52,837 bases of DNA from a virus. Made by a program: the position numbers and the translations under genes. Shown here piece after piece: positions 1 through 52,837 of this stretch; within the stretch, counting starts at the first letter, position 1; every line of letters starts with the position of its first letter. The notes under the pieces are model-generated. The model was not told the DNA's origin. It did no database searches and was given only the letters and a program-made list of their open reading frames with translations. The DNA lies in the IMG/VR virus record IMGVR_UViG_3300034013_000371, positions 1 through 52,837 of that record. One strand, 5' to 3'.

Positions 1-426
1 GATGGCGATACCCTTTGGCATTTGGGAGACGTATTGTATGATACCGAATGTCATTTATGGTTAACTTCATTAAAATCGAGGTATCCTAATTCCAAATTTA
101 ACTTAATAATTGGAAATTACGATGAACAACATATAGGATTATTACATGATTATTTCGACCATATTTATGAATCATTTGATTTGTTATTAGGTGATAATTT
201 GGTATATTTAAACCACTATCCAATTAATTGCAAGAAAGCCTTGGATGACACTGCTTATAATTTCGCAATCACAGGACACATTCATGGACTTTGGAAAGTT
301 CAACCAAAGATGATTAATGTCGGTGTTGATGCTTGGCATTTTCGCCCCGTGTCTGAAACAGAAATTCTATTTTGCTGGAATGCCATGCAAAAATTTTATG
401 ACGAAAATGTATTTCCAAATGTTTAA
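1..426 (+). CDS. Calcineurin-like metallophosphoesterase, 5' end outside window
   Basis: The frame is open from base 1, so the gene starts upstream and only its C-terminal part is here. The first visible residues read DGDTLWHLGD, the family's metal-binding DxxxxxxGD block; further on are IGNYDEQH (a variant of GNHD with Tyr for His) and GHIHG near residue 94 counted from codon 22. These are standard metal ligands of binuclear phosphoesterases. The substrate cannot be told. The same architecture (HLGD, GNHD, GHQH) occurs in the gene at 19834-20465, so the phage carries at least two related small enzymes. A TTG at 22 could be taken as a start but would remove the metal-binding Asp block, so I reject it. 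The next gene begins a few bases after the stop. Confidence 0.85.
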   Translation, partial: DGDTLWHLGDVLYDTECHLWLTSLKSRYPNSKFNLIIGNYDEQHIGLLHDYFDHIYESFDLLLGDNLVYLNHYPINCKKALDDTAYNFAITGHIHGLWKVQPKMINVGVDAWHFRPVSETEILFCWNAMQKFYDENVFPNV

Positions 427-448
427 TAAAAAATTACTTACATCTTTT

Positions 449-694
449 ATGATAATCGAAGAGACACAATTCGATGGTTCATCACGATATTTTATTCAGC
501 AACACGTTAAAAAATGGTCTTGGACAAAATTTAAGTATGTATTTGTTTGGGAACATGCAAAAACTTGGATGCACGAAGGTTTTGGATATTATTATTATGA
601 CAATCCAACCAAGGCACAACTGGCCATTGATGAACTTGTAAACGAATCTAAAAAAGCACAGTTTAAACCTATACGAAAGGTTTATACTAAATAA
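449..694 (+). CDS. Small protein of unknown function
   Basis: About 81 residues, rich in Trp, Tyr and Lys (WSWTKFKYVFVWEHAKTW), with no recognised domain. I take ATG 449 because an A/T-rich untranslated stretch lies just before it. ATG 419, in the same frame, would overlap the upstream stop and add ten residues, and is a real alternative. It follows the phosphoesterase on the same strand and is probably cotranscribed. Confidence 0.6.
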   Translation: MIIEETQFDGSSRYFIQQHVKKWSWTKFKYVFVWEHAKTWMHEGFGYYYYDNPTKAQLAIDELVNESKKAQFKPIRKVYTK

Positions 695-700
695 TCAATT

Positions 701-716
701 CCTACCAAACTGGTAT
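701..716 (+). terminator. Weak hairpin after the first gene pair
   Basis: TACCA (703-707) and TGGTA (711-715) form a 5-bp stem closing an AAC loop, followed by A/T-rich sequence without a clean T run. The same CTACC/GGTAG stem words recur in stronger terminators of this window. Possible terminator or processing site. Confidence 0.35.
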
Positions 717-739
717 GATATTAAATAAAAAAATTAAAA

Positions 740-783
740 ATAAAATATTCTATTTTATTAGCAAAATAAATTAAAAATTTATT
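740..783 (+). promoter_or_regulatory. Two AT-rich leader hairpins before the 786 gene
   Basis: ATAAAATA-TTC-TATTTTAT (740-758) and AATAAATT-AAA-AATTTATT (765-783) are perfect 8-bp inverted repeats with 3-nt loops. The second ends exactly 2 nt before the ATG at 786. The first is the complement-swapped form (TTC loop) of hairpins at 22962 and 33612 (GAA loop), so the structure recurs at unrelated genes. Confidence 0.7.
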
Positions 784-785
784 AT

Positions 786-1253
786 ATGAAAAAAATATAC
801 AGCGGAAATTTTACAATTCACGATTTAGGAAAAACCATTTTCTTGGCGGGTTGTAGTCCACGAGGTGAACAAGTTTTAAATTGGCGAAAAGAAGCCGTCG
901 AAATTTTAGAAAAACTTGGGTTTGATGGAACTGTCGTAATTCCCGAACCTGAACATGGAAAATGGGCAAATTACGATGATGTAATTGAATGGGAAGATTT
1001 TTATATGTCAAATTCCGATGTTATTTTATTTTGGATTCCACGTGACATTTCAAATGGAATATTGGGTTTAACATCAAATGTAGAATTTGGAAAGTATTTG
1101 GATTCAGGTAAAATATTTTATGGTCGTCCTAATAATGCAGACAATGTACGATATTTGGATTATTGGTACACAAAACGATATGAAACCAATCCCCATAATA
1201 ATTTACAGGATTTGATTGAAGAATGTTTAGAATTTTTATCAGTTCGGAGGTAG
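786..1253 (+). CDS. Nucleoside 2-deoxyribosyltransferase-like protein
   Basis: 155 residues, the usual size of the family. Visible motifs in order: IFLAG at 18-22, the PEP block near 53-55, WE at 69-70, Asp78 followed by LFWIPR at 81-86, TSNVEFG at 96-102 and YGRP at 112-115. This pattern matches the nucleoside 2-deoxyribosyltransferase-like family (Nuc_deoxyrib_tr2 type), whose characterised relatives cleave or exchange the base of deoxynucleosides. In a phage it would act in nucleotide salvage or base modification, or as an effector acting on nucleotides. It stands between two hairpin-flanked leaders, suggesting its own transcript control. Fold assignment is good; the reaction is inferred. 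Confidence 0.8.
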   Translation: MKKIYSGNFTIHDLGKTIFLAGCSPRGEQVLNWRKEAVEILEKLGFDGTVVIPEPEHGKWANYDDVIEWEDFYMSNSDVILFWIPRDISNGILGLTSNVEFGKYLDSGKIFYGRPNNADNVRYLDYWYTKRYETNPHNNLQDLIEECLEFLSVRR

Positions 1254-1274
1254 TATCTTTGTAACTTAAAAAAT

Positions 1275-1291
1275 CCTACCCGACTGGTAGG
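1275..1291 (+). terminator. CCTACC/GGTAGG hairpin terminator
   Basis: CCTACC (1275-1280) pairs with GGTAGG (1286-1291) around CGACT, followed by TATTTACAATT. The stem is strong for this AT-rich genome but the T tract is broken, so termination may be partial. It lies between the deoxyribosyltransferase gene and the gene at 1330. Confidence 0.5.
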
Positions 1292-1309
1292 TATTTACAA
1301 TTATAAAAG

Positions 1310-1327
1310 ATTAAAACGAGTTTTAAT
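1310..1327 (+). promoter_or_regulatory. Leader hairpin 2 nt before the 1330 gene
   Basis: ATTAAAAC-GA-GTTTTAAT is a perfect 8-bp inverted repeat whose last base is 2 nt from ATG 1330. The loop of two is tight, so the terminal pair probably opens in RNA. Same position relative to the start as at 783, 14697, 20997, 22151, 22980 and 33630. Confidence 0.65.
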
Positions 1328-1329
1328 TT

Positions 1330-2163
1330 ATGAATCATTACAAAATAGGTTCACGTTTACTAAAAACGTTATTCCCTGACAATCCACGTATTCAACAACG
1401 TTGTAAAGATACGGCTGATTACGACATATTGATTGACCATGAACCAACCCAACAGGACAAAGATTGCTTTAAAATGATGTATGGGAACAAAACCGAATGT
1501 CATTATATTCCGCCTGTTTGGAACTATTTGGAAAATATAAAGGAATCCTTGGTTGTGAGGTATGTTGCAGATAATGTACTAAAAGACGTACTATTCACAC
1601 TAAAATCATCACACGTATCATTCGACAAAGTTCATAAGAAAAAAACTTTTTATGATATTTGGTTAATGTCCGAAGAAGGTTGTACAGTCATAGAACCATT
1701 GTTCTACGAATTGCATGAATTTTGGACAAACAAATTTGGTGAAAAGTGGCGAGCGGACTTCACAAAAGAATCCAGTGATTTTTTCAACGATGCTGTTTCA
1801 AGAGAAAATGTTCACGACGATCTACACGAACTGGTCAAAAAATACGATAAACCAGCGTTCAAGTATTTACAAGACGAAGGACAGACAACGGTTTATGTTT
1901 GCCCTGAAAAGTTTAAAAATTTAACGTTTGACATGCAAAAACAAGTAATCATCGAAGAGGCTCAAGTGTTGGCAATTGAACGTGAATTTTTAAATCCTGA
2001 TGGTATTAAGAATCAATATATCGCATATTCAAAGTGGTTGGAAGCAATGGTGGATCGAATTGCCCCACTATGGCAAATACCCTTTATATGTAATAACTTT
2101 CATAATTTATTAAGTCATAAAAACAAGTTTTATGACCATAAACAAAATTTTTATGCAAAATGA
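1330..2163 (+). CDS. Conserved phage protein, nucleotidyltransferase-like N-terminus
   Basis: 277 residues. The start (YKIGSRLL, then TADYDILID near residue 30) resembles the GS...DxD entry of nucleotidyltransferase folds. A central block TLKSSHVSFDKVHKKKTFYDIWLM is, from memory, conserved in a family of T4-like phage proteins of unknown function. The C-terminal half is acidic/aromatic with no recognised motif. No catalytic activity is shown. Its stop overlaps the next ATG (ATGA), so the following small gene is probably translationally coupled. Confidence 0.65.
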   Translation: MNHYKIGSRLLKTLFPDNPRIQQRCKDTADYDILIDHEPTQQDKDCFKMMYGNKTECHYIPPVWNYLENIKESLVVRYVADNVLKDVLFTLKSSHVSFDKVHKKKTFYDIWLMSEEGCTVIEPLFYELHEFWTNKFGEKWRADFTKESSDFFNDAVSRENVHDDLHELVKKYDKPAFKYLQDEGQTTVYVCPEKFKNLTFDMQKQVIIEEAQVLAIEREFLNPDGIKNQYIAYSKWLEAMVDRIAPLWQIPFICNNFHNLLSHKNKFYDHKQNFYAK

Positions 2164-2414
2164 CAAAACAGGAATTGATTGATGAATTAAATAACTTCCG
2201 AAATATGGAGTTTTTGCGATTTCTACCAAACATGGATAAAATCGAATACTTTAGGGTTCGACGAGTTGAGTTTAATATCGACCCGTTTGGTAATATCGCG
2301 GTTTGGTATTTTGAAGATTTGGACTTATATGTTAAGTTTGAATCTAATAATGATACTTTTGGGAAATGTTATGAAGTTGAGCCTAAAACAATAATACAAT
2401 ATATTAAAAAATAA
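2160..2414 (+). CDS. Small acidic protein, paralogue of the next gene
   Basis: 84 residues. It shares layout with the protein at 2451-2747: an N-terminal KQELI helix, a middle block AVWYFEDLDLYVKF (AVWYFPALDCYVRF in the neighbour) and a C-terminal xxVEPKT/VEPVEKT. The two are diverged tandem copies. No function recognised. Starts within an ATGA overlap with the upstream gene. Confidence 0.7.
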   Translation: MTKQELIDELNNFRNMEFLRFLPNMDKIEYFRVRRVEFNIDPFGNIAVWYFEDLDLYVKFESNNDTFGKCYEVEPKTIIQYIKK

Positions 2415-2433
2415 AATAATTAAAACATAAAAG

Positions 2434-2452
2434 ATAAAATTGAAAATTTTAT
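2434..2452 (+). promoter_or_regulatory. Leader hairpin that includes the start codon
   Basis: ATAAAATT-GAA-AATTTTAT; the last two bases of the 3' arm are the A and U of the AUG at 2451. If folded, the stem would hide the start of the gene. This contrasts with the other leaders, where the stem stops 2 nt short of the start. Confidence 0.6.
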
Positions 2453-2747
2453 GCAAACAAAACAAGAATTAATTAAACATCTACAAACGCAAAACTGCTA
2501 CGATTTTCTAAATGCAAACACAGCACCCGAATATTTAGACGTAGCATTACCACCAACAATTGTAGAAAATCTTAAACGTGTTGAACGTACACTTGAATCG
2601 GATGAACAAGTCACGGCGGTTTGGTATTTTCCAGCATTAGACTGCTACGTTAGATTTGACGGTGAGCAATCGTCTTATGATGGTACTGAATGTAATGATT
2701 TATATTTAGTAGAACCCGTAGAAAAAACGGTAATAGTTTATGAATAA
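2451..2747 (+). CDS. Small acidic protein, paralogue of the previous gene
   Basis: 98 residues, same architecture as the gene at 2160: KQELIKHLQ near the N-terminus, AVWYFPALDCYVRF in the middle, LVEPVEKT at the end. The N-terminal half is longer and more diverged. Unknown function; probably an accessory host-takeover protein kept as a duplicated pair. Confidence 0.7.
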   Translation: MQTKQELIKHLQTQNCYDFLNANTAPEYLDVALPPTIVENLKRVERTLESDEQVTAVWYFPALDCYVRFDGEQSSYDGTECNDLYLVEPVEKTVIVYE

Positions 2748-2770
2748 TTATTGACATACCTCTCAACCTA

Positions 2771-2822
2771 GTTAATCATTTGTTAATGACTTGGTTTATT
2801 GGGTTTAACGTTAGTATATTTG
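2771..2822 (+). promoter_or_regulatory. Bacteroidota-type promoter with paired GTTAA elements
   Basis: GTTAAT at 2771 and 2782 (11 bp apart), TTG at 2791-2793, spacer of 21, TATATTTG at 2815-2822. Matches the Bacteroidota -33 TTTG / -7 TAnnTTTG pattern. Expected to start transcription a few bases downstream, just ahead of the hairpin at 2827. Confidence 0.8.
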
Positions 2823-2826
2823 TAAC

Positions 2827-2845
2827 ATCAAATTTTATATTTGAT
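2827..2845 (+). promoter_or_regulatory. Leader hairpin ATCAAAT/ATTTGAT
   Basis: ATCAAAT-TTTAT-ATTTGAT, 7-bp stem with a 5-nt loop, immediately after the promoter and 8 nt before ATG 2854. It would sit at or near the 5' end of the transcript. The same stem with a TTCAC loop follows the promoter at 35174. Confidence 0.6.
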
Positions 2846-2853
2846 TTTCTTAC

Positions 2854-3057
2854 ATGAAAAATATAATATTCATTCAAAACGGTAAAGTAGTAAAAATCAT
2901 TAATGATGATACACTCCCAACCTCGGTTTGTGAACGATTATTATTCATCATTAAAACTGCCGATGAAATTGGCATAAATGTAATTATTAACGAAACTAAT
3001 TATTCTTTTAAAAATGAAAAAGAAACATCAACAACAGGTAGAATTACACAAAAATGA
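2854..3057 (+). CDS. Small protein of unknown function
   Basis: 67 residues, first gene after the promoter at 2771. The N-terminus is hydrophobic/beta-like (IIFIQNGKVVKIIND) and the C-terminus is polar. No recognised domain. It overlaps the next gene by 44 nt in another frame, so its last residues may be constrained by that gene's start. Confidence 0.6.
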   Translation: MKNIIFIQNGKVVKIINDDTLPTSVCERLLFIIKTADEIGINVIINETNYSFKNEKETSTTGRITQK

Positions 3058-3295
3058 AGGTGATTCAAAATCACTTTCAATTACGATTTTAGCGATTGTA
3101 ATATTTTTACTATCAACAGGAATTTCGTATTTCTTGAAAGATATTTTTTCACGTGAAATTATCGCGAAAATATGGGTTGGTGGAACTGTTACATCAATAT
3201 TGTTATTATTTGTCGCAAATGTAACACGAAGGTCTTATCATAACCAAGCGGATAATTATTTAGAATACAAATCAAAAATTAAAAATGTCAAATAA
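3014..3295 (+). CDS. Small membrane protein, two predicted helices
   Basis: 93 residues. A basic/polar N-terminal tail (MKKKHQQQVELHKNEG) is followed by two hydrophobic segments, about residues 23-42 and 55-73, then a polar C-terminus. Both termini are likely cytoplasmic. Overlaps genes on both sides, typical of a tightly packed early operon. Function unknown; candidates are host membrane modification or superinfection exclusion. Confidence 0.65.
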   Translation: MKKKHQQQVELHKNEGDSKSLSITILAIVIFLLSTGISYFLKDIFSREIIAKIWVGGTVTSILLLFVANVTRRSYHNQADNYLEYKSKIKNVK

Positions 3296-3455
3296 TAATC
3301 AGGACAAATCAACACAAAACGCATTAAACAATTTTACAGCAGTTTTCAAGCGGTTGTTTGGAAATGTCGAAAAAGTAGAACAAAACCTCCCAAACTACAA
3401 AGAATGGGAAAAAAAACACAAAGAAAAATCAAAAAACGTTAAAAACAAGTTTTAA
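3285..3455 (+). CDS. Small basic protein, 56 aa
   Basis: ATG 3285 overlaps the previous gene by 11 nt. The 56-residue product is polar with a Lys-rich C-terminus (EWEKKHKEKSKNVKNKF) and a short amphipathic FTAVFKRLFGNVEKV stretch. No recognised domain. It fills the space between two clear genes with normal codon use, and its start overlap resembles that of its neighbours. Confidence 0.6.
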   Translation: MSNNNQDKSTQNALNNFTAVFKRLFGNVEKVEQNLPNYKEWEKKHKEKSKNVKNKF

Positions 3456-3471
3456 CAAAAAAAGGAAAACA

Positions 3472-3963
3472 ATGATCTTCAAATTCAAAGAAAACAGTCA
3501 CTTTTCAACTCCCCGATGTCCTAAATTCTTTTTACGATCTATTAATGGATCGGTAAAATTCACCAATTGTGTTTATCAATTAGATAAAGGCGATCAATAC
3601 GATTGGAACAAGTTAACGGGTATTAGTTTTAATCCGTTAATTCCAAGTCAAAATGCAATAATGGTTGGGTGGCGTTGGAATCCGACAATAAACAAAGTAC
3701 AGGTTTGTGCTTACTTTAATGTTAACGGTACAATTGTATCACCCGAAATAGTTTTAGGCCCGATTTTAAATGCTAATCCGACTGACCTAGTAAACTTTGA
3801 AATAACTTATAATAAAGTAACGATTTGGGTCGGTAATGAAAAGATTGAAATTGATGTACCAAAAGCATTAAAGAAAAGTTACCTAACGTCGTTTAGAATC
3901 CAACCTTATTTTGGTGGTAATCGACCAGCACCAAATGATTTAGAACTTAACTTAAATTTTTAA
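3472..3963 (+). CDS. Beta-rich protein of unknown function
   Basis: 163 residues with alternating hydrophobic strands and many Trp, Asn and Pro residues (MVGWRWNPTINKVQVCAYFNVNG), suggesting a beta-sandwich fold. It resembles small beta-sandwich proteins that occur in Bacteroidota and their phages, but I cannot name a family. No signal peptide. An A-rich spacer precedes the ATG. Confidence 0.65.
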   Translation: MIFKFKENSHFSTPRCPKFFLRSINGSVKFTNCVYQLDKGDQYDWNKLTGISFNPLIPSQNAIMVGWRWNPTINKVQVCAYFNVNGTIVSPEIVLGPILNANPTDLVNFEITYNKVTIWVGNEKIEIDVPKALKKSYLTSFRIQPYFGGNRPAPNDLELNLNF

Positions 3964-3968
3964 AATAA

Positions 3969-4136
3969 ATGCGAAATTATTACCATTTTTTCTTTGCTTC
4001 ATGCTTACTTGGATCACTGATCGGTTGGCAATTCACGACTAAACCATATCCAACCTTTGCTATACCGATTATTATTATTTGGTTGGGTTGGTCGGTTGCA
4101 GATCAACTTTTTAAATTGATTGAAGATGAAAAATAA
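3969..4136 (+). CDS. Small membrane protein, 55 aa
   Basis: ATG 3969. Two hydrophobic segments, FFFASCLLGSLIGW (about 7-20) and FAIPIIIIWLGWSV (about 30-43), and a charged C-terminus. The stop overlaps the next gene by 11 nt. Likely an inner-membrane accessory protein. Confidence 0.6.
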   Translation: MRNYYHFFFASCLLGSLIGWQFTTKPYPTFAIPIIIIWLGWSVADQLFKLIEDEK

Positions 4137-4383
4137 ATATATTGAATGTATTTTACAAATAAAAGAAAATGAAACTGGTATTATACATGAAAAAACACAC
4201 ATGTGCTTGATTGATGATGAAACAGGCAGACCTCATATTTTTATATGGGAGGAAGGTAATTTTGCGTGTGATTGTAATCGTGGAACATTTTTCGATTCAC
4301 GTGAAATAGAATGTTCGGATGGATTATTTTCAATTAACCTATTGGATACCGACAAAACAATTTATTATTACCAAGAATTTTAA
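4126..4383 (+). CDS. Small Cys-containing protein of unknown function
   Basis: 85 residues from ATG 4126 (an upstream TTG at 4120 adds two residues and is less likely). Middle block RPHIFIWEEGNFACDCNRG; four Cys in total but no spaced CxxC pairs, so zinc binding is uncertain. Last gene before the terminator at 4390. Confidence 0.65.
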   Translation: MKNKYIECILQIKENETGIIHEKTHMCLIDDETGRPHIFIWEEGNFACDCNRGTFFDSREIECSDGLFSINLLDTDKTIYYYQEF

Positions 4384-4389
4384 ACACAA

Positions 4390-4426
4390 CCTATCTATCA
4401 ATTAAAACTGGTAGATGGGTTTTTTT
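4390..4426 (+). terminator. Rho-independent terminator
   Basis: An 11-bp stem with two G-U pairs forms between 4390-4400 (CCTATCTATCA) and 4409-4419 (TGGTAGATGGG), followed by seven T. It ends the early group that begins at 2771. Confidence 0.8.
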
Positions 4427-4519
4427 CAATTAAATTTTCAATTTAATCTTTTTAAATTAAATCTACCAGTCAGGTAGGAATTATTCACTAAAACTTATAT
4501 AAACAAAATAAAACAAAAG

Positions 4520-4538
4520 ATCAAATTAAAAATTTGAT
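4520..4538 (+). promoter_or_regulatory. Leader hairpin of the glycoside hydrolase gene
   Basis: ATCAAATT-AAA-AATTTGAT, a perfect 8-bp stem 15 nt before ATG 4554. No TATCTTTG-type promoter is visible between the terminator at 4390 and this point, so how the gene is transcribed is unclear; a late promoter is possible. A second inverted repeat, ATTAAATT-TTC-AATTTAAT, lies just after the terminator. Confidence 0.5.
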
Positions 4539-4553
4539 TGAAAGATTTTACTT

Positions 4554-6359
4554 ATGAAAACACAAACATTATTAACTCTATTACTATTCCCTATTATGAT
4601 GTGGGGACAAATCAATGATAAACTATATTCAATCACGGTCATTCGAGGACAATCCACAGGTGCGTTACAATTATTTGATGGAAATACACAGTCGGGGTGG
4701 TTTCCGGGGTGGAATGCTGGTGATTATCCAGTATTAGCAAAAATCAAATTTACTGAAAAAGTTAAATTTAATAAATTAAAACTGTTTGATTGGGTTGGAC
4801 AACCAAACTTTACACTAATTAACCAAACGGATACAATCAATGTAAAATTGAATCAATTCAATAAATGGCAAACCAAGACATTTAAAACAATGGAAGTCGA
4901 TGAAATATTGATTTCCATTTCTGATATTCAAGGGGATATACCAATCACCGAACTGGAGTTTTATTATGATTCTACTGTGACTCCTCCCAACACTAAAAAG
5001 TTAACTGGAGACGCATTATCAATTGGTACAAATGGGTTTCATTGGATACCAACCGACCTAATTCCATGTCAAAATATCAGGATTTATCAAATGGTTCAAT
5101 GGTCTTGGACTCCGAAAGGTTTAGCGGTTAATCCAACCGTACAGGCTGATGGAATGTATGATGAATATTATCAGGAATTAAAGAATAAAAATATTACTGC
5201 AATTCCGTGTATCAACAAAGTTCCAAACTGGTCACACGAATCACCAAATGACCCTGAATGGGCAGATTTAAAGATGAATGATATTGGTACTAATCCAAAC
5301 GATCCGTTGTCTTACAGGTCAATTTCACAATACGGATTTCAATTGGCAGCAAGGTATGGTAGGGTTAAATATCCATCACAGGATTTAAAGGTAAATCAAG
5401 AGCCTAGGTGGAATGGTGATATTGTGAATTTGTTGCAAAGTGGACTAGATTTACTGTCTTATATCGAACTAGAAAATGAACCCGACCGACCTTGGAAGAA
5501 TCCAACGCATAAGTACACAGCCGAGCAATTTGCCGCCTTTATGAGTGCGGTTTATGATGGTCACGAAGGACGTATGGGAAAAGGTTATGGTATCAAAACG
5601 GCTGATCCATCAATGAAGGTTGTGATGGCTGGTATATCGGCTATCAATACGAAATATATTGAAGATATGAATCAGTGGTTTAAACAAAACCGAACGGATC
5701 AAATATTTGCGGCTGATGTTATAAATGTTCATCATTATTGTAATTCGGCAAATCCACCATTTCCAGCACAAACGGTTAATTTATATTTGGGGGATGGTAT
5801 TGATCCTATAACTGATAAATTGTATCAACGTTTAAATGTTTTAAAAAATAAGGTAGGGAGGGATTACCTATCCACCAATAATAATACTAACAATGATATA
5901 TCAAATATTGACCCGTTGGGTAGGAAAAATGTTAAATTTTGGTTCACCGAATTTGGCTATGATACAAATCCATGTTCAACGCCACTATGTCAGGCAGTTG
6001 AAAATGATTCAATACAGGCTGAATGGATATTACAATCTTTTTTAATTGCTATTAAGGCTGGATATGAAAAGTCGTTTGTTTATAATTTAAGTGATGAAAT
6101 GAGTGCTGATAAGGGATATGTTTTTGGAAGTAGCGGTTTGTTAAATAACAATTTAGAGGTTAAACGATCACATAAACGGGTAGTTTGGTTAACTGAAATA
6201 TTAAATAATAAGCAATACTTAGGCGAAACAAAAGAAGGTTGGATGGTTTTTACTGGTGGGTTGGTAATAAAAATATCACCAAAAGTTGAAATTATGAAAA
6301 TTAAAAAAGGGAAATATTATTTAATTTCACGAAAAATGGCTAAAAAATTGCCGAAATGA
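4554..6359 (+). CDS. Secreted clan GH-A-type glycoside hydrolase with N-terminal beta domain
   Basis: 601 residues. Residues 1-19 are a signal peptide (basic start, TLLTLLLFPIMMW core, cleavage near WGQ). Residues about 20-140 look like a discoidin-type beta-sandwich (LQLFDGNTQSGW...KLKLFDW). From about 150 a TIM-barrel follows. IELENEP places a candidate acid/base Glu309 at the end of strand 4, and FWFTEFGYD places a candidate nucleophile Glu466 at strand 7, the clan GH-A pattern. The product should be exported to the periplasm or outside and could degrade host or neighbour-cell polysaccharide. A secreted rather than virion-bound enzyme is unusual for a phage. The family and substrate cannot be fixed by eye. 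The gene stands alone between terminator structures. Confidence 0.8.
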   Translation: MKTQTLLTLLLFPIMMWGQINDKLYSITVIRGQSTGALQLFDGNTQSGWFPGWNAGDYPVLAKIKFTEKVKFNKLKLFDWVGQPNFTLINQTDTINVKLNQFNKWQTKTFKTMEVDEILISISDIQGDIPITELEFYYDSTVTPPNTKKLTGDALSIGTNGFHWIPTDLIPCQNIRIYQMVQWSWTPKGLAVNPTVQADGMYDEYYQELKNKNITAIPCINKVPNWSHESPNDPEWADLKMNDIGTNPNDPLSYRSISQYGFQLAARYGRVKYPSQDLKVNQEPRWNGDIVNLLQSGLDLLSYIELENEPDRPWKNPTHKYTAEQFAAFMSAVYDGHEGRMGKGYGIKTADPSMKVVMAGISAINTKYIEDMNQWFKQNRTDQIFAADVINVHHYCNSANPPFPAQTVNLYLGDGIDPITDKLYQRLNVLKNKVGRDYLSTNNNTNNDISNIDPLGRKNVKFWFTEFGYDTNPCSTPLCQAVENDSIQAEWILQSFLIAIKAGYEKSFVYNLSDEMSADKGYVFGSSGLLNNNLEVKRSHKRVVWLTEILNNKQYLGETKEGWMVFTGGLVIKISPKVEIMKIKKGKYYLISRKMAKKLPK

Positions 6360-6364
6360 TATTA

Positions 6365-6538
6365 TTTTCCAAATTTTGGAAAAAGGGTTGGGTGGGGGAA
6401 TAATAAAGCACATACTTAGTCCGTGTACAAAATTTTAGACACATATTTACTATTACATATAAGAAAATCCTACCACCCAACCCTTTTTCCAAAATATGGA
6501 ATTATTCCAAAAATTGGAAACTTTCCAAAATATGGAAA
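6365..6538. repeat. Four TTCCA/TGGAA palindromes
   Basis: Short inverted repeats at 6365-6383 (perfect, TTTTCCAAA/TTTGGAAAA), 6487-6501, 6505-6519 and 6522-6538, all built on TTCCA...TGGAA with A/T centres. Three lie in tandem within 52 bp. They could be operators for a dimeric regulator or sites for a nucleoid-type protein. They partly overlap the long inverted repeat of 6369-6499. Confidence 0.7.
6369..6499. repeat. Long inverted repeat after the hydrolase gene
   Basis: Arms 6369-6395 and 6473-6499 match as reverse complements over 27 positions with one mismatch (23 exact), separated by 77 nt. The arm core is GGAAAAAGGGTTGGGTGG. The transcript of the hydrolase gene would end in a very stable stem. 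It may act as terminator, 3' stabiliser or recombination site. Confidence 0.8.
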
Positions 6539-6549
6539 ATAATGAAAGT

Positions 6550-6575
6550 CCTACCAACCTTGGTGGGATTTTTTT
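6550..6575 (+). terminator. Rho-independent terminator facing right
   Basis: CCTACCA (6550-6556) pairs with TGGTGGG (6561-6567) including one G-U pair, followed by A and seven T. It ends rightward transcription from the hydrolase gene just before the converging gene at 6574-6852. Confidence 0.8.
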
Positions 6576-6852
6576 ATTTAATGAATTTTATAAGAAAAAT
6601 AGTAACGGTATAGCCGTACTCACAAAGAATAGAATTAAAAAGCCGCTCATGCTTAATTATATGATTTTCTAACCTTTCAAGTTCTGCCAAATTTGCGTTA
6701 TTAATTAAGGAGTATTCATTTGTCTCCCAAACTTGCATATTTTTATAATTTGGTAAAATTTCAGCATTATGATAATTTACTGATGCTTTTAATTTTAACA
6801 TTTGGTCGATTATACCGCCTTGGTCTTTTGGGTTTAATTGTAAAGTTTGCAT
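6574..6852 (-). CDS. Small leftward protein of unknown function
   Basis: 92 residues, on the strand opposite to nearly all neighbours. The middle is helical with heptad-like leucines (NNANLAELERLENHIIKHERLF) and the C-terminus is hydrophobic (YTVTIFLIKFIK). It is very likely real because a complete promoter for this strand lies at 6885-6925. A lone, oppositely transcribed gene beside a control region is a common place for a regulator, but no DNA-binding motif is recognised. Confidence 0.75.
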   Translation of the reverse strand: MQTLQLNPKDQGGIIDQMLKLKASVNYHNAEILPNYKNMQVWETNEYSLINNANLAELERLENHIIKHERLFNSILCEYGYTVTIFLIKFIK

Positions 6853-6884
6853 AAAATTTAAATGTTTAACTATTAATTATGATA

Positions 6885-6925
6885 CAAAGATAAGTCCATT
6901 TATCCTTCCCCACAAGTCCATTAAC
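6885..6925 (-). promoter_or_regulatory. Leftward Bacteroidota-type promoter
   Basis: Read on the minus strand: GTTAAT (6925-6920), TTG (6915-6913), 20-bp spacer, TATCTTTG (6892-6885). It matches the rightward promoters including the GTTAATGGACTTGTGG wording also seen at 14594. Drives the 6852-6574 gene. Confidence 0.85.
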
Positions 6926-7062
6926 AATTCATTACAAATTTAAAATTATAACTGTTTGGTAGGCAAAACAAAATGTTTATTTTAACTATTCCTTAACTTT
7001 TATGTTAACATAAAATGAACATTAATTCTTCACAATTTTTAATCAATAAATCTTCACAATCT

Positions 7063-7149
7063 CACACGTGTGTATGCGTTCGCGTATGTACACGCACGTG
7101 CTTGCTCGCATTATGTGTGCGAGTGCATGTGTCGCGATACGCACGCAGG
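7063..7149. other. Alternating purine-pyrimidine tract (Z-DNA-like)
   Basis: Strict pyrimidine-purine alternation runs for 17 bases (7063-7079) and 21 bases (7081-7101) and continues in shorter pieces to about 7149, rich in CG, CA and TG steps. It contains palindromes CACACGTGTG and GCACGTGC and a CTCGCA/TGCGAG stem. It contrasts sharply with the AT-rich surroundings. Confidence 0.75.
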
Positions 7150-7240
7150 AATTATTATTAATTTAAAATAAAAGAAAAACTAAAGCAAAAAGAAAAACAA
7201 AGAAACCAATACCCTCAAAAATTATGAAAAAATAAACCCT

Positions 7241-7323
7241 CACCAGCCCGATGGGTGGAAAACCTCGTTTTTCACACACGCGATTTTCCGCCGTGCTGAC
7301 CGTAGGGAACGCAATAGGCACGG
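7241..7323 (+). ncRNA. Candidate structured RNA, GC-rich hairpin chain
   Basis: A GC-rich island with no reading frame. Possible stems: CACCA/TGGGTG (7241-7257), GTGGAAAA/TTTTTCAC (7255-7275) and CCGTGC/GCACGG (7291-7323). The first two overlap and would be alternatives. The strand is a guess. No known RNA family recognised; it lacks group I, hammerhead and tRNA signatures. No promoter is visible just upstream. Confidence 0.35.
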
Positions 7324-7431
7324 GGAAAATTGTACCTTGGACTTTTGCTATAAGTACCTCTTTTTATATATTTTTAATTGTATTTACATACTTTACATCA
7401 ATTATCAATTAATTTTTAGTATTTTTATGTA

Positions 7432-7469
7432 ATTTTCATGTATTGTTAATATTTTCATGTATTGTTAAT
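7432..7469. repeat. Perfect 19-bp tandem repeat
   Basis: ATTTTCATGTATTGTTAAT occurs twice in direct contact (7432-7450, 7451-7469). A degenerate copy start (TTTTTATGTA) precedes it. Confidence 0.85.
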
Positions 7470-7678
7470 TAATTCATAAATACTAACAATTAGCGTGTAT
7501 GTGTTCATGTTTCAGACAATAGTTGTTTAGATTGGTTTATTTGGTATCATATATCAATGTATTTTCGTTTTTCATAGGTTGGTTGGTGTATTCATACGGT
7601 TCAGGTATAGATCGTTCAAAAAATGGTTGTATATTGATTCAGGTTGGTTTTACATAATCATTAGCATTCACCGACATT

Positions 7679-8063
7679 TATCAACTTCCTGATAGGTAGG
7701 GTAGAAATTAATAAAAATACTTCACAATTTTCATTGTTTTTCATTACTTTAATCTTCACAATTTTCATAAAACAAATTGTTTAAATGTTAAAATTTTAAC
7801 TATAATTCATTTATTATTTTAACAGTTTTTTAAAGTTTGAGTGTAACGATTAGTACCTACCAACCCTATCAAATTTATTCATTTTGACCCAAAATTATCA
7901 AAAAACCTGATAGATAAGGGTAAGTATTAATAATATTGATATACATGGTATTATTAATAATACTATTCATTATTTTACAGTATATTCATGCTTTGATTAT
8001 TCCGTACCAACCTATCATATCAACTGTCAATGCCGTTCAAAAATTATCAAAAAACCTTGATAG
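7679..8063. repeat. Three copies of a TATCA/TGATA hairpin with GGTAGGG tail
   Basis: Stem-loops at 7679-7694, 7895-7913 and 8044-8063 share TATCAA...CCT(T)GATAG followed by (G)GTAGGG or ATAAGGG and an A-rich tail. The flanks of the last two also share ATTTTGAC/TGTCAA-like and TTTTACAGTAT...ATTCCGTA words, suggesting decayed copies of a unit of about 150 bp. A perfect 16-bp palindrome GTATTATTAATAATAC lies at 7948-7963. Confidence 0.6.
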
Positions 8064-8360
8064 GTAGGGAAAGAAATTGACGTATATATTCACCGATTTA
8101 AACGATTATCTTTTTGGTTGGATGGTATTTCATTGTTTTACAGTATAATGGTCATTCCGTATCAATACTATTCATTTTGACAGGAATATTCAGGATAACA
8201 ATTGACGTTTCGTGATTTTTAATGTTAATTAAACTACTCATGGGGGAAGGGGTTTACCTCCCACCTGTCGTCCGGTCATATTAAGATTTTTTTTAATATA
8301 AAATGACATGGTTTACGTTGAAACCGTAATGATTGTCAACTAAGGTTTTTTTTTAATTTT

Positions 8361-8412
8361 GTTAACAGTTAGTTAATGGTATTGTTTATTGGGTTGGTAG
8401 GACGTATCTTTG
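8361..8412 (+). promoter_or_regulatory. Bacteroidota-type promoter with paired GTTAA elements
   Basis: GTTAAC 8361 and GTTAAT 8372 (11 bp apart), TTG 8382-8384, 20-bp spacer, TATCTTTG 8405-8412. The upstream part GTTAACAGTTAGTTAATGG is shared with the promoters at 10818 and 14583. Drives the small gene at 8441 and possibly a non-coding transcript. Confidence 0.9.
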
Positions 8413-8440
8413 TATCGTAATTAATAAATCAATCAATATT

Positions 8441-8572
8441 ATGGAAAATTTATTCATCGAATGTATCAAAATTGAATTATCTGCATACGCTAATGTTTCA
8501 TTAAACATTCTTGCAAATACCATTCAGTACTATGCTGGATTGGGAGGATTCAACACTAAATCAATTGAATAA
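8441..8572 (+). CDS. 43-residue peptide
   Basis: ATG 8441 is 28 nt after a strong promoter and an A/T-rich leader. The peptide begins MENLFIECIKIELS and is mildly hydrophobic and helical, ending in GLGGFNTKSIE. It is the only plausible coding sequence in the control region. It could be a small effector or a leader for a downstream RNA. No homologue recognised. Confidence 0.5.
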   Translation: MENLFIECIKIELSAYANVSLNILANTIQYYAGLGGFNTKSIE

Positions 8573-8698
8573 TGGCATTGTGTTGTATCAAGTGCTGGAA
8601 TAACCTTCCAACCTAACATTTAAAATTTATTATATTTATTAAACGTTTAATGTTTGCCAAATAATGTTTTGTTTTAACTCACTAATCAGTATAAAATA

Positions 8699-8738
8699 GG
8701 GGGGGTAATATAGGGGTCATTTTGGGGAGGTAGGGGGG
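8699..8738 (+). other. Canonical G-quadruplex motif
   Basis: Four G runs of 7, 4, 4 and 6 (8699-8705, 8713-8716, 8724-8727, 8733-8738) separated by loops of 7, 7 and 5 nt. This fits the strict G4 pattern on the plus strand and stands out in an AT-rich genome. It lies downstream of the small gene at 8441. Confidence 0.8.
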
Positions 8739-8834
8739 TGAATTAAGCGTTAATTTCGGTGAAAAAGGAAGAGGTTGGGTGGTCGTAATACCCCTTCATT
8801 GTTCGTGGATCATTTTTTTGTCCCAAAAAAGACC

Positions 8835-8962
8835 TCCCTAACGGAAGTAAAATTATAAGTTATCCCTAACGGTTGGCTGTATATTATCCCCACCAATAAT
8901 TAAACTAAATAAATATTATAATATTATCCCTCCCTAACGGTAAATACATCCATCCCTAACGG
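8835..8962. repeat. Four direct TCCCTAACGG repeats
   Basis: Copies at 8835-8844, 8863-8872, 8931-8940 and 8953-8962, same orientation, in very AT-rich DNA. The last two extend to TCCCTAACGGTAAAT. A second word, ACCAATAATTAAA, occurs twice among them. The layout resembles iterons of replication origins or clustered operator sites. Confidence 0.75.
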
Positions 8963-9003
8963 TAAATTAATAATTCTACCAATAATTAAATCACTATCAA
9001 TAT

Positions 9004-9279
9004 ATGAACATAACGAAAAAATTACATGATGAACTCATAGAATGTGGGTTTTTGTTTCCAAAGAAAAATATTAACCAAGCAGAAGGTCTTTTAGCAAAAG
9101 TTGAATTTTATTTCTTAGATCAATGGCAAACAATTCATATACGTAATAACGATAAAACTACTTTAAAAGATGTTATGGGAATACTGGCTGATAAAGTATT
9201 TGAGTTAGGAGTAGAAAAAGGGATTAAAAAAGGTAAAAAGGAAGTAGGAACGTATTTAAAAGACTTAATTGAAGAATAA
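9004..9279 (+). CDS. Small protein of unknown function
   Basis: 91 residues: mixed N-terminal part (FLFPKKNINQAEGLLAKVEFYF) and a Lys-rich C-terminal helix (GIKKGKKEVGTYLKDLIEE). First gene to the right of the control region. No domain recognised; no promoter of the usual type within the preceding 300 bases. Confidence 0.65.
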   Translation: MNITKKLHDELIECGFLFPKKNINQAEGLLAKVEFYFLDQWQTIHIRNNDKTTLKDVMGILADKVFELGVEKGIKKGKKEVGTYLKDLIEE

Positions 9280-9306
9280 AAATTATATCATCAAATTTTA
9301 ATATCT

Positions 9307-9636
9307 ATGAACAATAATGTAATTTCGGAAGAAACATACCTTTCCATCAACGGTGCATGTCGTCAGGATATAGGCGATGCTGCTTTTCATAAAAACAAAG
9401 GCAACAATTCCGACAAAACATGGTCTAAAATGGTTAACGCTCAAGCCGAAAAAGACCGAAATCTAATTGAACGTCGTGAAGAATTGCGAAAGGAATATTG
9501 GGAAAAGGTTAACACTGGTGAATTAAGACCACCCAATCGTTTAGAAAAATTAATATCAATTGCAAACGGTCATCCTGATAATGAAAGTGTGATTGCTGCA
9601 AGACGAATCTTAGATAAAAATGGAATCAAATATTAA
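9307..9636 (+). CDS. Charged helical protein of unknown function
   Basis: 109 residues, strongly charged (AEKDRNLIERREELRKEYWEK) with a C-terminal segment on small helical repeats (SIANGHPDNESVIAARRIL). Cytoplasmic, no cysteines beyond one, no recognised domain. Part of the short run 9004-9976. Confidence 0.65.
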   Translation: MNNNVISEETYLSINGACRQDIGDAAFHKNKGNNSDKTWSKMVNAQAEKDRNLIERREELRKEYWEKVNTGELRPPNRLEKLISIANGHPDNESVIAARRILDKNGIKY

Positions 9637-9637
9637 A

Positions 9638-9976
9638 ATGGAAACTACCAACCTAGCCGAACAAAAAGGTTTTACGTTTACATTAATCATTAAACCATAC
9701 ATTCGTAAAAATTGTGCGATGGATGATATGCGGGTAATTTACAGTGACAAAACTTGTTTGGTTGCTAAAAATTCAAAGTTTGGTGGGTTGTATATTCATC
9801 CAACTGGAAAAATAATCAAAGGTCGTTTTGTGAAATTTGCAGGTAGTAACCGTTATCCAATTTTGATTGCTGAAAAGGAAGTTCATATACGATTTGAAAA
9901 CTTTCCAACCAAACCAAATATAATTACGGATCAATATAAAACACAAGATATTATAACATTGTTAATGGATAGTTAA
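9638..9976 (+). CDS. Small protein of unknown function
   Basis: 112 residues from ATG 9638, 1 nt after the previous stop. An in-frame ATG at 9620 would overlap the previous gene by 17 nt and is less likely. The opening (TTNLAEQKGF) resembles TANLAKTKGF at the start of the protein at 18258, so both may share a short N-terminal motif. The rest is beta-rich with a basic patch. Confidence 0.65.
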   Translation: METTNLAEQKGFTFTLIIKPYIRKNCAMDDMRVIYSDKTCLVAKNSKFGGLYIHPTGKIIKGRFVKFAGSNRYPILIAEKEVHIRFENFPTKPNIITDQYKTQDIITLLMDS

Positions 9977-10012
9977 TGATATTGTACACTCCCAACCTAT
10001 CCAGTATCTTTA
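9961..10012 (+). promoter_or_regulatory. Bacteroidota-type promoter with paired GTTAA elements
   Basis: GTTAAT 9961 and 9972 (11 bp), TTG 9982-9984, 20-bp spacer, TATCTTTA 10005-10012. It overlaps the end of the previous gene. The spacer (ACTCCCAACCTATCCAG) is nearly the same as in the promoter at 10818, suggesting recent duplication. Confidence 0.85.
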
Positions 10013-10032
10013 CATCAAATTTAAAATAAAAT

Positions 10033-10197
10033 ATGAAAAATATGTCTGATTCTGATTATCGCTTTTGGTATTTCGATTTGGGGAAGGATATGCAATTAGC
10101 ATATTTTACACTCTATAAGTTTTGTGAAAATATAGATTCTGTAACCATTGAAGAAATAAAAAATTTATATAATGCAATTAACACAAATTTAAAATAA
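10033..10197 (+). CDS. Small aromatic protein, 54 aa
   Basis: ATG 10033, first gene after the promoter. 54 residues (MKNMSDSDYRFWYFDLGKD...), acidic and rich in Tyr and Phe. No family recognised. Its stop is directly followed by the ATG of the next gene (TAAATG). Confidence 0.6.
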   Translation: MKNMSDSDYRFWYFDLGKDMQLAYFTLYKFCENIDSVTIEEIKNLYNAINTNLK

Positions 10198-10368
10198 ATG
10201 GATAATTTAGAATTAAAAATTCGGATAATCAACGAAATCACATCCCTCCAAGTTGCGTACTTTAAAAGTATTGGGATTGATCGAAAAATAACAGCAGCGA
10301 AACTTAAATACCTTAATGATAAAAATTACCAAGAATTAATAGAAATTAAAAATAAATGGAACAGATAA
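10198..10368 (+). CDS. Small helical protein, 56 aa
   Basis: ATG 10198 abuts the previous stop, and the stop overlaps the next gene by 13 nt. 56 residues, basic, predicted helical (MDNLELKIRIINEITSLQ). Unknown function; the close packing supports it as a real gene. Confidence 0.6.
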   Translation: MDNLELKIRIINEITSLQVAYFKSIGIDRKITAAKLKYLNDKNYQELIEIKNKWNR

Positions 10369-10829
10369 AAATTGATTTTAACAAAACCCAATTCATTGGG
10401 TTCAATAAAAAATGTGCCAAATTTGAAGGCTTTATATTCAGTCAAAATTATGAAAATTATGACGAATTTTATAGCGTTTGGGAAACTGATGATGGGGGTG
10501 TTTGGTATAAGGAAAAAGATTTTATTGAAAATCCCAACCCATCGGAATTACATTTTGTAAAGGTGGATGGTAAAGTTTTAGACGATTATGAATATTCTTT
10601 AAGATATGATTCAGACTGGAACTGGCTCATGCGTGTTAAGAATAAAATTTGTCAAATGGATATAGTTTACGAATTTGAAACTACTTTTAATAATATGTAT
10701 TATTGTCATATTCGCCAAGCATATAAAGATTCATTTGGAACAATATACGGTGAACAATATCCAACCGAACTGGAAGCAACAATTGATGTAATTGATAAGT
10801 TTTTAGATTGGTATAATGTTAACAGTTAG
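10356..10829 (+). CDS. Protein of unknown function
   Basis: 157 residues, acidic and Tyr/Trp-rich, with repeated beta-hairpin-like segments (YSVWETDDGGVWYKEKDF; YSLRYDSDWNWLMRV). No catalytic motif. Last gene of the unit started at 9961; the next promoter overlaps its 3' end. Confidence 0.65.
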   Translation: MEQIKIDFNKTQFIGFNKKCAKFEGFIFSQNYENYDEFYSVWETDDGGVWYKEKDFIENPNPSELHFVKVDGKVLDDYEYSLRYDSDWNWLMRVKNKICQMDIVYEFETTFNNMYYCHIRQAYKDSFGTIYGEQYPTELEATIDVIDKFLDWYNVNS

Positions 10830-10869
10830 TTAATGGTATTGTGTACTCCCAACCTATCCAGTATCTTTG
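10818..10869 (+). promoter_or_regulatory. Bacteroidota-type promoter with paired GTTAA elements
   Basis: GTTAAC 10818, GTTAAT 10829 (11 bp), TTG 10839-10841, 20-bp spacer, TATCTTTG 10862-10869. Drives the operon 10907-12853. Confidence 0.9.
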
Positions 10870-10906
10870 TATCATTAATAATTAATCATTCAAAACAATT
10901 AAAATT

Positions 10907-11251
10907 ATGTCAGAAATAATTAATAAGAATTTCATTTTAGGAAAAAAAGAAGTATCCACTTTCACACTCGGTCAAGAAACAACTTTCTATTGTGAAAACA
11001 AAGAAATTATGATCGAGTGCGGAGTTCCTACCATACACGATGTGCGGGTAGCATTGTCGCTAATGTTTCGTACAAAACCACGAACAGATACAACCGAATA
11101 TTCGGCAAATGAATACAGACTAAGATATACAAACATTTATGGTCGTAAAATTATGCCAGTTTGTAACCCACCATTTTGGAATTATTCACCCAATATATTC
11201 AACGATGTATGGGAGTGGTCTTTTAAATTTTCACCATCATTTATCAAATAA
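10907..11251 (+). CDS. Protein of unknown function
   Basis: 114 residues, first gene of the operon. Mixed alpha/beta with a Pro/Trp-rich C-terminal region (VCNPPFWNYSPNIFNDVWEWSF). Shares its last A with the ATG of the next gene, implying coupled translation. Confidence 0.65.
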   Translation: MSEIINKNFILGKKEVSTFTLGQETTFYCENKEIMIECGVPTIHDVRVALSLMFRTKPRTDTTEYSANEYRLRYTNIYGRKIMPVCNPPFWNYSPNIFNDVWEWSFKFSPSFIK

Positions 11252-11481
11252 TGAAAAAAACATTTAAATCGGATCGTTATCCGCGAATCATATTCCATTG
11301 TTATGATGGAGGTGTTTATAACGAATTTTTATTCGACGACACTAAAGAACCATTGTTTAATGGTATTATTAATGACATCGAAGTTTTATGCGAATTGGAA
11401 GTTATTGATGAAACAGACTCCGATAATTTTTACACTGGTCAGGAATGGTATATGCCTTTTTCCGAACTTACAGAAATTTAA
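11251..11481 (+). CDS. Small acidic protein of unknown function
   Basis: 76 residues (KSDRYPRIIFHCYDGGVYNE...), acidic, likely a small beta fold. Starts on the last base of the upstream stop. No homologue recognised. Confidence 0.6.
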   Translation: MKKTFKSDRYPRIIFHCYDGGVYNEFLFDDTKEPLFNGIINDIEVLCELEVIDETDSDNFYTGQEWYMPFSELTEI

Positions 11482-11487
11482 AATTTT

Positions 11488-11838
11488 ATGAATAATATAT
11501 ACTCAACACAAGTTTATTTAGATGTGCATTATTTTGATAATGATGTAAATATTGTACTTGGTATTAGAAATAATAATAATCGGTGTTTATTTATTACATG
11601 GTTAAATACTAACAATCCATGTATCGAAGAATTTAATTTTGACAATTATATCCAACCCGACGGTGAAGTTGAATATTATAATAATATTAATTGTTACGAT
11701 ATTAATGACATAACAGAAATGTTATTAAAAGCAGTTGATGTAATGACCGACGAACAATTGGATATTTTAATAAAACATAATATTCATTTGGATTTATTGA
11801 TACATACTAAAAATCCATCCCTTTTTCTTAATAAATAA
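11488..11838 (+). CDS. Acidic protein of unknown function
   Basis: 116 residues, Asn/Asp-rich (VYLDVHYFDNDVNIVLGIRNNNN) with a C-terminal helical part. Low-complexity Asn runs follow from AAT codons. A small AAATT/AATTT inverted repeat lies just before the ATG. Confidence 0.6.
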   Translation: MNNIYSTQVYLDVHYFDNDVNIVLGIRNNNNRCLFITWLNTNNPCIEEFNFDNYIQPDGEVEYYNNINCYDINDITEMLLKAVDVMTDEQLDILIKHNIHLDLLIHTKNPSLFLNK

Positions 11839-11848
11839 ATTTAACAAT

Positions 11849-12196
11849 TTGACAAAAGAATTAATTGCCAATAAAATAAAAGAACTTGAAAACGAAATTC
11901 AAATTCTTAAATCGAAACAACCCACCGCACAAAGTGGATTTGATAAATTTGTCACGAATCGGTGGACTGGTGAAGAACTATTGCGTAAACATAAACTAAC
12001 TGATTTTGGTAGGTGGGATGTGTATGGCGAAGACCCTAATCCTGATTTTAACGGCCCTCATGTTGCACCATTTTTAGGTACTGTCGAAGGTACATTGCAA
12101 AAAGCAATTGAATGGGCGGTCGGTCAACGGGAATGGATGGCTTGGGGTGGGGGTGGAACTATTAAACCAAACGTTACGCAAATTATTAAAGTTTAA
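11849..12196 (+). CDS. Protein with Gly-rich C-terminal motif, TTG start
   Basis: 115 residues beginning at TTG 11849; no ATG occurs until near the C-terminus, so a TTG start is needed. An N-terminal coiled coil (ELIANKIKELENEIQILKSK) is followed by a compact domain (WTGEELLRKHKLTDFGRWDVYGEDPNPDF) and MAWGGGGTIKPN near the end. I recall similar small domains in other phage proteins but cannot assign a function. Confidence 0.65.
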   Translation: MTKELIANKIKELENEIQILKSKQPTAQSGFDKFVTNRWTGEELLRKHKLTDFGRWDVYGEDPNPDFNGPHVAPFLGTVEGTLQKAIEWAVGQREWMAWGGGGTIKPNVTQIIKV

Positions 12197-12220
12197 CAAA
12201 ATAAAATATAAAATTTAAAT

Positions 12221-12706
12221 ATGGGATACACAACACAATTTGACGGACAATTTAATTTGTCCAAACCATTAACAGATGAACAAAGTACTTATCTACACAC
12301 ATTTTCGGGAACTCGTCGTATGAAACGAAATTCTGATATACTAATGACCCAATATAATGGTCAACATGGTTTGAATGGTAAATACGGATTAGACGGTGAA
12401 TTTTTCTGTTTTGATGACGGAGATTATGGACAATCTGAAACATCGGATATTGTCAATTATAACCACCCCCCAAGTACCCAACCATCCTTATGGTGTCAAT
12501 GGATTCCAACCGAAGATAATATGGGAATCGAATGGGATGGTAATGAAAAATTTTATTGTTATGATGAATGGTTAACATATATCATTGACAATTTTTTAAA
12601 ACCTTGGGGTATAACGTTATCGGGTGAAGTCGAATTTCAAGGTGAAGAAAATGACGATACTGGTAAAATAATCGTAGTTGATAATGTTGTAACAATTGAA
12701 AAATAA
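12221..12706 (+). CDS. Conserved phage/bacterial protein family of unknown function
   Basis: 161 residues. The sequence matches, from memory, a widespread conserved family: MGYTTQFDGQF, LTDEQSTYLHTFSGTRRM, HPPSTQPSLWCQWIPT, EKFYCYDEWLTYIIDNFL, PWGITLSGEVEFQGE and VVDNVV in order. It occurs in unrelated phages and bacteria; no function is known to me. Full length, no truncation. Confidence 0.75.
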   Translation: MGYTTQFDGQFNLSKPLTDEQSTYLHTFSGTRRMKRNSDILMTQYNGQHGLNGKYGLDGEFFCFDDGDYGQSETSDIVNYNHPPSTQPSLWCQWIPTEDNMGIEWDGNEKFYCYDEWLTYIIDNFLKPWGITLSGEVEFQGEENDDTGKIIVVDNVVTIEK

Positions 12707-12853
12707 ATGACACAATATAAAATAACAATTCAAAATACAGACTTCATTGAAGTCGATCTTTATTTTAAAGGAAATAGTATCTTAGACATAATCAATCAAG
12801 TCTATGAAAAATTTGGTTGGGTGGATATTATAAGAATTGATAAAGGATTTTAA
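12707..12853 (+). CDS. Small protein, 48 aa
   Basis: ATG 12707 follows the previous stop directly (TAAATG). 48 residues (MTQYKITIQNTDFIEVDLYF...), a likely small beta-alpha-beta unit. Last gene before the terminator at 12865. Confidence 0.6.
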   Translation: MTQYKITIQNTDFIEVDLYFKGNSILDIINQVYEKFGWVDIIRIDKGF

Positions 12854-12864
12854 TTACTAAAAAA

Positions 12865-12898
12865 TAAGGGACAAAGGTTTTTACGCCAATGTCCCTTA
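12865..12898. terminator. Bidirectional terminator between converging operons
   Basis: TAAGGGACA (12865-12873) and TGTCCCTTA (12890-12898) form a perfect 9-bp stem. A-rich sequence on the left gives a T run for leftward transcripts, and TTAATTATTTT follows on the right. It separates the rightward early operon from the leftward tail cassette. Confidence 0.85.
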
Positions 12899-12974
12899 AT
12901 TATTTTAATGATTTAAATTTAAAATTAGGTAGGTTAATTGATATGTATCTATCATAAAAAAATGATAAATTTTA

Positions 12975-13232
12975 TCATTTACTATTCGCCGCTTCTATTT
13001 GCTTGTTTCGTTCTTCCAATATTGCCCCTAATTTCATGTAATAAAATGATCGAACTGTTACAGGCATTGCCATTAGATCGTTGAACTGAAAGCCCCCCTG
13101 CCCATAAAAACACAAATCAAATATTTGTTCATAAACCTTTTGGTTATAATCAAAGTTCAGGCCAAAAAAACGATGATCCGAGGGTAACTCCAGTACGAAA
13201 GGAGTCTCCCGTCTCCTCGTCAATGACATCAA
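12975..13232 (-). CDS. gp51-like baseplate hub assembly protein
   Basis: 85 residues if started at ATG 13232. Its core (VYEQIFDLCFYGQGGFQFNDLMAMPVTVRSFY) resembles short T4-like hub assembly proteins of the gp51 type. It lies in the +1 frame relative to the upstream hub gene and overlaps it by 83 nt; inside the overlap is a run of seven T (minus strand) where a shift would join both products, see findings. If translated alone, its first 30 residues would be encoded within the other gene. Family call by pattern only. Confidence 0.6.
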   Translation of the reverse strand: MMSLTRRRETPFVLELPSDHRFFGLNFDYNQKVYEQIFDLCFYGQGGFQFNDLMAMPVTVRSFYYMKLGAILEERNKQIEAANSK

Positions 13233-13956
13233 TTTCCATGTTCACATTGGGTTGAATTTTGGCAACATATTCCCTAAAGGCACGACTGTCTAAAGCCAAC
13301 ATTTGATCGACAAAATTGCGTATATAGATCGGGTCTTCGTTCCCATCCACACTGATTATCATTTTATTCAAACGTTCCGTTAATTGTAAATCGCGACCAT
13401 TGGATGTTTTGTATTTTTTCAACCGTTCCGTTATTTGTTTGTCGTCACCGATGGTTAAAATCTTAAATTCTAGGTAATTTTTACTGCGAGGCAACTGAAA
13501 ACTGAAACGATTACGATTAGTGAAAATAGTTTCATCGAAAAGTTCCTTTGCGACTAAATCATCTAAATTTACATGTACTTTTTGCTTGTTTCCTGATGGT
13601 GTAGTTGTTTCAAAATCGTAATTTTCACCATATCCGTACTTTCTTGCGGCAATTAACAACGCATTCCTGTCACCCGTTACCAGTTGGTCGTAAACCCTAA
13701 CCACCACAGGGTTAACAATCAAAGATTGAAGCAATTTATCCAGCACAATTCCACTTTTTATATAAGATTCGGTGGTTAAAATGTCTTCTTCTTTGGCTGT
13801 CATGTATTTGATTTCGATTGTTCCACTTGAAAGCGGATTATCTAATTCATACACCAGTCCTTTGGATGGTAAATCGACTATTTGGGTCGGAAATAGTGAT
13901 GTTTTGTTAACATTAATAAGTTCTTCGTTGTTTGTAACTTTTACTGTTTCGTTCAT
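13150..13956 (-). CDS. gp26-like baseplate hub assembly protein
   Basis: 268 residues. Motifs typical of the T4 base plate protein family: LPSKGLVYEL near 30-38, SSGTIEIKYMTAKEEDILT, IKSGIVLDKLLQSLI, and the ending FFWPEL, which is common at the end of such chaperones. Expected role: assembly of the baseplate hub and/or guiding the tape-measure protein in the infected cell; not a virion part in T4. Transcribed leftward with the tail tube gene upstream. Confidence 0.75.
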   Translation of the reverse strand: MNETVKVTNNEELINVNKTSLFPTQIVDLPSKGLVYELDNPLSSGTIEIKYMTAKEEDILTTESYIKSGIVLDKLLQSLIVNPVVVRVYDQLVTGDRNALLIAARKYGYGENYDFETTTPSGNKQKVHVNLDDLVAKELFDETIFTNRNRFSFQLPRSKNYLEFKILTIGDDKQITERLKKYKTSNGRDLQLTERLNKMIISVDGNEDPIYIRNFVDQMLALDSRAFREYVAKIQPNVNMEIDVIDEETGDSFRTGVTLGSSFFWPEL

Positions 13957-13989
13957 TTAATTTTTAATTTAATTTTTACTAATTTCACA

Positions 13990-14505
13990 TTACGCGAAAT
14001 TTGATGTTTGTTGTGTTTTTTTGGGTTCAAACAGTGCATAATCATAAGAAATCGTTATTTGTGGTTGAACAATCTCTTCCGTTGCAAAATCTAAATCACC
14101 AAAATTAATTGTATTTATAAATGCACCAATTAATTTCCATGTACCGACTACTTCATCGTTTTTTGGATTCATTAAATGGATTATAATGTCTCTTTTGTAT
14201 TGATCTGCGTAATAATCTTTACCTTCATCTATTTTTTGATGTAAGTCATTTAACCAAAGCCATAACCTATCATGCGTTATCTTTTCAAACGCATAACAAG
14301 TCATTGTAACATCGTTCCATCTTGTTTTTCCCTTAACTTTAACGTATGTATTTCCATACTCAACTGTTATTGGGTTATTTTCCGCTGATGGGAGTGTTAT
14401 TGCTTTTCCGTAAAATTCAATTCCTTCCAAAACGGAAAAAATAATCTTGAATCTAAAGGATAATAAAGGATGATATGTTTCGGGACTCATTCGTGCCATA
14501 TACAT
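13990..14505 (-). CDS. gp19-like tail tube protein
   Basis: 171 residues, the size of T4 gp19-type tube subunits. The pattern fits: N-terminal SFRFKIIFSVLEG, KAITLPSAENNPITVEYGN, VKVKGKTRWNDVTMTCY, WLWLNDLHQKI, DIIIHLMNPKNDEVVGTWKLIGAFI and a final beta strand QITISYDYALFEP. It forms hexameric rings of the inner tail tube. First gene of the leftward cassette with the hub assembly genes. No TATCTTTG promoter is visible upstream, consistent with late expression. Confidence 0.85.
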   Translation of the reverse strand: MYMARMSPETYHPLLSFRFKIIFSVLEGIEFYGKAITLPSAENNPITVEYGNTYVKVKGKTRWNDVTMTCYAFEKITHDRLWLWLNDLHQKIDEGKDYYADQYKRDIIIHLMNPKNDEVVGTWKLIGAFINTINFGDLDFATEEIVQPQITISYDYALFEPKKTQQTSNFA

Positions 14506-14582
14506 TATAAGTATATTCCCACCTCCAAATATTACATTTCCTACCCAACGATCAGGTTTTTTGATATGTACTGAATAAATAT

Positions 14583-14634
14583 GTTAACAGTTAGTTAATG
14601 GACTTGTGGAACTGTTTGAGTGGGTGTATCTTTG
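14583..14634 (+). promoter_or_regulatory. Bacteroidota-type promoter with paired GTTAA elements
   Basis: GTTAAC 14583, GTTAAT 14594 (11 bp), TTG 14604-14606, 20-bp spacer, TATCTTTG 14627-14634. Drives the genes from 14700. Confidence 0.9.
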
Positions 14635-14678
14635 TGGTATAATTAATAACTAATCATTTAAATTTTAAACACACAAAA

Positions 14679-14697
14679 ATAAAATTTAAAATTTTAT
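14679..14697 (+). promoter_or_regulatory. Leader hairpin 2 nt before the 14700 gene
   Basis: ATAAAATT-TAA-AATTTTAT, perfect 8-bp stem, ending 2 nt before the ATG. It lies about 45 nt after the promoter's -7 element, so it is inside the leader. Confidence 0.7.
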
Positions 14698-14699
14698 AT

Positions 14700-15026
14700 A
14701 TGACAAATCAAATTAATTTCACTGACCTCCAAACCGAGATTTCTGAAATATTCAATAATATCGACGTGCAAATCGCCGTTAATGAACATGGTCGTCCAAT
14801 CATCCAACACGCCGATATAATGAATCAGGTTGGTTGTTTTGGTAACGTTATTGCCAACGCGTCAATTGATTTTTTCAATTATAGTCGTCCATCAGGTGAC
14901 AATAATAATTTTTGGGGAACTGTTTATCTGAATTATGAATCGTTTGGTGGTGGATCAAATGGAATGCAAATTTTATCATGTTGGTATAATAATGGTCAAT
15001 GGAAAATCGAACCTACTAAAAAATAA
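14700..15026 (+). CDS. Tandem paralogue 1 of a small beta-rich family
   Basis: 108 residues. Aligns end to end with the next gene: INFTDLQTEISEIFNNIDVQI / INFTDLEKAISALFNNIEVKI, then PxIQHxDIMxQVGCFGNxIxN, WGTVxLNxE, ASCWYN. A recent tandem duplication. Cytoplasmic; unknown function. Confidence 0.7.
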   Translation: MTNQINFTDLQTEISEIFNNIDVQIAVNEHGRPIIQHADIMNQVGCFGNVIANASIDFFNYSRPSGDNNNFWGTVYLNYESFGGGSNGMQILSCWYNNGQWKIEPTKK

Positions 15027-15031
15027 ATTAT

Positions 15032-15355
15032 ATGATAAATTTCACCGATCTTGAAAAGGCCATTTCCGCACTATTCAATAATATTGAAGTAAAAATAACC
15101 TATAATGGTAGTGGTCAACCAACCATCCAACACTCTGATATTATGGATCAGGTTGGGTGTTTTGGAAACTTTATATCCAACGTATCACTTAATTTCGTGG
15201 GATTTCGTCAACTAGCACATAACCCTAATAAATATTGGGGAACTGTTTTTTTGAATTTTGAAACATCGGGTGGTTTTAATCCGGGAATTTTAATTGCGTC
15301 GTGTTGGTATAATGCAGACACTTTAGAAATGGAAATTGAATTAAATATAAAATAA
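15032..15355 (+). CDS. Tandem paralogue 2 of a small beta-rich family
   Basis: 107 residues, paralogue of the gene at 14700. The central block TIQHSDIMDQVGCFGN is almost unchanged, while surface loops differ, as expected for duplicated accessory proteins under diversifying use. Confidence 0.7.
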   Translation: MINFTDLEKAISALFNNIEVKITYNGSGQPTIQHSDIMDQVGCFGNFISNVSLNFVGFRQLAHNPNKYWGTVFLNFETSGGFNPGILIASCWYNADTLEMEIELNIK

Positions 15356-15356
15356 T

Positions 15357-15566
15357 ATGACATATAAAATGATTTCGGTTGATCTATTTTGGAAACGCCG
15401 TAAAAAAGGAATGTATCTTGAAATGGGTAAAACATTAGTTTTGGTATTTAAAGATGGTGTATTAAGCGAAGATTTTGCATTCGTGATGAATGGATTTTTC
15501 GATCATCACAGGCAGGGTGGGTCATTCCAAAAAGATTCTATTAAATATGTACTTGTACCTAATTAA
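15357..15566 (+). CDS. Small basic protein of unknown function
   Basis: 69 residues (MTYKMISVDLFWKRRKKGMYLEMG...), basic N-terminal half, starting 1 nt after the previous stop. No domain recognised. Confidence 0.6.
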   Translation: MTYKMISVDLFWKRRKKGMYLEMGKTLVLVFKDGVLSEDFAFVMNGFFDHHRQGGSFQKDSIKYVLVPN

Positions 15567-15572
15567 AAATTT

Positions 15573-15788
15573 ATGAAATTTACTAAAAAAACTGAACGCT
15601 GGTCTAATCCACGCTGGTATGGCCGAAAAAATAAAATCCAGTTTGAAATCGCTGGCGTTGAAGGTAGATATTACGTTTTGATGGAAGGTGAAAATGATTT
15701 TAGATACAATACATTGCAGGATGATCTACGATTTCAAACACTAGAAGCCGCAATGGAATATTGTGAAAATTATACAAAACCTAAATGA
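15573..15788 (+). CDS. Small protein of unknown function
   Basis: 71 residues with a basic N-terminus (KFTKKTERWSNPRWYGRKNK) and an acidic remainder ending in a helix (LEAAMEYCENY). Last gene of the unit from 14583. Confidence 0.6.
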   Translation: MKFTKKTERWSNPRWYGRKNKIQFEIAGVEGRYYVLMEGENDFRYNTLQDDLRFQTLEAAMEYCENYTKPK

Positions 15789-15791
15789 TTT

Positions 15792-15832
15792 GTTAACGGT
15801 CTTGTTTAACCCTCCCAACCACTGTATCTTTG
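15792..15832 (+). promoter_or_regulatory. Bacteroidota-type promoter
   Basis: GTTAAC 15792-15797, TTG 15802-15804, 20-bp spacer, TATCTTTG 15825-15832. Only one GTTAA element is seen here. Drives the paralogue triplet from 15893. Confidence 0.88.
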
Positions 15833-15892
15833 TATTATTAATAATAATTATTCACACATATCAGGTTTTCTTGATAAAAATTAATAAATAAA

Positions 15893-16165
15893 ATGCAATA
15901 CATCGTATCAAATTTCAACACACGATTGAATCACAGTTTCATAACGGTTCACCCAACCTACCTATCTGCCCGTCGTTCTATTAATGGTTTTCCGAATAAA
16001 GGAAAATGGGTGGGAGGTGATGTTAAGTTGGTAAAGAAATTTCCACATCAACCTAAAGAAGTTTTGGTAAAAGTTGTTCCAAAGTCTGCGAGTCAATGGG
16101 CATTCCAAGTTGCAATGTTTACAGATATTGACACAATCATAACCATTCACGTAAATAATAAATAA
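15893..16165 (+). CDS. Tandem paralogue 1 of three (PTYLSARR family)
   Basis: 90 residues, the most diverged of three tandem copies. Shared features: start M-x-Y-x-V, HPTYLSARRSI, GKWVG, C-terminal TIITIHVNN. No known domain. Confidence 0.7.
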   Translation: MQYIVSNFNTRLNHSFITVHPTYLSARRSINGFPNKGKWVGGDVKLVKKFPHQPKEVLVKVVPKSASQWAFQVAMFTDIDTIITIHVNNK

Positions 16166-16168
16166 TTT

Positions 16169-16435
16169 ATGATTTATTTTGTTACTGAATTGAATACACA
16201 TACCAACCAAGTAAATACATGGTTTTTTCCAACCTACCTATCTGCTCGAAGGTTTATTCAACCAAGTAAAATTCGTGGAAATTGGGTTTCGGTAATTGAT
16301 GAAAAATCATATATTAATCATCAACATCCACCCATTGAAACTATTGAACGGTGGAAAGGTCATTCGTATAGATTGACCACGTTTACTAAATATAACGGTA
16401 AACATATTTTAACTATATCTACTATTAAATTATGA
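16169..16435 (+). CDS. Tandem paralogue 2 of three (PTYLSARR family)
   Basis: 88 residues. Shares FFPTYLSARRFIQPSKIRG and GNWVSVIDE with the next gene, with identical DNA over much of that stretch, and KYNGKHILTIS at the C-terminus. The stop overlaps the next start (ATGA). Confidence 0.7.
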   Translation: MIYFVTELNTHTNQVNTWFFPTYLSARRFIQPSKIRGNWVSVIDEKSYINHQHPPIETIERWKGHSYRLTTFTKYNGKHILTISTIKL

Positions 16436-16692
16436 CATATTTCGTAACCGAATTTATTCCAGCAAGCGGTCAAGTCAACAATTGGTTTTTCCCAACCTAT
16501 CGCGAAGCACGTGATTTTATTCAACCAAGTAAAATTCGTGGAAATTGGGTTTCGGTAATTGATGAAGGTTCTACTAAATTATCATCACTCCGACTAACCG
16601 AAAAAGTGATGAAAAAGATTCCACGTAGATTGTTCACATGTACCAAATATAACGGTAAACACATTTTAACTATATCTGTTATAAATTGCTAA
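16432..16692 (+). CDS. Tandem paralogue 3 of three (PTYLSARR family)
   Basis: 86 residues, near copy of the previous gene in the regions FIQPSKIRGNWVSVIDE and TKYNGKHILTIS, diverged between them. The mosaic of identical and different segments suggests gene conversion or selection on one loop. Confidence 0.7.
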   Translation: MTYFVTEFIPASGQVNNWFFPTYREARDFIQPSKIRGNWVSVIDEGSTKLSSLRLTEKVMKKIPRRLFTCTKYNGKHILTISVINC

Positions 16693-16695
16693 ATT

Positions 16696-16890
16696 ATGAA
16701 AAAGAAAAAATTTAAACTAAAATTCAAATATACTGATTATTCAGAATTTCACACTGATATAGATTGGTTATGTAGATGTGCATTGAAAGCAGTTGAAGAT
16801 ACATTTAAAGAAGATTCTATTCGAGTTTCGGAAATGAAAGAACTTACTGATAAAATAATGAATCAAGTTAAACAATTAGAAATAAAATAA
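16696..16890 (+). CDS. Small helical protein
   Basis: 64 residues: basic start (MKKKKFKLKFKYTDYSEF) and helical remainder ending MNQVKQLEIK. Unknown function; 3 nt after the previous stop. Confidence 0.6.
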   Translation: MKKKKFKLKFKYTDYSEFHTDIDWLCRCALKAVEDTFKEDSIRVSEMKELTDKIMNQVKQLEIK

Positions 16891-16921
16891 TATTTTATTC
16901 GTGAAAAAAATATAAAATAAA

Positions 16922-17968
16922 ATGATAAATAAACAAATACTAAAGCAATATTTACAGGATGGGTTAGTTACGGTTCAATCCCACCCAACCTTATCCTTAC
17001 ACATTTGGAATTATACTGCCAAAGTTCAATATGAAAATTTGTGGGACGAATATCCATTATTAATTGAATGTCGTGGACTGGTTACAGATTATGAAGGTAA
17101 TATCATTTCCAAGGGATTCAAAAAATTCTTTAACTTGGAAGAAAATCGACACACTCCAACCGACCAGTTTGAAGTCTATTCCAAATTAGACGGACAGTAC
17201 ATCGGAATTTTTTGGTATAATAATGAATTGGTTGTAAATTCGCGTGGCTCATTTACTTCACCTTACGCGGTTGAGGCTAAAAGAATATTGTTTGAAAAAT
17301 ATAAGGATTTTGCACTAAATTGTCGGGCCAAATTATTAACATATTGTTTTGAATTGGTAGGATTTGAACAAATTGTTGTTAAATATGAGCAACCCGACCT
17401 AATTTTAACTGGAATTTTCCACCCAACAGGTAAAATCGAATACTTTGACGGACTTGCTGATTATACCCTACAATATGGGTTAAATTATGTAAAAAAATAT
17501 CCTTATACATCTTATTCAGATTTGAAATCTTTAAACTGGCAAAACCACGAAGGATTTGTCGTTAAATTTGCTAATGGTAATCGGTGTAAGATCAAATTTG
17601 CAGATTATGTACGGTTACATCGGCAAATGACTAATCTTTCAACTACGGCGGTTTGGGAAGCGTTACGGGATGGTAAACCAGTCTCTTCGATATTGAATGA
17701 TGTACCTGATGAATTTTATGATAAAATTAAACAGTATGAAAATAATTTGAAATTATGGTTTAGGGATATTAATTCGTATTATGATTATTTATTTCAAAAA
17801 CATGAAACAACCACCCGAAAGGAATTTGCAAAATTTGTAAATGAATGTAGTAAAATATATTTTATTAAAATTTATCCAAAAATTCTATTCGCGAAATACG
17901 ATAATAACACCGAATTGACCGATAAGTTAATTTGGAACTTGATTAAACCTAAATTTGAAAAGATTTAA
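16922..17968 (+). CDS. T4 Rnl1-like RNA ligase
   Basis: 348 residues, close to T4 RnlA in length. Nucleotidyltransferase motifs: KLDG at 88-91 (Lys88 the AMP-accepting lysine), CRGLV at 50-54, FELVG at 143-147 (motif III), EGFVVKF at 210-216 (motif IV) and CKIKFADYV at 222-230 (motif V). The C-terminal part is helical as in Rnl1 enzymes. It should join 5'-phosphate and 3'-OH RNA ends using ATP, as in repair of tRNAs cut by host anticodon nucleases. A second, Rnl2-like ligase and a kinase-like gene lie downstream. Confidence 0.88.
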   Translation: MINKQILKQYLQDGLVTVQSHPTLSLHIWNYTAKVQYENLWDEYPLLIECRGLVTDYEGNIISKGFKKFFNLEENRHTPTDQFEVYSKLDGQYIGIFWYNNELVVNSRGSFTSPYAVEAKRILFEKYKDFALNCRAKLLTYCFELVGFEQIVVKYEQPDLILTGIFHPTGKIEYFDGLADYTLQYGLNYVKKYPYTSYSDLKSLNWQNHEGFVVKFANGNRCKIKFADYVRLHRQMTNLSTTAVWEALRDGKPVSSILNDVPDEFYDKIKQYENNLKLWFRDINSYYDYLFQKHETTTRKEFAKFVNECSKIYFIKIYPKILFAKYDNNTELTDKLIWNLIKPKFEKI

Positions 17969-17973
17969 AATAT

Positions 17974-18243
17974 ATGCAAATAATAAAAACCGAAACGCAA
18001 TTAAAAGAAGTGGAAGTAACTATTGAAAGTTATACACTTTGCGACAAATGTAATAATAAAATACACATAGACAGTTATGATGCGTTTAATTGCGAATTTA
18101 AACATAAAACAGGCGAGGCATTTCCCGAATGTGGGGGAGGTGATCTACAACAAATGGAATTGTGTCCAAAATGTGCTGTTGAACTTGTATCATTACTTCG
18201 CGAAAATGGTTATCGAATCAACGATTCCGAATGGGATTATTAA
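17974..18243 (+). CDS. Zinc-ribbon-like small protein
   Basis: 89 residues. CDKC at about 23-26 and CPKC near 66-69 give two CxxC knuckles, with a conserved-looking FPECGGGDLQQMELCPKC block between and after. Probably binds one zinc. Similar small proteins occur in phages and bacteria without known role. Directly after the RNA ligase. Confidence 0.7.
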   Translation: MQIIKTETQLKEVEVTIESYTLCDKCNNKIHIDSYDAFNCEFKHKTGEAFPECGGGDLQQMELCPKCAVELVSLLRENGYRINDSEWDY

Positions 18244-18257
18244 AAATTTGAAAAGAT

Positions 18258-18704
18258 ATGGTTACTCAAGAAATTGTAAAATATCAAACTGCCAACCTAG
18301 CAAAGACTAAAGGTTTTAATGAAAATTCTGCCTTTTATTATGATGTTGAACATTGTGAATTAAGTCGCCATTACGAAGATGAATGGTGTAATTCTGAAAT
18401 TGAAAACGGGTTAGGTAAATTAAAATTTCCAATGATCTCTGCTCCATCACAAGTTATACTTCAAAAATGGCTTAGGGATGAACATAATATCGAAGTTTAT
18501 GTTACTGTAAACTTCTACAATCGCAAAGAAAAATTGGGTTATTTGTATAATATTGATAAATTTGATGCAAAAAATATCCACGATGGTCAGACTTATGACG
18601 ATGAACAGATTCAATTAATTGGTGAATTTCAAGGATTTATAACATTTGAACAAGCACTGGAGGTTGGATTGTTTAAAGCCTTAAATTTGATAACAAAATG
18701 TTAA
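18258..18704 (+). CDS. Conserved phage protein of unknown function
   Basis: 148 residues. Pattern ANLAKTKGF, ISAPSQVILQKWLRDEHNIEVYV and a final FEQALEVGLFKALNLI matches a protein family I recall as common in phages of Bacteroidota, with no known activity. The last codons overlap the promoter at 18700. Confidence 0.75.
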   Translation: MVTQEIVKYQTANLAKTKGFNENSAFYYDVEHCELSRHYEDEWCNSEIENGLGKLKFPMISAPSQVILQKWLRDEHNIEVYVTVNFYNRKEKLGYLYNIDKFDAKNIHDGQTYDDEQIQLIGEFQGFITFEQALEVGLFKALNLITKC

Positions 18705-18740
18705 TGGGGTTGTACATTCCACCCCACCTACCTATCTTTG
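18700..18740 (+). promoter_or_regulatory. Bacteroidota-type promoter
   Basis: GTTAAT 18700, TTG 18710-18712, 20-bp spacer, TATCTTTG 18733-18740. A GATAAC 11 bp upstream of GTTAAT may be a weaker second element. The hairpin at 18756 follows. Confidence 0.88.
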
Positions 18741-18755
18741 CAGTATAATTAAAAG

Positions 18756-18773
18756 ATAAAATTAAAATTTTAT
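18756..18773 (+). promoter_or_regulatory. Leader hairpin of the 18783 gene
   Basis: ATAAAATT-AA-AATTTTAT, 8-bp inverted repeat, 9 nt before ATG 18783. Same stem as at 14679 and 22109 but with wider spacing to the start. Confidence 0.6.
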
Positions 18774-18782
18774 TAAAAAAAT

Positions 18783-19124
18783 ATGACAATACGCGAATTA
18801 CACGCAATATTAAAAGAATCATCTAAATTTAAAAAAACGCATGGAGATATTTATCAAGCAGTTTTTTTAACAGGTGATTTTAAAGGTGTTTATGACTACG
18901 ATGCTGGTATTTTAAACATTTCTATTTTCACAGGTAGTAACAGTTCTGTAAATATTACTACAATTGACGATGGTGGTTGGCGGGTGGATGGTGTACCCAT
19001 TGATGATTCAAAAGCATTGGAAATCATATATATGTTTGAAGATTATTGTGGTAAATTGCCTAATGAACTAGGATTAAAATCCGATTTTCGAGATTTAGGA
19101 TTAGTAAACATTGAAAAATATTAA
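18783..19124 (+). CDS. Protein of unknown function
   Basis: 113 residues: N-terminal helix (TIRELHAILKESSKFKK), then strands (GDFKGVYDYDAGILNISIF) and an acidic helical end. No motif recognised. First gene after the promoter at 18700. Confidence 0.65.
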   Translation: MTIRELHAILKESSKFKKTHGDIYQAVFLTGDFKGVYDYDAGILNISIFTGSNSSVNITTIDDGGWRVDGVPIDDSKALEIIYMFEDYCGKLPNELGLKSDFRDLGLVNIEKY

Positions 19125-19127
19125 ATC

Positions 19128-19373
19128 ATGGAAAAAATTAAAATAAGTTTGGATACCTATTTAAAGATGGGTGGTGATATTACTAAACTAGACACTGCGT
19201 TTAATAGTTATGCTAATAAATCGGGTAAAATTAGTTTTTTAACAACTACCCAACCAACCCATAAAAACAACTATAAACCAGCAAATATTTATACGGTTGG
19301 TGATACAAGTTGTGCCTCTATGTTTATTACCGTTGAAGTTTATGTTCAACTTACAGATAACTATAAATTATAA
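19128..19373 (+). CDS. Small protein of unknown function
   Basis: 81 residues, polar, with a Thr-rich centre. The stop is directly followed by the ATG of the next gene. No domain recognised. Confidence 0.6.
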   Translation: MEKIKISLDTYLKMGGDITKLDTAFNSYANKSGKISFLTTTQPTHKNNYKPANIYTVGDTSCASMFITVEVYVQLTDNYKL

Positions 19374-19820
19374 ATGAAAGATTACCGAACTAAACCTGCT
19401 TTTGAAAAAGCATTCAAAACATTTGTTACAAACTTTGACGAAACTAAAATTTGGTTTACTTATACAAAGGAAATTGTTGATATTTGTTTTGTTGAAAATG
19501 GTAAACTTAAAAAGTTTCGTATGTGGTGGAACGGTGAACATTGTATTCAACGACATGGGTGGAGATTTATCGAATTTTTAGAAACTGGTAAATTTCCAAC
19601 ACAGTCTTATGTAATGGTTTATGATGATGAATCTATAAATCCCGAAGATATTGGTAAAGTTTTTGAATTTGATGGTGATACTGATGATGAATACAAACAG
19701 TCAAATGGTATAAAAAAAGCAACAAAATTTTTGGCAGAATACCGAAAAAACTATCCAAATTGTGGTATGAAATTTTTACCTAAACCGAGAACATCAATTT
19801 ATAATAATAACGAGTTTTAA
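19374..19820 (+). CDS. Protein of unknown function
   Basis: 148 residues, Trp/Phe-rich N-terminal half (FDETKIWFTYTKE; RMWWNGEHC), acidic middle (DDESINPEDIG) and basic end. Unknown; possibly a nucleotide- or protein-binding accessory factor. Confidence 0.6.
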   Translation: MKDYRTKPAFEKAFKTFVTNFDETKIWFTYTKEIVDICFVENGKLKKFRMWWNGEHCIQRHGWRFIEFLETGKFPTQSYVMVYDDESINPEDIGKVFEFDGDTDDEYKQSNGIKKATKFLAEYRKNYPNCGMKFLPKPRTSIYNNNEF

Positions 19821-19833
19821 ATATTAAATTAAA

Positions 19834-20465
19834 ATGACAAAAAACACTATTATGTCCGGGGTGTCCAGTAAATCTCTTTTAGAAAGAGTATGGATTACCT
19901 CGGACACTTGACACATGCGTTCCATAAAAACATCACGCGTGGTACAACCGAATGGTCAATTAACGGCAATGACTTAAAAATTAGGGATTTTGATACGCCG
20001 CTTGAAATGACCCAAAAAATGGCAGACAATTTTAACACTTTAATCCCTGACGATGGAATTTTATTTCACTTGGGGGATTGGTCGTTCGCGGGTGAGCAAA
20101 ACATTGAAATATTTCGTAACATGTTGAATGTTAAGGAAATACATCTTATTACCGGGAATCACGATCCACATCAAGAAAAAGGAAAATGGGATCACTTGTT
20201 CGCGTCACGTCAAAAGTATCTTGAAATTGAAATCGAAAAAGTAAAACTCGTACTGTTTCATTTTAAAATTTCATCATGGAATGAAATCCGTAAAGGCACA
20301 TACCAACTTCATGGTCATCAACATTGGCAGGGTGATAATCGTTTTGGTAATGGTCGTCAAATGGATATTGGGGTGGATGGAAATGATCTAAAGCCATATA
20401 AATTGACTGACGTGATTGAATTGCTAAAAGACCGACAATATTATAACGAAATAGACCATCATTAG
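19834..20465 (+). pseudogene. Metallophosphoesterase with 7-bp duplication frameshift
   Basis: ATG 19834 opens a frame ending in VWITSDT followed by TGA at 19909. In the other frame the protein continues THAFHKNITRG and runs to 20465 with FHLGDWSF, ITGNHD and LHGHQHW, all metal-ligand motifs of this family. The family expects SDTH-x-FHKN across the junction. The DNA there is GACACTTGACACATGCG, so GACACTT is duplicated; removing 7 bp restores SDTHAFHKN in one frame. As it stands, the DxH metal site is split. ATG 19890 would give a 191-residue product lacking it. A hairpin (GTGTCC/GGACAC with CTCTTT/AAAGAG inside) precedes the junction, so translational bypass cannot be ruled out. Confidence 0.7.
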
Positions 20466-20466
20466 T

Positions 20467-20637
20467 ATGAAAACACATGAACCACAATTTAATCCCGACA
20501 ATAATCAATGGAAAATTTGGGATTATGCTTATACCGAAAATGGCGAAGATCATTTTGAAGTACACCGTTTTTGGACATACATAGAAGCCGTAAAATATTA
20601 TAATGAAATTTGCGGCCCTATACGGTTGAAAAAGTAA
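20467..20637 (+). CDS. Small protein, 56 aa
   Basis: ATG 20467, 1 nt after the phosphoesterase stop. 56 residues with a Trp-rich centre (NNQWKIWDYAYTENGEDHFE) and an EAVKYYNE helix, a layout common in small phage proteins. No function recognised. Confidence 0.6.
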   Translation: MKTHEPQFNPDNNQWKIWDYAYTENGEDHFEVHRFWTYIEAVKYYNEICGPIRLKK

Positions 20638-20673
20638 TTCGACGTTTTTTAAAAGTTAAATCATTAATAAAAT

Positions 20674-20714
20674 GTTAATGGTATTGCATAAACCACCCAA
20701 CCCATGTATCTTTG
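20674..20714 (+). promoter_or_regulatory. Bacteroidota-type promoter
   Basis: GTTAAT 20674, TTG 20684-20686, 20-bp spacer, TATCTTTG 20707-20714. A further GTTAA lies 19 bp upstream, out of the usual phase. Drives the group from 20742, including the kinase-like gene. Confidence 0.88.
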
Positions 20715-20741
20715 TACTATTAATTACTAATTTAACTTTTT

Positions 20742-20957
20742 ATGAAAAAAATACTATCATTATCAATTACACCACTTATAATATTTGGATTATTATCAGG
20801 CGTTTATTTTACTATTTCTTGGATGGCATATCATTTAACTGGTAAAGGTCAGATTTATTGGGAAGCGGGAATAATGTTCGTACTTTGTTATGGATTTATA
20901 TCAATTCACACGTTGTTGGAAAATTATTTTTCAATGACTTTAAATGATAAAAAATAA
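20742..20957 (+). CDS. Small membrane protein, two helices
   Basis: 71 residues with hydrophobic segments at about 5-26 (LSITPLIIFGLLSGVYFTIS) and 40-58 (EAGIMFVLCYGFISIH). Short polar tail. Unknown function. Confidence 0.65.
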   Translation: MKKILSLSITPLIIFGLLSGVYFTISWMAYHLTGKGQIYWEAGIMFVLCYGFISIHTLLENYFSMTLNDKK

Positions 20958-20997
20958 AATATTCTATTTTATTAACCTATTAAATCGCAGATTTAAT
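20954..20997 (+). promoter_or_regulatory. Double leader hairpin before the 21000 gene
   Basis: ATAAAATA-TTC-TATTTTAT (20954-20972; its first bases overlap the preceding stop) and ATTAAATC-GCA-GATTTAAT (20979-20997), both perfect. The second ends 2 nt before ATG 21000. The second stem, including its loop and the ACCT just upstream, recurs at 33586. Confidence 0.75.
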
Positions 20998-20999
20998 TT

Positions 21000-21404
21000 A
21001 TGAAACTGAAACACTTACTTTTATACGCTAAAGGCTGGTATCCAAAAACAGATGATATTTGGAATGATTTGGCAATTATTTTACGGTTGGATGGTTATAA
21101 TCCATTCTTAAACGAAGATTGTTTAAAAATTATTTTAAATAACTTACCACCCGATTTTACACCGTTCCAAACTGCAAAATTTTTATTAGCGATTCATCCC
21201 GCAAGTTGCTGGCGGTTTGGGTATATTGTAAAAGGATATAATTATTGGTTAGGTACTGATAAATCTGCCGTAGAATATCATTATGATACTGCAATTGTAA
21301 AGTATATTGTTTCCGAATTGCGATTTATTGAAAAAGAATACTACGATACACTCCCAACCCCGAATGTTGATGAATATTATTCACTTATTGAAAAACTTAA
21401 ATAA
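21000..21404 (+). CDS. Protein of unknown function
   Basis: 134 residues, helical (DDIWNDLAIILRLDGYNPF; CLKIILNNLPPDF), one possible HPASCWRFGY turn. The N-terminus MKLKHLLLY resembles the virion leader motif but lacks its Glu, so I do not count it among those. Preceded by a double leader hairpin. Confidence 0.65.
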   Translation: MKLKHLLLYAKGWYPKTDDIWNDLAIILRLDGYNPFLNEDCLKIILNNLPPDFTPFQTAKFLLAIHPASCWRFGYIVKGYNYWLGTDKSAVEYHYDTAIVKYIVSELRFIEKEYYDTLPTPNVDEYYSLIEKLK

Positions 21405-21407
21405 TTT

Positions 21408-21626
21408 ATGATACTTTGTAATTCTAATAACCGTTCCCAACGTATAGTTGATTGGGTTCAAACTTTATTGAATATTGAAGATGAAAAAGATTTGGAAATG
21501 CTTAATGTCTTACCTAAAAAATACGGATTTTATATAGATTATCGGTATAGGGAATATGGAGATTGGTATCGCGATTCGATGAAATTATACAATTCACAGA
21601 TTCTATTGTTAGAATCTTTTCGATAA
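21408..21626 (+). CDS. Small protein of unknown function
   Basis: 72 residues, N-terminal part SNNRSQRIVDWVQTLLNIEDEKD, aromatic/charged C-terminus (DYRYREYGDWYRDS). Possibly paired with the previous gene. No domain recognised. Confidence 0.6.
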   Translation: MILCNSNNRSQRIVDWVQTLLNIEDEKDLEMLNVLPKKYGFYIDYRYREYGDWYRDSMKLYNSQILLLESFR

Positions 21627-21643
21627 AATTTTACTTTTAAACA

Positions 21644-22105
21644 ATGAATAAATCACTTTTTTTAATTCGCGGGTTACCCGGTGCTGGTAAAACCACTCTT
21701 GCCAATTTATTATCCGAAAATGGTAAATATCCAGCACTAAGTGCTGATATGTATTTTGAAGAATCGGATGGGAATTATAACTTTGATATAACTAAAATTA
21801 AGGATGCACATAAATGGTGTCAAGATCAATGTGAAGGTTTAATGTGGGGAAATGTCGGAAGTATAAAATATAACGATCCATTTAAACATGATACATATTT
21901 TGCAGGAGACGATAAATTTAAAATCTTTATCGCAAATACATTCACAACTGAATGGGAAATGCAACCGTATTTCGATTTGGCTAAAAAATATGATTACGAT
22001 GTATTTACGATAATTGTAGAAAATCGTCACGGAAATAAAAATAACCACAACGTACCTGACGAAACGATATTAAAAATGCGTGATAGATTTAACATTAAAT
22101 TATAA
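21644..22105 (+). CDS. P-loop polynucleotide-kinase-like protein
   Basis: 153 residues. Walker A GLPGAGKT at 10-17; SADMYF at 33-38; FDITKIKDAHKWCQDQ; IANTFTTEWEMQPYFDLAKKY; final VPDETILKMRDRF. This is the layout of the N4BP2-like/T4 Pnk-type kinase family that phosphorylates nucleic acid 5' ends. A segment of about 25 residues before IANTFT looks longer than usual. No phosphatase domain is attached, so 3' end healing would need another enzyme. Likely partner of the two RNA ligases. Confidence 0.8.
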   Translation: MNKSLFLIRGLPGAGKTTLANLLSENGKYPALSADMYFEESDGNYNFDITKIKDAHKWCQDQCEGLMWGNVGSIKYNDPFKHDTYFAGDDKFKIFIANTFTTEWEMQPYFDLAKKYDYDVFTIIVENRHGNKNNHNVPDETILKMRDRFNIKL

Positions 22106-22108
22106 AAC

Positions 22109-22151
22109 ATAAAATTTTAATTTTATTAACCGATTAAATCAAAGATTTAAT
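22109..22151 (+). promoter_or_regulatory. Double leader hairpin before the 22154 gene
   Basis: ATAAAATT-TT-AATTTTAT (22109-22126) and ATTAAATC-AAA-GATTTAAT (22133-22151). The second ends 2 nt before ATG 22154 and differs from the 20979 copy only in the loop (AAA for GCA). Confidence 0.7.
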
Positions 22152-22153
22152 TA

Positions 22154-22357
22154 ATGGAACATAGAGACATTAATAACCCATATTTAACATTTAATTTTAT
22201 TGGTGAATATTTCAAACTTAGAACTTACGCCCACCAGCCAGTATGGTGTAGTTATTCATTGCATCAACTAAAAGAATTGTGGGATGAATCAGGTGGAATA
22301 ATTACGGATTCATCAGATAACATTATTTTTATAAAAACACAAAAAGAATTTAATTAA
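22154..22357 (+). CDS. Small protein of unknown function
   Basis: 67 residues (YLTFNFIGEYFKLRTYAHQPVW...), aromatic; C-terminal DSSDNIIFIKTQKEF. No homologue recognised. Has a double leader hairpin of its own. Confidence 0.6.
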   Translation: MEHRDINNPYLTFNFIGEYFKLRTYAHQPVWCSYSLHQLKELWDESGGIITDSSDNIIFIKTQKEFN

Positions 22358-22363
22358 TAAAAA

Positions 22364-22543
22364 ATGAAACTAAAATACTTAATACCTTATATTGGGCTAT
22401 ATTTTATATGGAAAGATATACCCCACCAACCAAATCAATATTCATATAAACCATTACAAGGCATTGATGCATTAACCGTGATGGTGGTTCAATTTGTAAT
22501 CGTTTTATTAACAAATTTATTGATTACCGTATGTCTAACTTAA
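22364..22543 (+). CDS. Small membrane protein, 59 aa
   Basis: ATG 22364. Hydrophobic N-terminal stretch (YLIPYIGLYFIW) and a C-terminal transmembrane helix (ALTVMVVQFVIVLLTNLLITV). Overlaps the next gene by 13 nt. Likely inner-membrane. Confidence 0.6.
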   Translation: MKLKYLIPYIGLYFIWKDIPHQPNQYSYKPLQGIDALTVMVVQFVIVLLTNLLITVCLT

Positions 22544-22743
22544 CAGAAGTATCCCAATTTAAATTAAGTACAATATCTGCATATTATCAAGGCTGTTTGG
22601 ATGGATTACTACGACATGATTCAGGTAAACTTGAATTTAGTGAATTGATTCAAACAGCATTTGAAATGACACAAGAATATTTTTATCATTATCCAATCTA
22701 CCAAGTAGAATTGGAATACTTTTTACAAAAATTTAACGCATGA
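22531..22743 (+). CDS. Small acidic protein
   Basis: 70 residues, helical (FKLSTISAYYQGCLDGLLRHDSG...), stop overlapping the next start by ATGA. Lies between two membrane proteins and may form a small complex with them. Confidence 0.6.
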   Translation: MSNLTEVSQFKLSTISAYYQGCLDGLLRHDSGKLEFSELIQTAFEMTQEYFYHYPIYQVELEYFLQKFNA

Positions 22744-22952
22744 ACTATAAAATATTCAAAACATTATTTGCAATAATAGTAAATACCCTTATACACTATT
22801 ACATTCTTAAACCATTCTTTGAATACTATAATATTTCAATTAATAGTCTGTTTGAAATTGGGTGGTGGATCGAACTGGTACTTTTAATAATTGTCACAAT
22901 TTTAAGTTATATGACAGTTGAAACATTTTTTAAACGCTATTTTAAAATTTAA
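22740..22952 (+). CDS. Small membrane protein, two helices
   Basis: 70 residues. Hydrophobic segments at about 5-25 and 42-60 (WWIELVLLIIVTILSYMTV). Translationally coupled to the previous gene. Confidence 0.65.
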   Translation: MNYKIFKTLFAIIVNTLIHYYILKPFFEYYNISINSLFEIGWWIELVLLIIVTILSYMTVETFFKRYFKI

Positions 22953-22961
22953 AAATTAAAA

Positions 22962-22980
22962 ATAAAATAGAATATTTTAT
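22962..22980 (+). promoter_or_regulatory. Leader hairpin 2 nt before the Rnl2-like ligase gene
   Basis: ATAAAATA-GAA-TATTTTAT, perfect 8-bp stem, 2 nt from ATG 22983. Identical hairpin and spacing at 33612 before an unrelated kinase-like gene. Confidence 0.75.
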
Positions 22981-22982
22981 CT

Positions 22983-23960
22983 ATGAAAAAATACCCTTCA
23001 ATTGACCAGTTCCGTAACGTTATTCGGGCGGTCAAAACTAATCACGATTACCAAGGTAAGGATCAAAATGATGAAGCAATCTACCAGCACACTTCGCCTT
23101 ATCCGACCTTAACGTTTAATGGAACGGTCAAAATTCATGGCACGAACGCCGCTATTGTCAGGTATAAAGACGGCACGACCAAGTTCCAATCCCGTGAACG
23201 CGAACTCGAATTAACGTCTGATAATATGGGATTCAAGTTGTTCATGTCAAATGTAGATTTAGATTTTCTATTTGCTGGAATTAAATTTAACGATCACATT
23301 GCAGTTTACGGTGAATGGTGCGGAAAAGGAATACAAAAAGGTGTTGCTGTTAGTGAATTACCTCGAATGTTTGTAATCTTTGGGTGGAAAATTGACGATG
23401 TTTGGGTCAACAATATTACCCGACATAACAATGAATATGGTATTTGGGATATTCGTCAATTCCCAACCTACCAAGTAACAGTTGATTTTAACAATCCCGA
23501 ACTTTCGCAAAATGAAATTATTGATTTGACCATTGCGGTCGAAAATGAATGTCCAGTTGGTAAACAAATGGGTGTCTGTGGGGTTGGTGAAGGAATTGTA
23601 TTTAGTACTGAATATAATGGACATCGTTATGTATTCAAATCGGTTGGTAAGAAACACTCTCCAAGCAACCGCACAACACTTGCATCCGTCGATGTTGATG
23701 AATTAAACAGCATCAATGAATTTGTAACATATGCACTTACTGAAAATCGCCTTAATCAAGGAATTGATATTATGAAATCTAACGATATTGTTGTATCTGA
23801 AAAGACAACTGGAGCATTTCTTAAATGGGTCGCTGATGATATTATTAAAGAAGAAACGGATACAATTGTTCAAAACGGGTTGGATGTGAAAAAGATTATG
23901 AAAGCCGTATCCAATAAAGCACGTGTTTGGTATTTTGAATGGTTAAACAAAAATGTCTAA
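22983..23960 (+). CDS. Rnl2-like RNA ligase
   Basis: 325 residues. Motif I KIHGTNAA with adenylated Lys50; QSRERELELTSDNMGF (69-84); motif III AVYGEWCG at 107-114; motif IV GEGIVF at 202-207; motif V FKSVGKKHS at 218-226. The C-terminal third is helical as in T4 Rnl2-type enzymes. These seal nicks or breaks in double-stranded RNA. With the Rnl1-like ligase and kinase-like protein it suggests RNA repair against host RNA-cutting defences. Confidence 0.88.
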   Translation: MKKYPSIDQFRNVIRAVKTNHDYQGKDQNDEAIYQHTSPYPTLTFNGTVKIHGTNAAIVRYKDGTTKFQSRERELELTSDNMGFKLFMSNVDLDFLFAGIKFNDHIAVYGEWCGKGIQKGVAVSELPRMFVIFGWKIDDVWVNNITRHNNEYGIWDIRQFPTYQVTVDFNNPELSQNEIIDLTIAVENECPVGKQMGVCGVGEGIVFSTEYNGHRYVFKSVGKKHSPSNRTTLASVDVDELNSINEFVTYALTENRLNQGIDIMKSNDIVVSEKTTGAFLKWVADDIIKEETDTIVQNGLDVKKIMKAVSNKARVWYFEWLNKNV

Positions 23961-23965
23961 TTTAT

Positions 23966-24017
23966 GTTAACAACTTGTTAATAGCCTTGTTTTTTGGTAA
24001 GAGATACCATAACTTAT
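23966..24017 (+). promoter_or_regulatory. Probable promoter, diverged -7 element
   Basis: GTTAAC 23966 and GTTAAT 23977 (11 bp), TTG 23987-23989, 20-bp spacer, TAACTTAT at 24010-24017 in place of TATCTTTG. Upstream elements and spacing are intact. ATG 24022 follows within 5 nt, so the message would be nearly leaderless. Confidence 0.65.
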
Positions 24018-24021
24018 ATAC

Positions 24022-24984
24022 ATGTATAAATACAGAAAATATATTTTAATTTCAGCAATTTTCATTTCGATTATTGCTGAATTTATTTCCATTTTTGGTT
24101 TAACTAAACTGTTGGGTGGGAGTGATTATAAGATTATTATAATTTTAATGGGGGTTGGGTTTGCAATTGGTAAGTTGTTAATTGCAACGGTATTGAAAAC
24201 CGAATATGAAGCCTTGAATAAAAATCTAAGGAATTACTTAATCGGTTCATTGATAATTTTGTCTGTATTGACATCTTTAGGTATTTACGGCTTATTATCC
24301 GATGGATATTCAATAACTAAATCTAAGGACAATTACGTGCAAACTAAGGTATCTTTAATAAAAACAAAGAAACAATTATTTGACACAACCAAACAGGAAT
24401 TACAAACCCAACTTGTTTCAGTCAATTCATCAATTGAAAAACTTAGGTCAGCACTTTCAACGGACAACCAAACACAGCAGGTCGTTAACGGAAAAGTTAT
24501 TACAAATATTATAAGTTCTAATAAGACTGGAGTTCAAAATCAACTTGATAAAGCATTGTTAGATAAAACTTCATTGGAACAAAAGATATTAAATGTTAAT
24601 GATAGTATCGGTTCATTTACTTTAAAAATGATTGAAACTGAATATTCAAGTACGGCAACATCTGAACTTGGGCCACTGAAATTTATTTCTACCGTTTCGG
24701 GTATCAATATGGATTCGGTTGTAAATTATTTTTTATTACTGATAATATTGATATTTGATCCAGTTGCATTGTGTTTGTTGTGGGTTTATTTTTCGATCCA
24801 ACCACCCAAAGAAACAAAAACCGAAGAACCACCAGTTGTTATTGAAGAACAAACAGAACCAGTCAAAAAACCACGTGCTGTTAATAAAAAACTAGGTCGT
24901 CCACGCAAAAGTAAAGTTAATGAAATGATTGATTCTGTCATTAACCCTCCCCCACCATCGGAAGAAGATAAAAAAAAACTTTAG
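24022..24984 (+). CDS. Membrane protein with coiled coil and AT-hook tail
   Basis: 320 residues. Hydrophobic segments near 8-27, 37-57, 74-92 and 231-258 flank a long extracytoplasmic-looking coiled coil (about 100-200, with SLIKTKKQLFDTTKQELQTQL). The C-terminal tail is Pro/Glu/Lys-rich and contains GRPRK at 292-296, the core of an AT-hook that binds the DNA minor groove. It could tether phage DNA or a nucleoid to the membrane. The frame ends in nine A followed by CTTTAG. A -1 slip there adds 31 residues (TLVETPQQLTSSQLRN... to NNSL) and ends in an ATGA overlap with the next gene, see findings. Confidence 0.7.
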   Translation: MYKYRKYILISAIFISIIAEFISIFGLTKLLGGSDYKIIIILMGVGFAIGKLLIATVLKTEYEALNKNLRNYLIGSLIILSVLTSLGIYGLLSDGYSITKSKDNYVQTKVSLIKTKKQLFDTTKQELQTQLVSVNSSIEKLRSALSTDNQTQQVVNGKVITNIISSNKTGVQNQLDKALLDKTSLEQKILNVNDSIGSFTLKMIETEYSSTATSELGPLKFISTVSGINMDSVVNYFLLLIILIFDPVALCLLWVYFSIQPPKETKTEEPPVVIEEQTEPVKKPRAVNKKLGRPRKSKVNEMIDSVINPPPPSEEDKKKL

Positions 24985-25069
24985 TCGAAACGCCCCAACA
25001 ATTAACCAGTAGCCAATTACGAAATATGTCACGTGAACAGCGTGTTAAGTGGTACAAAAACAATTCTTT

Positions 25070-25564
25070 ATGATAAACATTTACGATGAACCATCATCAA
25101 CAACCAGTACACAAGTATTAATTGATATTGATCTTGCAAAAAAATTAACATCGTTGCAATTAATCGCAACGGTTCGTGACAAAATGGAAACTGTCGCGGA
25201 AAACCAATCGGTTATTTTATTCATGGTTGGTGATACTGATTTGGAACAAGATTATAGTGATTTTATCACATATCTAAAAAACAAATTTTTAATAAATGAA
25301 AATTGTCAAATTTATTATCGTGGACATTTTCACTTAGAATTTTTAAATTTACTTGAACATAAATCAGTATTTTTATCATCTACTATTAGAATTGTGTATG
25401 ATGCCCAAAAACTACATCGGATTTTATCAGTTGTTAAAGAAATGAATGATCGTTTGTTAAATAAATTTATCGAAAGGTTTATTTCAACATATCATCGTTA
25501 TGGTTTGGCATATTTACCGATAACAGAATTAAATATGTTGAATATAGAATATGAAACGTTTTAG
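25070..25564 (+). CDS. Protein of unknown function
   Basis: 164 residues from ATG 25070, which overlaps the stop (TGA 25071) of the -1 extension of the previous gene. A GTG at 25049 is in frame but would ignore that junction. Alternating strands and helices (QSVILFMVGDTDLEQDYSDFI; QIYYRGHFHLEFLNLL), possibly a Rossmann-like fold. No catalytic motif. Confidence 0.65.
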   Translation: MINIYDEPSSTTSTQVLIDIDLAKKLTSLQLIATVRDKMETVAENQSVILFMVGDTDLEQDYSDFITYLKNKFLINENCQIYYRGHFHLEFLNLLEHKSVFLSSTIRIVYDAQKLHRILSVVKEMNDRLLNKFIERFISTYHRYGLAYLPITELNMLNIEYETF

Positions 25565-25694
25565 AGTTTATTTACGACGACTTTTAAAAAATAAAATTGA
25601 ATTATATCTATTAACTGGAATTATAATTTCAATTATCGTAACAATTATTTATTTATCATTAATTTTTTACATCTTATGCACACATTATCATTAA
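25551..25694 (+). CDS. Single-helix membrane protein, 47 aa
   Basis: ATG 25551. A very basic start (MKRFRVYLRRLLKNK) followed by one long hydrophobic helix (LTGIIISIIVTIIYLSLIFY). The N-terminus should stay in the cytoplasm. Overlaps genes on both sides by 14 and 19 nt. A size and layout seen in holin-like or toxin-like peptides, but no direct evidence. Confidence 0.6.
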   Translation: MKRFRVYLRRLLKNKIELYLLTGIIISIIVTIIYLSLIFYILCTHYH

Positions 25695-25897
25695 ATGATG
25701 TTGTTCAAATTCAGGATACAATCGCTGATATTGAATACATTGGGTTGTTGGGTTACGTTTCCCAAATAACAACTAGCACCGTTACTGTAAGTTTTTACAC
25801 CGCCCAAGAAAAAGGTGAAAATGCTTATGTAACTTCACAAGATTTTTTAATTTCACAGGTGCATTTTGTAGGTGTACCTAAGTTATTGCCTAATTAA
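25676..25897 (+). CDS. Small beta-barrel-like protein
   Basis: 73 residues with SH3-like alternation (LNDVVQIQDTIADIEYIGLLGYVSQI; TVTVSFYTA). Possible small beta-barrel; function unknown. Confidence 0.6.
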   Translation: MHTLSLNDVVQIQDTIADIEYIGLLGYVSQITTSTVTVSFYTAQEKGENAYVTSQDFLISQVHFVGVPKLLPN

Positions 25898-25901
25898 TAA
25901 T

Positions 25902-26459
25902 ATGAACAAAATATCACTTTTAACAGTTGTATTAATACTATCAAATTGTCATTCATCCCCCCAACCAGTCCCAATTCAAGATCATGGAACACATCAAATC
26001 GTTACACAACCGGGTGGGAGTCAAGTTGTCGTCGTTAAAGACCATTCGGGTGCGGAATTTTTCATGGAACTAATGATGTTCCAATCGTTAATGAACATGG
26101 CTGGTGGAATGAATAATGTTTACAATTATCGCAACCAACATTATAACGACAATGATTGGAATGATCGTCAACGAAATTACCGAACAACGACAAATACAGT
26201 TGTAAATAATTATTATGGTACGAAGTCCGATGTTAATCAACCAATTTCAGATCGTATAAAATACAACCAAAGTAGGAACACAAACAAACCTTCCAACGGG
26301 TTTAATAATGTAAAAACTGCTCCTATTCAAACGAATACACCAAAACCGACTTATAATCAAAGTAAAGGGTTTACTACATCAAAAACTAATTACACACCAT
26401 CCAAACCATCAAGTGGATTTGGTTCAACATCTACCCGATCAAATGGGTTTGGTGGATAA
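25902..26459 (+). CDS. Lipoprotein with Asn/Gly-rich tail
   Basis: 185 residues from ATG 25902; an upstream in-frame TTG adds ten residues that would spoil the signal peptide. MNKISLLTVVLILSNC has a lipobox (LSNC) with lipidated Cys16. The rest is low-complexity (Asn, Thr, Pro, Gln) and ends in SGFG/NGFGG repeats. Likely anchored in the host membrane and exposed to the periplasm or surface; a role in superinfection exclusion is possible. Confidence 0.75.
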   Translation: MNKISLLTVVLILSNCHSSPQPVPIQDHGTHQIVTQPGGSQVVVVKDHSGAEFFMELMMFQSLMNMAGGMNNVYNYRNQHYNDNDWNDRQRNYRTTTNTVVNNYYGTKSDVNQPISDRIKYNQSRNTNKPSNGFNNVKTAPIQTNTPKPTYNQSKGFTTSKTNYTPSKPSSGFGSTSTRSNGFGG

Positions 26460-26474
26460 AAATAAATTTAAGAA

Positions 26475-27215
26475 ATGCTATCTGTAAAAGAAATAAACAA
26501 CAATTATAAAAAATTCAGGGATAACATAAACAAATTGTTTCCTGATCGAATAGTCAATCTAAACAATATGTATGACTATTTTGAAGACCGTATTGTAACA
26601 TTACCAGCCAGTGGAAATGAACATTACCATAATGCGTTTACAGGCGGATATGTTGACCATGTTTTGAGGGTAGCGGAATTTGCGGAAATTGAATACGAAC
26701 ATTGGAAATCACGTGGATTAAAAATAGATAACTTTACATTGAATGAGTTACTATTCGCAGCATATCACCACGATCTTGGGAAGGTTGGTATGACTGGTGA
26801 ATATAATCCATATCAACTAAATCCATCTAAATGGCATAGGGATAATTTGGGTAAACTTTATACATATGATCCCAACCAACCATTCATGCTGATTCCCGAT
26901 TTAAGTTTATTTACCTTGCAAGAATATCAAGTACCAGTTTCATGGAGTGAATATTTAGCAATCCGAACACATGATGGTATTTATGATAAAGCAAATGAAG
27001 CGTATTATTTTGGTAGTCAACTTGACACACGTGCGAGGACAAACATAAATCAAATTTTACATAACGCTGATTTTGCAGCATCCCGATTTGAATTTGAAAG
27101 GTGGGTACAAGCATCCAAACCAGCATTCAAATTTTATCAACCAAACTATAAAGCCCCAATTGCACAAACACCAACCGACCCATTTGGTGATATTTTCAAG
27201 GATTTCGACAAATGA
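26475..27215 (+). CDS. HD-domain phosphohydrolase
   Basis: 246 residues. HD-family ligands in order: GYVDH (His62), AAYHHDLGKVG (His99-Asp100), RTHDG (His166) and HNADFAASRFE (Asp199). The fold hydrolyses phosphates of nucleotides or cyclic nucleotides. It could adjust nucleotide pools or degrade a host signalling nucleotide. It is cotranscribed with the late sigma-like gene (ATGA junction with the next gene). Confidence 0.8.
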   Translation: MLSVKEINNNYKKFRDNINKLFPDRIVNLNNMYDYFEDRIVTLPASGNEHYHNAFTGGYVDHVLRVAEFAEIEYEHWKSRGLKIDNFTLNELLFAAYHHDLGKVGMTGEYNPYQLNPSKWHRDNLGKLYTYDPNQPFMLIPDLSLFTLQEYQVPVSWSEYLAIRTHDGIYDKANEAYYFGSQLDTRARTNINQILHNADFAASRFEFERWVQASKPAFKFYQPNYKAPIAQTPTDPFGDIFKDFDK

Positions 27216-27520
27216 TCTACATTGTAACCTGTTTATTAATTATTAGTTTATATATAAACTATAATTTGTATAGTAAAATTACACCATTGGAAAACGCAAT
27301 TTCTAAAGGTCTGATTTTAGAAGAAGAATTTTTAAAATATTACGATGCGATATTATATCTACTCGTATCTGCCAAAACTGAAATGGATAAAATTGACGGT
27401 AAAGGAACGTTTTCATCTGATGATGATGTGGGTTTTGCGTTTAAAGTAATTCAGACTGCAATAAATAATTTAGTATTAAAAATGAAACAGTTGGGTGGAA
27501 AGACCAATGACGAAGAATGA
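27212..27520 (+). CDS. Membrane-anchored helical protein
   Basis: 102 residues: N-terminal transmembrane helix (IYIVTCLLIISLYINYNLY) then cytoplasmic or periplasmic helices ending in an acidic tail. ATGA-coupled to the HD gene. Unknown role. Confidence 0.6.
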   Translation: MIYIVTCLLIISLYINYNLYSKITPLENAISKGLILEEEFLKYYDAILYLLVSAKTEMDKIDGKGTFSSDDDVGFAFKVIQTAINNLVLKMKQLGGKTNDEE

Positions 27521-28214
27521 TATGTATTTTGGAAAACCAGTGGAAAACGCTATAATTGAATACAATGGGTTGGAAGATTCGGTGTACAAGGATAAACTAT
27601 ATTTGAAAACAATCTACCCTGCCTTGAATAAATTAGTAGAAAATATTATTCATAATCGTAAATTATATGAATATGGTGATGATAATTATACTAATACAAA
27701 GTTGGATTGTGTATGTTACCTGACCAACCGATTATCTAAATACACAAAGGATAAAGGTAAAGCATTTTCGTACTACAATCGAATTGCTATTAATTTTCTA
27801 ATACAAAATAAAAAGAAAATTGAAACCAAGAAATTTCAAAAAGTCAAATTAACCGAAATTGATGAACGTAGAAATTTATTATCCGAATCGGTGCGTGATG
27901 AATACACAACCGAGTTAGATGAATTTTGCAGAAAATGGGCGGAGTGGGGCATTGAAAATATTGAAATTTTATTTACTAAAAAACGGGATCAACGAATTGC
28001 GGAAGCCATTTTCAATTTATTTAAAAATTCACATCTGATTGATAACTATAATAAAAAAGCATTGTATATTCAGATTCGTGAGCAAGTAGATGTTAAAACC
28101 CAATATATCACACTAATTATAAATAAGTTAAGATTTCTGCATAGTGAAATGTATATTGAATTTAAAAATTCAGATACGCGAAAATGGAAATATTTTTTAA
28201 TAAGTGAGGACTAG
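27507..28214 (+). CDS. Putative late-transcription sigma factor (gp55-like)
   Basis: 235 residues from ATG 27507 (GTG 27495 also in frame). The segment LDCVCYLTNRLSKYTKDKGKAFSYYNRIAINFLIQNKKK has the shape of region 2 of T4-like late sigma factors (FDxxKxxxAxxYxxxIxxNxxI followed by basic residues). The C-terminal part (IREQVDVKTQYITLIINKLRFLHSEMY) could be a helix-turn-helix unlike T4 gp55. It directly precedes the virion genes, where host-type promoters are almost absent. Family call is moderate. Confidence 0.55.
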   Translation: MTKNDMYFGKPVENAIIEYNGLEDSVYKDKLYLKTIYPALNKLVENIIHNRKLYEYGDDNYTNTKLDCVCYLTNRLSKYTKDKGKAFSYYNRIAINFLIQNKKKIETKKFQKVKLTEIDERRNLLSESVRDEYTTELDEFCRKWAEWGIENIEILFTKKRDQRIAEAIFNLFKNSHLIDNYNKKALYIQIREQVDVKTQYITLIINKLRFLHSEMYIEFKNSDTRKWKYFLISED

Positions 28215-28216
28215 AA

Positions 28217-28564
28217 ATGAAAAAAGTTGGCAATCCAATTGACCTACAAGCCCTGTTAGGTGAAATTTATATAAATTCAGTTAGTCGCAAAGAAAAACTG
28301 GATGCGTTATTGAAAACAACTACCGATTTTGTCACGGATATAAGTGCGGCTGTGAACTTATTACCCGAAATAACGAAGTTACAACAGGTAGCAATCAACA
28401 ATGATGATGCGTTAGTAAAATTGGCCGCTTTGGTTGTAAAATCAACGGCTAAAAAATCTGATAATGAAGACAGTATGTTTGAATTGTCGAATGATGAATT
28501 TAAACAACTAATGTCTAAAGCCAAACAAGTAGTAGAAAATCATGCACCAAGTGAAAGTAAATAA
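28217..28564 (+). CDS. Small helical protein before the spike gene
   Basis: 115 residues, nearly all helical (NPIDLQALLGEIYINS; SAAVNLLPEITKLQQVAIN) with an acidic C-terminus. Shares its last A with the ATG of the spike gene. Could be an assembly chaperone; no homologue recognised. Confidence 0.6.
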   Translation: MKKVGNPIDLQALLGEIYINSVSRKEKLDALLKTTTDFVTDISAAVNLLPEITKLQQVAINNDDALVKLAALVVKSTAKKSDNEDSMFELSNDEFKQLMSKAKQVVENHAPSESK

Positions 28565-29619
28565 TGTTTGCAGTTGAAGTAGTAGATAACACAAAAGCCT
28601 TTAAATCGGGTCAAAAAGACAACGACGGCAATCCGTTACCGTTGGGTTCTATTGAAGTAAAACTTGGTAGTTTTCAATCCAACCTCGGACAAATTAGGTC
28701 GGTATTTGCAAGACCTTTACATTATAACAAACGAGTCCCGTTAATCGGTGAACTCGTTTTAGTCGTTTCAGCACCGTCCAACGATTGGTCAAACAGTAAT
28801 ACAAAAAATATTGGATATTATTATTTATGTCCTATTAATTCAACCGATGACTTAACGTTCCACGTATTTCCAAATTTGTTCAAGCGTTCAAATAATACGG
28901 GTGCGGGTAACAGTGGTCAAAGGGATTATGATAAAGAAAAATGGACAAAAACATTCACCGATCCGAAACGTGTTTTTCCATTACAGCCGTTTGAAGGTGA
29001 TGATATTTTTGAAGGGAGAACGGGTCAAAGTATCAGATTCACATCTACCATAATGGGTAATGATTCTATTTATGAAAAGAAAGCATCATGGAAAGGGACG
29101 ACTAAAAACGACCCATTAATGATTTTACGGATAAATAAATCTACCAATGGTGCTGTACAAGTCCCAACAGGAAACCAAAGTACAAACAAATATGAAGTAG
29201 AAGATATTGAAACGGACGAATCAAGTATTTATTTAACGTCAACCCAAAAATTACCTAAACTCAAGGGTGGATTTGATAAAAATTTAACCGTTAAACAAAT
29301 AGGAACATTTTCTAACACATCACAGATAGTTATAAACAGTGGTCGTGTTGTAATCAATGCTTTAAAAGAAAAACTTTTGTTGGTTGGGAAAGAGCAAGTT
29401 ATTGTCACGGGAAAAGAAGTAATATTACAGTCAGATAAATATAAAGTGAACTTGGATGATTTGATAGATTATATTAAGGCACATGTTGATTTTTTCGCCG
29501 AATTTTGTTCCGGTCAGTCCCCCGCATCTTCTGCCGCAGGCCCAACTGGCCCAACCACCCACGTTGCACAAGTAACAAAACTAAAAACAGCCGATTTCCA
29601 AAAATTTAAATTACCTTAA
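28564..29619 (+). CDS. gp5-like baseplate spike protein without lysozyme domain
   Basis: 351 residues. The N-terminal part holds an OB-fold-like segment (GSIEVKLGSF...ARPLHYNKRVPLIGELVLVVSAPS), then a spacer with FEGRTGQSIRFTSTI and DDxxSSIYLTSTQ, the typical lead into a beta-prism. A strand-rich stretch (SQIVINSGRVVINALKEKLLLVGK) follows and the end is collagen-like (AAGPTGPTT). I see no lysozyme motif. It should form the trimeric central spike that first contacts the outer membrane. Upstream of gp25 and gp6, as in T4-like gene order. Confidence 0.75.
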   Translation: MFAVEVVDNTKAFKSGQKDNDGNPLPLGSIEVKLGSFQSNLGQIRSVFARPLHYNKRVPLIGELVLVVSAPSNDWSNSNTKNIGYYYLCPINSTDDLTFHVFPNLFKRSNNTGAGNSGQRDYDKEKWTKTFTDPKRVFPLQPFEGDDIFEGRTGQSIRFTSTIMGNDSIYEKKASWKGTTKNDPLMILRINKSTNGAVQVPTGNQSTNKYEVEDIETDESSIYLTSTQKLPKLKGGFDKNLTVKQIGTFSNTSQIVINSGRVVINALKEKLLLVGKEQVIVTGKEVILQSDKYKVNLDDLIDYIKAHVDFFAEFCSGQSPASSAAGPTGPTTHVAQVTKLKTADFQKFKLP

Positions 29620-29620
29620 A

Positions 29621-30103
29621 ATGACAAGTGAAAAAATAAAAAGGTTGGTGGAGTTAATGGTCGCTAAAGAAGTGAAGCGTTTAATTCCACAAATTATAAG
29701 TGAACTGAAAAATTCATCGGGTCAAACACTTAATGAAACACCTGAACGGGCATTTCTTAGGCAGGTTCGTTCTAATAAAAAACCAGTACAAAAAACATAT
29801 TCATCTAATCCAATGTTAAATGAATTGTTGTCATCTACCCAAATACCACGTGAAGATGATGTTATGTTTGATTTTGTTCCCGATAAACAAACAAATAAAC
29901 CGTTGTCAAATCAACAAATGATTTCAACGTTTTCAGGAAATCCCGAAGCATCGGTAAATCTTGCAAACGAAAATGTACAAAAAACATTGGATATTTTAAA
30001 CAAAGATTATTCATCAGTGGTTAAAAAAATGAATAATTCACCACGCCCCCAAGTACAACTTTCACAGGAAGAAGATTTATCTTGGTTAAATGATATTGGA
30101 TAA
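29621..30103 (+). CDS. Helical virion-region protein of unknown function
   Basis: 160 residues: N-terminal amphipathic helix (KIKRLVELMVAKEVKRLIPQ), a disordered Ser/Gln/Pro centre, and an acidic end (QEEDLSWLNDIG). Sits between spike and gp25; similar small proteins occur at this spot in other marine-type T4-like phages. May be an assembly factor. Confidence 0.6.
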   Translation: MTSEKIKRLVELMVAKEVKRLIPQIISELKNSSGQTLNETPERAFLRQVRSNKKPVQKTYSSNPMLNELLSSTQIPREDDVMFDFVPDKQTNKPLSNQQMISTFSGNPEASVNLANENVQKTLDILNKDYSSVVKKMNNSPRPQVQLSQEEDLSWLNDIG

Positions 30104-30107
30104 TTGA

Positions 30108-30557
30108 ATGATAAAACGATACCCTAACGACAACAACCAAACTATCGGAATCCGCCTACCGAGTAATGGAAATCCCGGCAGGTCGTTTTTCAATACATCA
30201 CAAACGACGGAAGAACAAGCAATATCAAATTATATAAATTTATTATTAACGCGTCGTGGTGAACGATATTATTTATATAATTTTGGAATAGGCATTCAAG
30301 AATTTTTATTTGAGCCTAATTCCGATAAAGTACGAAACGACATTGAATTTGCAATAAGATCACAATGTGATTATTGGTTGCCATATATAATTAATCATAA
30401 GATTGATGTTCGTCAACGTGCCAACCTCCCCGGTCTTAATTCCGATCCTGAACAAGCAATACAAATCGTAATTACATTTAGCGTTGGAAATAGTAATGCA
30501 AATAAAACAATAACCATCTTTCAGCGTCAAGGTCAAGTGACCGCAAATGTCGAGTAA
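30108..30557 (+). CDS. Baseplate wedge protein gp25
   Basis: 149 residues. GPW/gp25 family pattern: RSFFNTSQTTEEQAISNYINLLLTRRGERYYLYNFG, then FEPNSDKVRNDIEFAIRSQ and a final IQIVITFSV strand. gp25 ties sheath initiation to the wedge; the family is conserved in contractile injection systems. Followed at once by gp6. Confidence 0.88.
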   Translation: MIKRYPNDNNQTIGIRLPSNGNPGRSFFNTSQTTEEQAISNYINLLLTRRGERYYLYNFGIGIQEFLFEPNSDKVRNDIEFAIRSQCDYWLPYIINHKIDVRQRANLPGLNSDPEQAIQIVITFSVGNSNANKTITIFQRQGQVTANVE

Positions 30558-30561
30558 CTAA

Positions 30562-32421
30562 ATGCCAAATATAGATAAATTTAATCGAGCAATTCAATAT
30601 AATAATTTAGATTTTGCGGAAGCACGTAAAGCCTTATTTAACTATGCCAAAAACTATTTTCCAAACCAACTGGTAGATGGAAATGAAACCGATCCAGCCA
30701 CAATGATGATTGAAATGTCGGCAGCGGTAAGTGATTGGTTAAGTTATGGTTCAAATATTAGTTTGCAGGAAAGTTTATTATATACGGCTGATGAAAGAAT
30801 AAATTTATATAACATTGGTCAGGCACATGGTTACAAGCCAAAAACAATTACTCCAGCCAGTGTAGAATTAGACGTATTTCAACTTATTCCGTCGATTGGT
30901 GACGGTGTGAACACCAAGCCCGATTTTAGATATGCGTTATATTTAAACGCCAATATGGTAGTGGAAACGGACGAAATGAACAGCGTTCGATTTAGGACAA
31001 TAGATTCAATAGATTTTCGTTTTAGTTCATCGTATGATCCAACCACGGTAACGGTTTATTCTGTAACAAATGATGGTGTAATTGAATATTATTTATTAAA
31101 GAAAAAAGTAAAGGCTGTTAGTGGTGAATTATTTACAGAAACATTTGATTTCACCGAACCAAAACCTTATGACAAGATTGTTATACGCAATGAAAATGTA
31201 ACTGAAATTGTTGATATTTACGACAATGATAATAATAAATGGTACGAAGTAAATTATTTGTCACAAGATACTATTCCATTATCAATTCGTAATACCGACA
31301 CGTCACAACAAACACCCTTTGTTTTGTGTTATAAGCAAACGGAATTTCGTTATGTTACACGACTTAGAAAAGATAACTATACGGAAATTCAATTTGGTGC
31401 TGGTTTAAGTTCCGAATCCGACGAAGAAATTATTCCAAACCCGATGAATGTTGGTTTAGGTTTAAATTATTTTGAACGAACTGTAAACCTTTCCATTGAT
31501 CCATCCAATTTTTTATTTACAAAAACATACGGTACAGCACCAACCAATACAACATTAACCGTTCGATATTCAATTGCTAATGGATTGACTGACAATGTAT
31601 TACCAAATACAATTACTAAAATTGTTCAATCTGATATTACAAATCCAGCCGATTCAACCGATTCCGTTGTATTGGAAACAATAAAAAATTCATTGGCTGT
31701 AAATAATCCATTACCTGCATGGGGTGGACAAAATAGAAAAGATGTTGATGTTATCCGTCAGGAGGCAATGGCTAACTTCGCCGCACAAAATCGAAATGTG
31801 ACACGTGATGATTATATTTTACGTGTTTATTCTATGCCGTCCAAATATGGTGCGGTTGCTAAAGTATTTGTTGAACAAGATACGCAAATTGGAAATTGGT
31901 TGGGGGATCGTGTTCCAAATCCATACGCATTAAATTTATATGTGCTTGCTTATGATAAAAATAAAAACTTTGTAGAATGTAATGATATTATGAAAAATAA
32001 TATTATACAATTTCTATCGCAATATCGAATGTTGACTGATGCGATTAACATCAAAAATCCTTATATAATAAATATTTCAATTGACGTTGAAATAATGTCA
32101 CGTCCAAATACCAACTCAAATGAAGTTATTTTAAGATGTTTGGATCGGTTGGTAGAAATGTTTAAACCCGAAAATATGGGAATAAATGAGCCTATTATTA
32201 TATCTAAAATTCGTACAGAACTTGATCGGGTGGAAGGTGTTGAAACTGTTATGTCGATAAACTTTGGAAATTTAGTTGATACAAGTCAAGGTTATTCGCC
32301 GAACGTTTATCCAATTGAAAACGCGATTGTTAATGGTGTGATTTTCCCATCAGTGTCACCGAGCATTTTTGAAATTAAATATTTAAAAAAAGATATTCGT
32401 GTTAGAATTGCACAGAATTAA
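30562..32421 (+). CDS. Baseplate wedge protein gp6 (baseplate J-like)
   Basis: 619 residues, close to T4 gp6. N-terminal DPATMMIEMSAAVSDWLSYGSNISLQESLL region, central beta domain, and the baseplate-J-like part MPSKYGAVAKVFVEQD and NPYALNLYVLAYDKN with a final DRVEGVETVMSINFGNL. Forms dimers that ring the hub and drive the sheath-contraction switch. Adjacent to gp25, as expected. Confidence 0.88.
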   Translation: MPNIDKFNRAIQYNNLDFAEARKALFNYAKNYFPNQLVDGNETDPATMMIEMSAAVSDWLSYGSNISLQESLLYTADERINLYNIGQAHGYKPKTITPASVELDVFQLIPSIGDGVNTKPDFRYALYLNANMVVETDEMNSVRFRTIDSIDFRFSSSYDPTTVTVYSVTNDGVIEYYLLKKKVKAVSGELFTETFDFTEPKPYDKIVIRNENVTEIVDIYDNDNNKWYEVNYLSQDTIPLSIRNTDTSQQTPFVLCYKQTEFRYVTRLRKDNYTEIQFGAGLSSESDEEIIPNPMNVGLGLNYFERTVNLSIDPSNFLFTKTYGTAPTNTTLTVRYSIANGLTDNVLPNTITKIVQSDITNPADSTDSVVLETIKNSLAVNNPLPAWGGQNRKDVDVIRQEAMANFAAQNRNVTRDDYILRVYSMPSKYGAVAKVFVEQDTQIGNWLGDRVPNPYALNLYVLAYDKNKNFVECNDIMKNNIIQFLSQYRMLTDAINIKNPYIINISIDVEIMSRPNTNSNEVILRCLDRLVEMFKPENMGINEPIIISKIRTELDRVEGVETVMSINFGNLVDTSQGYSPNVYPIENAIVNGVIFPSVSPSIFEIKYLKKDIRVRIAQN

Positions 32422-32441
32422 CCAGTTATTTTTAAAAATAT

Positions 32442-33524
32442 ATGTATAAAGCCTTATTTCCTTCATCCAACCACACAATTTACGAATTATATCCTGACCA
32501 AAATACGTCAGTAGATGAGATATTGGAATTATGGCCAATAAAAGAAGGTACAAGTGACATTGTAGATGGTACATTTAATTCGCGAATTTTAATTAAATTT
32601 GATATATCAACTATTCAATCTTTAATTGGGCAAAATACTTTTCAATCGTTTTTGTCGTTAAGAGCAACGGATGTCAATAATAGTCCAACCCAATATAGTT
32701 TATTTGCATATCCTTTAAGTGGGTCTGTTACAACGGGAACTGGATTTTTCAATTCTAATCCACCATTTACATCGGGCGTTTCTTGGAACTATAAAACATC
32801 TAAATTGGTTGGAACACGTTGGTTAACAGGGAGTTACAATGCAAATACAACTGGTTCATTAACGGGTGGTGGAAATTGGTACACAAATGTAGTTGCCAGC
32901 CAATCCTTTGACAACGATCCACCCGATGTTAGAATGGATGTTACTAATATTTTACATACTTGGTTGTCGGGTTCAATTCCGAACGATGGATTTATTTTAA
33001 AATATAAAGATTCAGACGAAACAAGTTTAGAAACATTAGGAAAATTACAATTTTTTAGTAGATATTCGCATACAATTTATATTCCAAGACTTGAAATTTT
33101 TTGGAATGATTCTAGTTTGGTTGGTACGGGTTCATTTACCGAAACGTCGTCCGATGATACTGTTTTATATTTTAAAAATTTAAAAGATATTTACGGACAA
33201 AATGAAGTTGCGGTGTTACGCATGGCAACCCGCCAGTTTTATCCAACACAAACATATTCAACATCATCAAATTATTTAATTGAAAAACGTTTACCTGTAA
33301 ATAGTTTTTATCAAATACAAGATGTTGTTACGTCCGATGTAATTATTCCGTTTAATGAATTGGGAACACGTGTTAATTGCGATCTAAATGGAAACTTTGT
33401 TAGGTTGGATTGTTCATCACTGATGCCTGAACGATATTATAAAATTGTAGTCAAGGCTATTTATAATGACGGTTCGGTATTATTTTTCGACAATAAACAC
33501 GAATTTAGGATTACTAAATATTAA
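32442..33524 (+). CDS. Virion structural protein, DNRLRE-like beta domains
   Basis: 360 residues. The first 230 residues resemble a DNRLRE-type beta-sandwich (SRILIKFDIST; VRMDVTNILHTWLSGSIPNDGFILKYKDSDE; LEIFWNDSS). The C-terminal 130 look like a fibronectin-like unit ending VLFFDNKHEFRITKY. Downstream of gp6, so probably a baseplate wedge or short fibre component. Confidence 0.65.
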   Translation: MYKALFPSSNHTIYELYPDQNTSVDEILELWPIKEGTSDIVDGTFNSRILIKFDISTIQSLIGQNTFQSFLSLRATDVNNSPTQYSLFAYPLSGSVTTGTGFFNSNPPFTSGVSWNYKTSKLVGTRWLTGSYNANTTGSLTGGGNWYTNVVASQSFDNDPPDVRMDVTNILHTWLSGSIPNDGFILKYKDSDETSLETLGKLQFFSRYSHTIYIPRLEIFWNDSSLVGTGSFTETSSDDTVLYFKNLKDIYGQNEVAVLRMATRQFYPTQTYSTSSNYLIEKRLPVNSFYQIQDVVTSDVIIPFNELGTRVNCDLNGNFVRLDCSSLMPERYYKIVVKAIYNDGSVLFFDNKHEFRITKY

Positions 33525-33585
33525 ATATTATATTACTGTAATAGATTCCAACCCAACCTTAAAATAAATTAAAAATTATTAACCT

Positions 33586-33630
33586 ATTAAATCGCAGATT
33601 TAATTAACAAAATAAAATAGAATATTTTAT
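33586..33630 (+). promoter_or_regulatory. Double leader hairpin before the zeta-like kinase gene
   Basis: ATTAAATC-GCA-GATTTAAT (33586-33604) and ATAAAATA-GAA-TATTTTAT (33612-33630), both perfect. The second ends 2 nt before ATG 33633. The two modules occur in the other order before the 21000 gene, showing they are exchanged as units. Confidence 0.75.
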
Positions 33631-33632
33631 AT

Positions 33633-34367
33633 ATGAAACTAAAACACATTTTACAAGAAGTATTAACCGAGGGCGTTTACGATCCGGGAATTTTCAAAGC
33701 CATTTTTATCGCTGGAGGCCCCGGGTCGGGTAAAGGATACGTGGTAAATAAATTATTCGGTCTGAATAGTTTAAATAAATTTTCAAGTCAAGGTATAAAA
33801 TTAATAAATTCCGATATTGCTTTTGAAAAATTTTTAAAGACCAACAATATCAAAACATCTGAATTAGATTCTATATTCCAAACTGACAGGGATACCTACG
33901 ACAAAGTGATTAATCCGGGTCGGGAGGGTGCGAAGAAAACCACTGATTATATGCAAAATAAATTTACCGAAAACCGTCTTGGAATTTTGATTGATGGTAC
34001 TGGTAAAAATGCCGATAAAATCAACGCACAAAAAAAGATATTAGAAGATATTGGTTATGATTGTTATTTAATATTTGTAAATACATCACTGGAAATTGCT
34101 AAACAACGTAATTTAAAACGTGACCGAGTTGTTCCCGAACCAGTGGTAGTAAAATCGTGGCAGGAAGTTCAAAATAATTTGGGTAAATTCCAGTCAATGT
34201 TTAGCAATAAAATGACTATTGTCGATAACAATGACAGTACGCCTATTGATGCAAATGTACATAAAACTATTAATAAATTTTTAACTTCACCACCCCAAAA
34301 TCCAATTGCATTACAGTGGATTTCAAGAGAATTGAAAAATAAAAATCGTGCAAGTAACAATAAATAA
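33633..34367 (+). CDS. Zeta-toxin-like P-loop kinase with virion leader
   Basis: 244 residues. N-terminal leader MKLKHILQEVLTEG fits the MKLR-x-ILxE set; possible prohead-protease cuts after ILQE or VLTE. Walker A GGPGSGKG at 28-35, NSDIAFEKFL, later LIDGTGKNADKIN and TSLEIAKQRNLKRDRVVPEP with basic lid residues, the zeta-toxin/adenylate-kinase-like layout. It could phosphorylate a small molecule or host target. Its place among virion genes and its leader suggest packaging in the head. Confidence 0.75.
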   Translation: MKLKHILQEVLTEGVYDPGIFKAIFIAGGPGSGKGYVVNKLFGLNSLNKFSSQGIKLINSDIAFEKFLKTNNIKTSELDSIFQTDRDTYDKVINPGREGAKKTTDYMQNKFTENRLGILIDGTGKNADKINAQKKILEDIGYDCYLIFVNTSLEIAKQRNLKRDRVVPEPVVVKSWQEVQNNLGKFQSMFSNKMTIVDNNDSTPIDANVHKTINKFLTSPPQNPIALQWISRELKNKNRASNNK

Positions 34368-35166
34368 TATTCAATATGTTGATAATATTTCATCTACCGC
34401 CAAACTGATTTCAATACCAGTGGAAGGGCAGACGTATGACTATATTCCACAAAATGTTATTGATGAACAAAACTATACTTTGTCGTTTAGAAATAGTGCG
34501 AATGTTTATATCGTACCAACCACCCAACCCAATTTATATATAAACTTTATTGGTAGAAAAACAATTGTTACCGATTCTGATATAAACACATTTTTAGATA
34601 CAAATTTTTCATATTTTATCAAACCCGAACCGATAATTGAAGATTTGTTTACATTACCCGATGGTCAAATATTTAGATGTGTTACTGAAAATTCCGTACC
34701 ATTACCAAAGGAACAATATGTTTATTATGTAATGGTGGATGGAATTGCAAAAGAAATACCTAATTATAAAACGTTGGAAGTTTTGTTGGAAGAACGAAAT
34801 CAAACATTATTATCGGTGCGTGTTTTGACCGAGGCACAATGTATGGATATTCCTAAAAATGGAATGATACCTGATAAATCGGGGGTTTGGACAGTTGCTA
34901 TGTCAGATCAAACAACCAACCAAATTTTAACACAAATCAATCAAAATGTTCAATCAGGTGCGGCAATAGCATCAACCGCCAGTACAAATGCGGCCACCCA
35001 AGTAGCGGCTGTTAAAGCCCAAGCCGAACAATCTAAAGCAGAAGCCAATGCAGCCCAAGCGGTTGCGGCAGCGGCTAAAGCAGCAAGTGAGGCAGCAATA
35101 GCGGAAGCAAATGCCGCTAAAGCCCAAGCAGAATTAGCGATACAAAATAATACTAAAAAAGATTAA
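34348..35166 (+). CDS. Virion structural protein with Ala-rich coiled-coil tail, GTG start
   Basis: 272 residues starting at GTG 34348, overlapping the kinase gene by 20 nt; no in-frame ATG fits. The N-terminal 190 residues are beta-rich; the last 80 are an Ala/Gln/Lys coiled coil (AAIASTASTNAATQVAAVKAQ...), typical of trimeric fibre shafts. Probably a tail or baseplate fibre component. Confidence 0.65.
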   Translation: MQVTINNIQYVDNISSTAKLISIPVEGQTYDYIPQNVIDEQNYTLSFRNSANVYIVPTTQPNLYINFIGRKTIVTDSDINTFLDTNFSYFIKPEPIIEDLFTLPDGQIFRCVTENSVPLPKEQYVYYVMVDGIAKEIPNYKTLEVLLEERNQTLLSVRVLTEAQCMDIPKNGMIPDKSGVWTVAMSDQTTNQILTQINQNVQSGAAIASTASTNAATQVAAVKAQAEQSKAEANAAQAVAAAAKAASEAAIAEANAAKAQAELAIQNNTKKD

Positions 35167-35173
35167 AAAAAAG

Positions 35174-35204
35174 TTGCACAGTAATAATAAAGGTCGTATC
35201 TTTG
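35174..35204 (+). promoter_or_regulatory. Bacteroidota-type promoter inside the late region
   Basis: TTG 35174-35176, 20-bp spacer, TATCTTTG 35197-35204; no GTTAA element upstream. The only clear promoter of this type between 24 and 50.9 kb. A hairpin ATCAAAT-TTCAC-ATTTGAT (35209-35227) follows at the expected transcript start. Confidence 0.8.
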
Positions 35205-35285
35205 TTGCATCAAATTTCACATTTGATTTCTTGAAGGAAATGAAGTTCATTTACCACACGTACTTTTTAAATTATCTAAAATATT

Positions 35286-36278
35286 ATGAAACTTAGAACA
35301 ATATTAACCGAAATCACAGTAGATCAAGCATTAAAATTATTTAATATTGACATTTCCGATGTTTCCGATGCAACCAAACTGAAAGCCGCTTTTAGAACAG
35401 CATCAATGAAAGCACATCCTGACAAAGGCGGTTCTGATGCACAATTCAACGATGTTCAAGATGCGTATGAATTACTTCAAAAACAAGGTAAAAATGTATC
35501 TGCTCAAATAGATTATAAAGCACGTGAAGATAAATACGAAACAACTGGTAACAATATATTAGATAAAATTTCCAAAGAATTTGATACCAATGCCTACAAA
35601 GAACATTTAAAAAATATTTATAATACTGATTTTACCTATAAACTTTTAAGTTCTAAACTTGGTTGGGGAAAATATACGGCAGTCGTAGTCATGGAATTTG
35701 CAGATGATACTCGTGATATTATTTTTAATATTTCGATGAGTGTGGATATTACAAATGTTTTATATAATTCAGGTGGGTTGGGTGATGGAATGACTAATAT
35801 AAGTTATCCATTAGGAATATCTACAAGTGTATTATTTAAAGGTAAAAAGGTTAAAATCGCAGTTCGTGAATATTCACAAACACGAAACCACGATGTTTTC
35901 CAAAATCCCGAATTAGTACTGCCTAAAGCGACATTATTAAAATTTGAAACAAAATCATCTACGAAAAAATTTAGTAAAGCAGATATGTTTCAAATATTGA
36001 CAAAAAAATATGGTATGGGTGTTGAAGGAAATGTCGCATTTAAAAGATTTGAACAATTTAAACCTGACCGTGTAAGTTTACAATTCACTCGTGGAACATT
36101 TATGAAAATGCCTTATTGGTCATTTACTTTATTTACTAATGGAAAATCTGATAGATTACCATATAAAACTTATGAAGAAAATGCCCAAACCGCCGAGTTG
36201 TTTGGAAAAATAACCACATTTACTAAAACTGCAAATAGTGTAGATGAAATAACTGAATACATTAAAAAATTAATTTAA
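35286..36278 (+). CDS. J-domain protein with virion leader
   Basis: 330 residues. Leader MKLRTILTEI (cut possible after ILTE). Residues 13-67 form a J domain with the diagnostic HPDKGG at 44-49 after FRTASMKA, so it should engage host DnaK. The remaining 260 residues are beta-rich and unknown. It has its own promoter at 35174, so it may be made early as well as packaged, to redirect host Hsp70 on entry or help virion folding. Confidence 0.8.
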   Translation: MKLRTILTEITVDQALKLFNIDISDVSDATKLKAAFRTASMKAHPDKGGSDAQFNDVQDAYELLQKQGKNVSAQIDYKAREDKYETTGNNILDKISKEFDTNAYKEHLKNIYNTDFTYKLLSSKLGWGKYTAVVVMEFADDTRDIIFNISMSVDITNVLYNSGGLGDGMTNISYPLGISTSVLFKGKKVKIAVREYSQTRNHDVFQNPELVLPKATLLKFETKSSTKKFSKADMFQILTKKYGMGVEGNVAFKRFEQFKPDRVSLQFTRGTFMKMPYWSFTLFTNGKSDRLPYKTYEENAQTAELFGKITTFTKTANSVDEITEYIKKLI

Positions 36279-36281
36279 AAA

Positions 36282-39200
36282 TTGTCAATACAACGTTTTA
36301 TAAATTCCGAAACAATCTTAACTTTGAATGGTGGGCGGTATGGCCAACTTTTCTTAGATTCCGATTTGAATGTATTGAATGATTTTATATTAATTCCACA
36401 CGACCCAAATATTGTTAAGGATCAAATATCGGAATTACATATATTTTCATTTTACGGAGATTATATAACGGGTAATCATAATGCGTCTTATACAGCATTT
36501 GAACCGAATACAAATAGTCTTTTATTAAATGTTGGTAAAACTTTTAAAGAAGCAAATATACAAAATGGTTCGTATGTAATTGTAAGTAATTTATTTAAAC
36601 CTTTATTTGGTTCATTTGGTGAAGAGTCAGTTTTTATAAAAGAAATTTCATCGGATCGAACTGAAATCAAATTTGTCGTTGCTGAAAGATACATTTCACA
36701 ACTTAATGAATTTAGAAAGCAACTTGAAACATTTTCAAAAACAGACATTTTAAATAATGTCGTTGTCAATTTTGGGTTCAATCGAATACAAAAAATAATC
36801 AATTATTGGTTCGATGAAGATGGAAAGACAATTTATGTAAAATTGTACCAACCAATCTTTGATGAAATTGACGTACTTAATAAGGCATATTTTGTATTTG
36901 AATGTATTGACCCTTATGTTGATACCATTACGTTTTCTTCGCCTGTGGTGGGTGGAAATACGACGGTTATTCCCGGCCCTAATTACTATCTCGATACGTC
37001 CAAATATACTGGAGAAAGTACAATTTTCAAAAGTTGGGACGACATGCTGGACAGCAACCTCCCAACCACCCAACAAATAATTGAACAAAGTTTATCAAGT
37101 TCAAATTTAGTACGATTAAATATTGACTATACCGATTTTAATAATTTTGTTTTTTATTCGTCTGCCAAAGAACGAGTTGAAAATTTTTATTATAAGATTG
37201 GAAAAATTGAAGAATATAATTCAAGCATTAAGATTTTAAACGAATCTACTGCAAGTAATACAACGTATATATCGGGTGCTAAATCCATCAATCAAAAGCG
37301 TATCGACCAAATTGTTACGACATTTGATCCGTTTGAAAAATGGCTTTATTATGCACCAACCGCGTCCATTTTTACGCATGATGTAACTGGAAGTATTACA
37401 CCATTCCCAAAGCAAATAATTGCGAATAAAACCGTTAGTTATAATTTAACATCATCTATTGTAACACAATGGTATGACAGTGTTAAATCCGTTGCACAAA
37501 CCTACGATCAAACAAATATGAATCGTTTGTATTGGGCAATTCCCGAACATATAATAATGGATGAGGGTAACAGTAATTTGATTTTATTTGCCGATATGAT
37601 TGGTCAACATTATGACACAATTTATTCGTATATAAAAGCCTTACCACAAATCCATGAACGTGATGAACATCCTGAACGTGGTTTTAGTAATGATCTTGCT
37701 TTTTATATTGCTAAATCGTTTGGGTGGGATTTACAAAATACACGACAATTATCCGATTTATGGAAATATAAATTAGGCACTGAAAAAGACGGAACATTAA
37801 TTCAGTCAGGATCGTTAGTAAATTACACGCACGAAGGACAAACGCATCAAATATGGCGAAGGATTATTAACAATTTACCGCACCTTTATAAAACTAAAGG
37901 AACAATGCGTTCTGTTAAATCCTTAATGTCGATTTATGGAATACCACAAACATTAATTTCAATTAAGGAATATGGTGGGCCGAGTGCCGATCCAACCCTA
38001 ATAGATGACCGATATTATTTTAAATCTAATTTCACGGGATCAAACTGGATTGAATTACCACGTCGAACGGTAACTTCTTCATTGGGGACTGTGCAAGTTC
38101 CTGAAAGTATTGATTTTAGATTTTCCACGACATATTCATCATCGTTGTCAATGTCAATTTGGGCAATTGAAGGTGTTGATCGAACTGTTTTAAATTCCAA
38201 TTTATCGTTACACCATTTTGGAAATAAATATTCAGGTTCTTATGAATATGGCTACTTAAAATTTAATTTAAAAGATAATAATTCAAACTCGATTACAGTA
38301 TCCAGTTCATTATTACCAATTTATAATAATGATTTTTGGAATGTTTCGATTGTAAATAAAAATGTCAGTGAAAACTTTACATTTTATGATAATGATACGG
38401 ATTTAGGTGTTTCAGGTTCAAGATATTATTTATCAAGTGTCAATGATTATGGTTATAGTCAGGGCGTTGTTAAATCATCCGATGTTCCAACCAACCACTA
38501 TTCAACTGATGCGAGTGCTTCATTGGCAGGGCAGCCATTTACACAAAGTTATTTTGTAAGTCCGTCCAACCCATACGGTTTAGCACCTTATATTTCTAAA
38601 TTTATTTCAGGGTCAGTAACAACTTATGATTCGTATTTTAGTGCATCTTTGGGTGGAGTTCAAATTGGACAAACTTTTGCAGTAGCACCAACCAACCAGT
38701 GGGGTTTACCAAGAGACGTTGAAATATTATTATTACCTACTATTGATTTAGAAATAACGGTTCAATCTTCTAAGGATTGTTCGCATGGAAAAATATCACA
38801 TTCCGATAAATTTAATTGGATTTCGTCAATTGGAATAACCGATACATGGGAAACTGGAAGTATATTGTTGGGTGGTACAACTGGTAGTAATTCTAACAGG
38901 TTTGTAGGAAATATAACATCATATAAAGAATATTTTGAATCATTAAGTGATGCAACATTAATTAGTCATACAAGAAATCCAGCGGCGTATAATGGTAATT
39001 CACCAACCTCGTCGTATTATACTTTATATAGATATTTTCCACTTGGTACAGATAACCAAAGGTGGGATCATAGCGTTTATGTCAATGTTTCATCTTCGCA
39101 CCCAAACCGTCAAGTTTCACAATATACAACTGCATCGTTTAAGAATTGGACATTTGGTGATGAAAAGACACAATATGTTTCAACTAATGAAACATTTTAT

Positions 39201-40307
39201 ATTGACACTCCAACGGTGGGTGGTAATACATTACGTTCCAATAAAGTACGTTTAGATGAAAGTAAATTAATACGTGATTTAAATCCAAAACAACGATCTG
39301 ATATATCTAAAAATGATACTTTCGCATTTGATACTAATAGGTTGGCAATTGTTTTTAGTCCAACCGACCAGTTAAATAATGATATTTATAATCATTCGGG
39401 TTTTACGGAATTAGACGATTATATTGCCGATCCACAATACGAATTTGAAGAAGGTTACACGGAATTAAATAGATTTTCAAATAAATATTTTCAGAAATAT
39501 CAACAAAACTATAATGTAAATAAATTTATTAAATTATTTAGCATTTTTGATTTTACGTTTTTTGACCAACTGAAACAATTAGTACCGGGTAGGGCGGATT
39601 ACATTGGTGGTATTCTTATCGAAGATGATGTATTACATATTAATAAAGTACGTGTTACAAAACGTCCCGAAATAACTAATCCCCAATACGAAACTGAATA
39701 TAATTTAGATGTCTATTCATCAAGTGCTGAAAATTTAACTTTTGAAACAATTGCGTCCAGTTCAACGGAACTTGGTTTTAAATATAAATATTTCACCGCG
39801 TCTATTGATGAAAAAATAGATTTTACATATACTTATAAATACAATACAGCATCACTTGAAACCAATTTTGAAGTGGCTGGTGAATTACCAAATAATATTA
39901 ATATAGAATTTGATACATTACCAACCCGCTTTTCAGGTTCACAGGAAATTACACAAAGTTATATTGACCATTATCCGTTAAATTGTTGTTATAAAAAAGT
40001 AATATATCATTATAGTTCAAGTGGTACATTTCAAACACAATATTTAAGGGATTGGTACACGGCTGTTAGTAAATCGTATGGTTGGCATTATTCACGTTCA
40101 TTGGTTTGTACTGATTATCAGCATCTTGAATCATGTGCTACTGAAAACTATAAAAGATTTTATGGGACTAGGTTGGAAGGTGCTGGAATAAATATTGATT
40201 CACCAAATACGATTGATGGTGGCCCTGTTGTTAGTATTTTTGTGTCAAATCAAAGCAGTTTATATTATACAGACGACCCGTTGGGTGGTAATTTGAAAGT
40301 ACAATAA
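36282..40307 (+). CDS. Giant virion structural protein, TTG start
   Basis: 1341 residues from TTG 36282, 3 nt after the previous stop; the residues right after (SIQRFINSETILTLNGGRYGQLF) look like a true N-terminus, and no ATG is near. The middle (about 590-720) resembles a LamG/concanavalin domain. Later it is Ser/Tyr-rich beta repeats with GSxTxxDSYFSASLGG-like segments. I infer a baseplate or fibre-network protein comparable in place to T4 wedge proteins gp7/gp10, without clear homology. Confidence 0.65.
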   Translation: MSIQRFINSETILTLNGGRYGQLFLDSDLNVLNDFILIPHDPNIVKDQISELHIFSFYGDYITGNHNASYTAFEPNTNSLLLNVGKTFKEANIQNGSYVIVSNLFKPLFGSFGEESVFIKEISSDRTEIKFVVAERYISQLNEFRKQLETFSKTDILNNVVVNFGFNRIQKIINYWFDEDGKTIYVKLYQPIFDEIDVLNKAYFVFECIDPYVDTITFSSPVVGGNTTVIPGPNYYLDTSKYTGESTIFKSWDDMLDSNLPTTQQIIEQSLSSSNLVRLNIDYTDFNNFVFYSSAKERVENFYYKIGKIEEYNSSIKILNESTASNTTYISGAKSINQKRIDQIVTTFDPFEKWLYYAPTASIFTHDVTGSITPFPKQIIANKTVSYNLTSSIVTQWYDSVKSVAQTYDQTNMNRLYWAIPEHIIMDEGNSNLILFADMIGQHYDTIYSYIKALPQIHERDEHPERGFSNDLAFYIAKSFGWDLQNTRQLSDLWKYKLGTEKDGTLIQSGSLVNYTHEGQTHQIWRRIINNLPHLYKTKGTMRSVKSLMSIYGIPQTLISIKEYGGPSADPTLIDDRYYFKSNFTGSNWIELPRRTVTSSLGTVQVPESIDFRFSTTYSSSLSMSIWAIEGVDRTVLNSNLSLHHFGNKYSGSYEYGYLKFNLKDNNSNSITVSSSLLPIYNNDFWNVSIVNKNVSENFTFYDNDTDLGVSGSRYYLSSVNDYGYSQGVVKSSDVPTNHYSTDASASLAGQPFTQSYFVSPSNPYGLAPYISKFISGSVTTYDSYFSASLGGVQIGQTFAVAPTNQWGLPRDVEILLLPTIDLEITVQSSKDCSHGKISHSDKFNWISSIGITDTWETGSILLGGTTGSNSNRFVGNITSYKEYFESLSDATLISHTRNPAAYNGNSPTSSYYTLYRYFPLGTDNQRWDHSVYVNVSSSHPNRQVSQYTTASFKNWTFGDEKTQYVSTNETFYIDTPTVGGNTLRSNKVRLDESKLIRDLNPKQRSDISKNDTFAFDTNRLAIVFSPTDQLNNDIYNHSGFTELDDYIADPQYEFEEGYTELNRFSNKYFQKYQQNYNVNKFIKLFSIFDFTFFDQLKQLVPGRADYIGGILIEDDVLHINKVRVTKRPEITNPQYETEYNLDVYSSSAENLTFETIASSSTELGFKYKYFTASIDEKIDFTYTYKYNTASLETNFEVAGELPNNINIEFDTLPTRFSGSQEITQSYIDHYPLNCCYKKVIYHYSSSGTFQTQYLRDWYTAVSKSYGWHYSRSLVCTDYQHLESCATENYKRFYGTRLEGAGINIDSPNTIDGGPVVSIFVSNQSSLYYTDDPLGGNLKVQ

Positions 40308-40338
40308 TAGTTATATTAAATTAAAAAGAATTTAAAAT

Positions 40339-40605
40339 ATGAAAAATAAAAAAGAATCATTAAAAGAAATTGTTAGGCGGGTAATTAAGGAAGAATCTGA
40401 TATAGATAGATTGTCGAATAATAATAGCGATATTGACAATCGTTTGAAGAAATATATAAAAGATAAAGAACCTAATGTATCTTTCCGTCAATATAAAGAT
40501 TCTTTTATGGACGATGCCGATCCAACCAATTCTAAATCCCCTCAAGATGCGTATTCAGCATATTTTAAAATCGTTAATGCGTTTTTAAAGAAACAAGGTT
40601 ATTAA
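40339..40605 (+). CDS. Small protein with SLxEIVRRVxxEE leader
   Basis: 88 residues. MKNKKESLKEIVRRVIKEESD matches the N-terminus of the 45504 protein (SLQEIVRRVLNEE), though the bodies differ. Candidate prohead-protease sites follow SLKE or VIKE. The body is charged and helical with a C-terminal QDAYSAYFKIVNAFLKKQG. Probable packaged internal protein. Confidence 0.65.
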   Translation: MKNKKESLKEIVRRVIKEESDIDRLSNNNSDIDNRLKKYIKDKEPNVSFRQYKDSFMDDADPTNSKSPQDAYSAYFKIVNAFLKKQGY

Positions 40606-40641
40606 TATAATATTTTATAAAACAAAAAACACAAACAGAAA

Positions 40642-41619
40642 ATGGCATACATAGGAAACGGAGATTCCGGTATAGTTATCGACGCGATAGTTTAATGTCG
40701 CCCTACCAAGTAATTGATAGGTAAAAATTGGTCAAAAACGGTGAAAGGTGAGAATCCCAATACCGTGCTAAATAAGAAAATTAAAAAATTCTTATCAGTG
40801 TAACGCATAGAAACTGAAAACTTTTTTAAAAAGAATACAATGTTTCCACGAGTGACCGACAACCAAGTTTATGAAGTGGTTGAAAATATATGCTGAACTT
40901 ACAAGAAAATGAATTGTAAGAACTGGTGGATAAAAAGCCGTCAGGATAACAATAAATGATTAACTCGCCTTGGTAGGCAAAAATTGGCCGAAGGTCGTGG
41001 TGATTTTAAAATCACGCAATTTGCATTGGCAGATGATGAAATTGATTATTCACTTTTTAACCCCGACCACCCAAACGGTTCGGCTTATTATGATATTGCA
41101 ATTACTTCATTACCCATTACGGAAGCAGTTCCCGATGAAACGCAATCAATGAAATCCAAATTGGTTACATTACCGCGTAAAACAAACAGGATTCCACGTG
41201 TTAGCGTTCCACAAACATCGGTTACATTAAACCCCGGGCAAAGCCTTACAATTACGCCACAAACGATTAATTACACGTTAGGCAATACAACATTCGGTTA
41301 TACATTTACTTTGGCAGATAGTGACGTATGTAGTATGTATGTAGGAGAAATCGCACCCGGTCAACAATACAGCGGTACTGGAGCAATCACTTCTTCACCA
41401 CAAAGTCAATCCGAAATCGGTGCGAGTATGACATTGACGGGTAAAAGTGTTGTTATTACGGCTAATATGTTACAATTGGCAGCAAAATCAACAACATTGA
41501 CAATCGAAGGTGTTGAAACTGGTGGTGCTGTTGTCGTAAATATCACGGTTAAAAAAGTAACTACTAATACAACTCCAAACGTTCCATTGACTGGAAACGC
41601 ACCAATAAGTTTACCTTAA
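40642..41619 (+). CDS. Tail/virion structural protein, split by a group I intron
   Basis: Exon 1 is 40642-40688, exon 2 is 40959-41619; joined they give 235 residues. Exon 1 encodes MAYIGNGDSGIVIDA(I) and meets a stop 5 nt later if unspliced. Splicing gives VIDAILTRLGRQKLAEGRGD followed by FKITQFALADDEIDYSLFN, the conserved start of a T4-like phage structural protein family. The rest has an Ig-like region (VSVPQTSVTLNPGQSLTITPQ) and a Thr-rich end. Unspliced RNA could only make the fragment starting near TTG 40984. Role: virion or tail-tip component, exact place unknown. Confidence 0.85.
40689..40958 (+). ncRNA. Group I self-splicing intron (IA-like), no ORF
   Basis: 270 nt. P1: exon GCGAU (40684-40688) with GUCGC (40697-40701), giving the U-G pair at the 5' splice site. 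P10: UUAAU (40692-40696) with exon 2 AUUAA (40959-40963). P3: UUGGUCA (40728-40734) with UGACCGA (40853-40859). P4: ACGGU (40738-40742) with ACCGU (40762-40766). P6: AUAAGAA with UUCUUAU. P7: GCAUA (40805-40809) with UAUGC (40889-40893), replacing the usual GACUA/UAGUC. P7.1: GAAAC/GUUUC, P8: CAACC/GGUUG, P9: CUUACAA/UUGUAAG. The intron ends in G40958. No endonuclease reading frame is inside. Confidence 0.93.
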
Positions 41620-41621
41620 TT

Positions 41622-41852
41622 ATGAAGTTAGTACCAATATATAAAAAATTAATAATAGAATCAAAACTGTTAGCATCCGCCCCAACGGAAGAACGAATTA
41701 TTAAATTAATTTCGCAATATTTTATGGGATCAACTATTTCATTAAAACCAACCGAAGTTGAAAATACATTTGATGTTTTTAATTCTAAAGGTAAAATTAA
41801 TAGTGTTGTTGTTAAATTAGTTAAAGGTAAATATCGGTTTGAACAACAATAA
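41622..41852 (+). CDS. Small protein with possible virion leader
   Basis: 76 residues. MKLVPIYKKLIIESKLLAS has a basic/hydrophobic start and an LIIE site. Body is a small alpha-beta unit (EERIIKLISQYFMG...NTFDVFNSKGKINSVVVKLVKG). Unknown function; leader match weaker than in others. Confidence 0.6.
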   Translation: MKLVPIYKKLIIESKLLASAPTEERIIKLISQYFMGSTISLKPTEVENTFDVFNSKGKINSVVVKLVKGKYRFEQQ

Positions 41853-41864
41853 AATAAAAAAATA

Positions 41865-42551
41865 ATGAAATTAATGCAACTACTTGAATATGATTATGAA
41901 TCTGATTCAAAATTAGTTTTAAAATCAAGAAATGCGTTTACAAAATTAAAAGAATACATAAAGAATGCGGCGGAAAATTCAAATAAATGGGAACGTTCGG
42001 ATCGGTGGGGAGGTTTTATAATACCTTTTAGTAAAATAGACAATACATATAATAAATTAATAATTGTATTAGCAGATAAAAATATCGGTAATGCTGGATT
42101 TTCTAAATTAAAAACCTCTAATTATGATGGTGTAATTGTGTTGCCTATATTAATTGAACCATTTAATTTAATGTATGCAGATACTCGATTGAATAAAAAT
42201 ATGTTTGTACACGAATTTACACATTATTTAGATACTAAACGTTACAAATCGGATATTCGTTCTTCATCTGCCAAACAGTTAGATGCTGGAAATATTACAA
42301 AATATTTAAGTAGTCCCGCCGAATTTAATGCGTTTTTTATCGAAACACTTGAAAGTATTGAAAATATGTTTGAAGATAATTCACAATTGGCTAACAAATT
42401 TTTAGTAGATTTTAATTCATTTTTGACATTTTTTAAAACAATGTTTCCGCAAAAGTTATCTGATAAATTTGATGATATTTATAATAAAAAATTCAAAAAG
42501 CGGGTTTATAACACATATCAACAAATTAAAGAAAAATATAAAGGCATATAA
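41865..42551 (+). CDS. Zinc metallopeptidase-like protein with virion leader
   Basis: 228 residues. Leader MKLMQLLEYD. HEFTH at 116-120 is the HExxH zinc site, and SSPAEFNAFFIE (149-160) gives a plausible third ligand Glu153. The sequence before it (GVIVLPILIEPF) is the expected edge strand. It should cleave a peptide or protein; the leader suggests it is carried in the capsid and acts in the host or on the wall. Family not named. Confidence 0.75.
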   Translation: MKLMQLLEYDYESDSKLVLKSRNAFTKLKEYIKNAAENSNKWERSDRWGGFIIPFSKIDNTYNKLIIVLADKNIGNAGFSKLKTSNYDGVIVLPILIEPFNLMYADTRLNKNMFVHEFTHYLDTKRYKSDIRSSSAKQLDAGNITKYLSSPAEFNAFFIETLESIENMFEDNSQLANKFLVDFNSFLTFFKTMFPQKLSDKFDDIYNKKFKKRVYNTYQQIKEKYKGI

Positions 42552-44023
42552 TGGCATTTACAAAGAAAAATACGTTCCAATCAGTAGATACTTCCAACGC
42601 TACCAAACTGGATACAAGTCAATTAAATAAATTAGAACAGGTTGGTTTGCAGGTAACGGCGGTGTCGTCTGATCCATCGGTTTTAGTAAACACAACCCCA
42701 ACAATAAAAACGACTGAAACTGGTTTACAGATTCCCGGCTTCCAAGACGGTAAAGGTGATTTTTATGTCCTAAGTGATGGTGATGTTGTTCATAATGTGA
42801 AAGATACACCAACCACCCCAAATAATAATGAGGGCATTGGAGGTTCAACAATTAACCCCGTTTCACCAGTACTTCCATCCAATCCAGTAGCACCCGTTAA
42901 TCCACCACCTCCCGCACCTAGTAATTTAGGATCGGGTAGAATTTATACAAAATTTGAAAATGGTGATATTGTACCAAATCAGCAAGAAACAGTAACACGT
43001 GCGTTATGGTCGGGAAATGTTGGAAACTTAACAACTTTCTTTACATCGTCTGCTCAAAATGCAACATCTAAAGAATATTATTATTCTGTTTATAATTCGG
43101 GTAGTGGTGACTGTGGAAGTGAACCACAATTTGCGGTTGCGTATGGACATAAATTAGGTTCGGGTTCAGCCGACCAAGGCGGTCAAATCAACGATACACC
43201 TTCAAGGGCAATTTACGGACAATATAAGCAACTTTGTTTAGACCCCGAACAGGAACGTTTCGTAATTGGTGGAACTGCAACTGATTCTATTTATGTTGTC
43301 AATGTCAATCGTGCAAGGATGCGTGAATTTGTTGACGAAGGTAATTTGGAATTAAATTTGCAACGGTTATCGGGTAGTCAATTTTTGGCTGGTGGTGGTT
43401 CACAAAACGCACACACTGGTTCAAATGTTAAAGTAAATCCATTACAAAGCGTAATTAGGTTGGTAGATGATAGTCGCGTTTCAAACGGAACGGTTACAAC
43501 GGCTGGTGAAGTTTACAATTTAGTTTCGGGTTCTTTAGAAGATGGGATATATAATAGTTCAAGTCCACATTATTACGGTTTATTATACCGTAGGTTGGGT
43601 ATTGTAGTTATTGATGGTAATGTACTGGATAGGTCGGGTTCGTTTTTGACGGTGACTGGTTCGGAAATTCCCGGTGATAATGCTTATAAACTATTCACAG
43701 CCATTAGCGGTGCGGCAAAATATACCGATGTTTCGGGTGACAGATTAGGTTTTGCTGGTCGAAGCGGCGAACGTGTAAAATCATCACACTATTTTGTACG
43801 TGTCAAAAACCAAGAATATAATTTTTCAAACAATCAAACATTTACAACGGGGTCGGAGGGTGATTTAGGTCAACCAACCATGATTGGCGATCCACAAGTT
43901 TTTATAACTTCGGTTGGGTTGTACAATGATAGTAAAGAATTGTTGGCAATTGCAAAGACAAATAAAGCAATTAAAAAGAATTTTAACAGCGAGTGTTTGC
44001 TAAAAATAAAATTGTTGTGGTAA
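42551..44023 (+). CDS. Tail/baseplate protein A of the shared C-terminal-domain trio
   Basis: 490 residues: a unique N-terminal 110, a Pro-rich linker (PVAPVNPPPPAPSN) and a 370-residue domain homologous to that of the next structural gene (GSGRIYTKFENGDIVP, FAVAYGHKLGSG, AIYGQYKQLC, VSGSLEDGIY, LFTAISGAAKYTDVSGD). The last 80 residues (VRVKNQEYNFSNNQTF...ITSVGLYNDSKELLAIAKTNK) are shared by all three and are common in T4-like virion proteins. Probably exposed fibre or baseplate appendage. Confidence 0.75.
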   Translation: MAFTKKNTFQSVDTSNATKLDTSQLNKLEQVGLQVTAVSSDPSVLVNTTPTIKTTETGLQIPGFQDGKGDFYVLSDGDVVHNVKDTPTTPNNNEGIGGSTINPVSPVLPSNPVAPVNPPPPAPSNLGSGRIYTKFENGDIVPNQQETVTRALWSGNVGNLTTFFTSSAQNATSKEYYYSVYNSGSGDCGSEPQFAVAYGHKLGSGSADQGGQINDTPSRAIYGQYKQLCLDPEQERFVIGGTATDSIYVVNVNRARMREFVDEGNLELNLQRLSGSQFLAGGGSQNAHTGSNVKVNPLQSVIRLVDDSRVSNGTVTTAGEVYNLVSGSLEDGIYNSSSPHYYGLLYRRLGIVVIDGNVLDRSGSFLTVTGSEIPGDNAYKLFTAISGAAKYTDVSGDRLGFAGRSGERVKSSHYFVRVKNQEYNFSNNQTFTTGSEGDLGQPTMIGDPQVFITSVGLYNDSKELLAIAKTNKAIKKNFNSECLLKIKLLW

Positions 44024-44053
44024 CTCATTGATAATCAATAAATTATAAAATAT

Positions 44054-45502
44054 ATGCCATTAACAATCCAAGGTGACTGGACAATATCGGTCATTATCAA
44101 AAATCCAAGTGCTTTACCGCAACGGTTTATTGTATCGAATGCAATAAGCGGTAATGGGACATTTGATGGATTTGTCGGTAATATAAAAACAGTTACGGGT
44201 AATACATGGCTGATAAATATTCAAGCAAATGAAGATTACGATCTAAACGGTCAATGGTTAAATTCTACTTTAAGGAAAACACCAACCCGCCAAGAAAATG
44301 GTTATTTTATTTTTGAAATTGAAAGTGAAGATTTAATTCAGGATAATTCGTATGACGATTTAGTATTACAATTTAAGCAATTAGCACCCGTTGTAGTTCC
44401 ACCTGTTATTGTTGTGCCGCCCGTAATAATTACACCAACCACTCCAGTAAATCCACCACCCGTTGTTCCACCTGTTATTGTTCCCGTTGATTTAGGGTCA
44501 GGTAAAATATATACCAAATTTGAATCAGATGAAATTTTACCAATACGAAAAGTCCGATCAACGTATGGAATTTGGGGTAATACTGGAAATCTAACAACAT
44601 ATTTTACGGGATCAACTTATTACCAAATTTATAATAAAAAAATAACAGATTGTTCATCATCAAGAATGTTTGATATTGCCTATGGAAATAACACAGGCGG
44701 CGGAACACGTGATGAATATGGTTCTGATACATTCACTTTATCAAATGCAATTTATGGACAATATAAAGGACTTTGTGGTGAGTTACTATTACCAAATAAA
44801 CAAATAACTCATTTTTATGCTGTAAATGTTAGACGGGATAGGATGGGTGATACTTTAGATGACCGATTAAATGAAATAAATATTCATAATTTATCAGGTT
44901 CACAATGGGGCGTTAATCAAACACATACTGGATCAAATGTTAAATTAGGTACAACTGGTCAAATATTACGAATTGTTGATTATGGTAATTATTTAGTTTC
45001 AGGTTCTTTAGAAGATGGTATTTTTTTAGAAGATAATAGTCCATTTTATTACGGTTTATTTTATCCAAAATTAGGTGTTTATATTTTAGATGCCGATGCT
45101 TTGGATTTAAATGCGTCGTTTTTAACCGTGACAGGTAGTGATATTAACGGTCAAAATGAAATGAAATTATTTACGGCAATGTCGGGTGCAGCACAATTTA
45201 CGGATGGAAGTGGTGATATATTAGGATTCAAAAGTCGTAAAGTCGGCTACGAACATCAAAATACATTTATAATTCGTGTGAAAAACTTTGATTATAATTT
45301 CAGTAATAATTCTACATTTTGGTCAGGGTCGGAAGGATACTTAATTCCCGATATGGCAAATGGAAATCCACAAACATTTCCCACCACAGTAGGCTTATAC
45401 AATGATGCTTATGAACTTATGGGGGTTGGTAAGATAAACTACCCCAAAGTAAAAAACTATACAACCGAAGCCTTATATGAGGTTAATTTAAAATGGAAAT
45501 AA
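44054..45502 (+). CDS. Tail/baseplate protein B of the shared C-terminal-domain trio
   Basis: 482 residues. N-terminal beta domain unrelated to protein A, Pro/Val-rich linker (VVVPPVIVVPPVIITPTTP), then the same C-terminal domain as A (GSGKIYTKFESDEILP, FDIAYGNN, AIYGQYKGLC, VSGSLEDGIF, LFTAMSGAAQFTDGSGD, VRVKNFDYNFSNNSTF). The domain swap around a Pro linker suggests one attachment module carrying different heads. Confidence 0.75.
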   Translation: MPLTIQGDWTISVIIKNPSALPQRFIVSNAISGNGTFDGFVGNIKTVTGNTWLINIQANEDYDLNGQWLNSTLRKTPTRQENGYFIFEIESEDLIQDNSYDDLVLQFKQLAPVVVPPVIVVPPVIITPTTPVNPPPVVPPVIVPVDLGSGKIYTKFESDEILPIRKVRSTYGIWGNTGNLTTYFTGSTYYQIYNKKITDCSSSRMFDIAYGNNTGGGTRDEYGSDTFTLSNAIYGQYKGLCGELLLPNKQITHFYAVNVRRDRMGDTLDDRLNEINIHNLSGSQWGVNQTHTGSNVKLGTTGQILRIVDYGNYLVSGSLEDGIFLEDNSPFYYGLFYPKLGVYILDADALDLNASFLTVTGSDINGQNEMKLFTAMSGAAQFTDGSGDILGFKSRKVGYEHQNTFIIRVKNFDYNFSNNSTFWSGSEGYLIPDMANGNPQTFPTTVGLYNDAYELMGVGKINYPKVKNYTTEALYEVNLKWK

Positions 45503-45503
45503 A

Positions 45504-45836
45504 ATGATTAAAAATAAATCCTTACAAGAAATCGTTAGGCGGGTACTAAATGAAGAAAAAATTAGTACAAAGTCACAACAAATAATCAATAATGTAATAT
45601 CATATATAAAACAGCAAACAGGACTTGATTTAGAAATTGATGATTCAACTGGTTTGAAAAAACAACGTGGATATAATTATTTCAATATTCTTTTAAATAC
45701 TCAAGTAAGCGAATCATCTGAATATGATAAACTTGAACAATTTGCAAATAAATATAAATTAATAAAAATTCAGCCTAATGGTTATAAACGAGTGGCGATC
45801 TTTTTTAATAACGATTTATTGGATAAAATAAAATGA
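45504..45836 (+). CDS. Small protein with SLxEIVRRVxxEE leader
   Basis: 110 residues. MIKNKSLQEIVRRVLNEEK is nearly the same leader as in the 40339 gene. Body: helix IINNVISYIKQQTG then beta-alpha elements. ATGA junction with the next gene. Probable packaged protein; unknown activity. Confidence 0.65.
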   Translation: MIKNKSLQEIVRRVLNEEKISTKSQQIINNVISYIKQQTGLDLEIDDSTGLKKQRGYNYFNILLNTQVSESSEYDKLEQFANKYKLIKIQPNGYKRVAIFFNNDLLDKIK

Positions 45837-47065
45837 TAAACATTCCTTTAGAAATTGGTGATATTATACTGGCTGGTCGGTTCAAAAATAAAAAAATTAC
45901 CGTTAATGAAATATCATTTGACGAATATGGGAATCCATGTGTCAATGGTCGTTCTATTTTAAAAATCCGTATTCCTAAATTATATAAAAATCTAAACGAA
46001 ATGGCATTAAAAGTAAAAATTAAAAAAGATAAAGATAAATATAATATTTATGCGTGTACGGTTGACGGCGATGAAAAAACACCATTAAATATTTCACCAT
46101 TTGATTCGGAAGAAATTGCCATAACAACTGCCATTATCAAAGGATATGATTTGGGTGACAAAATGCCTAAACCTAAAAAAACAAATCCAATAAAAAATCA
46201 AGAAGTTCCACGTGTCAAACACGACAAACCTAAAGAAATGGATTTGGGAAAGGAACGTGAAATTAAATTGGAAAATTTAGTTCGTAGGATTTATAACGAA
46301 TTGACCATCAATGAACAATATACCGAAACCGATTTAAAGTTTGTTAATGGTAAAGCATCCATTAAAAAAAATGGAAAAGAAATTGCAATAGTTATCCATC
46401 GTCCAGTTTATTATAAAAAACAAAAAGTTGCAAATAATACCACAAAAGATTATGCTGTAAAATCTACAAAAGGTTTTCAAGAATGCACTGATGTAAAAGA
46501 AGTTTTGGATTTTTTAAATAAAAATTATAAAATTTCCGAATCTTTAATTTCTGAATTAGACATTACCGACCCAACCTTAGTTGCGGAATTGGAAAAAATG
46601 GCAGATTTGGCAGAGAAAATGGATAGGATGGCAGCGGAAATGGCAGCACTTACCAAGCAATTTAAACCATTGGATGAAAAATTTACCGCTATGATTGACG
46701 CTATTGATGAAAATAAAGAACGTGTTTTAAGAACTAAAAACGTGTTGGTGACTATAAAGAAAAAAGGTTACGAAGCAAAAAGTCCGAAATATAAAGAAAT
46801 TTTTGAATTATTGTACGGTAAAGTAAATGGTAAAATAAAAAAAATAGCAGATGAATTATTGACGGCAAACACAACAATAAAAAAAGTTTCATCATCTATT
46901 GCGACCCAAAAGTTAAATTCTGAAAGTAAATTGAATGAAGGAATGTTGTCTAATTTGTGGAATAAAGTAAAAAATTATATCACATCTTTCACGTCAAAAA
47001 TAAAACAGCAAGGTCAGTCGGTAGATGCTGATTTGGAAAAATTAGAAAAATTAAGTTTAAAATAA
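45833..47065 (+). CDS. Helical virion-region protein with internal leader-like motifs
   Basis: 410 residues. The first 110 are beta-rich. At 146-156 KLENLVRRIYNEL repeats the leader motif of neighbouring proteins, followed by a compact domain. From about 250 a long coiled coil (LEKMADLAEKMDRMAAEMAAL) and a C-terminal piece with LNESKLNEG-like ExxxLNE repeats. It may be a fusion or a polyprotein cut by the prohead protease. Function unknown. Confidence 0.6.
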   Translation: MINIPLEIGDIILAGRFKNKKITVNEISFDEYGNPCVNGRSILKIRIPKLYKNLNEMALKVKIKKDKDKYNIYACTVDGDEKTPLNISPFDSEEIAITTAIIKGYDLGDKMPKPKKTNPIKNQEVPRVKHDKPKEMDLGKEREIKLENLVRRIYNELTINEQYTETDLKFVNGKASIKKNGKEIAIVIHRPVYYKKQKVANNTTKDYAVKSTKGFQECTDVKEVLDFLNKNYKISESLISELDITDPTLVAELEKMADLAEKMDRMAAEMAALTKQFKPLDEKFTAMIDAIDENKERVLRTKNVLVTIKKKGYEAKSPKYKEIFELLYGKVNGKIKKIADELLTANTTIKKVSSSIATQKLNSESKLNEGMLSNLWNKVKNYITSFTSKIKQQGQSVDADLEKLEKLSLK

Positions 47066-47066
47066 A

Positions 47067-48665
47067 ATGGCGATCCCCCGAATATTACACCCAATGCTGC
47101 CTCAAGATTCTACACTAACAACGTTTCGTGTACATAAGCGGTATGGATTAAGTGGGGCAACATTAACAGATACATCATCGGGCTATATAATTTGGAACGC
47201 TGTACATTCCAATAAACCAACCCCCATAGGTTCACAAAAAGCCGCTAATGATCCTACCAACAGTTTTGATGGTTCGTATCAGCACATCATTTGGAATAGC
47301 ATTGACACACAATATTATAGGTTCAATGATTCATTTGAGCATAACAATTCCCGTTACACTTATAAAAATTTAAATTACAGTGCGTCGATTTTATCGTTAC
47401 CATATTTGGATTATGGTGAAAGTATAAAGCCGGGGTCGGTTGAATTTACCCAATCCGTTTTTTTATTAACAGACGACCAAAACGGTAATTTATATGACCA
47501 ACAAATCGAAACTGGATCATTTACAAAAAAGCAAGATTTAATTTCGTATTGGGGATTCAACGACACATTTAAAAACTTTCGATTTCGTGACGGTAAAATT
47601 GAAAATGGCCGCGTTAACTACCAATCCAGCATGTTTTCGGTAGATCGTCCGTCGTATGTTAAAAATGTTAATTTTGAAACTGGATTAACAATAAACAATA
47701 TTCCATCGGGAATGTCTGCCAAATTTACAACTGATTCGTATATTTTAACGGAACATAAAGATGAATTTAATTTTACAGACGACGAAGATTTCACAATTTC
47801 ATTTTGGTTAAAGTCTAATAATAGCAGTTCATATTCTACGATATTAAATAAAAATAATATTATAGAAAAAATGGAATATGGAAATAATAATCAATATCAA
47901 AACGATTTAATTGTAAATACATTAAGCGTTACGCGATCATTTGTATCCGAAACAACCAATGTTTATCCATATAAATTTGATATTATTAGTGGTTCGGTTA
48001 AATTTACTAGGTCGGATGGAACTAATGAAATAGGACTAACAGGTACAAATATTTCTGATTCAAATTGGCATCATATTGGATTAACCAAATCGGGTTCGAT
48101 GTTTAAATTATATCAGGATTCGGTTGCAATATCAAGTGGTTCAAAAATATTAAATGGTGCTTATAATAAACATTCTTTACAATTTGGTTTGTTTGATGGT
48201 AATTTAGATGAAATAAGATTTTATAATACTGCTTATTCGCAAAATACTATTATTACATTGGCAAATAATTCCAACCAATCACCGTATCAAACAGGGATCG
48301 TTGGTAATGTCTTTTATCGTCGTGGAAATATAGTTATTAGTAGTTTTGATCCTAAATATTTAAATATATTCAATAATACTAATTGGACATGTAAGTATCG
48401 TGGAACACACACAATTTATCAGCGTGAATTATTGGTGCGAATAAAAAAGTCCCAATTCAATTTATCACAGAATAAAACTGCATTACAAAACTATAAAACA
48501 GATTTATTAATTCCCGAAATGGTGGATGGAACATTATTACCATTTTTCACCACGATTGGATTTTACGATGATGATAAGAATTTGTTGGCAGTCGCAAAGA
48601 TGAACCAACCAATCCAATTACGCGATGATGTTGATTTAAATATATTAACAAAAATACAGTTTTAG
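47067..48665 (+). CDS. Tail protein C of the trio, LamG domain
   Basis: 532 residues. Residues about 150-400 form a LamG/concanavalin-like domain (LISYWGFNDTFKNF; DEDFTISFWLKSNNSSSYSTIL; NWHHIGLTKSGSMFKLYQD; GNLDEIRFYNTAYS), a common sugar-binding fold in phage fibres. The last 80 residues (LLVRIKKSQFNLSQNKT...TTIGFYDDDKNLLAVAKMNQ) match the shared end of proteins A and B. Likely receptor-binding or accessory fibre protein. Confidence 0.78.
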   Translation: MAIPRILHPMLPQDSTLTTFRVHKRYGLSGATLTDTSSGYIIWNAVHSNKPTPIGSQKAANDPTNSFDGSYQHIIWNSIDTQYYRFNDSFEHNNSRYTYKNLNYSASILSLPYLDYGESIKPGSVEFTQSVFLLTDDQNGNLYDQQIETGSFTKKQDLISYWGFNDTFKNFRFRDGKIENGRVNYQSSMFSVDRPSYVKNVNFETGLTINNIPSGMSAKFTTDSYILTEHKDEFNFTDDEDFTISFWLKSNNSSSYSTILNKNNIIEKMEYGNNNQYQNDLIVNTLSVTRSFVSETTNVYPYKFDIISGSVKFTRSDGTNEIGLTGTNISDSNWHHIGLTKSGSMFKLYQDSVAISSGSKILNGAYNKHSLQFGLFDGNLDEIRFYNTAYSQNTIITLANNSNQSPYQTGIVGNVFYRRGNIVISSFDPKYLNIFNNTNWTCKYRGTHTIYQRELLVRIKKSQFNLSQNKTALQNYKTDLLIPEMVDGTLLPFFTTIGFYDDDKNLLAVAKMNQPIQLRDDVDLNILTKIQF

Positions 48666-48674
48666 TAAAGTAAA

Positions 48675-49100
48675 ATGAACAAGTTATTAGAAAATAGAAT
48701 AAAACGCATTTATATAAAAATTTTAAGTGAAGAACTGTTCAACCGTGAAGATATGCCGCAAATAAAAGGTACACAATTTAATGATGCAGTTCAAGCGTTA
48801 AAAGATTTGGATATAAAAGTTACTAAAGAAAAAATATTACCAACCAAACTGCATAAATCGCAGCATGAAGTTTATCCCGAAAAGGTTAAAGGTATTGCGA
48901 AAGATGTACAGGAAAATGGTAAAAAACTTACTCCAGTTTTCATTTCATCGGACAATCATATCGTTGACGGACATCACCGAAAAGAAGCACAGGAATATTT
49001 AGATAAAAATGCACCTATTGACGTTATCCGAATACATTTGAAAATGGAAGATGCTATAAAGGCATTTCATACAGTTCAAAAACAACTTAGTGGAAAATAA
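48675..49100 (+). CDS. ParB/Srx-like domain protein with virion leader
   Basis: 141 residues. The leader region LENRIKRIYIKILSEE resembles the LVRRIYNE set. DGHHR at 98-102 after VFISSDNHIVDG is the ParB/sulfiredoxin-fold signature, whose members bind nucleotides (CTP in ParB) or act as nucleases; the domain is stand-alone here, without the ParB DNA-binding part. Could be a packaged nuclease, ADP-ribosyl- or nucleotide-binding effector. Confidence 0.7.
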   Translation: MNKLLENRIKRIYIKILSEELFNREDMPQIKGTQFNDAVQALKDLDIKVTKEKILPTKLHKSQHEVYPEKVKGIAKDVQENGKKLTPVFISSDNHIVDGHHRKEAQEYLDKNAPIDVIRIHLKMEDAIKAFHTVQKQLSGK

Positions 49101-49609
49101 TGAAATTAAGAAATATATTATTAGAAATTGGTGATAGTTCTGCTATCCCACCAGCCGCTTCGTTTAAAATGGATAAATACGAAGGAACGGTTAGTTTTAA
49201 CTTTCTTGGAGACAAATACAAAATATTTATTAAATTTGCATATAACGAAATCGCAATGGACAGTGGTAAACGTGTAGCAATTGTCGTAGATTTTTTTGCA
49301 AATAATGATAAAGATGCTGTAATGACAAACAGAGGTCAAGCCATTAAAACTATGTCATACGTGGTTGGGTGTTTGGAAGAATGGTTAAAAAGATATAAAG
49401 ATAAATTTGGCGAAATTGAATTAGTTTATATAAAATTTAACCCTAAATCCGAAAGTAGTGAAGAAAAAGGTGATGAAACTGTAAATAAACGTGATAAATT
49501 ATACCGAGCATATATTGATAAATTTGCAAGAAAGTACGGATCACGTGTAAATTATACTGTGTCGGGTGGAGTAGTTTCTAAATTTGAACCAAATATTTCT
49601 ATTAAATAA
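49100..49609 (+). CDS. Virion-region protein with MKLRNILLE leader
   Basis: 169 residues. MKLRNILLEIGDSS leader. Body: beta strands (VSFNFLGDKYKIFIKFAYN; KRVAIVVDFFAN), a helix AIKTMSYVVGCLEEWLKRY, strand IELVYIKFNPKS, then YRAYIDKFARKYGSRVNY. The layout suggests an acyltransferase (GNAT)-like fold, but no cofactor motif is clear. Shares one base with both neighbours' codons, tight operon. Confidence 0.65.
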   Translation: MKLRNILLEIGDSSAIPPAASFKMDKYEGTVSFNFLGDKYKIFIKFAYNEIAMDSGKRVAIVVDFFANNDKDAVMTNRGQAIKTMSYVVGCLEEWLKRYKDKFGEIELVYIKFNPKSESSEEKGDETVNKRDKLYRAYIDKFARKYGSRVNYTVSGGVVSKFEPNISIK

Positions 49610-50070
49610 TGTGGACATACCAAAATAACCAAGATTTTGAAATACCTGAAACCGCCATTGGGTATATTTACAAAATTACTTGCACTAATAAAGATTTAGA
49701 GCAGTATAATAAAATTTACATCGGGCGTAAAATGTTATCCAGCAACCGTAAAGTTCGGCTAACAAAAAAAGAAAAACTTCTACCCGAAAACAAACGTAAA
49801 ACTTTTAAACGATCCGTTAAAGAAACGGATTGGAAAACGTATTGGGGTAGCAGTGACGATTTGAAAGCCGATATAAAATTGTTGGGGCAAGAAAACTTTT
49901 CACGTGAAATTTTGTTATTTTTGGATAATAAAACGGATGTCAGTTTTTACGAAATGTATTTTCAGATAAAATTCGATGTTTTATTTGTAGATTCTTACAA
50001 CAAACACATAGCAAATACAAAATTTTATAAGGGTAAAATTAAAAATGAAATTACGACGAATTTTAAATGA
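49609..50070 (+). CDS. GIY-YIG-like endonuclease
   Basis: 153 residues. GYIYKITC at 18-25 and KIYIGRK at 35-41 give the GIY and YIG strands, KTYWGSSDDLKADI follows, and SFYEMYFQIK (Glu115) supplies the likely metal-binding Glu. T4-like phages carry many such nucleases as homing endonucleases or host-DNA cutters. It has no leader motif, unlike its neighbours. The ORF-less intron lies 9 kb upstream and could be mobilised by such an enzyme in trans. Confidence 0.75.
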   Translation: MWTYQNNQDFEIPETAIGYIYKITCTNKDLEQYNKIYIGRKMLSSNRKVRLTKKEKLLPENKRKTFKRSVKETDWKTYWGSSDDLKADIKLLGQENFSREILLFLDNKTDVSFYEMYFQIKFDVLFVDSYNKHIANTKFYKGKIKNEITTNFK

Positions 50071-50449
50071 ATTAAATAATAATATATTGGATTTTGGTGA
50101 TATAAAACCAACTAAATCAGTTGATGATATGATACAAAACTTATTTTCAATTGCTGGAAGTATGTCTAATAGAAAAATGGTTCAAATAAAAGCCTTTGAT
50201 TATATAAATCAAAATGCAACAATAGCAAAAGAATTTTTGGCAAAATATAGATTATCCAATAAAGAAGAATTTTTTAGTTATATGACAGGGTTACAGAATA
50301 AAGCAAGATCACTTGTAAATAAAAACAACAATGATTTTCGTAAATATTGGCAGACTGGTGCGGAACAGATGAAATTGAAGGTAGATGACATTGAACGTAT
50401 GGCGTTAATTGCGGCAGATGAAATGGATAGAAAAATTGCTAATATGTAA
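50045..50449 (+). CDS. Helical protein with MKLRRILNE leader
   Basis: 134 residues, MKLRRILNELNNN leader (cut possible after ILNE), then acidic linker and helices (SVDDMIQNLFSIAGSMSNRKMVQIKAFDYIN; DDIERMALIAADEMDRK). Overlaps the nuclease gene by 26 nt. Probable packaged or scaffold-type protein. Confidence 0.65.
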   Translation: MKLRRILNELNNNILDFGDIKPTKSVDDMIQNLFSIAGSMSNRKMVQIKAFDYINQNATIAKEFLAKYRLSNKEEFFSYMTGLQNKARSLVNKNNNDFRKYWQTGAEQMKLKVDDIERMALIAADEMDRKIANM

Positions 50450-50476
50450 AGTTAATAAGGGTAAAATTACAAAATT

Positions 50477-50902
50477 ATGAAACCATGTTGGGTTGGATAT
50501 AAACAATACGGAATGAAAAAGAAAAACGGTCGTAAAGTGCCGAATTGTGTAAAGGAAATTACACTAAATTCTCCAAGTTCTGTCAAAAAAATGATGGAAT
50601 ATATTTTACGTGAACGAAATTCAGTTGTAACCGAATCTGAATATAATGGTCGTACTGTTAAATTAAGTAAACCAATGCAAGGTGATGTGAAAAAGTATAA
50701 AGTCTATGTTAAAGACCCTTCCACCCAAAACGTTATTAAAGTTAATTTTGGTGATAAAAACATGGAAATAAAACGGGACAATCCTAAAAATAAAGCAAAT
50801 TTCCGATCCCGACATAAGTGCGATCAGAAAAAAGATAAAACCACGCCCGGCTACTGGTCATGTAAAATGTGGTCTAATAAAAAAGTAAGTGACATTGTAT
50901 GA
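50477..50902 (+). CDS. Conserved phage protein with CWVGY and RSRHKCD blocks
   Basis: 141 residues. N-terminal CWVGYKQYGMKKKNGRKVPNC motif and C-terminal FRSRHKCDQKKDKTTPGYWSCKMW motif are both widespread in T4-like phages of marine and other bacteria, usually near head/tail genes; paired Cys suggest metal binding in each. Between them lie a leader-like MEYILRERNSVVTES and a small beta domain. Role unknown, possibly head-related. Last gene of the late block. Confidence 0.7.
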   Translation: MKPCWVGYKQYGMKKKNGRKVPNCVKEITLNSPSSVKKMMEYILRERNSVVTESEYNGRTVKLSKPMQGDVKKYKVYVKDPSTQNVIKVNFGDKNMEIKRDNPKNKANFRSRHKCDQKKDKTTPGYWSCKMWSNKKVSDIV

Positions 50903-50924
50903 AATTTGAGATTTAAAATTTAAT

Positions 50925-50975
50925 GTTAACAAATAGTTAATCATTTGATAATCTAGTAAAATGTACCTATATTGT
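50925..50975 (+). promoter_or_regulatory. Promoter before the primase gene
   Basis: GTTAAC 50925 and GTTAAT 50936 (11 bp), TTG 50945-50947, 20-bp spacer, TATATTGT 50968-50975. The -7 element is imperfect. ATG 50980 follows within 5 nt, so the message is nearly leaderless, as at 24022. Confidence 0.7.
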
Positions 50976-50979
50976 CAAT

Positions 50980-51894
50980 ATGAATAAATTACATTTACTA
51001 GAAACTGTATTAGGTAAAGGATTCAAAAAAAATCGTGACTATTACCAATTCAATTGTCCATTCCACCAAGGCAAAAACGGCCCGAAATTAGGCATTTCAT
51101 TAAATAATGGAAATTGGAAGTGTTGGGTATGTACAAACGTGAAAGGCCCCACCATCGGGGCTTTATTTTTTAGATTAAATGTAGAAAAATCCAAGCAACT
51201 ATTGGCAAAGGAATTATGGAAAGAAAATGAAAATCCTATAATTGAACCTGAACCAGTAGTAGAGTTAAAATTACCAACCAATTTCAAACAGTTATCCAAG
51301 CCAAATAAAGACAGTATAATCTACAAAAAAGCCTTAAAATACACAATATCGCGTGGTATTACAATTAAGGACATCATTAAACATAAAATTGGATATTCGG
51401 AAAATGGCTACATTTATTTTCCAAATTATGACCGTGATGGTAAATTGAATTTTTATTACGGACGTGCATATGAGCCTTCAAAAAAATTACAGCACCTTCT
51501 TCCAAAAACCGATAAAAATATTATAGGTGATGATTGGTTGATAAATTGGGATGAAGACATTGTGTTATGTGAATCAAAAATTGATGCTATTATCATTCGT
51601 AGGAACGCTATTCCTTTGTATGGTAAAACACCAAGCAATAGATTAAAACAACAAATTGTTGAAAGTCCATTACGAAATATTTTTATCTGTTTGGATGGTG
51701 ATGCTGAAAATGATATATTTAATTTAGCGGAATATTTCATACAAAATGGTAAAACTGTTTATCACGTAAAATTGCCAACCGACCAAGACCCAACCTCGTT
51801 AGGATTTAAAAAGGTTTGGGAATATATTGAAAGTTCAAAACCACTTGCAACAAACGACACATTTAAACACAAATTATTTAATAAATTTAGTTAA
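50980..51894 (+). CDS. DNA primase (zinc finger plus Toprim)
   Basis: 304 residues. Zinc finger CPFH (26-29) and CWVC (48-51); Toprim Glu198 in LCESKIDA and DGD at 239-241 in ICLDGDAEND; an OB-like segment between. This is the layout of T4 gp61/DnaG-type primases without helicase domain, which lay down RNA primers for lagging-strand synthesis with a partner helicase (gp41 type, not in the window). Confidence 0.9.
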   Translation: MNKLHLLETVLGKGFKKNRDYYQFNCPFHQGKNGPKLGISLNNGNWKCWVCTNVKGPTIGALFFRLNVEKSKQLLAKELWKENENPIIEPEPVVELKLPTNFKQLSKPNKDSIIYKKALKYTISRGITIKDIIKHKIGYSENGYIYFPNYDRDGKLNFYYGRAYEPSKKLQHLLPKTDKNIIGDDWLINWDEDIVLCESKIDAIIIRRNAIPLYGKTPSNRLKQQIVESPLRNIFICLDGDAENDIFNLAEYFIQNGKTVYHVKLPTDQDPTSLGFKKVWEYIESSKPLATNDTFKHKLFNKFS

Positions 51895-51902
51895 ATTATA
51901 AA

Positions 51903-52103
51903 ATGATTAAAAAAATAAAAAATTGGTATTTAGATTATCAAATGCGTTCCGAAATTAAAGAAATGAAACGAAAATATACGTTTGCGGCTACATATATGAA
52001 CGACTTTAGTGAACTAATGTCTTTAATATTAATGCAAGACGAAGAAATAGAAGCCATAAAGAAAAAATACAATGATAAAAAGATTAAAGAGACTGTATTA
52101 TAA
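51903..52103 (+). CDS. Small coiled-coil protein, paralogue of the next gene
   Basis: 66 residues: MIKKIKNWYLDYQMRSEIKE, then a helical part ending DEEIEAIKKKYN. The next gene has the same plan (MIKRLKRLYYKLKMNDEI...EQEINQVKQKYQ). Between primase and recombination nuclease, so perhaps replication-related. Confidence 0.65.
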   Translation: MIKKIKNWYLDYQMRSEIKEMKRKYTFAATYMNDFSELMSLILMQDEEIEAIKKKYNDKKIKETVL

Positions 52104-52263
52104 ACTAAAAATGAACGATGAAATTGCCAATATTGAAGAAGCGTATTGGTTTAGTTTTGTAATTAACGATCCCGTCCTAACTAAAAGTTTTGACGACCGT
52201 ATGGAACAAGAAATTAATCAAGTAAAACAAAAATATCAAGCACTTATTGATGCAAATAAATAA
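52072..52263 (+). CDS. Small coiled-coil protein, paralogue of the previous gene
   Basis: 63 residues, basic N-terminal helix and acidic C-terminal helix as in the gene at 51903, which it overlaps by 32 nt. Its stop overlaps the next start by 14 nt. Unknown function. Confidence 0.65.
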   Translation: MIKRLKRLYYKLKMNDEIANIEEAYWFSFVINDPVLTKSFDDRMEQEINQVKQKYQALIDANK

Positions 52264-52837
52264 GATTATTCTTTGTAGTGACCAACATCTGCGATTATTC
52301 AAACGACATGCAGAATATGAACAAGTATTCAAACGATTTTATAAATTTGTAGATTCAGTTAAAGATGATGAAACGATAATTGTGTTGGGTGGAGACTTGG
52401 TTCATAATAAAATCGAAATGACACCTGAATTAATTCAAATGTCGTCGAATTTTTTAAAGGAATGTGCGGATCGTTGTCCAACCATCCTAATGTTGGGCAA
52501 CCATGATTTTAGTCCAAATGCACAAAGATTAGACGCACTAACACCCATTGTAGATTCCCTAAATCATCCAAATTTACATTTTTGGAAAAAGTCGGGTATT
52601 TATCGGTTAGGTGGAATTGTTTGGTCTAATTTTTCATTATGGGGTTCACCCGATGAATGGATAACGGCTGATAAAATAAAAGCAAAAACTAAAATTGCAT
52701 TGTTTCACGGCCCTGTTTTGTCAAATAGTTACAATAATCAATATTTACAGGAGGGTGGTAGGACGGTTAATATCGGACAATTTAAAGGGTTTGATATGGT
52801 TATGCTTGGTGATATTCATATATCGAATCAATTGGTT
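52250..52837 (+). CDS. gp47/SbcD-like recombination nuclease subunit, 3' end outside window
   Basis: ATG 52250, open to the window edge (196 codons). Metallophosphoesterase motifs: CSDQHLR (variant of DxH), VLGGDLVHNK, LMLGNHDFS and ALFHGP, ending MLGDIHIS. Length before each motif and the context next to primase fit T4 gp47/bacterial SbcD (Mre11), which with gp46/SbcC resects DNA ends for recombination-dependent replication. The partner should follow downstream. Confidence 0.85.
   Translation, partial: MQINKIILCSDQHLRLFKRHAEYEQVFKRFYKFVDSVKDDETIIVLGGDLVHNKIEMTPELIQMSSNFLKECADRCPTILMLGNHDFSPNAQRLDALTPIVDSLNHPNLHFWKKSGIYRLGGIVWSNFSLWGSPDEWITADKIKAKTKIALFHGPVLSNSYNNQYLQEGGRTVNIGQFKGFDMVMLGDIHISNQLV

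Follow-up and report, generated by a model that had tools for sequence, protein, structure and literature searches.

Phage enzymes that strip capsule or slime from bacteria are known mainly as tail parts. Enzymes acting apart from the particle have also been described: Bacillus phage phiNIT1 codes for the polymer-degrading proteins PghP and LevP, and PMC6966330 reports that PghP is apparently absent from the virion and set free at burst and that LevP is not a tailspike. GH32 enzymes from the phages SP10, phiNIT1 and SPG24 have no signal peptide, and non-classical secretion was predicted for them (PMC4595243). PMC4497714, searched for terms on virions and signal peptides, contains no passage on either. 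Among cellular enzymes, PslG of Pseudomonas aeruginosa is described in PMC7237758 as a predicted periplasmic protein with a signal peptide and a resemblance to GH39, which disassembles biofilm exopolysaccharide and has E165 and E276 as key residues.

Here we present a predicted exported glycoside hydrolase encoded by a virus, together with its relatives, its predicted fold and its genomic surroundings. The window, i.e. the whole stretch of DNA analysed, is a virus record of 52,837 bases (IMGVR_UViG_3300034013_000371), possibly a fragment. Like PslG (5bx9, 4zn2, 9g17), the window protein is predicted to combine a signal peptide, a barrel of the clan GH-A type, two key glutamates and a carbohydrate-binding domain, but identity is 13-15%, PslG is the product of a cellular gene, and its binding domain is mostly C-terminal, whereas the putative one of the window protein is N-terminal and F5/8-like. 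With PghP and LevP it shares the character of a phage-coded polymer degrader acting, as predicted, outside the virion; PghP is reported to be released at burst, whereas the window protein carries a predicted export signal, of the classical type that the phage GH32 enzymes do not have. From the tail-borne depolymerases it differs as a separate and apparently exported protein, although two relatives (L016 and L036), which are of tail type by appearance, share its catalytic domain. Non-virion phage enzymes that strip host polymers are a known kind; the present one differs in having a classical export signal, in belonging to an unnamed sequence family and in sharing its domain with tail-type proteins. 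The literature searched offered no direct precedent for a phage glycosidase that is secreted by means of a signal peptide, and one may still exist in print.

Gene and genomic context

An open reading frame starting with ATG occupies exactly positions 4554..6359 of the plus strand and codes for 601 amino acids, the stop codon lying within these coordinates. Judged from sequence comparison it is a real gene, because viral relatives exist at 34-44% identity. Annotation of the window is partial: of the 66 ORFs listed, 20 besides the target were compared with PHROGs and 10 with Pfam. Tail genes of the T4 type are represented by a baseplate hub (13150-13956, minus strand) and a baseplate wedge (30562-32421). 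The glycosidase gene is no piece of host DNA at the edge of a contig, since genes of phage families lie on both sides of it, phrog_6944 (1330-2163) on one and the baseplate hub (13150) on the other. The nearest recognised tail gene among the scanned window ORFs is the hub gene, about 6.8 kb away with its start at 13150.

The gene is flanked on the plus strand by two terminator-like hairpins of 13 pairs each, one before it (4388..4421) and one after it (6544..6573). Sixteen terminator-like sites were counted in positions 1-15000, against 6.8 expected from shuffles, and these two are the only ones with 13 pairs. In a separate control of the plus strand over the same 15 kb, stems of at least 12 pairs occurred at three sites, namely the two flanking ones and 4891-4917 inside the gene, the latter being absent from the 16 sites of the first scan; at least one stem of 12 or more pairs was seen in 3 of 60 shuffles and two such stems in none of 60. 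The pair of hairpins is consistent with a single-gene transcription unit. Single-gene units of such a kind are called phage 'morons'.

The host comparison rests on one structural protein (42551-44023), which is most similar to a Microcystis phage protein (42.5%), followed by Flavobacterium phages (36.3%), an uncultured phage and a Rhodothermus phage. The host is possibly a member of the Bacteroidota, though the best match is from a Microcystis phage.

Sequence family and relatives

A tblastn search of 50,697 phage records delivered a single relative, in the 636 kb uncultured phage LR756504.1 (34% identity), which PMC9723777 lists among megaphages; six of the nine family members, used as queries in the phage records, each found only this same record. 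A first scan of viral contigs gave no relative, while later ones added L003 and L004 and then L015 and L016. The members known by then were used to derive a degenerate DNA pattern for MSA-x-[YW]-D-G-H-x-G. It matched nine stretches, all in records with a family member, of which six were already known and three new (L031, L034 and L036). The members' own records, 10 in all, were searched with a profile of the nine catalytic domains, and each contained a single copy. The family as defined here comprises nine distinct viral proteins, i.e. the window protein and eight relatives, with L005 and L006 being the same protein as L001 and counted once. The records of the relatives may be fragments.

L001, L015 and L034 are stand-alone proteins. 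The catalytic domain is also carried by L016, which has at least 2163 amino acids and contains fibronectin type III domains, and by L036 with 1228 amino acids; by eye, the size and make-up of both suggest tail-type proteins. In the tree the window protein groups with L003, L004 and L031 (support 91/92, drawn open and not starred), and L016 and L036 form a clade of their own (100/100). The nine proteins begin in different ways: three with a signal peptide, one with a lipobox-like start and three without a signal, the remaining two being domains of very large proteins. Tentatively, and with rather less than even confidence, we propose that the nine proteins make up a separate family of phage-borne glycosidases with MSA-x-x-D-G-H-x-G as its mark. 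Its catalytic head would have been passed among proteins of tail type, enzymes without a signal, surface lipoproteins and enzymes exported by Sec; some phages would thus let the living infected cell externalise a depolymerase before burst and not carry it on the particle.

One distant match, L027 on a viral contig of 8 kb (23% identity), was left out of the nine-member alignment. Its product at 3770-4954, a different phage protein, matches GH10 above and GH39 below the Pfam cut-off, and lies among genes that by eye resemble those for portal, head and capsid; it is possibly a virion enzyme. In the record of L031 an open frame at 10737-11177 contains a repeated peptide of the NSTVSAYG type.

Relatives were sought mostly in viral collections, and cellular genomes were sampled through short motifs. 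Two such cellular scans, with two short motifs each, gave no relative among 152 and 593 motif-matching stretches, respectively, and three plasmid searches also gave none. With a GC content of 0.345 and a codon usage distance of 0.120 the gene falls inside the spread of the 31 window genes compared with it, and a recent transfer from the host, as judged by composition, was not seen.

Signal peptide

The predicted Sec signal peptide comprises residues 1-18 (4554..4607, plus strand), with a likely cleavage between G18 and Q19. The N-terminus, MKTQTLLTLLLFPIMMWGQ, has one lysine (K2), a hydrophobic core and a glycine (G18) preceding glutamine. A layout with glycine before glutamine is common in signal peptides of Bacteroidota. 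A charged n-region, a hydrophobic core and a small residue before the cleavage site, by which Sec signals are recognised, are all present, the signal having been judged by eye and by hydropathy.

The best 12-residue hydropathy of the signal peptide, MKTQTLLTLLLFPIMMWG|Q, is 2.26; when the protein's own residues were shuffled 20000 times, 208 of the shuffles reached this value. Higher values occur in 6 of the 96 window ORFs of at least 60 amino acids that start with ATG, and therefore hydropathy alone does not single out the glycosidase. Stretches of 19 residues above 1.6 are absent from the whole protein, the signal included. Taken alone, hydropathy is modest evidence for a signal peptide.

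At the same position the two nearest relatives also start like a signal peptide, but in different letters (hydropathy 2.76 in L003 and 2.72 in L004), with hydrophobic cores that end in A. The start of L031 is lipobox-like (FCSC, hydropathy 2.17), and the N-terminal values of the other five members range from 0.49 to 1.53. Because L003 and L004 keep a signal-like start and L031 a lipobox-like one, the reading as an export signal is strengthened, and the prediction that the window protein is exported by Sec is well supported by the sequences compared.

Domains and predicted structure

A putative F5/8 type C-like domain covers approximately residues 23-139 (4620..4970, plus strand; borders drawn by eye). 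Positions 32-79 of a profile built from four members match PDB entry 3f2z, which we take to be F5/8-like, with E 0.0039; weaker matches, 0.032 (2kd7) and 0.038, are to two entries annotated as putative chitobiase. The Pfam family PF00754 appears below its cut-off in two relatives (L003, 1.4e-4; L004, 0.0035), and the Pfam search of the window protein gave no match to it.

The catalytic (beta/alpha)8 barrel was assigned to residues 154-551 (5013..6207, plus strand) from the alignment and an AlphaFold2 model. An initial model, based on four full-length sequences, was poor (pLDDT 37) and was discarded; the N-terminal domain modelled poorly. The model from the nine catalytic domains is a (beta/alpha)8 barrel with a pLDDT of 81.2 and a pTM of 0.86, in which 27 of the 398 residues are below a pLDDT of 50; its residue n corresponds to residue n+153 of the protein. 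Strand 150-153 of the model is followed by N155-E156, i.e. N308-E309 of the protein (5475..5480), where E309 is the predicted acid/base just past beta-4. The family signature MSAVYDGHEG occupies residues 330-339 (5541..5570). Strand 236-242 ends in H393-H394-Y395 at the end of beta-6 (5730..5738), with H393 and Y395 invariant in all nine domains and H394 variable. Strand 308-315 contains E313, which is E466 (5949..5951), the predicted nucleophile in beta-7. N308, E309 and E466 are invariant in 9/9 catalytic domains. In the clan GH-A layout an Asn-Glu pair closes beta-4 and a Glu closes beta-7. The assignment of the window catalytic domain to this clan by its modelled barrel and the positions of its glutamates is well supported.

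Sequence libraries yielded little. Pfam gave no row for the window protein at a threshold as loose as E 10, with HMMER filters dropping most rows above 0.1, and the best rows elsewhere (PHROGs 0.051, NCBIfam 0.11) were treated as chance; for the nine catalytic domains the best rows were NCBIfam 0.062 and PHROGs 0.048. The Pfam GH39 model PF01229 matched none of the nine at E 1 or better and was not found in the window protein at E 10. The GH5 model PF00150 exceeds its curated cut-off in one of the nine (L015, 25.0 versus 23.5) and gave nothing for the window protein; at E 1 the nine domains gave two further Pfam rows, one domain matching PF14587 (GH30) at 0.025 and one an unrelated viral family at 0.034. 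By these profile searches the window protein has no convincing Pfam, NCBIfam or PHROGs family. Against PDB sequences the single window protein gave a chance row only and a six-domain profile no match. The nine-member profile placed PslG first at E 0.77, which is not significant alone; in this weak alignment E466 is paired with a PslG glutamate that is E276 when counted from the chain offset.

Structural comparison of the model was more informative. Foldseek ranked PslG first (5bx9, E 2.9e-11, TM 0.55, 13% identity) and the Bacteroides GH39 enzyme 5jvk fourth. With VIA-align 2, 5jvk, from Bacteroides cellulosilyticus WH2, gave the best Z, 27.0 (283 residues, 2.7 A), but it is a cellular enzyme with 17% identity. 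PslG entries held the second to fourth places (Z 25.4-25.6), followed by GH39 enzymes at 23.4 or less and GH1 at about 21-22; the best 50 PDB rows all had Z of at least 21. The structural neighbours include enzymes of GH39, GH10 and GH5 that by name are xylanases, xylosidases, mannanases and galactanases. Top rows in BFVD were mostly proteins of uncultured phages, several of them named GH5, at 11-16% identity. The nearest solved folds to the predicted barrel are GH39-like, and a shared fold does not make the window protein a member of GH39.

An earlier note on this DNA had described a two-domain glycosidase with a true signal peptide and both catalytic glutamates in place. The F5/8-like N-terminus is suggested by a profile match (3f2z), the C-terminal (beta/alpha)8 glycosidase is supported by prediction, and the glutamates by the invariance of the predicted E309 and E466 in 9/9; the signal peptide is borne out, as a prediction, by the sequence and the two nearest relatives, with hydropathy contributing modestly.

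Proposed function

The gene, the export signal, the domains, the barrel and the invariant glutamates come from computation; for cleavage, outer-membrane passage, substrate and benefit to the phage we infer the following. The infected cell would send the glycosidase across the inner membrane via Sec, after which the signal peptide would be removed. As no outer-membrane secretion domain was seen (no Pfam match at E 10), the enzyme may remain in the periplasm until lysis. The F5/8-like domain would keep the enzyme on its glycan, and the GH39/PslG-like clan GH-A barrel would cut the chain by a retaining two-glutamate mechanism with E309 as acid/base and E466 as nucleophile. The most likely target would be exopolysaccharide or capsule made by the host itself, whose removal would let progeny leave and reach neighbouring cells. 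With slightly better than even confidence we regard the window protein as a stand-alone, non-virion, Sec-exported PslG/GH39-like enzyme that degrades host exopolysaccharide. If this is true, a phage enzyme that has a classical export signal and is akin to domains of tail-type proteins in other phages allows one to ask whether clearing matrix from the infected cell pays, and a clearly marked, small group of nine enzymes with a PslG-like fold offers candidates for tests on biofilm glycans.

That the enzyme clears capsule or matrix, as the note had suggested, fits the PslG-like fold, but the fit is by predicted fold only, and folds of the GH39, GH10 and GH5 type also cut plant glycans. There is accordingly a minor but real chance of an auxiliary metabolic enzyme, which would digest an external polymer of plant, algal or other origin and provide sugars for the infected cell during infection. 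Enzymes of plant-glycan type are among its structural neighbours; a binding domain joined to a signal peptide is the layout of polymer-degrading enzymes; and a GH5 enzyme from Stordalen Mire, described in PMC6786970, is a virus-coded, active endomannanase, but it belongs to GH5 and to a plant-polymer context. Against this use, the scanned ORFs of the partially annotated window included no recognisable gene for sugar uptake or catabolism, and PslG, one of the two closest folds, acts on self-made exopolysaccharide; the PslG-like fold and the apparently tail-borne relatives would favour host exopolysaccharide over food polymers. Even less probable is a captured host gene that arrived recently and has no selected role in the phage, a reading to which we give hardly any weight. 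The combination of signal peptide and binding domain is typical of cellular secreted enzymes, but all relatives found, in searches mostly of viral collections, are viral, and the codon usage distance is an ordinary one for the window. The note's view that a host origin is likely therefore finds no backing in the motif-seeded cellular scans, the plasmid searches or the composition of the gene.

A place in the virion is improbable for the window protein, though the domain recurs in L016 and L036, two proteins of tail-type appearance; the window protein would then be a tail-associated depolymerase whose N-terminus is hydrophobic by chance. L016 and L036 stand apart in a separate clade, the window protein has two domains only and no recognised attachment or fibre domain, its signal-like start recurs in L003 and L004, and its gene is distant from recognised tail genes. 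Export in place of incorporation into the virion, as proposed in the note, is thus fair for the window protein, which is stand-alone, has a signal peptide and is encoded between hairpins about 6.8 kb from a tail gene, but it need not hold for the family, 2/9 of which are domains of tail-type-looking giants. It is reasonable, from these sequence features, to consider the window protein absent from the virion, and the catalytic domain probably also serves in virions, to judge from L016 and L036. Equally unlikely is a periplasmic lysis helper, which would assist the endolysins by attacking glycans of the envelope or polysaccharide trapped in the periplasm. In L003 and L004 the glycosidase gene is preceded by an Amidase_2 gene that ends 1.6 kb and 1.0 kb ahead of it, respectively, and other genes lie in the interval; this is consistent with late use in these two phages. 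In L004 its start codon overlaps the stop codon of the gene just before it (TGATG). However, 7 of the 10 records, which are possibly fragments, have no Amidase_2 match, the window included, and in the L031 record it lies about 31 kb away; moreover the predicted fold is GH39-like and not a known muramidase fold. With Amidase_2 near the gene in two of ten records, far in one and absent in seven, a general role in lysis was dropped.

Other features of the window

About 0.6 kb before the glycosidase gene, positions 3472-3963 code for a protein of 163 amino acids, without a Pfam or PHROGs family, that by eye is all-beta and possibly a binding protein. Downstream, about 2.1 kb (6853-9003) contain no ORF of at least 90 amino acids, and around 7060-7150 alternating CG/CA/TG steps are abundant by eye, in contrast to the AT-rich remainder of the window. 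The gene at 35286-36278, downstream of the baseplate wedge gene, has a DnaJ domain (30.5 bits, Pfam cut-off 27.8), and its product also matches phrog_13942 of unknown function. Two different RNA ligases are encoded at 16922-17968 and 22983-23960, matching phrog_562 (a ligase/tail-fibre attachment family) and phrog_548. The ORF at 25902-26459 has a lipoprotein-like start (MNKISLLTVVLILSNC...), and not far from it are N-terminally hydrophobic ORFs at 24022 and 27212; these are possible lysis or exclusion genes.
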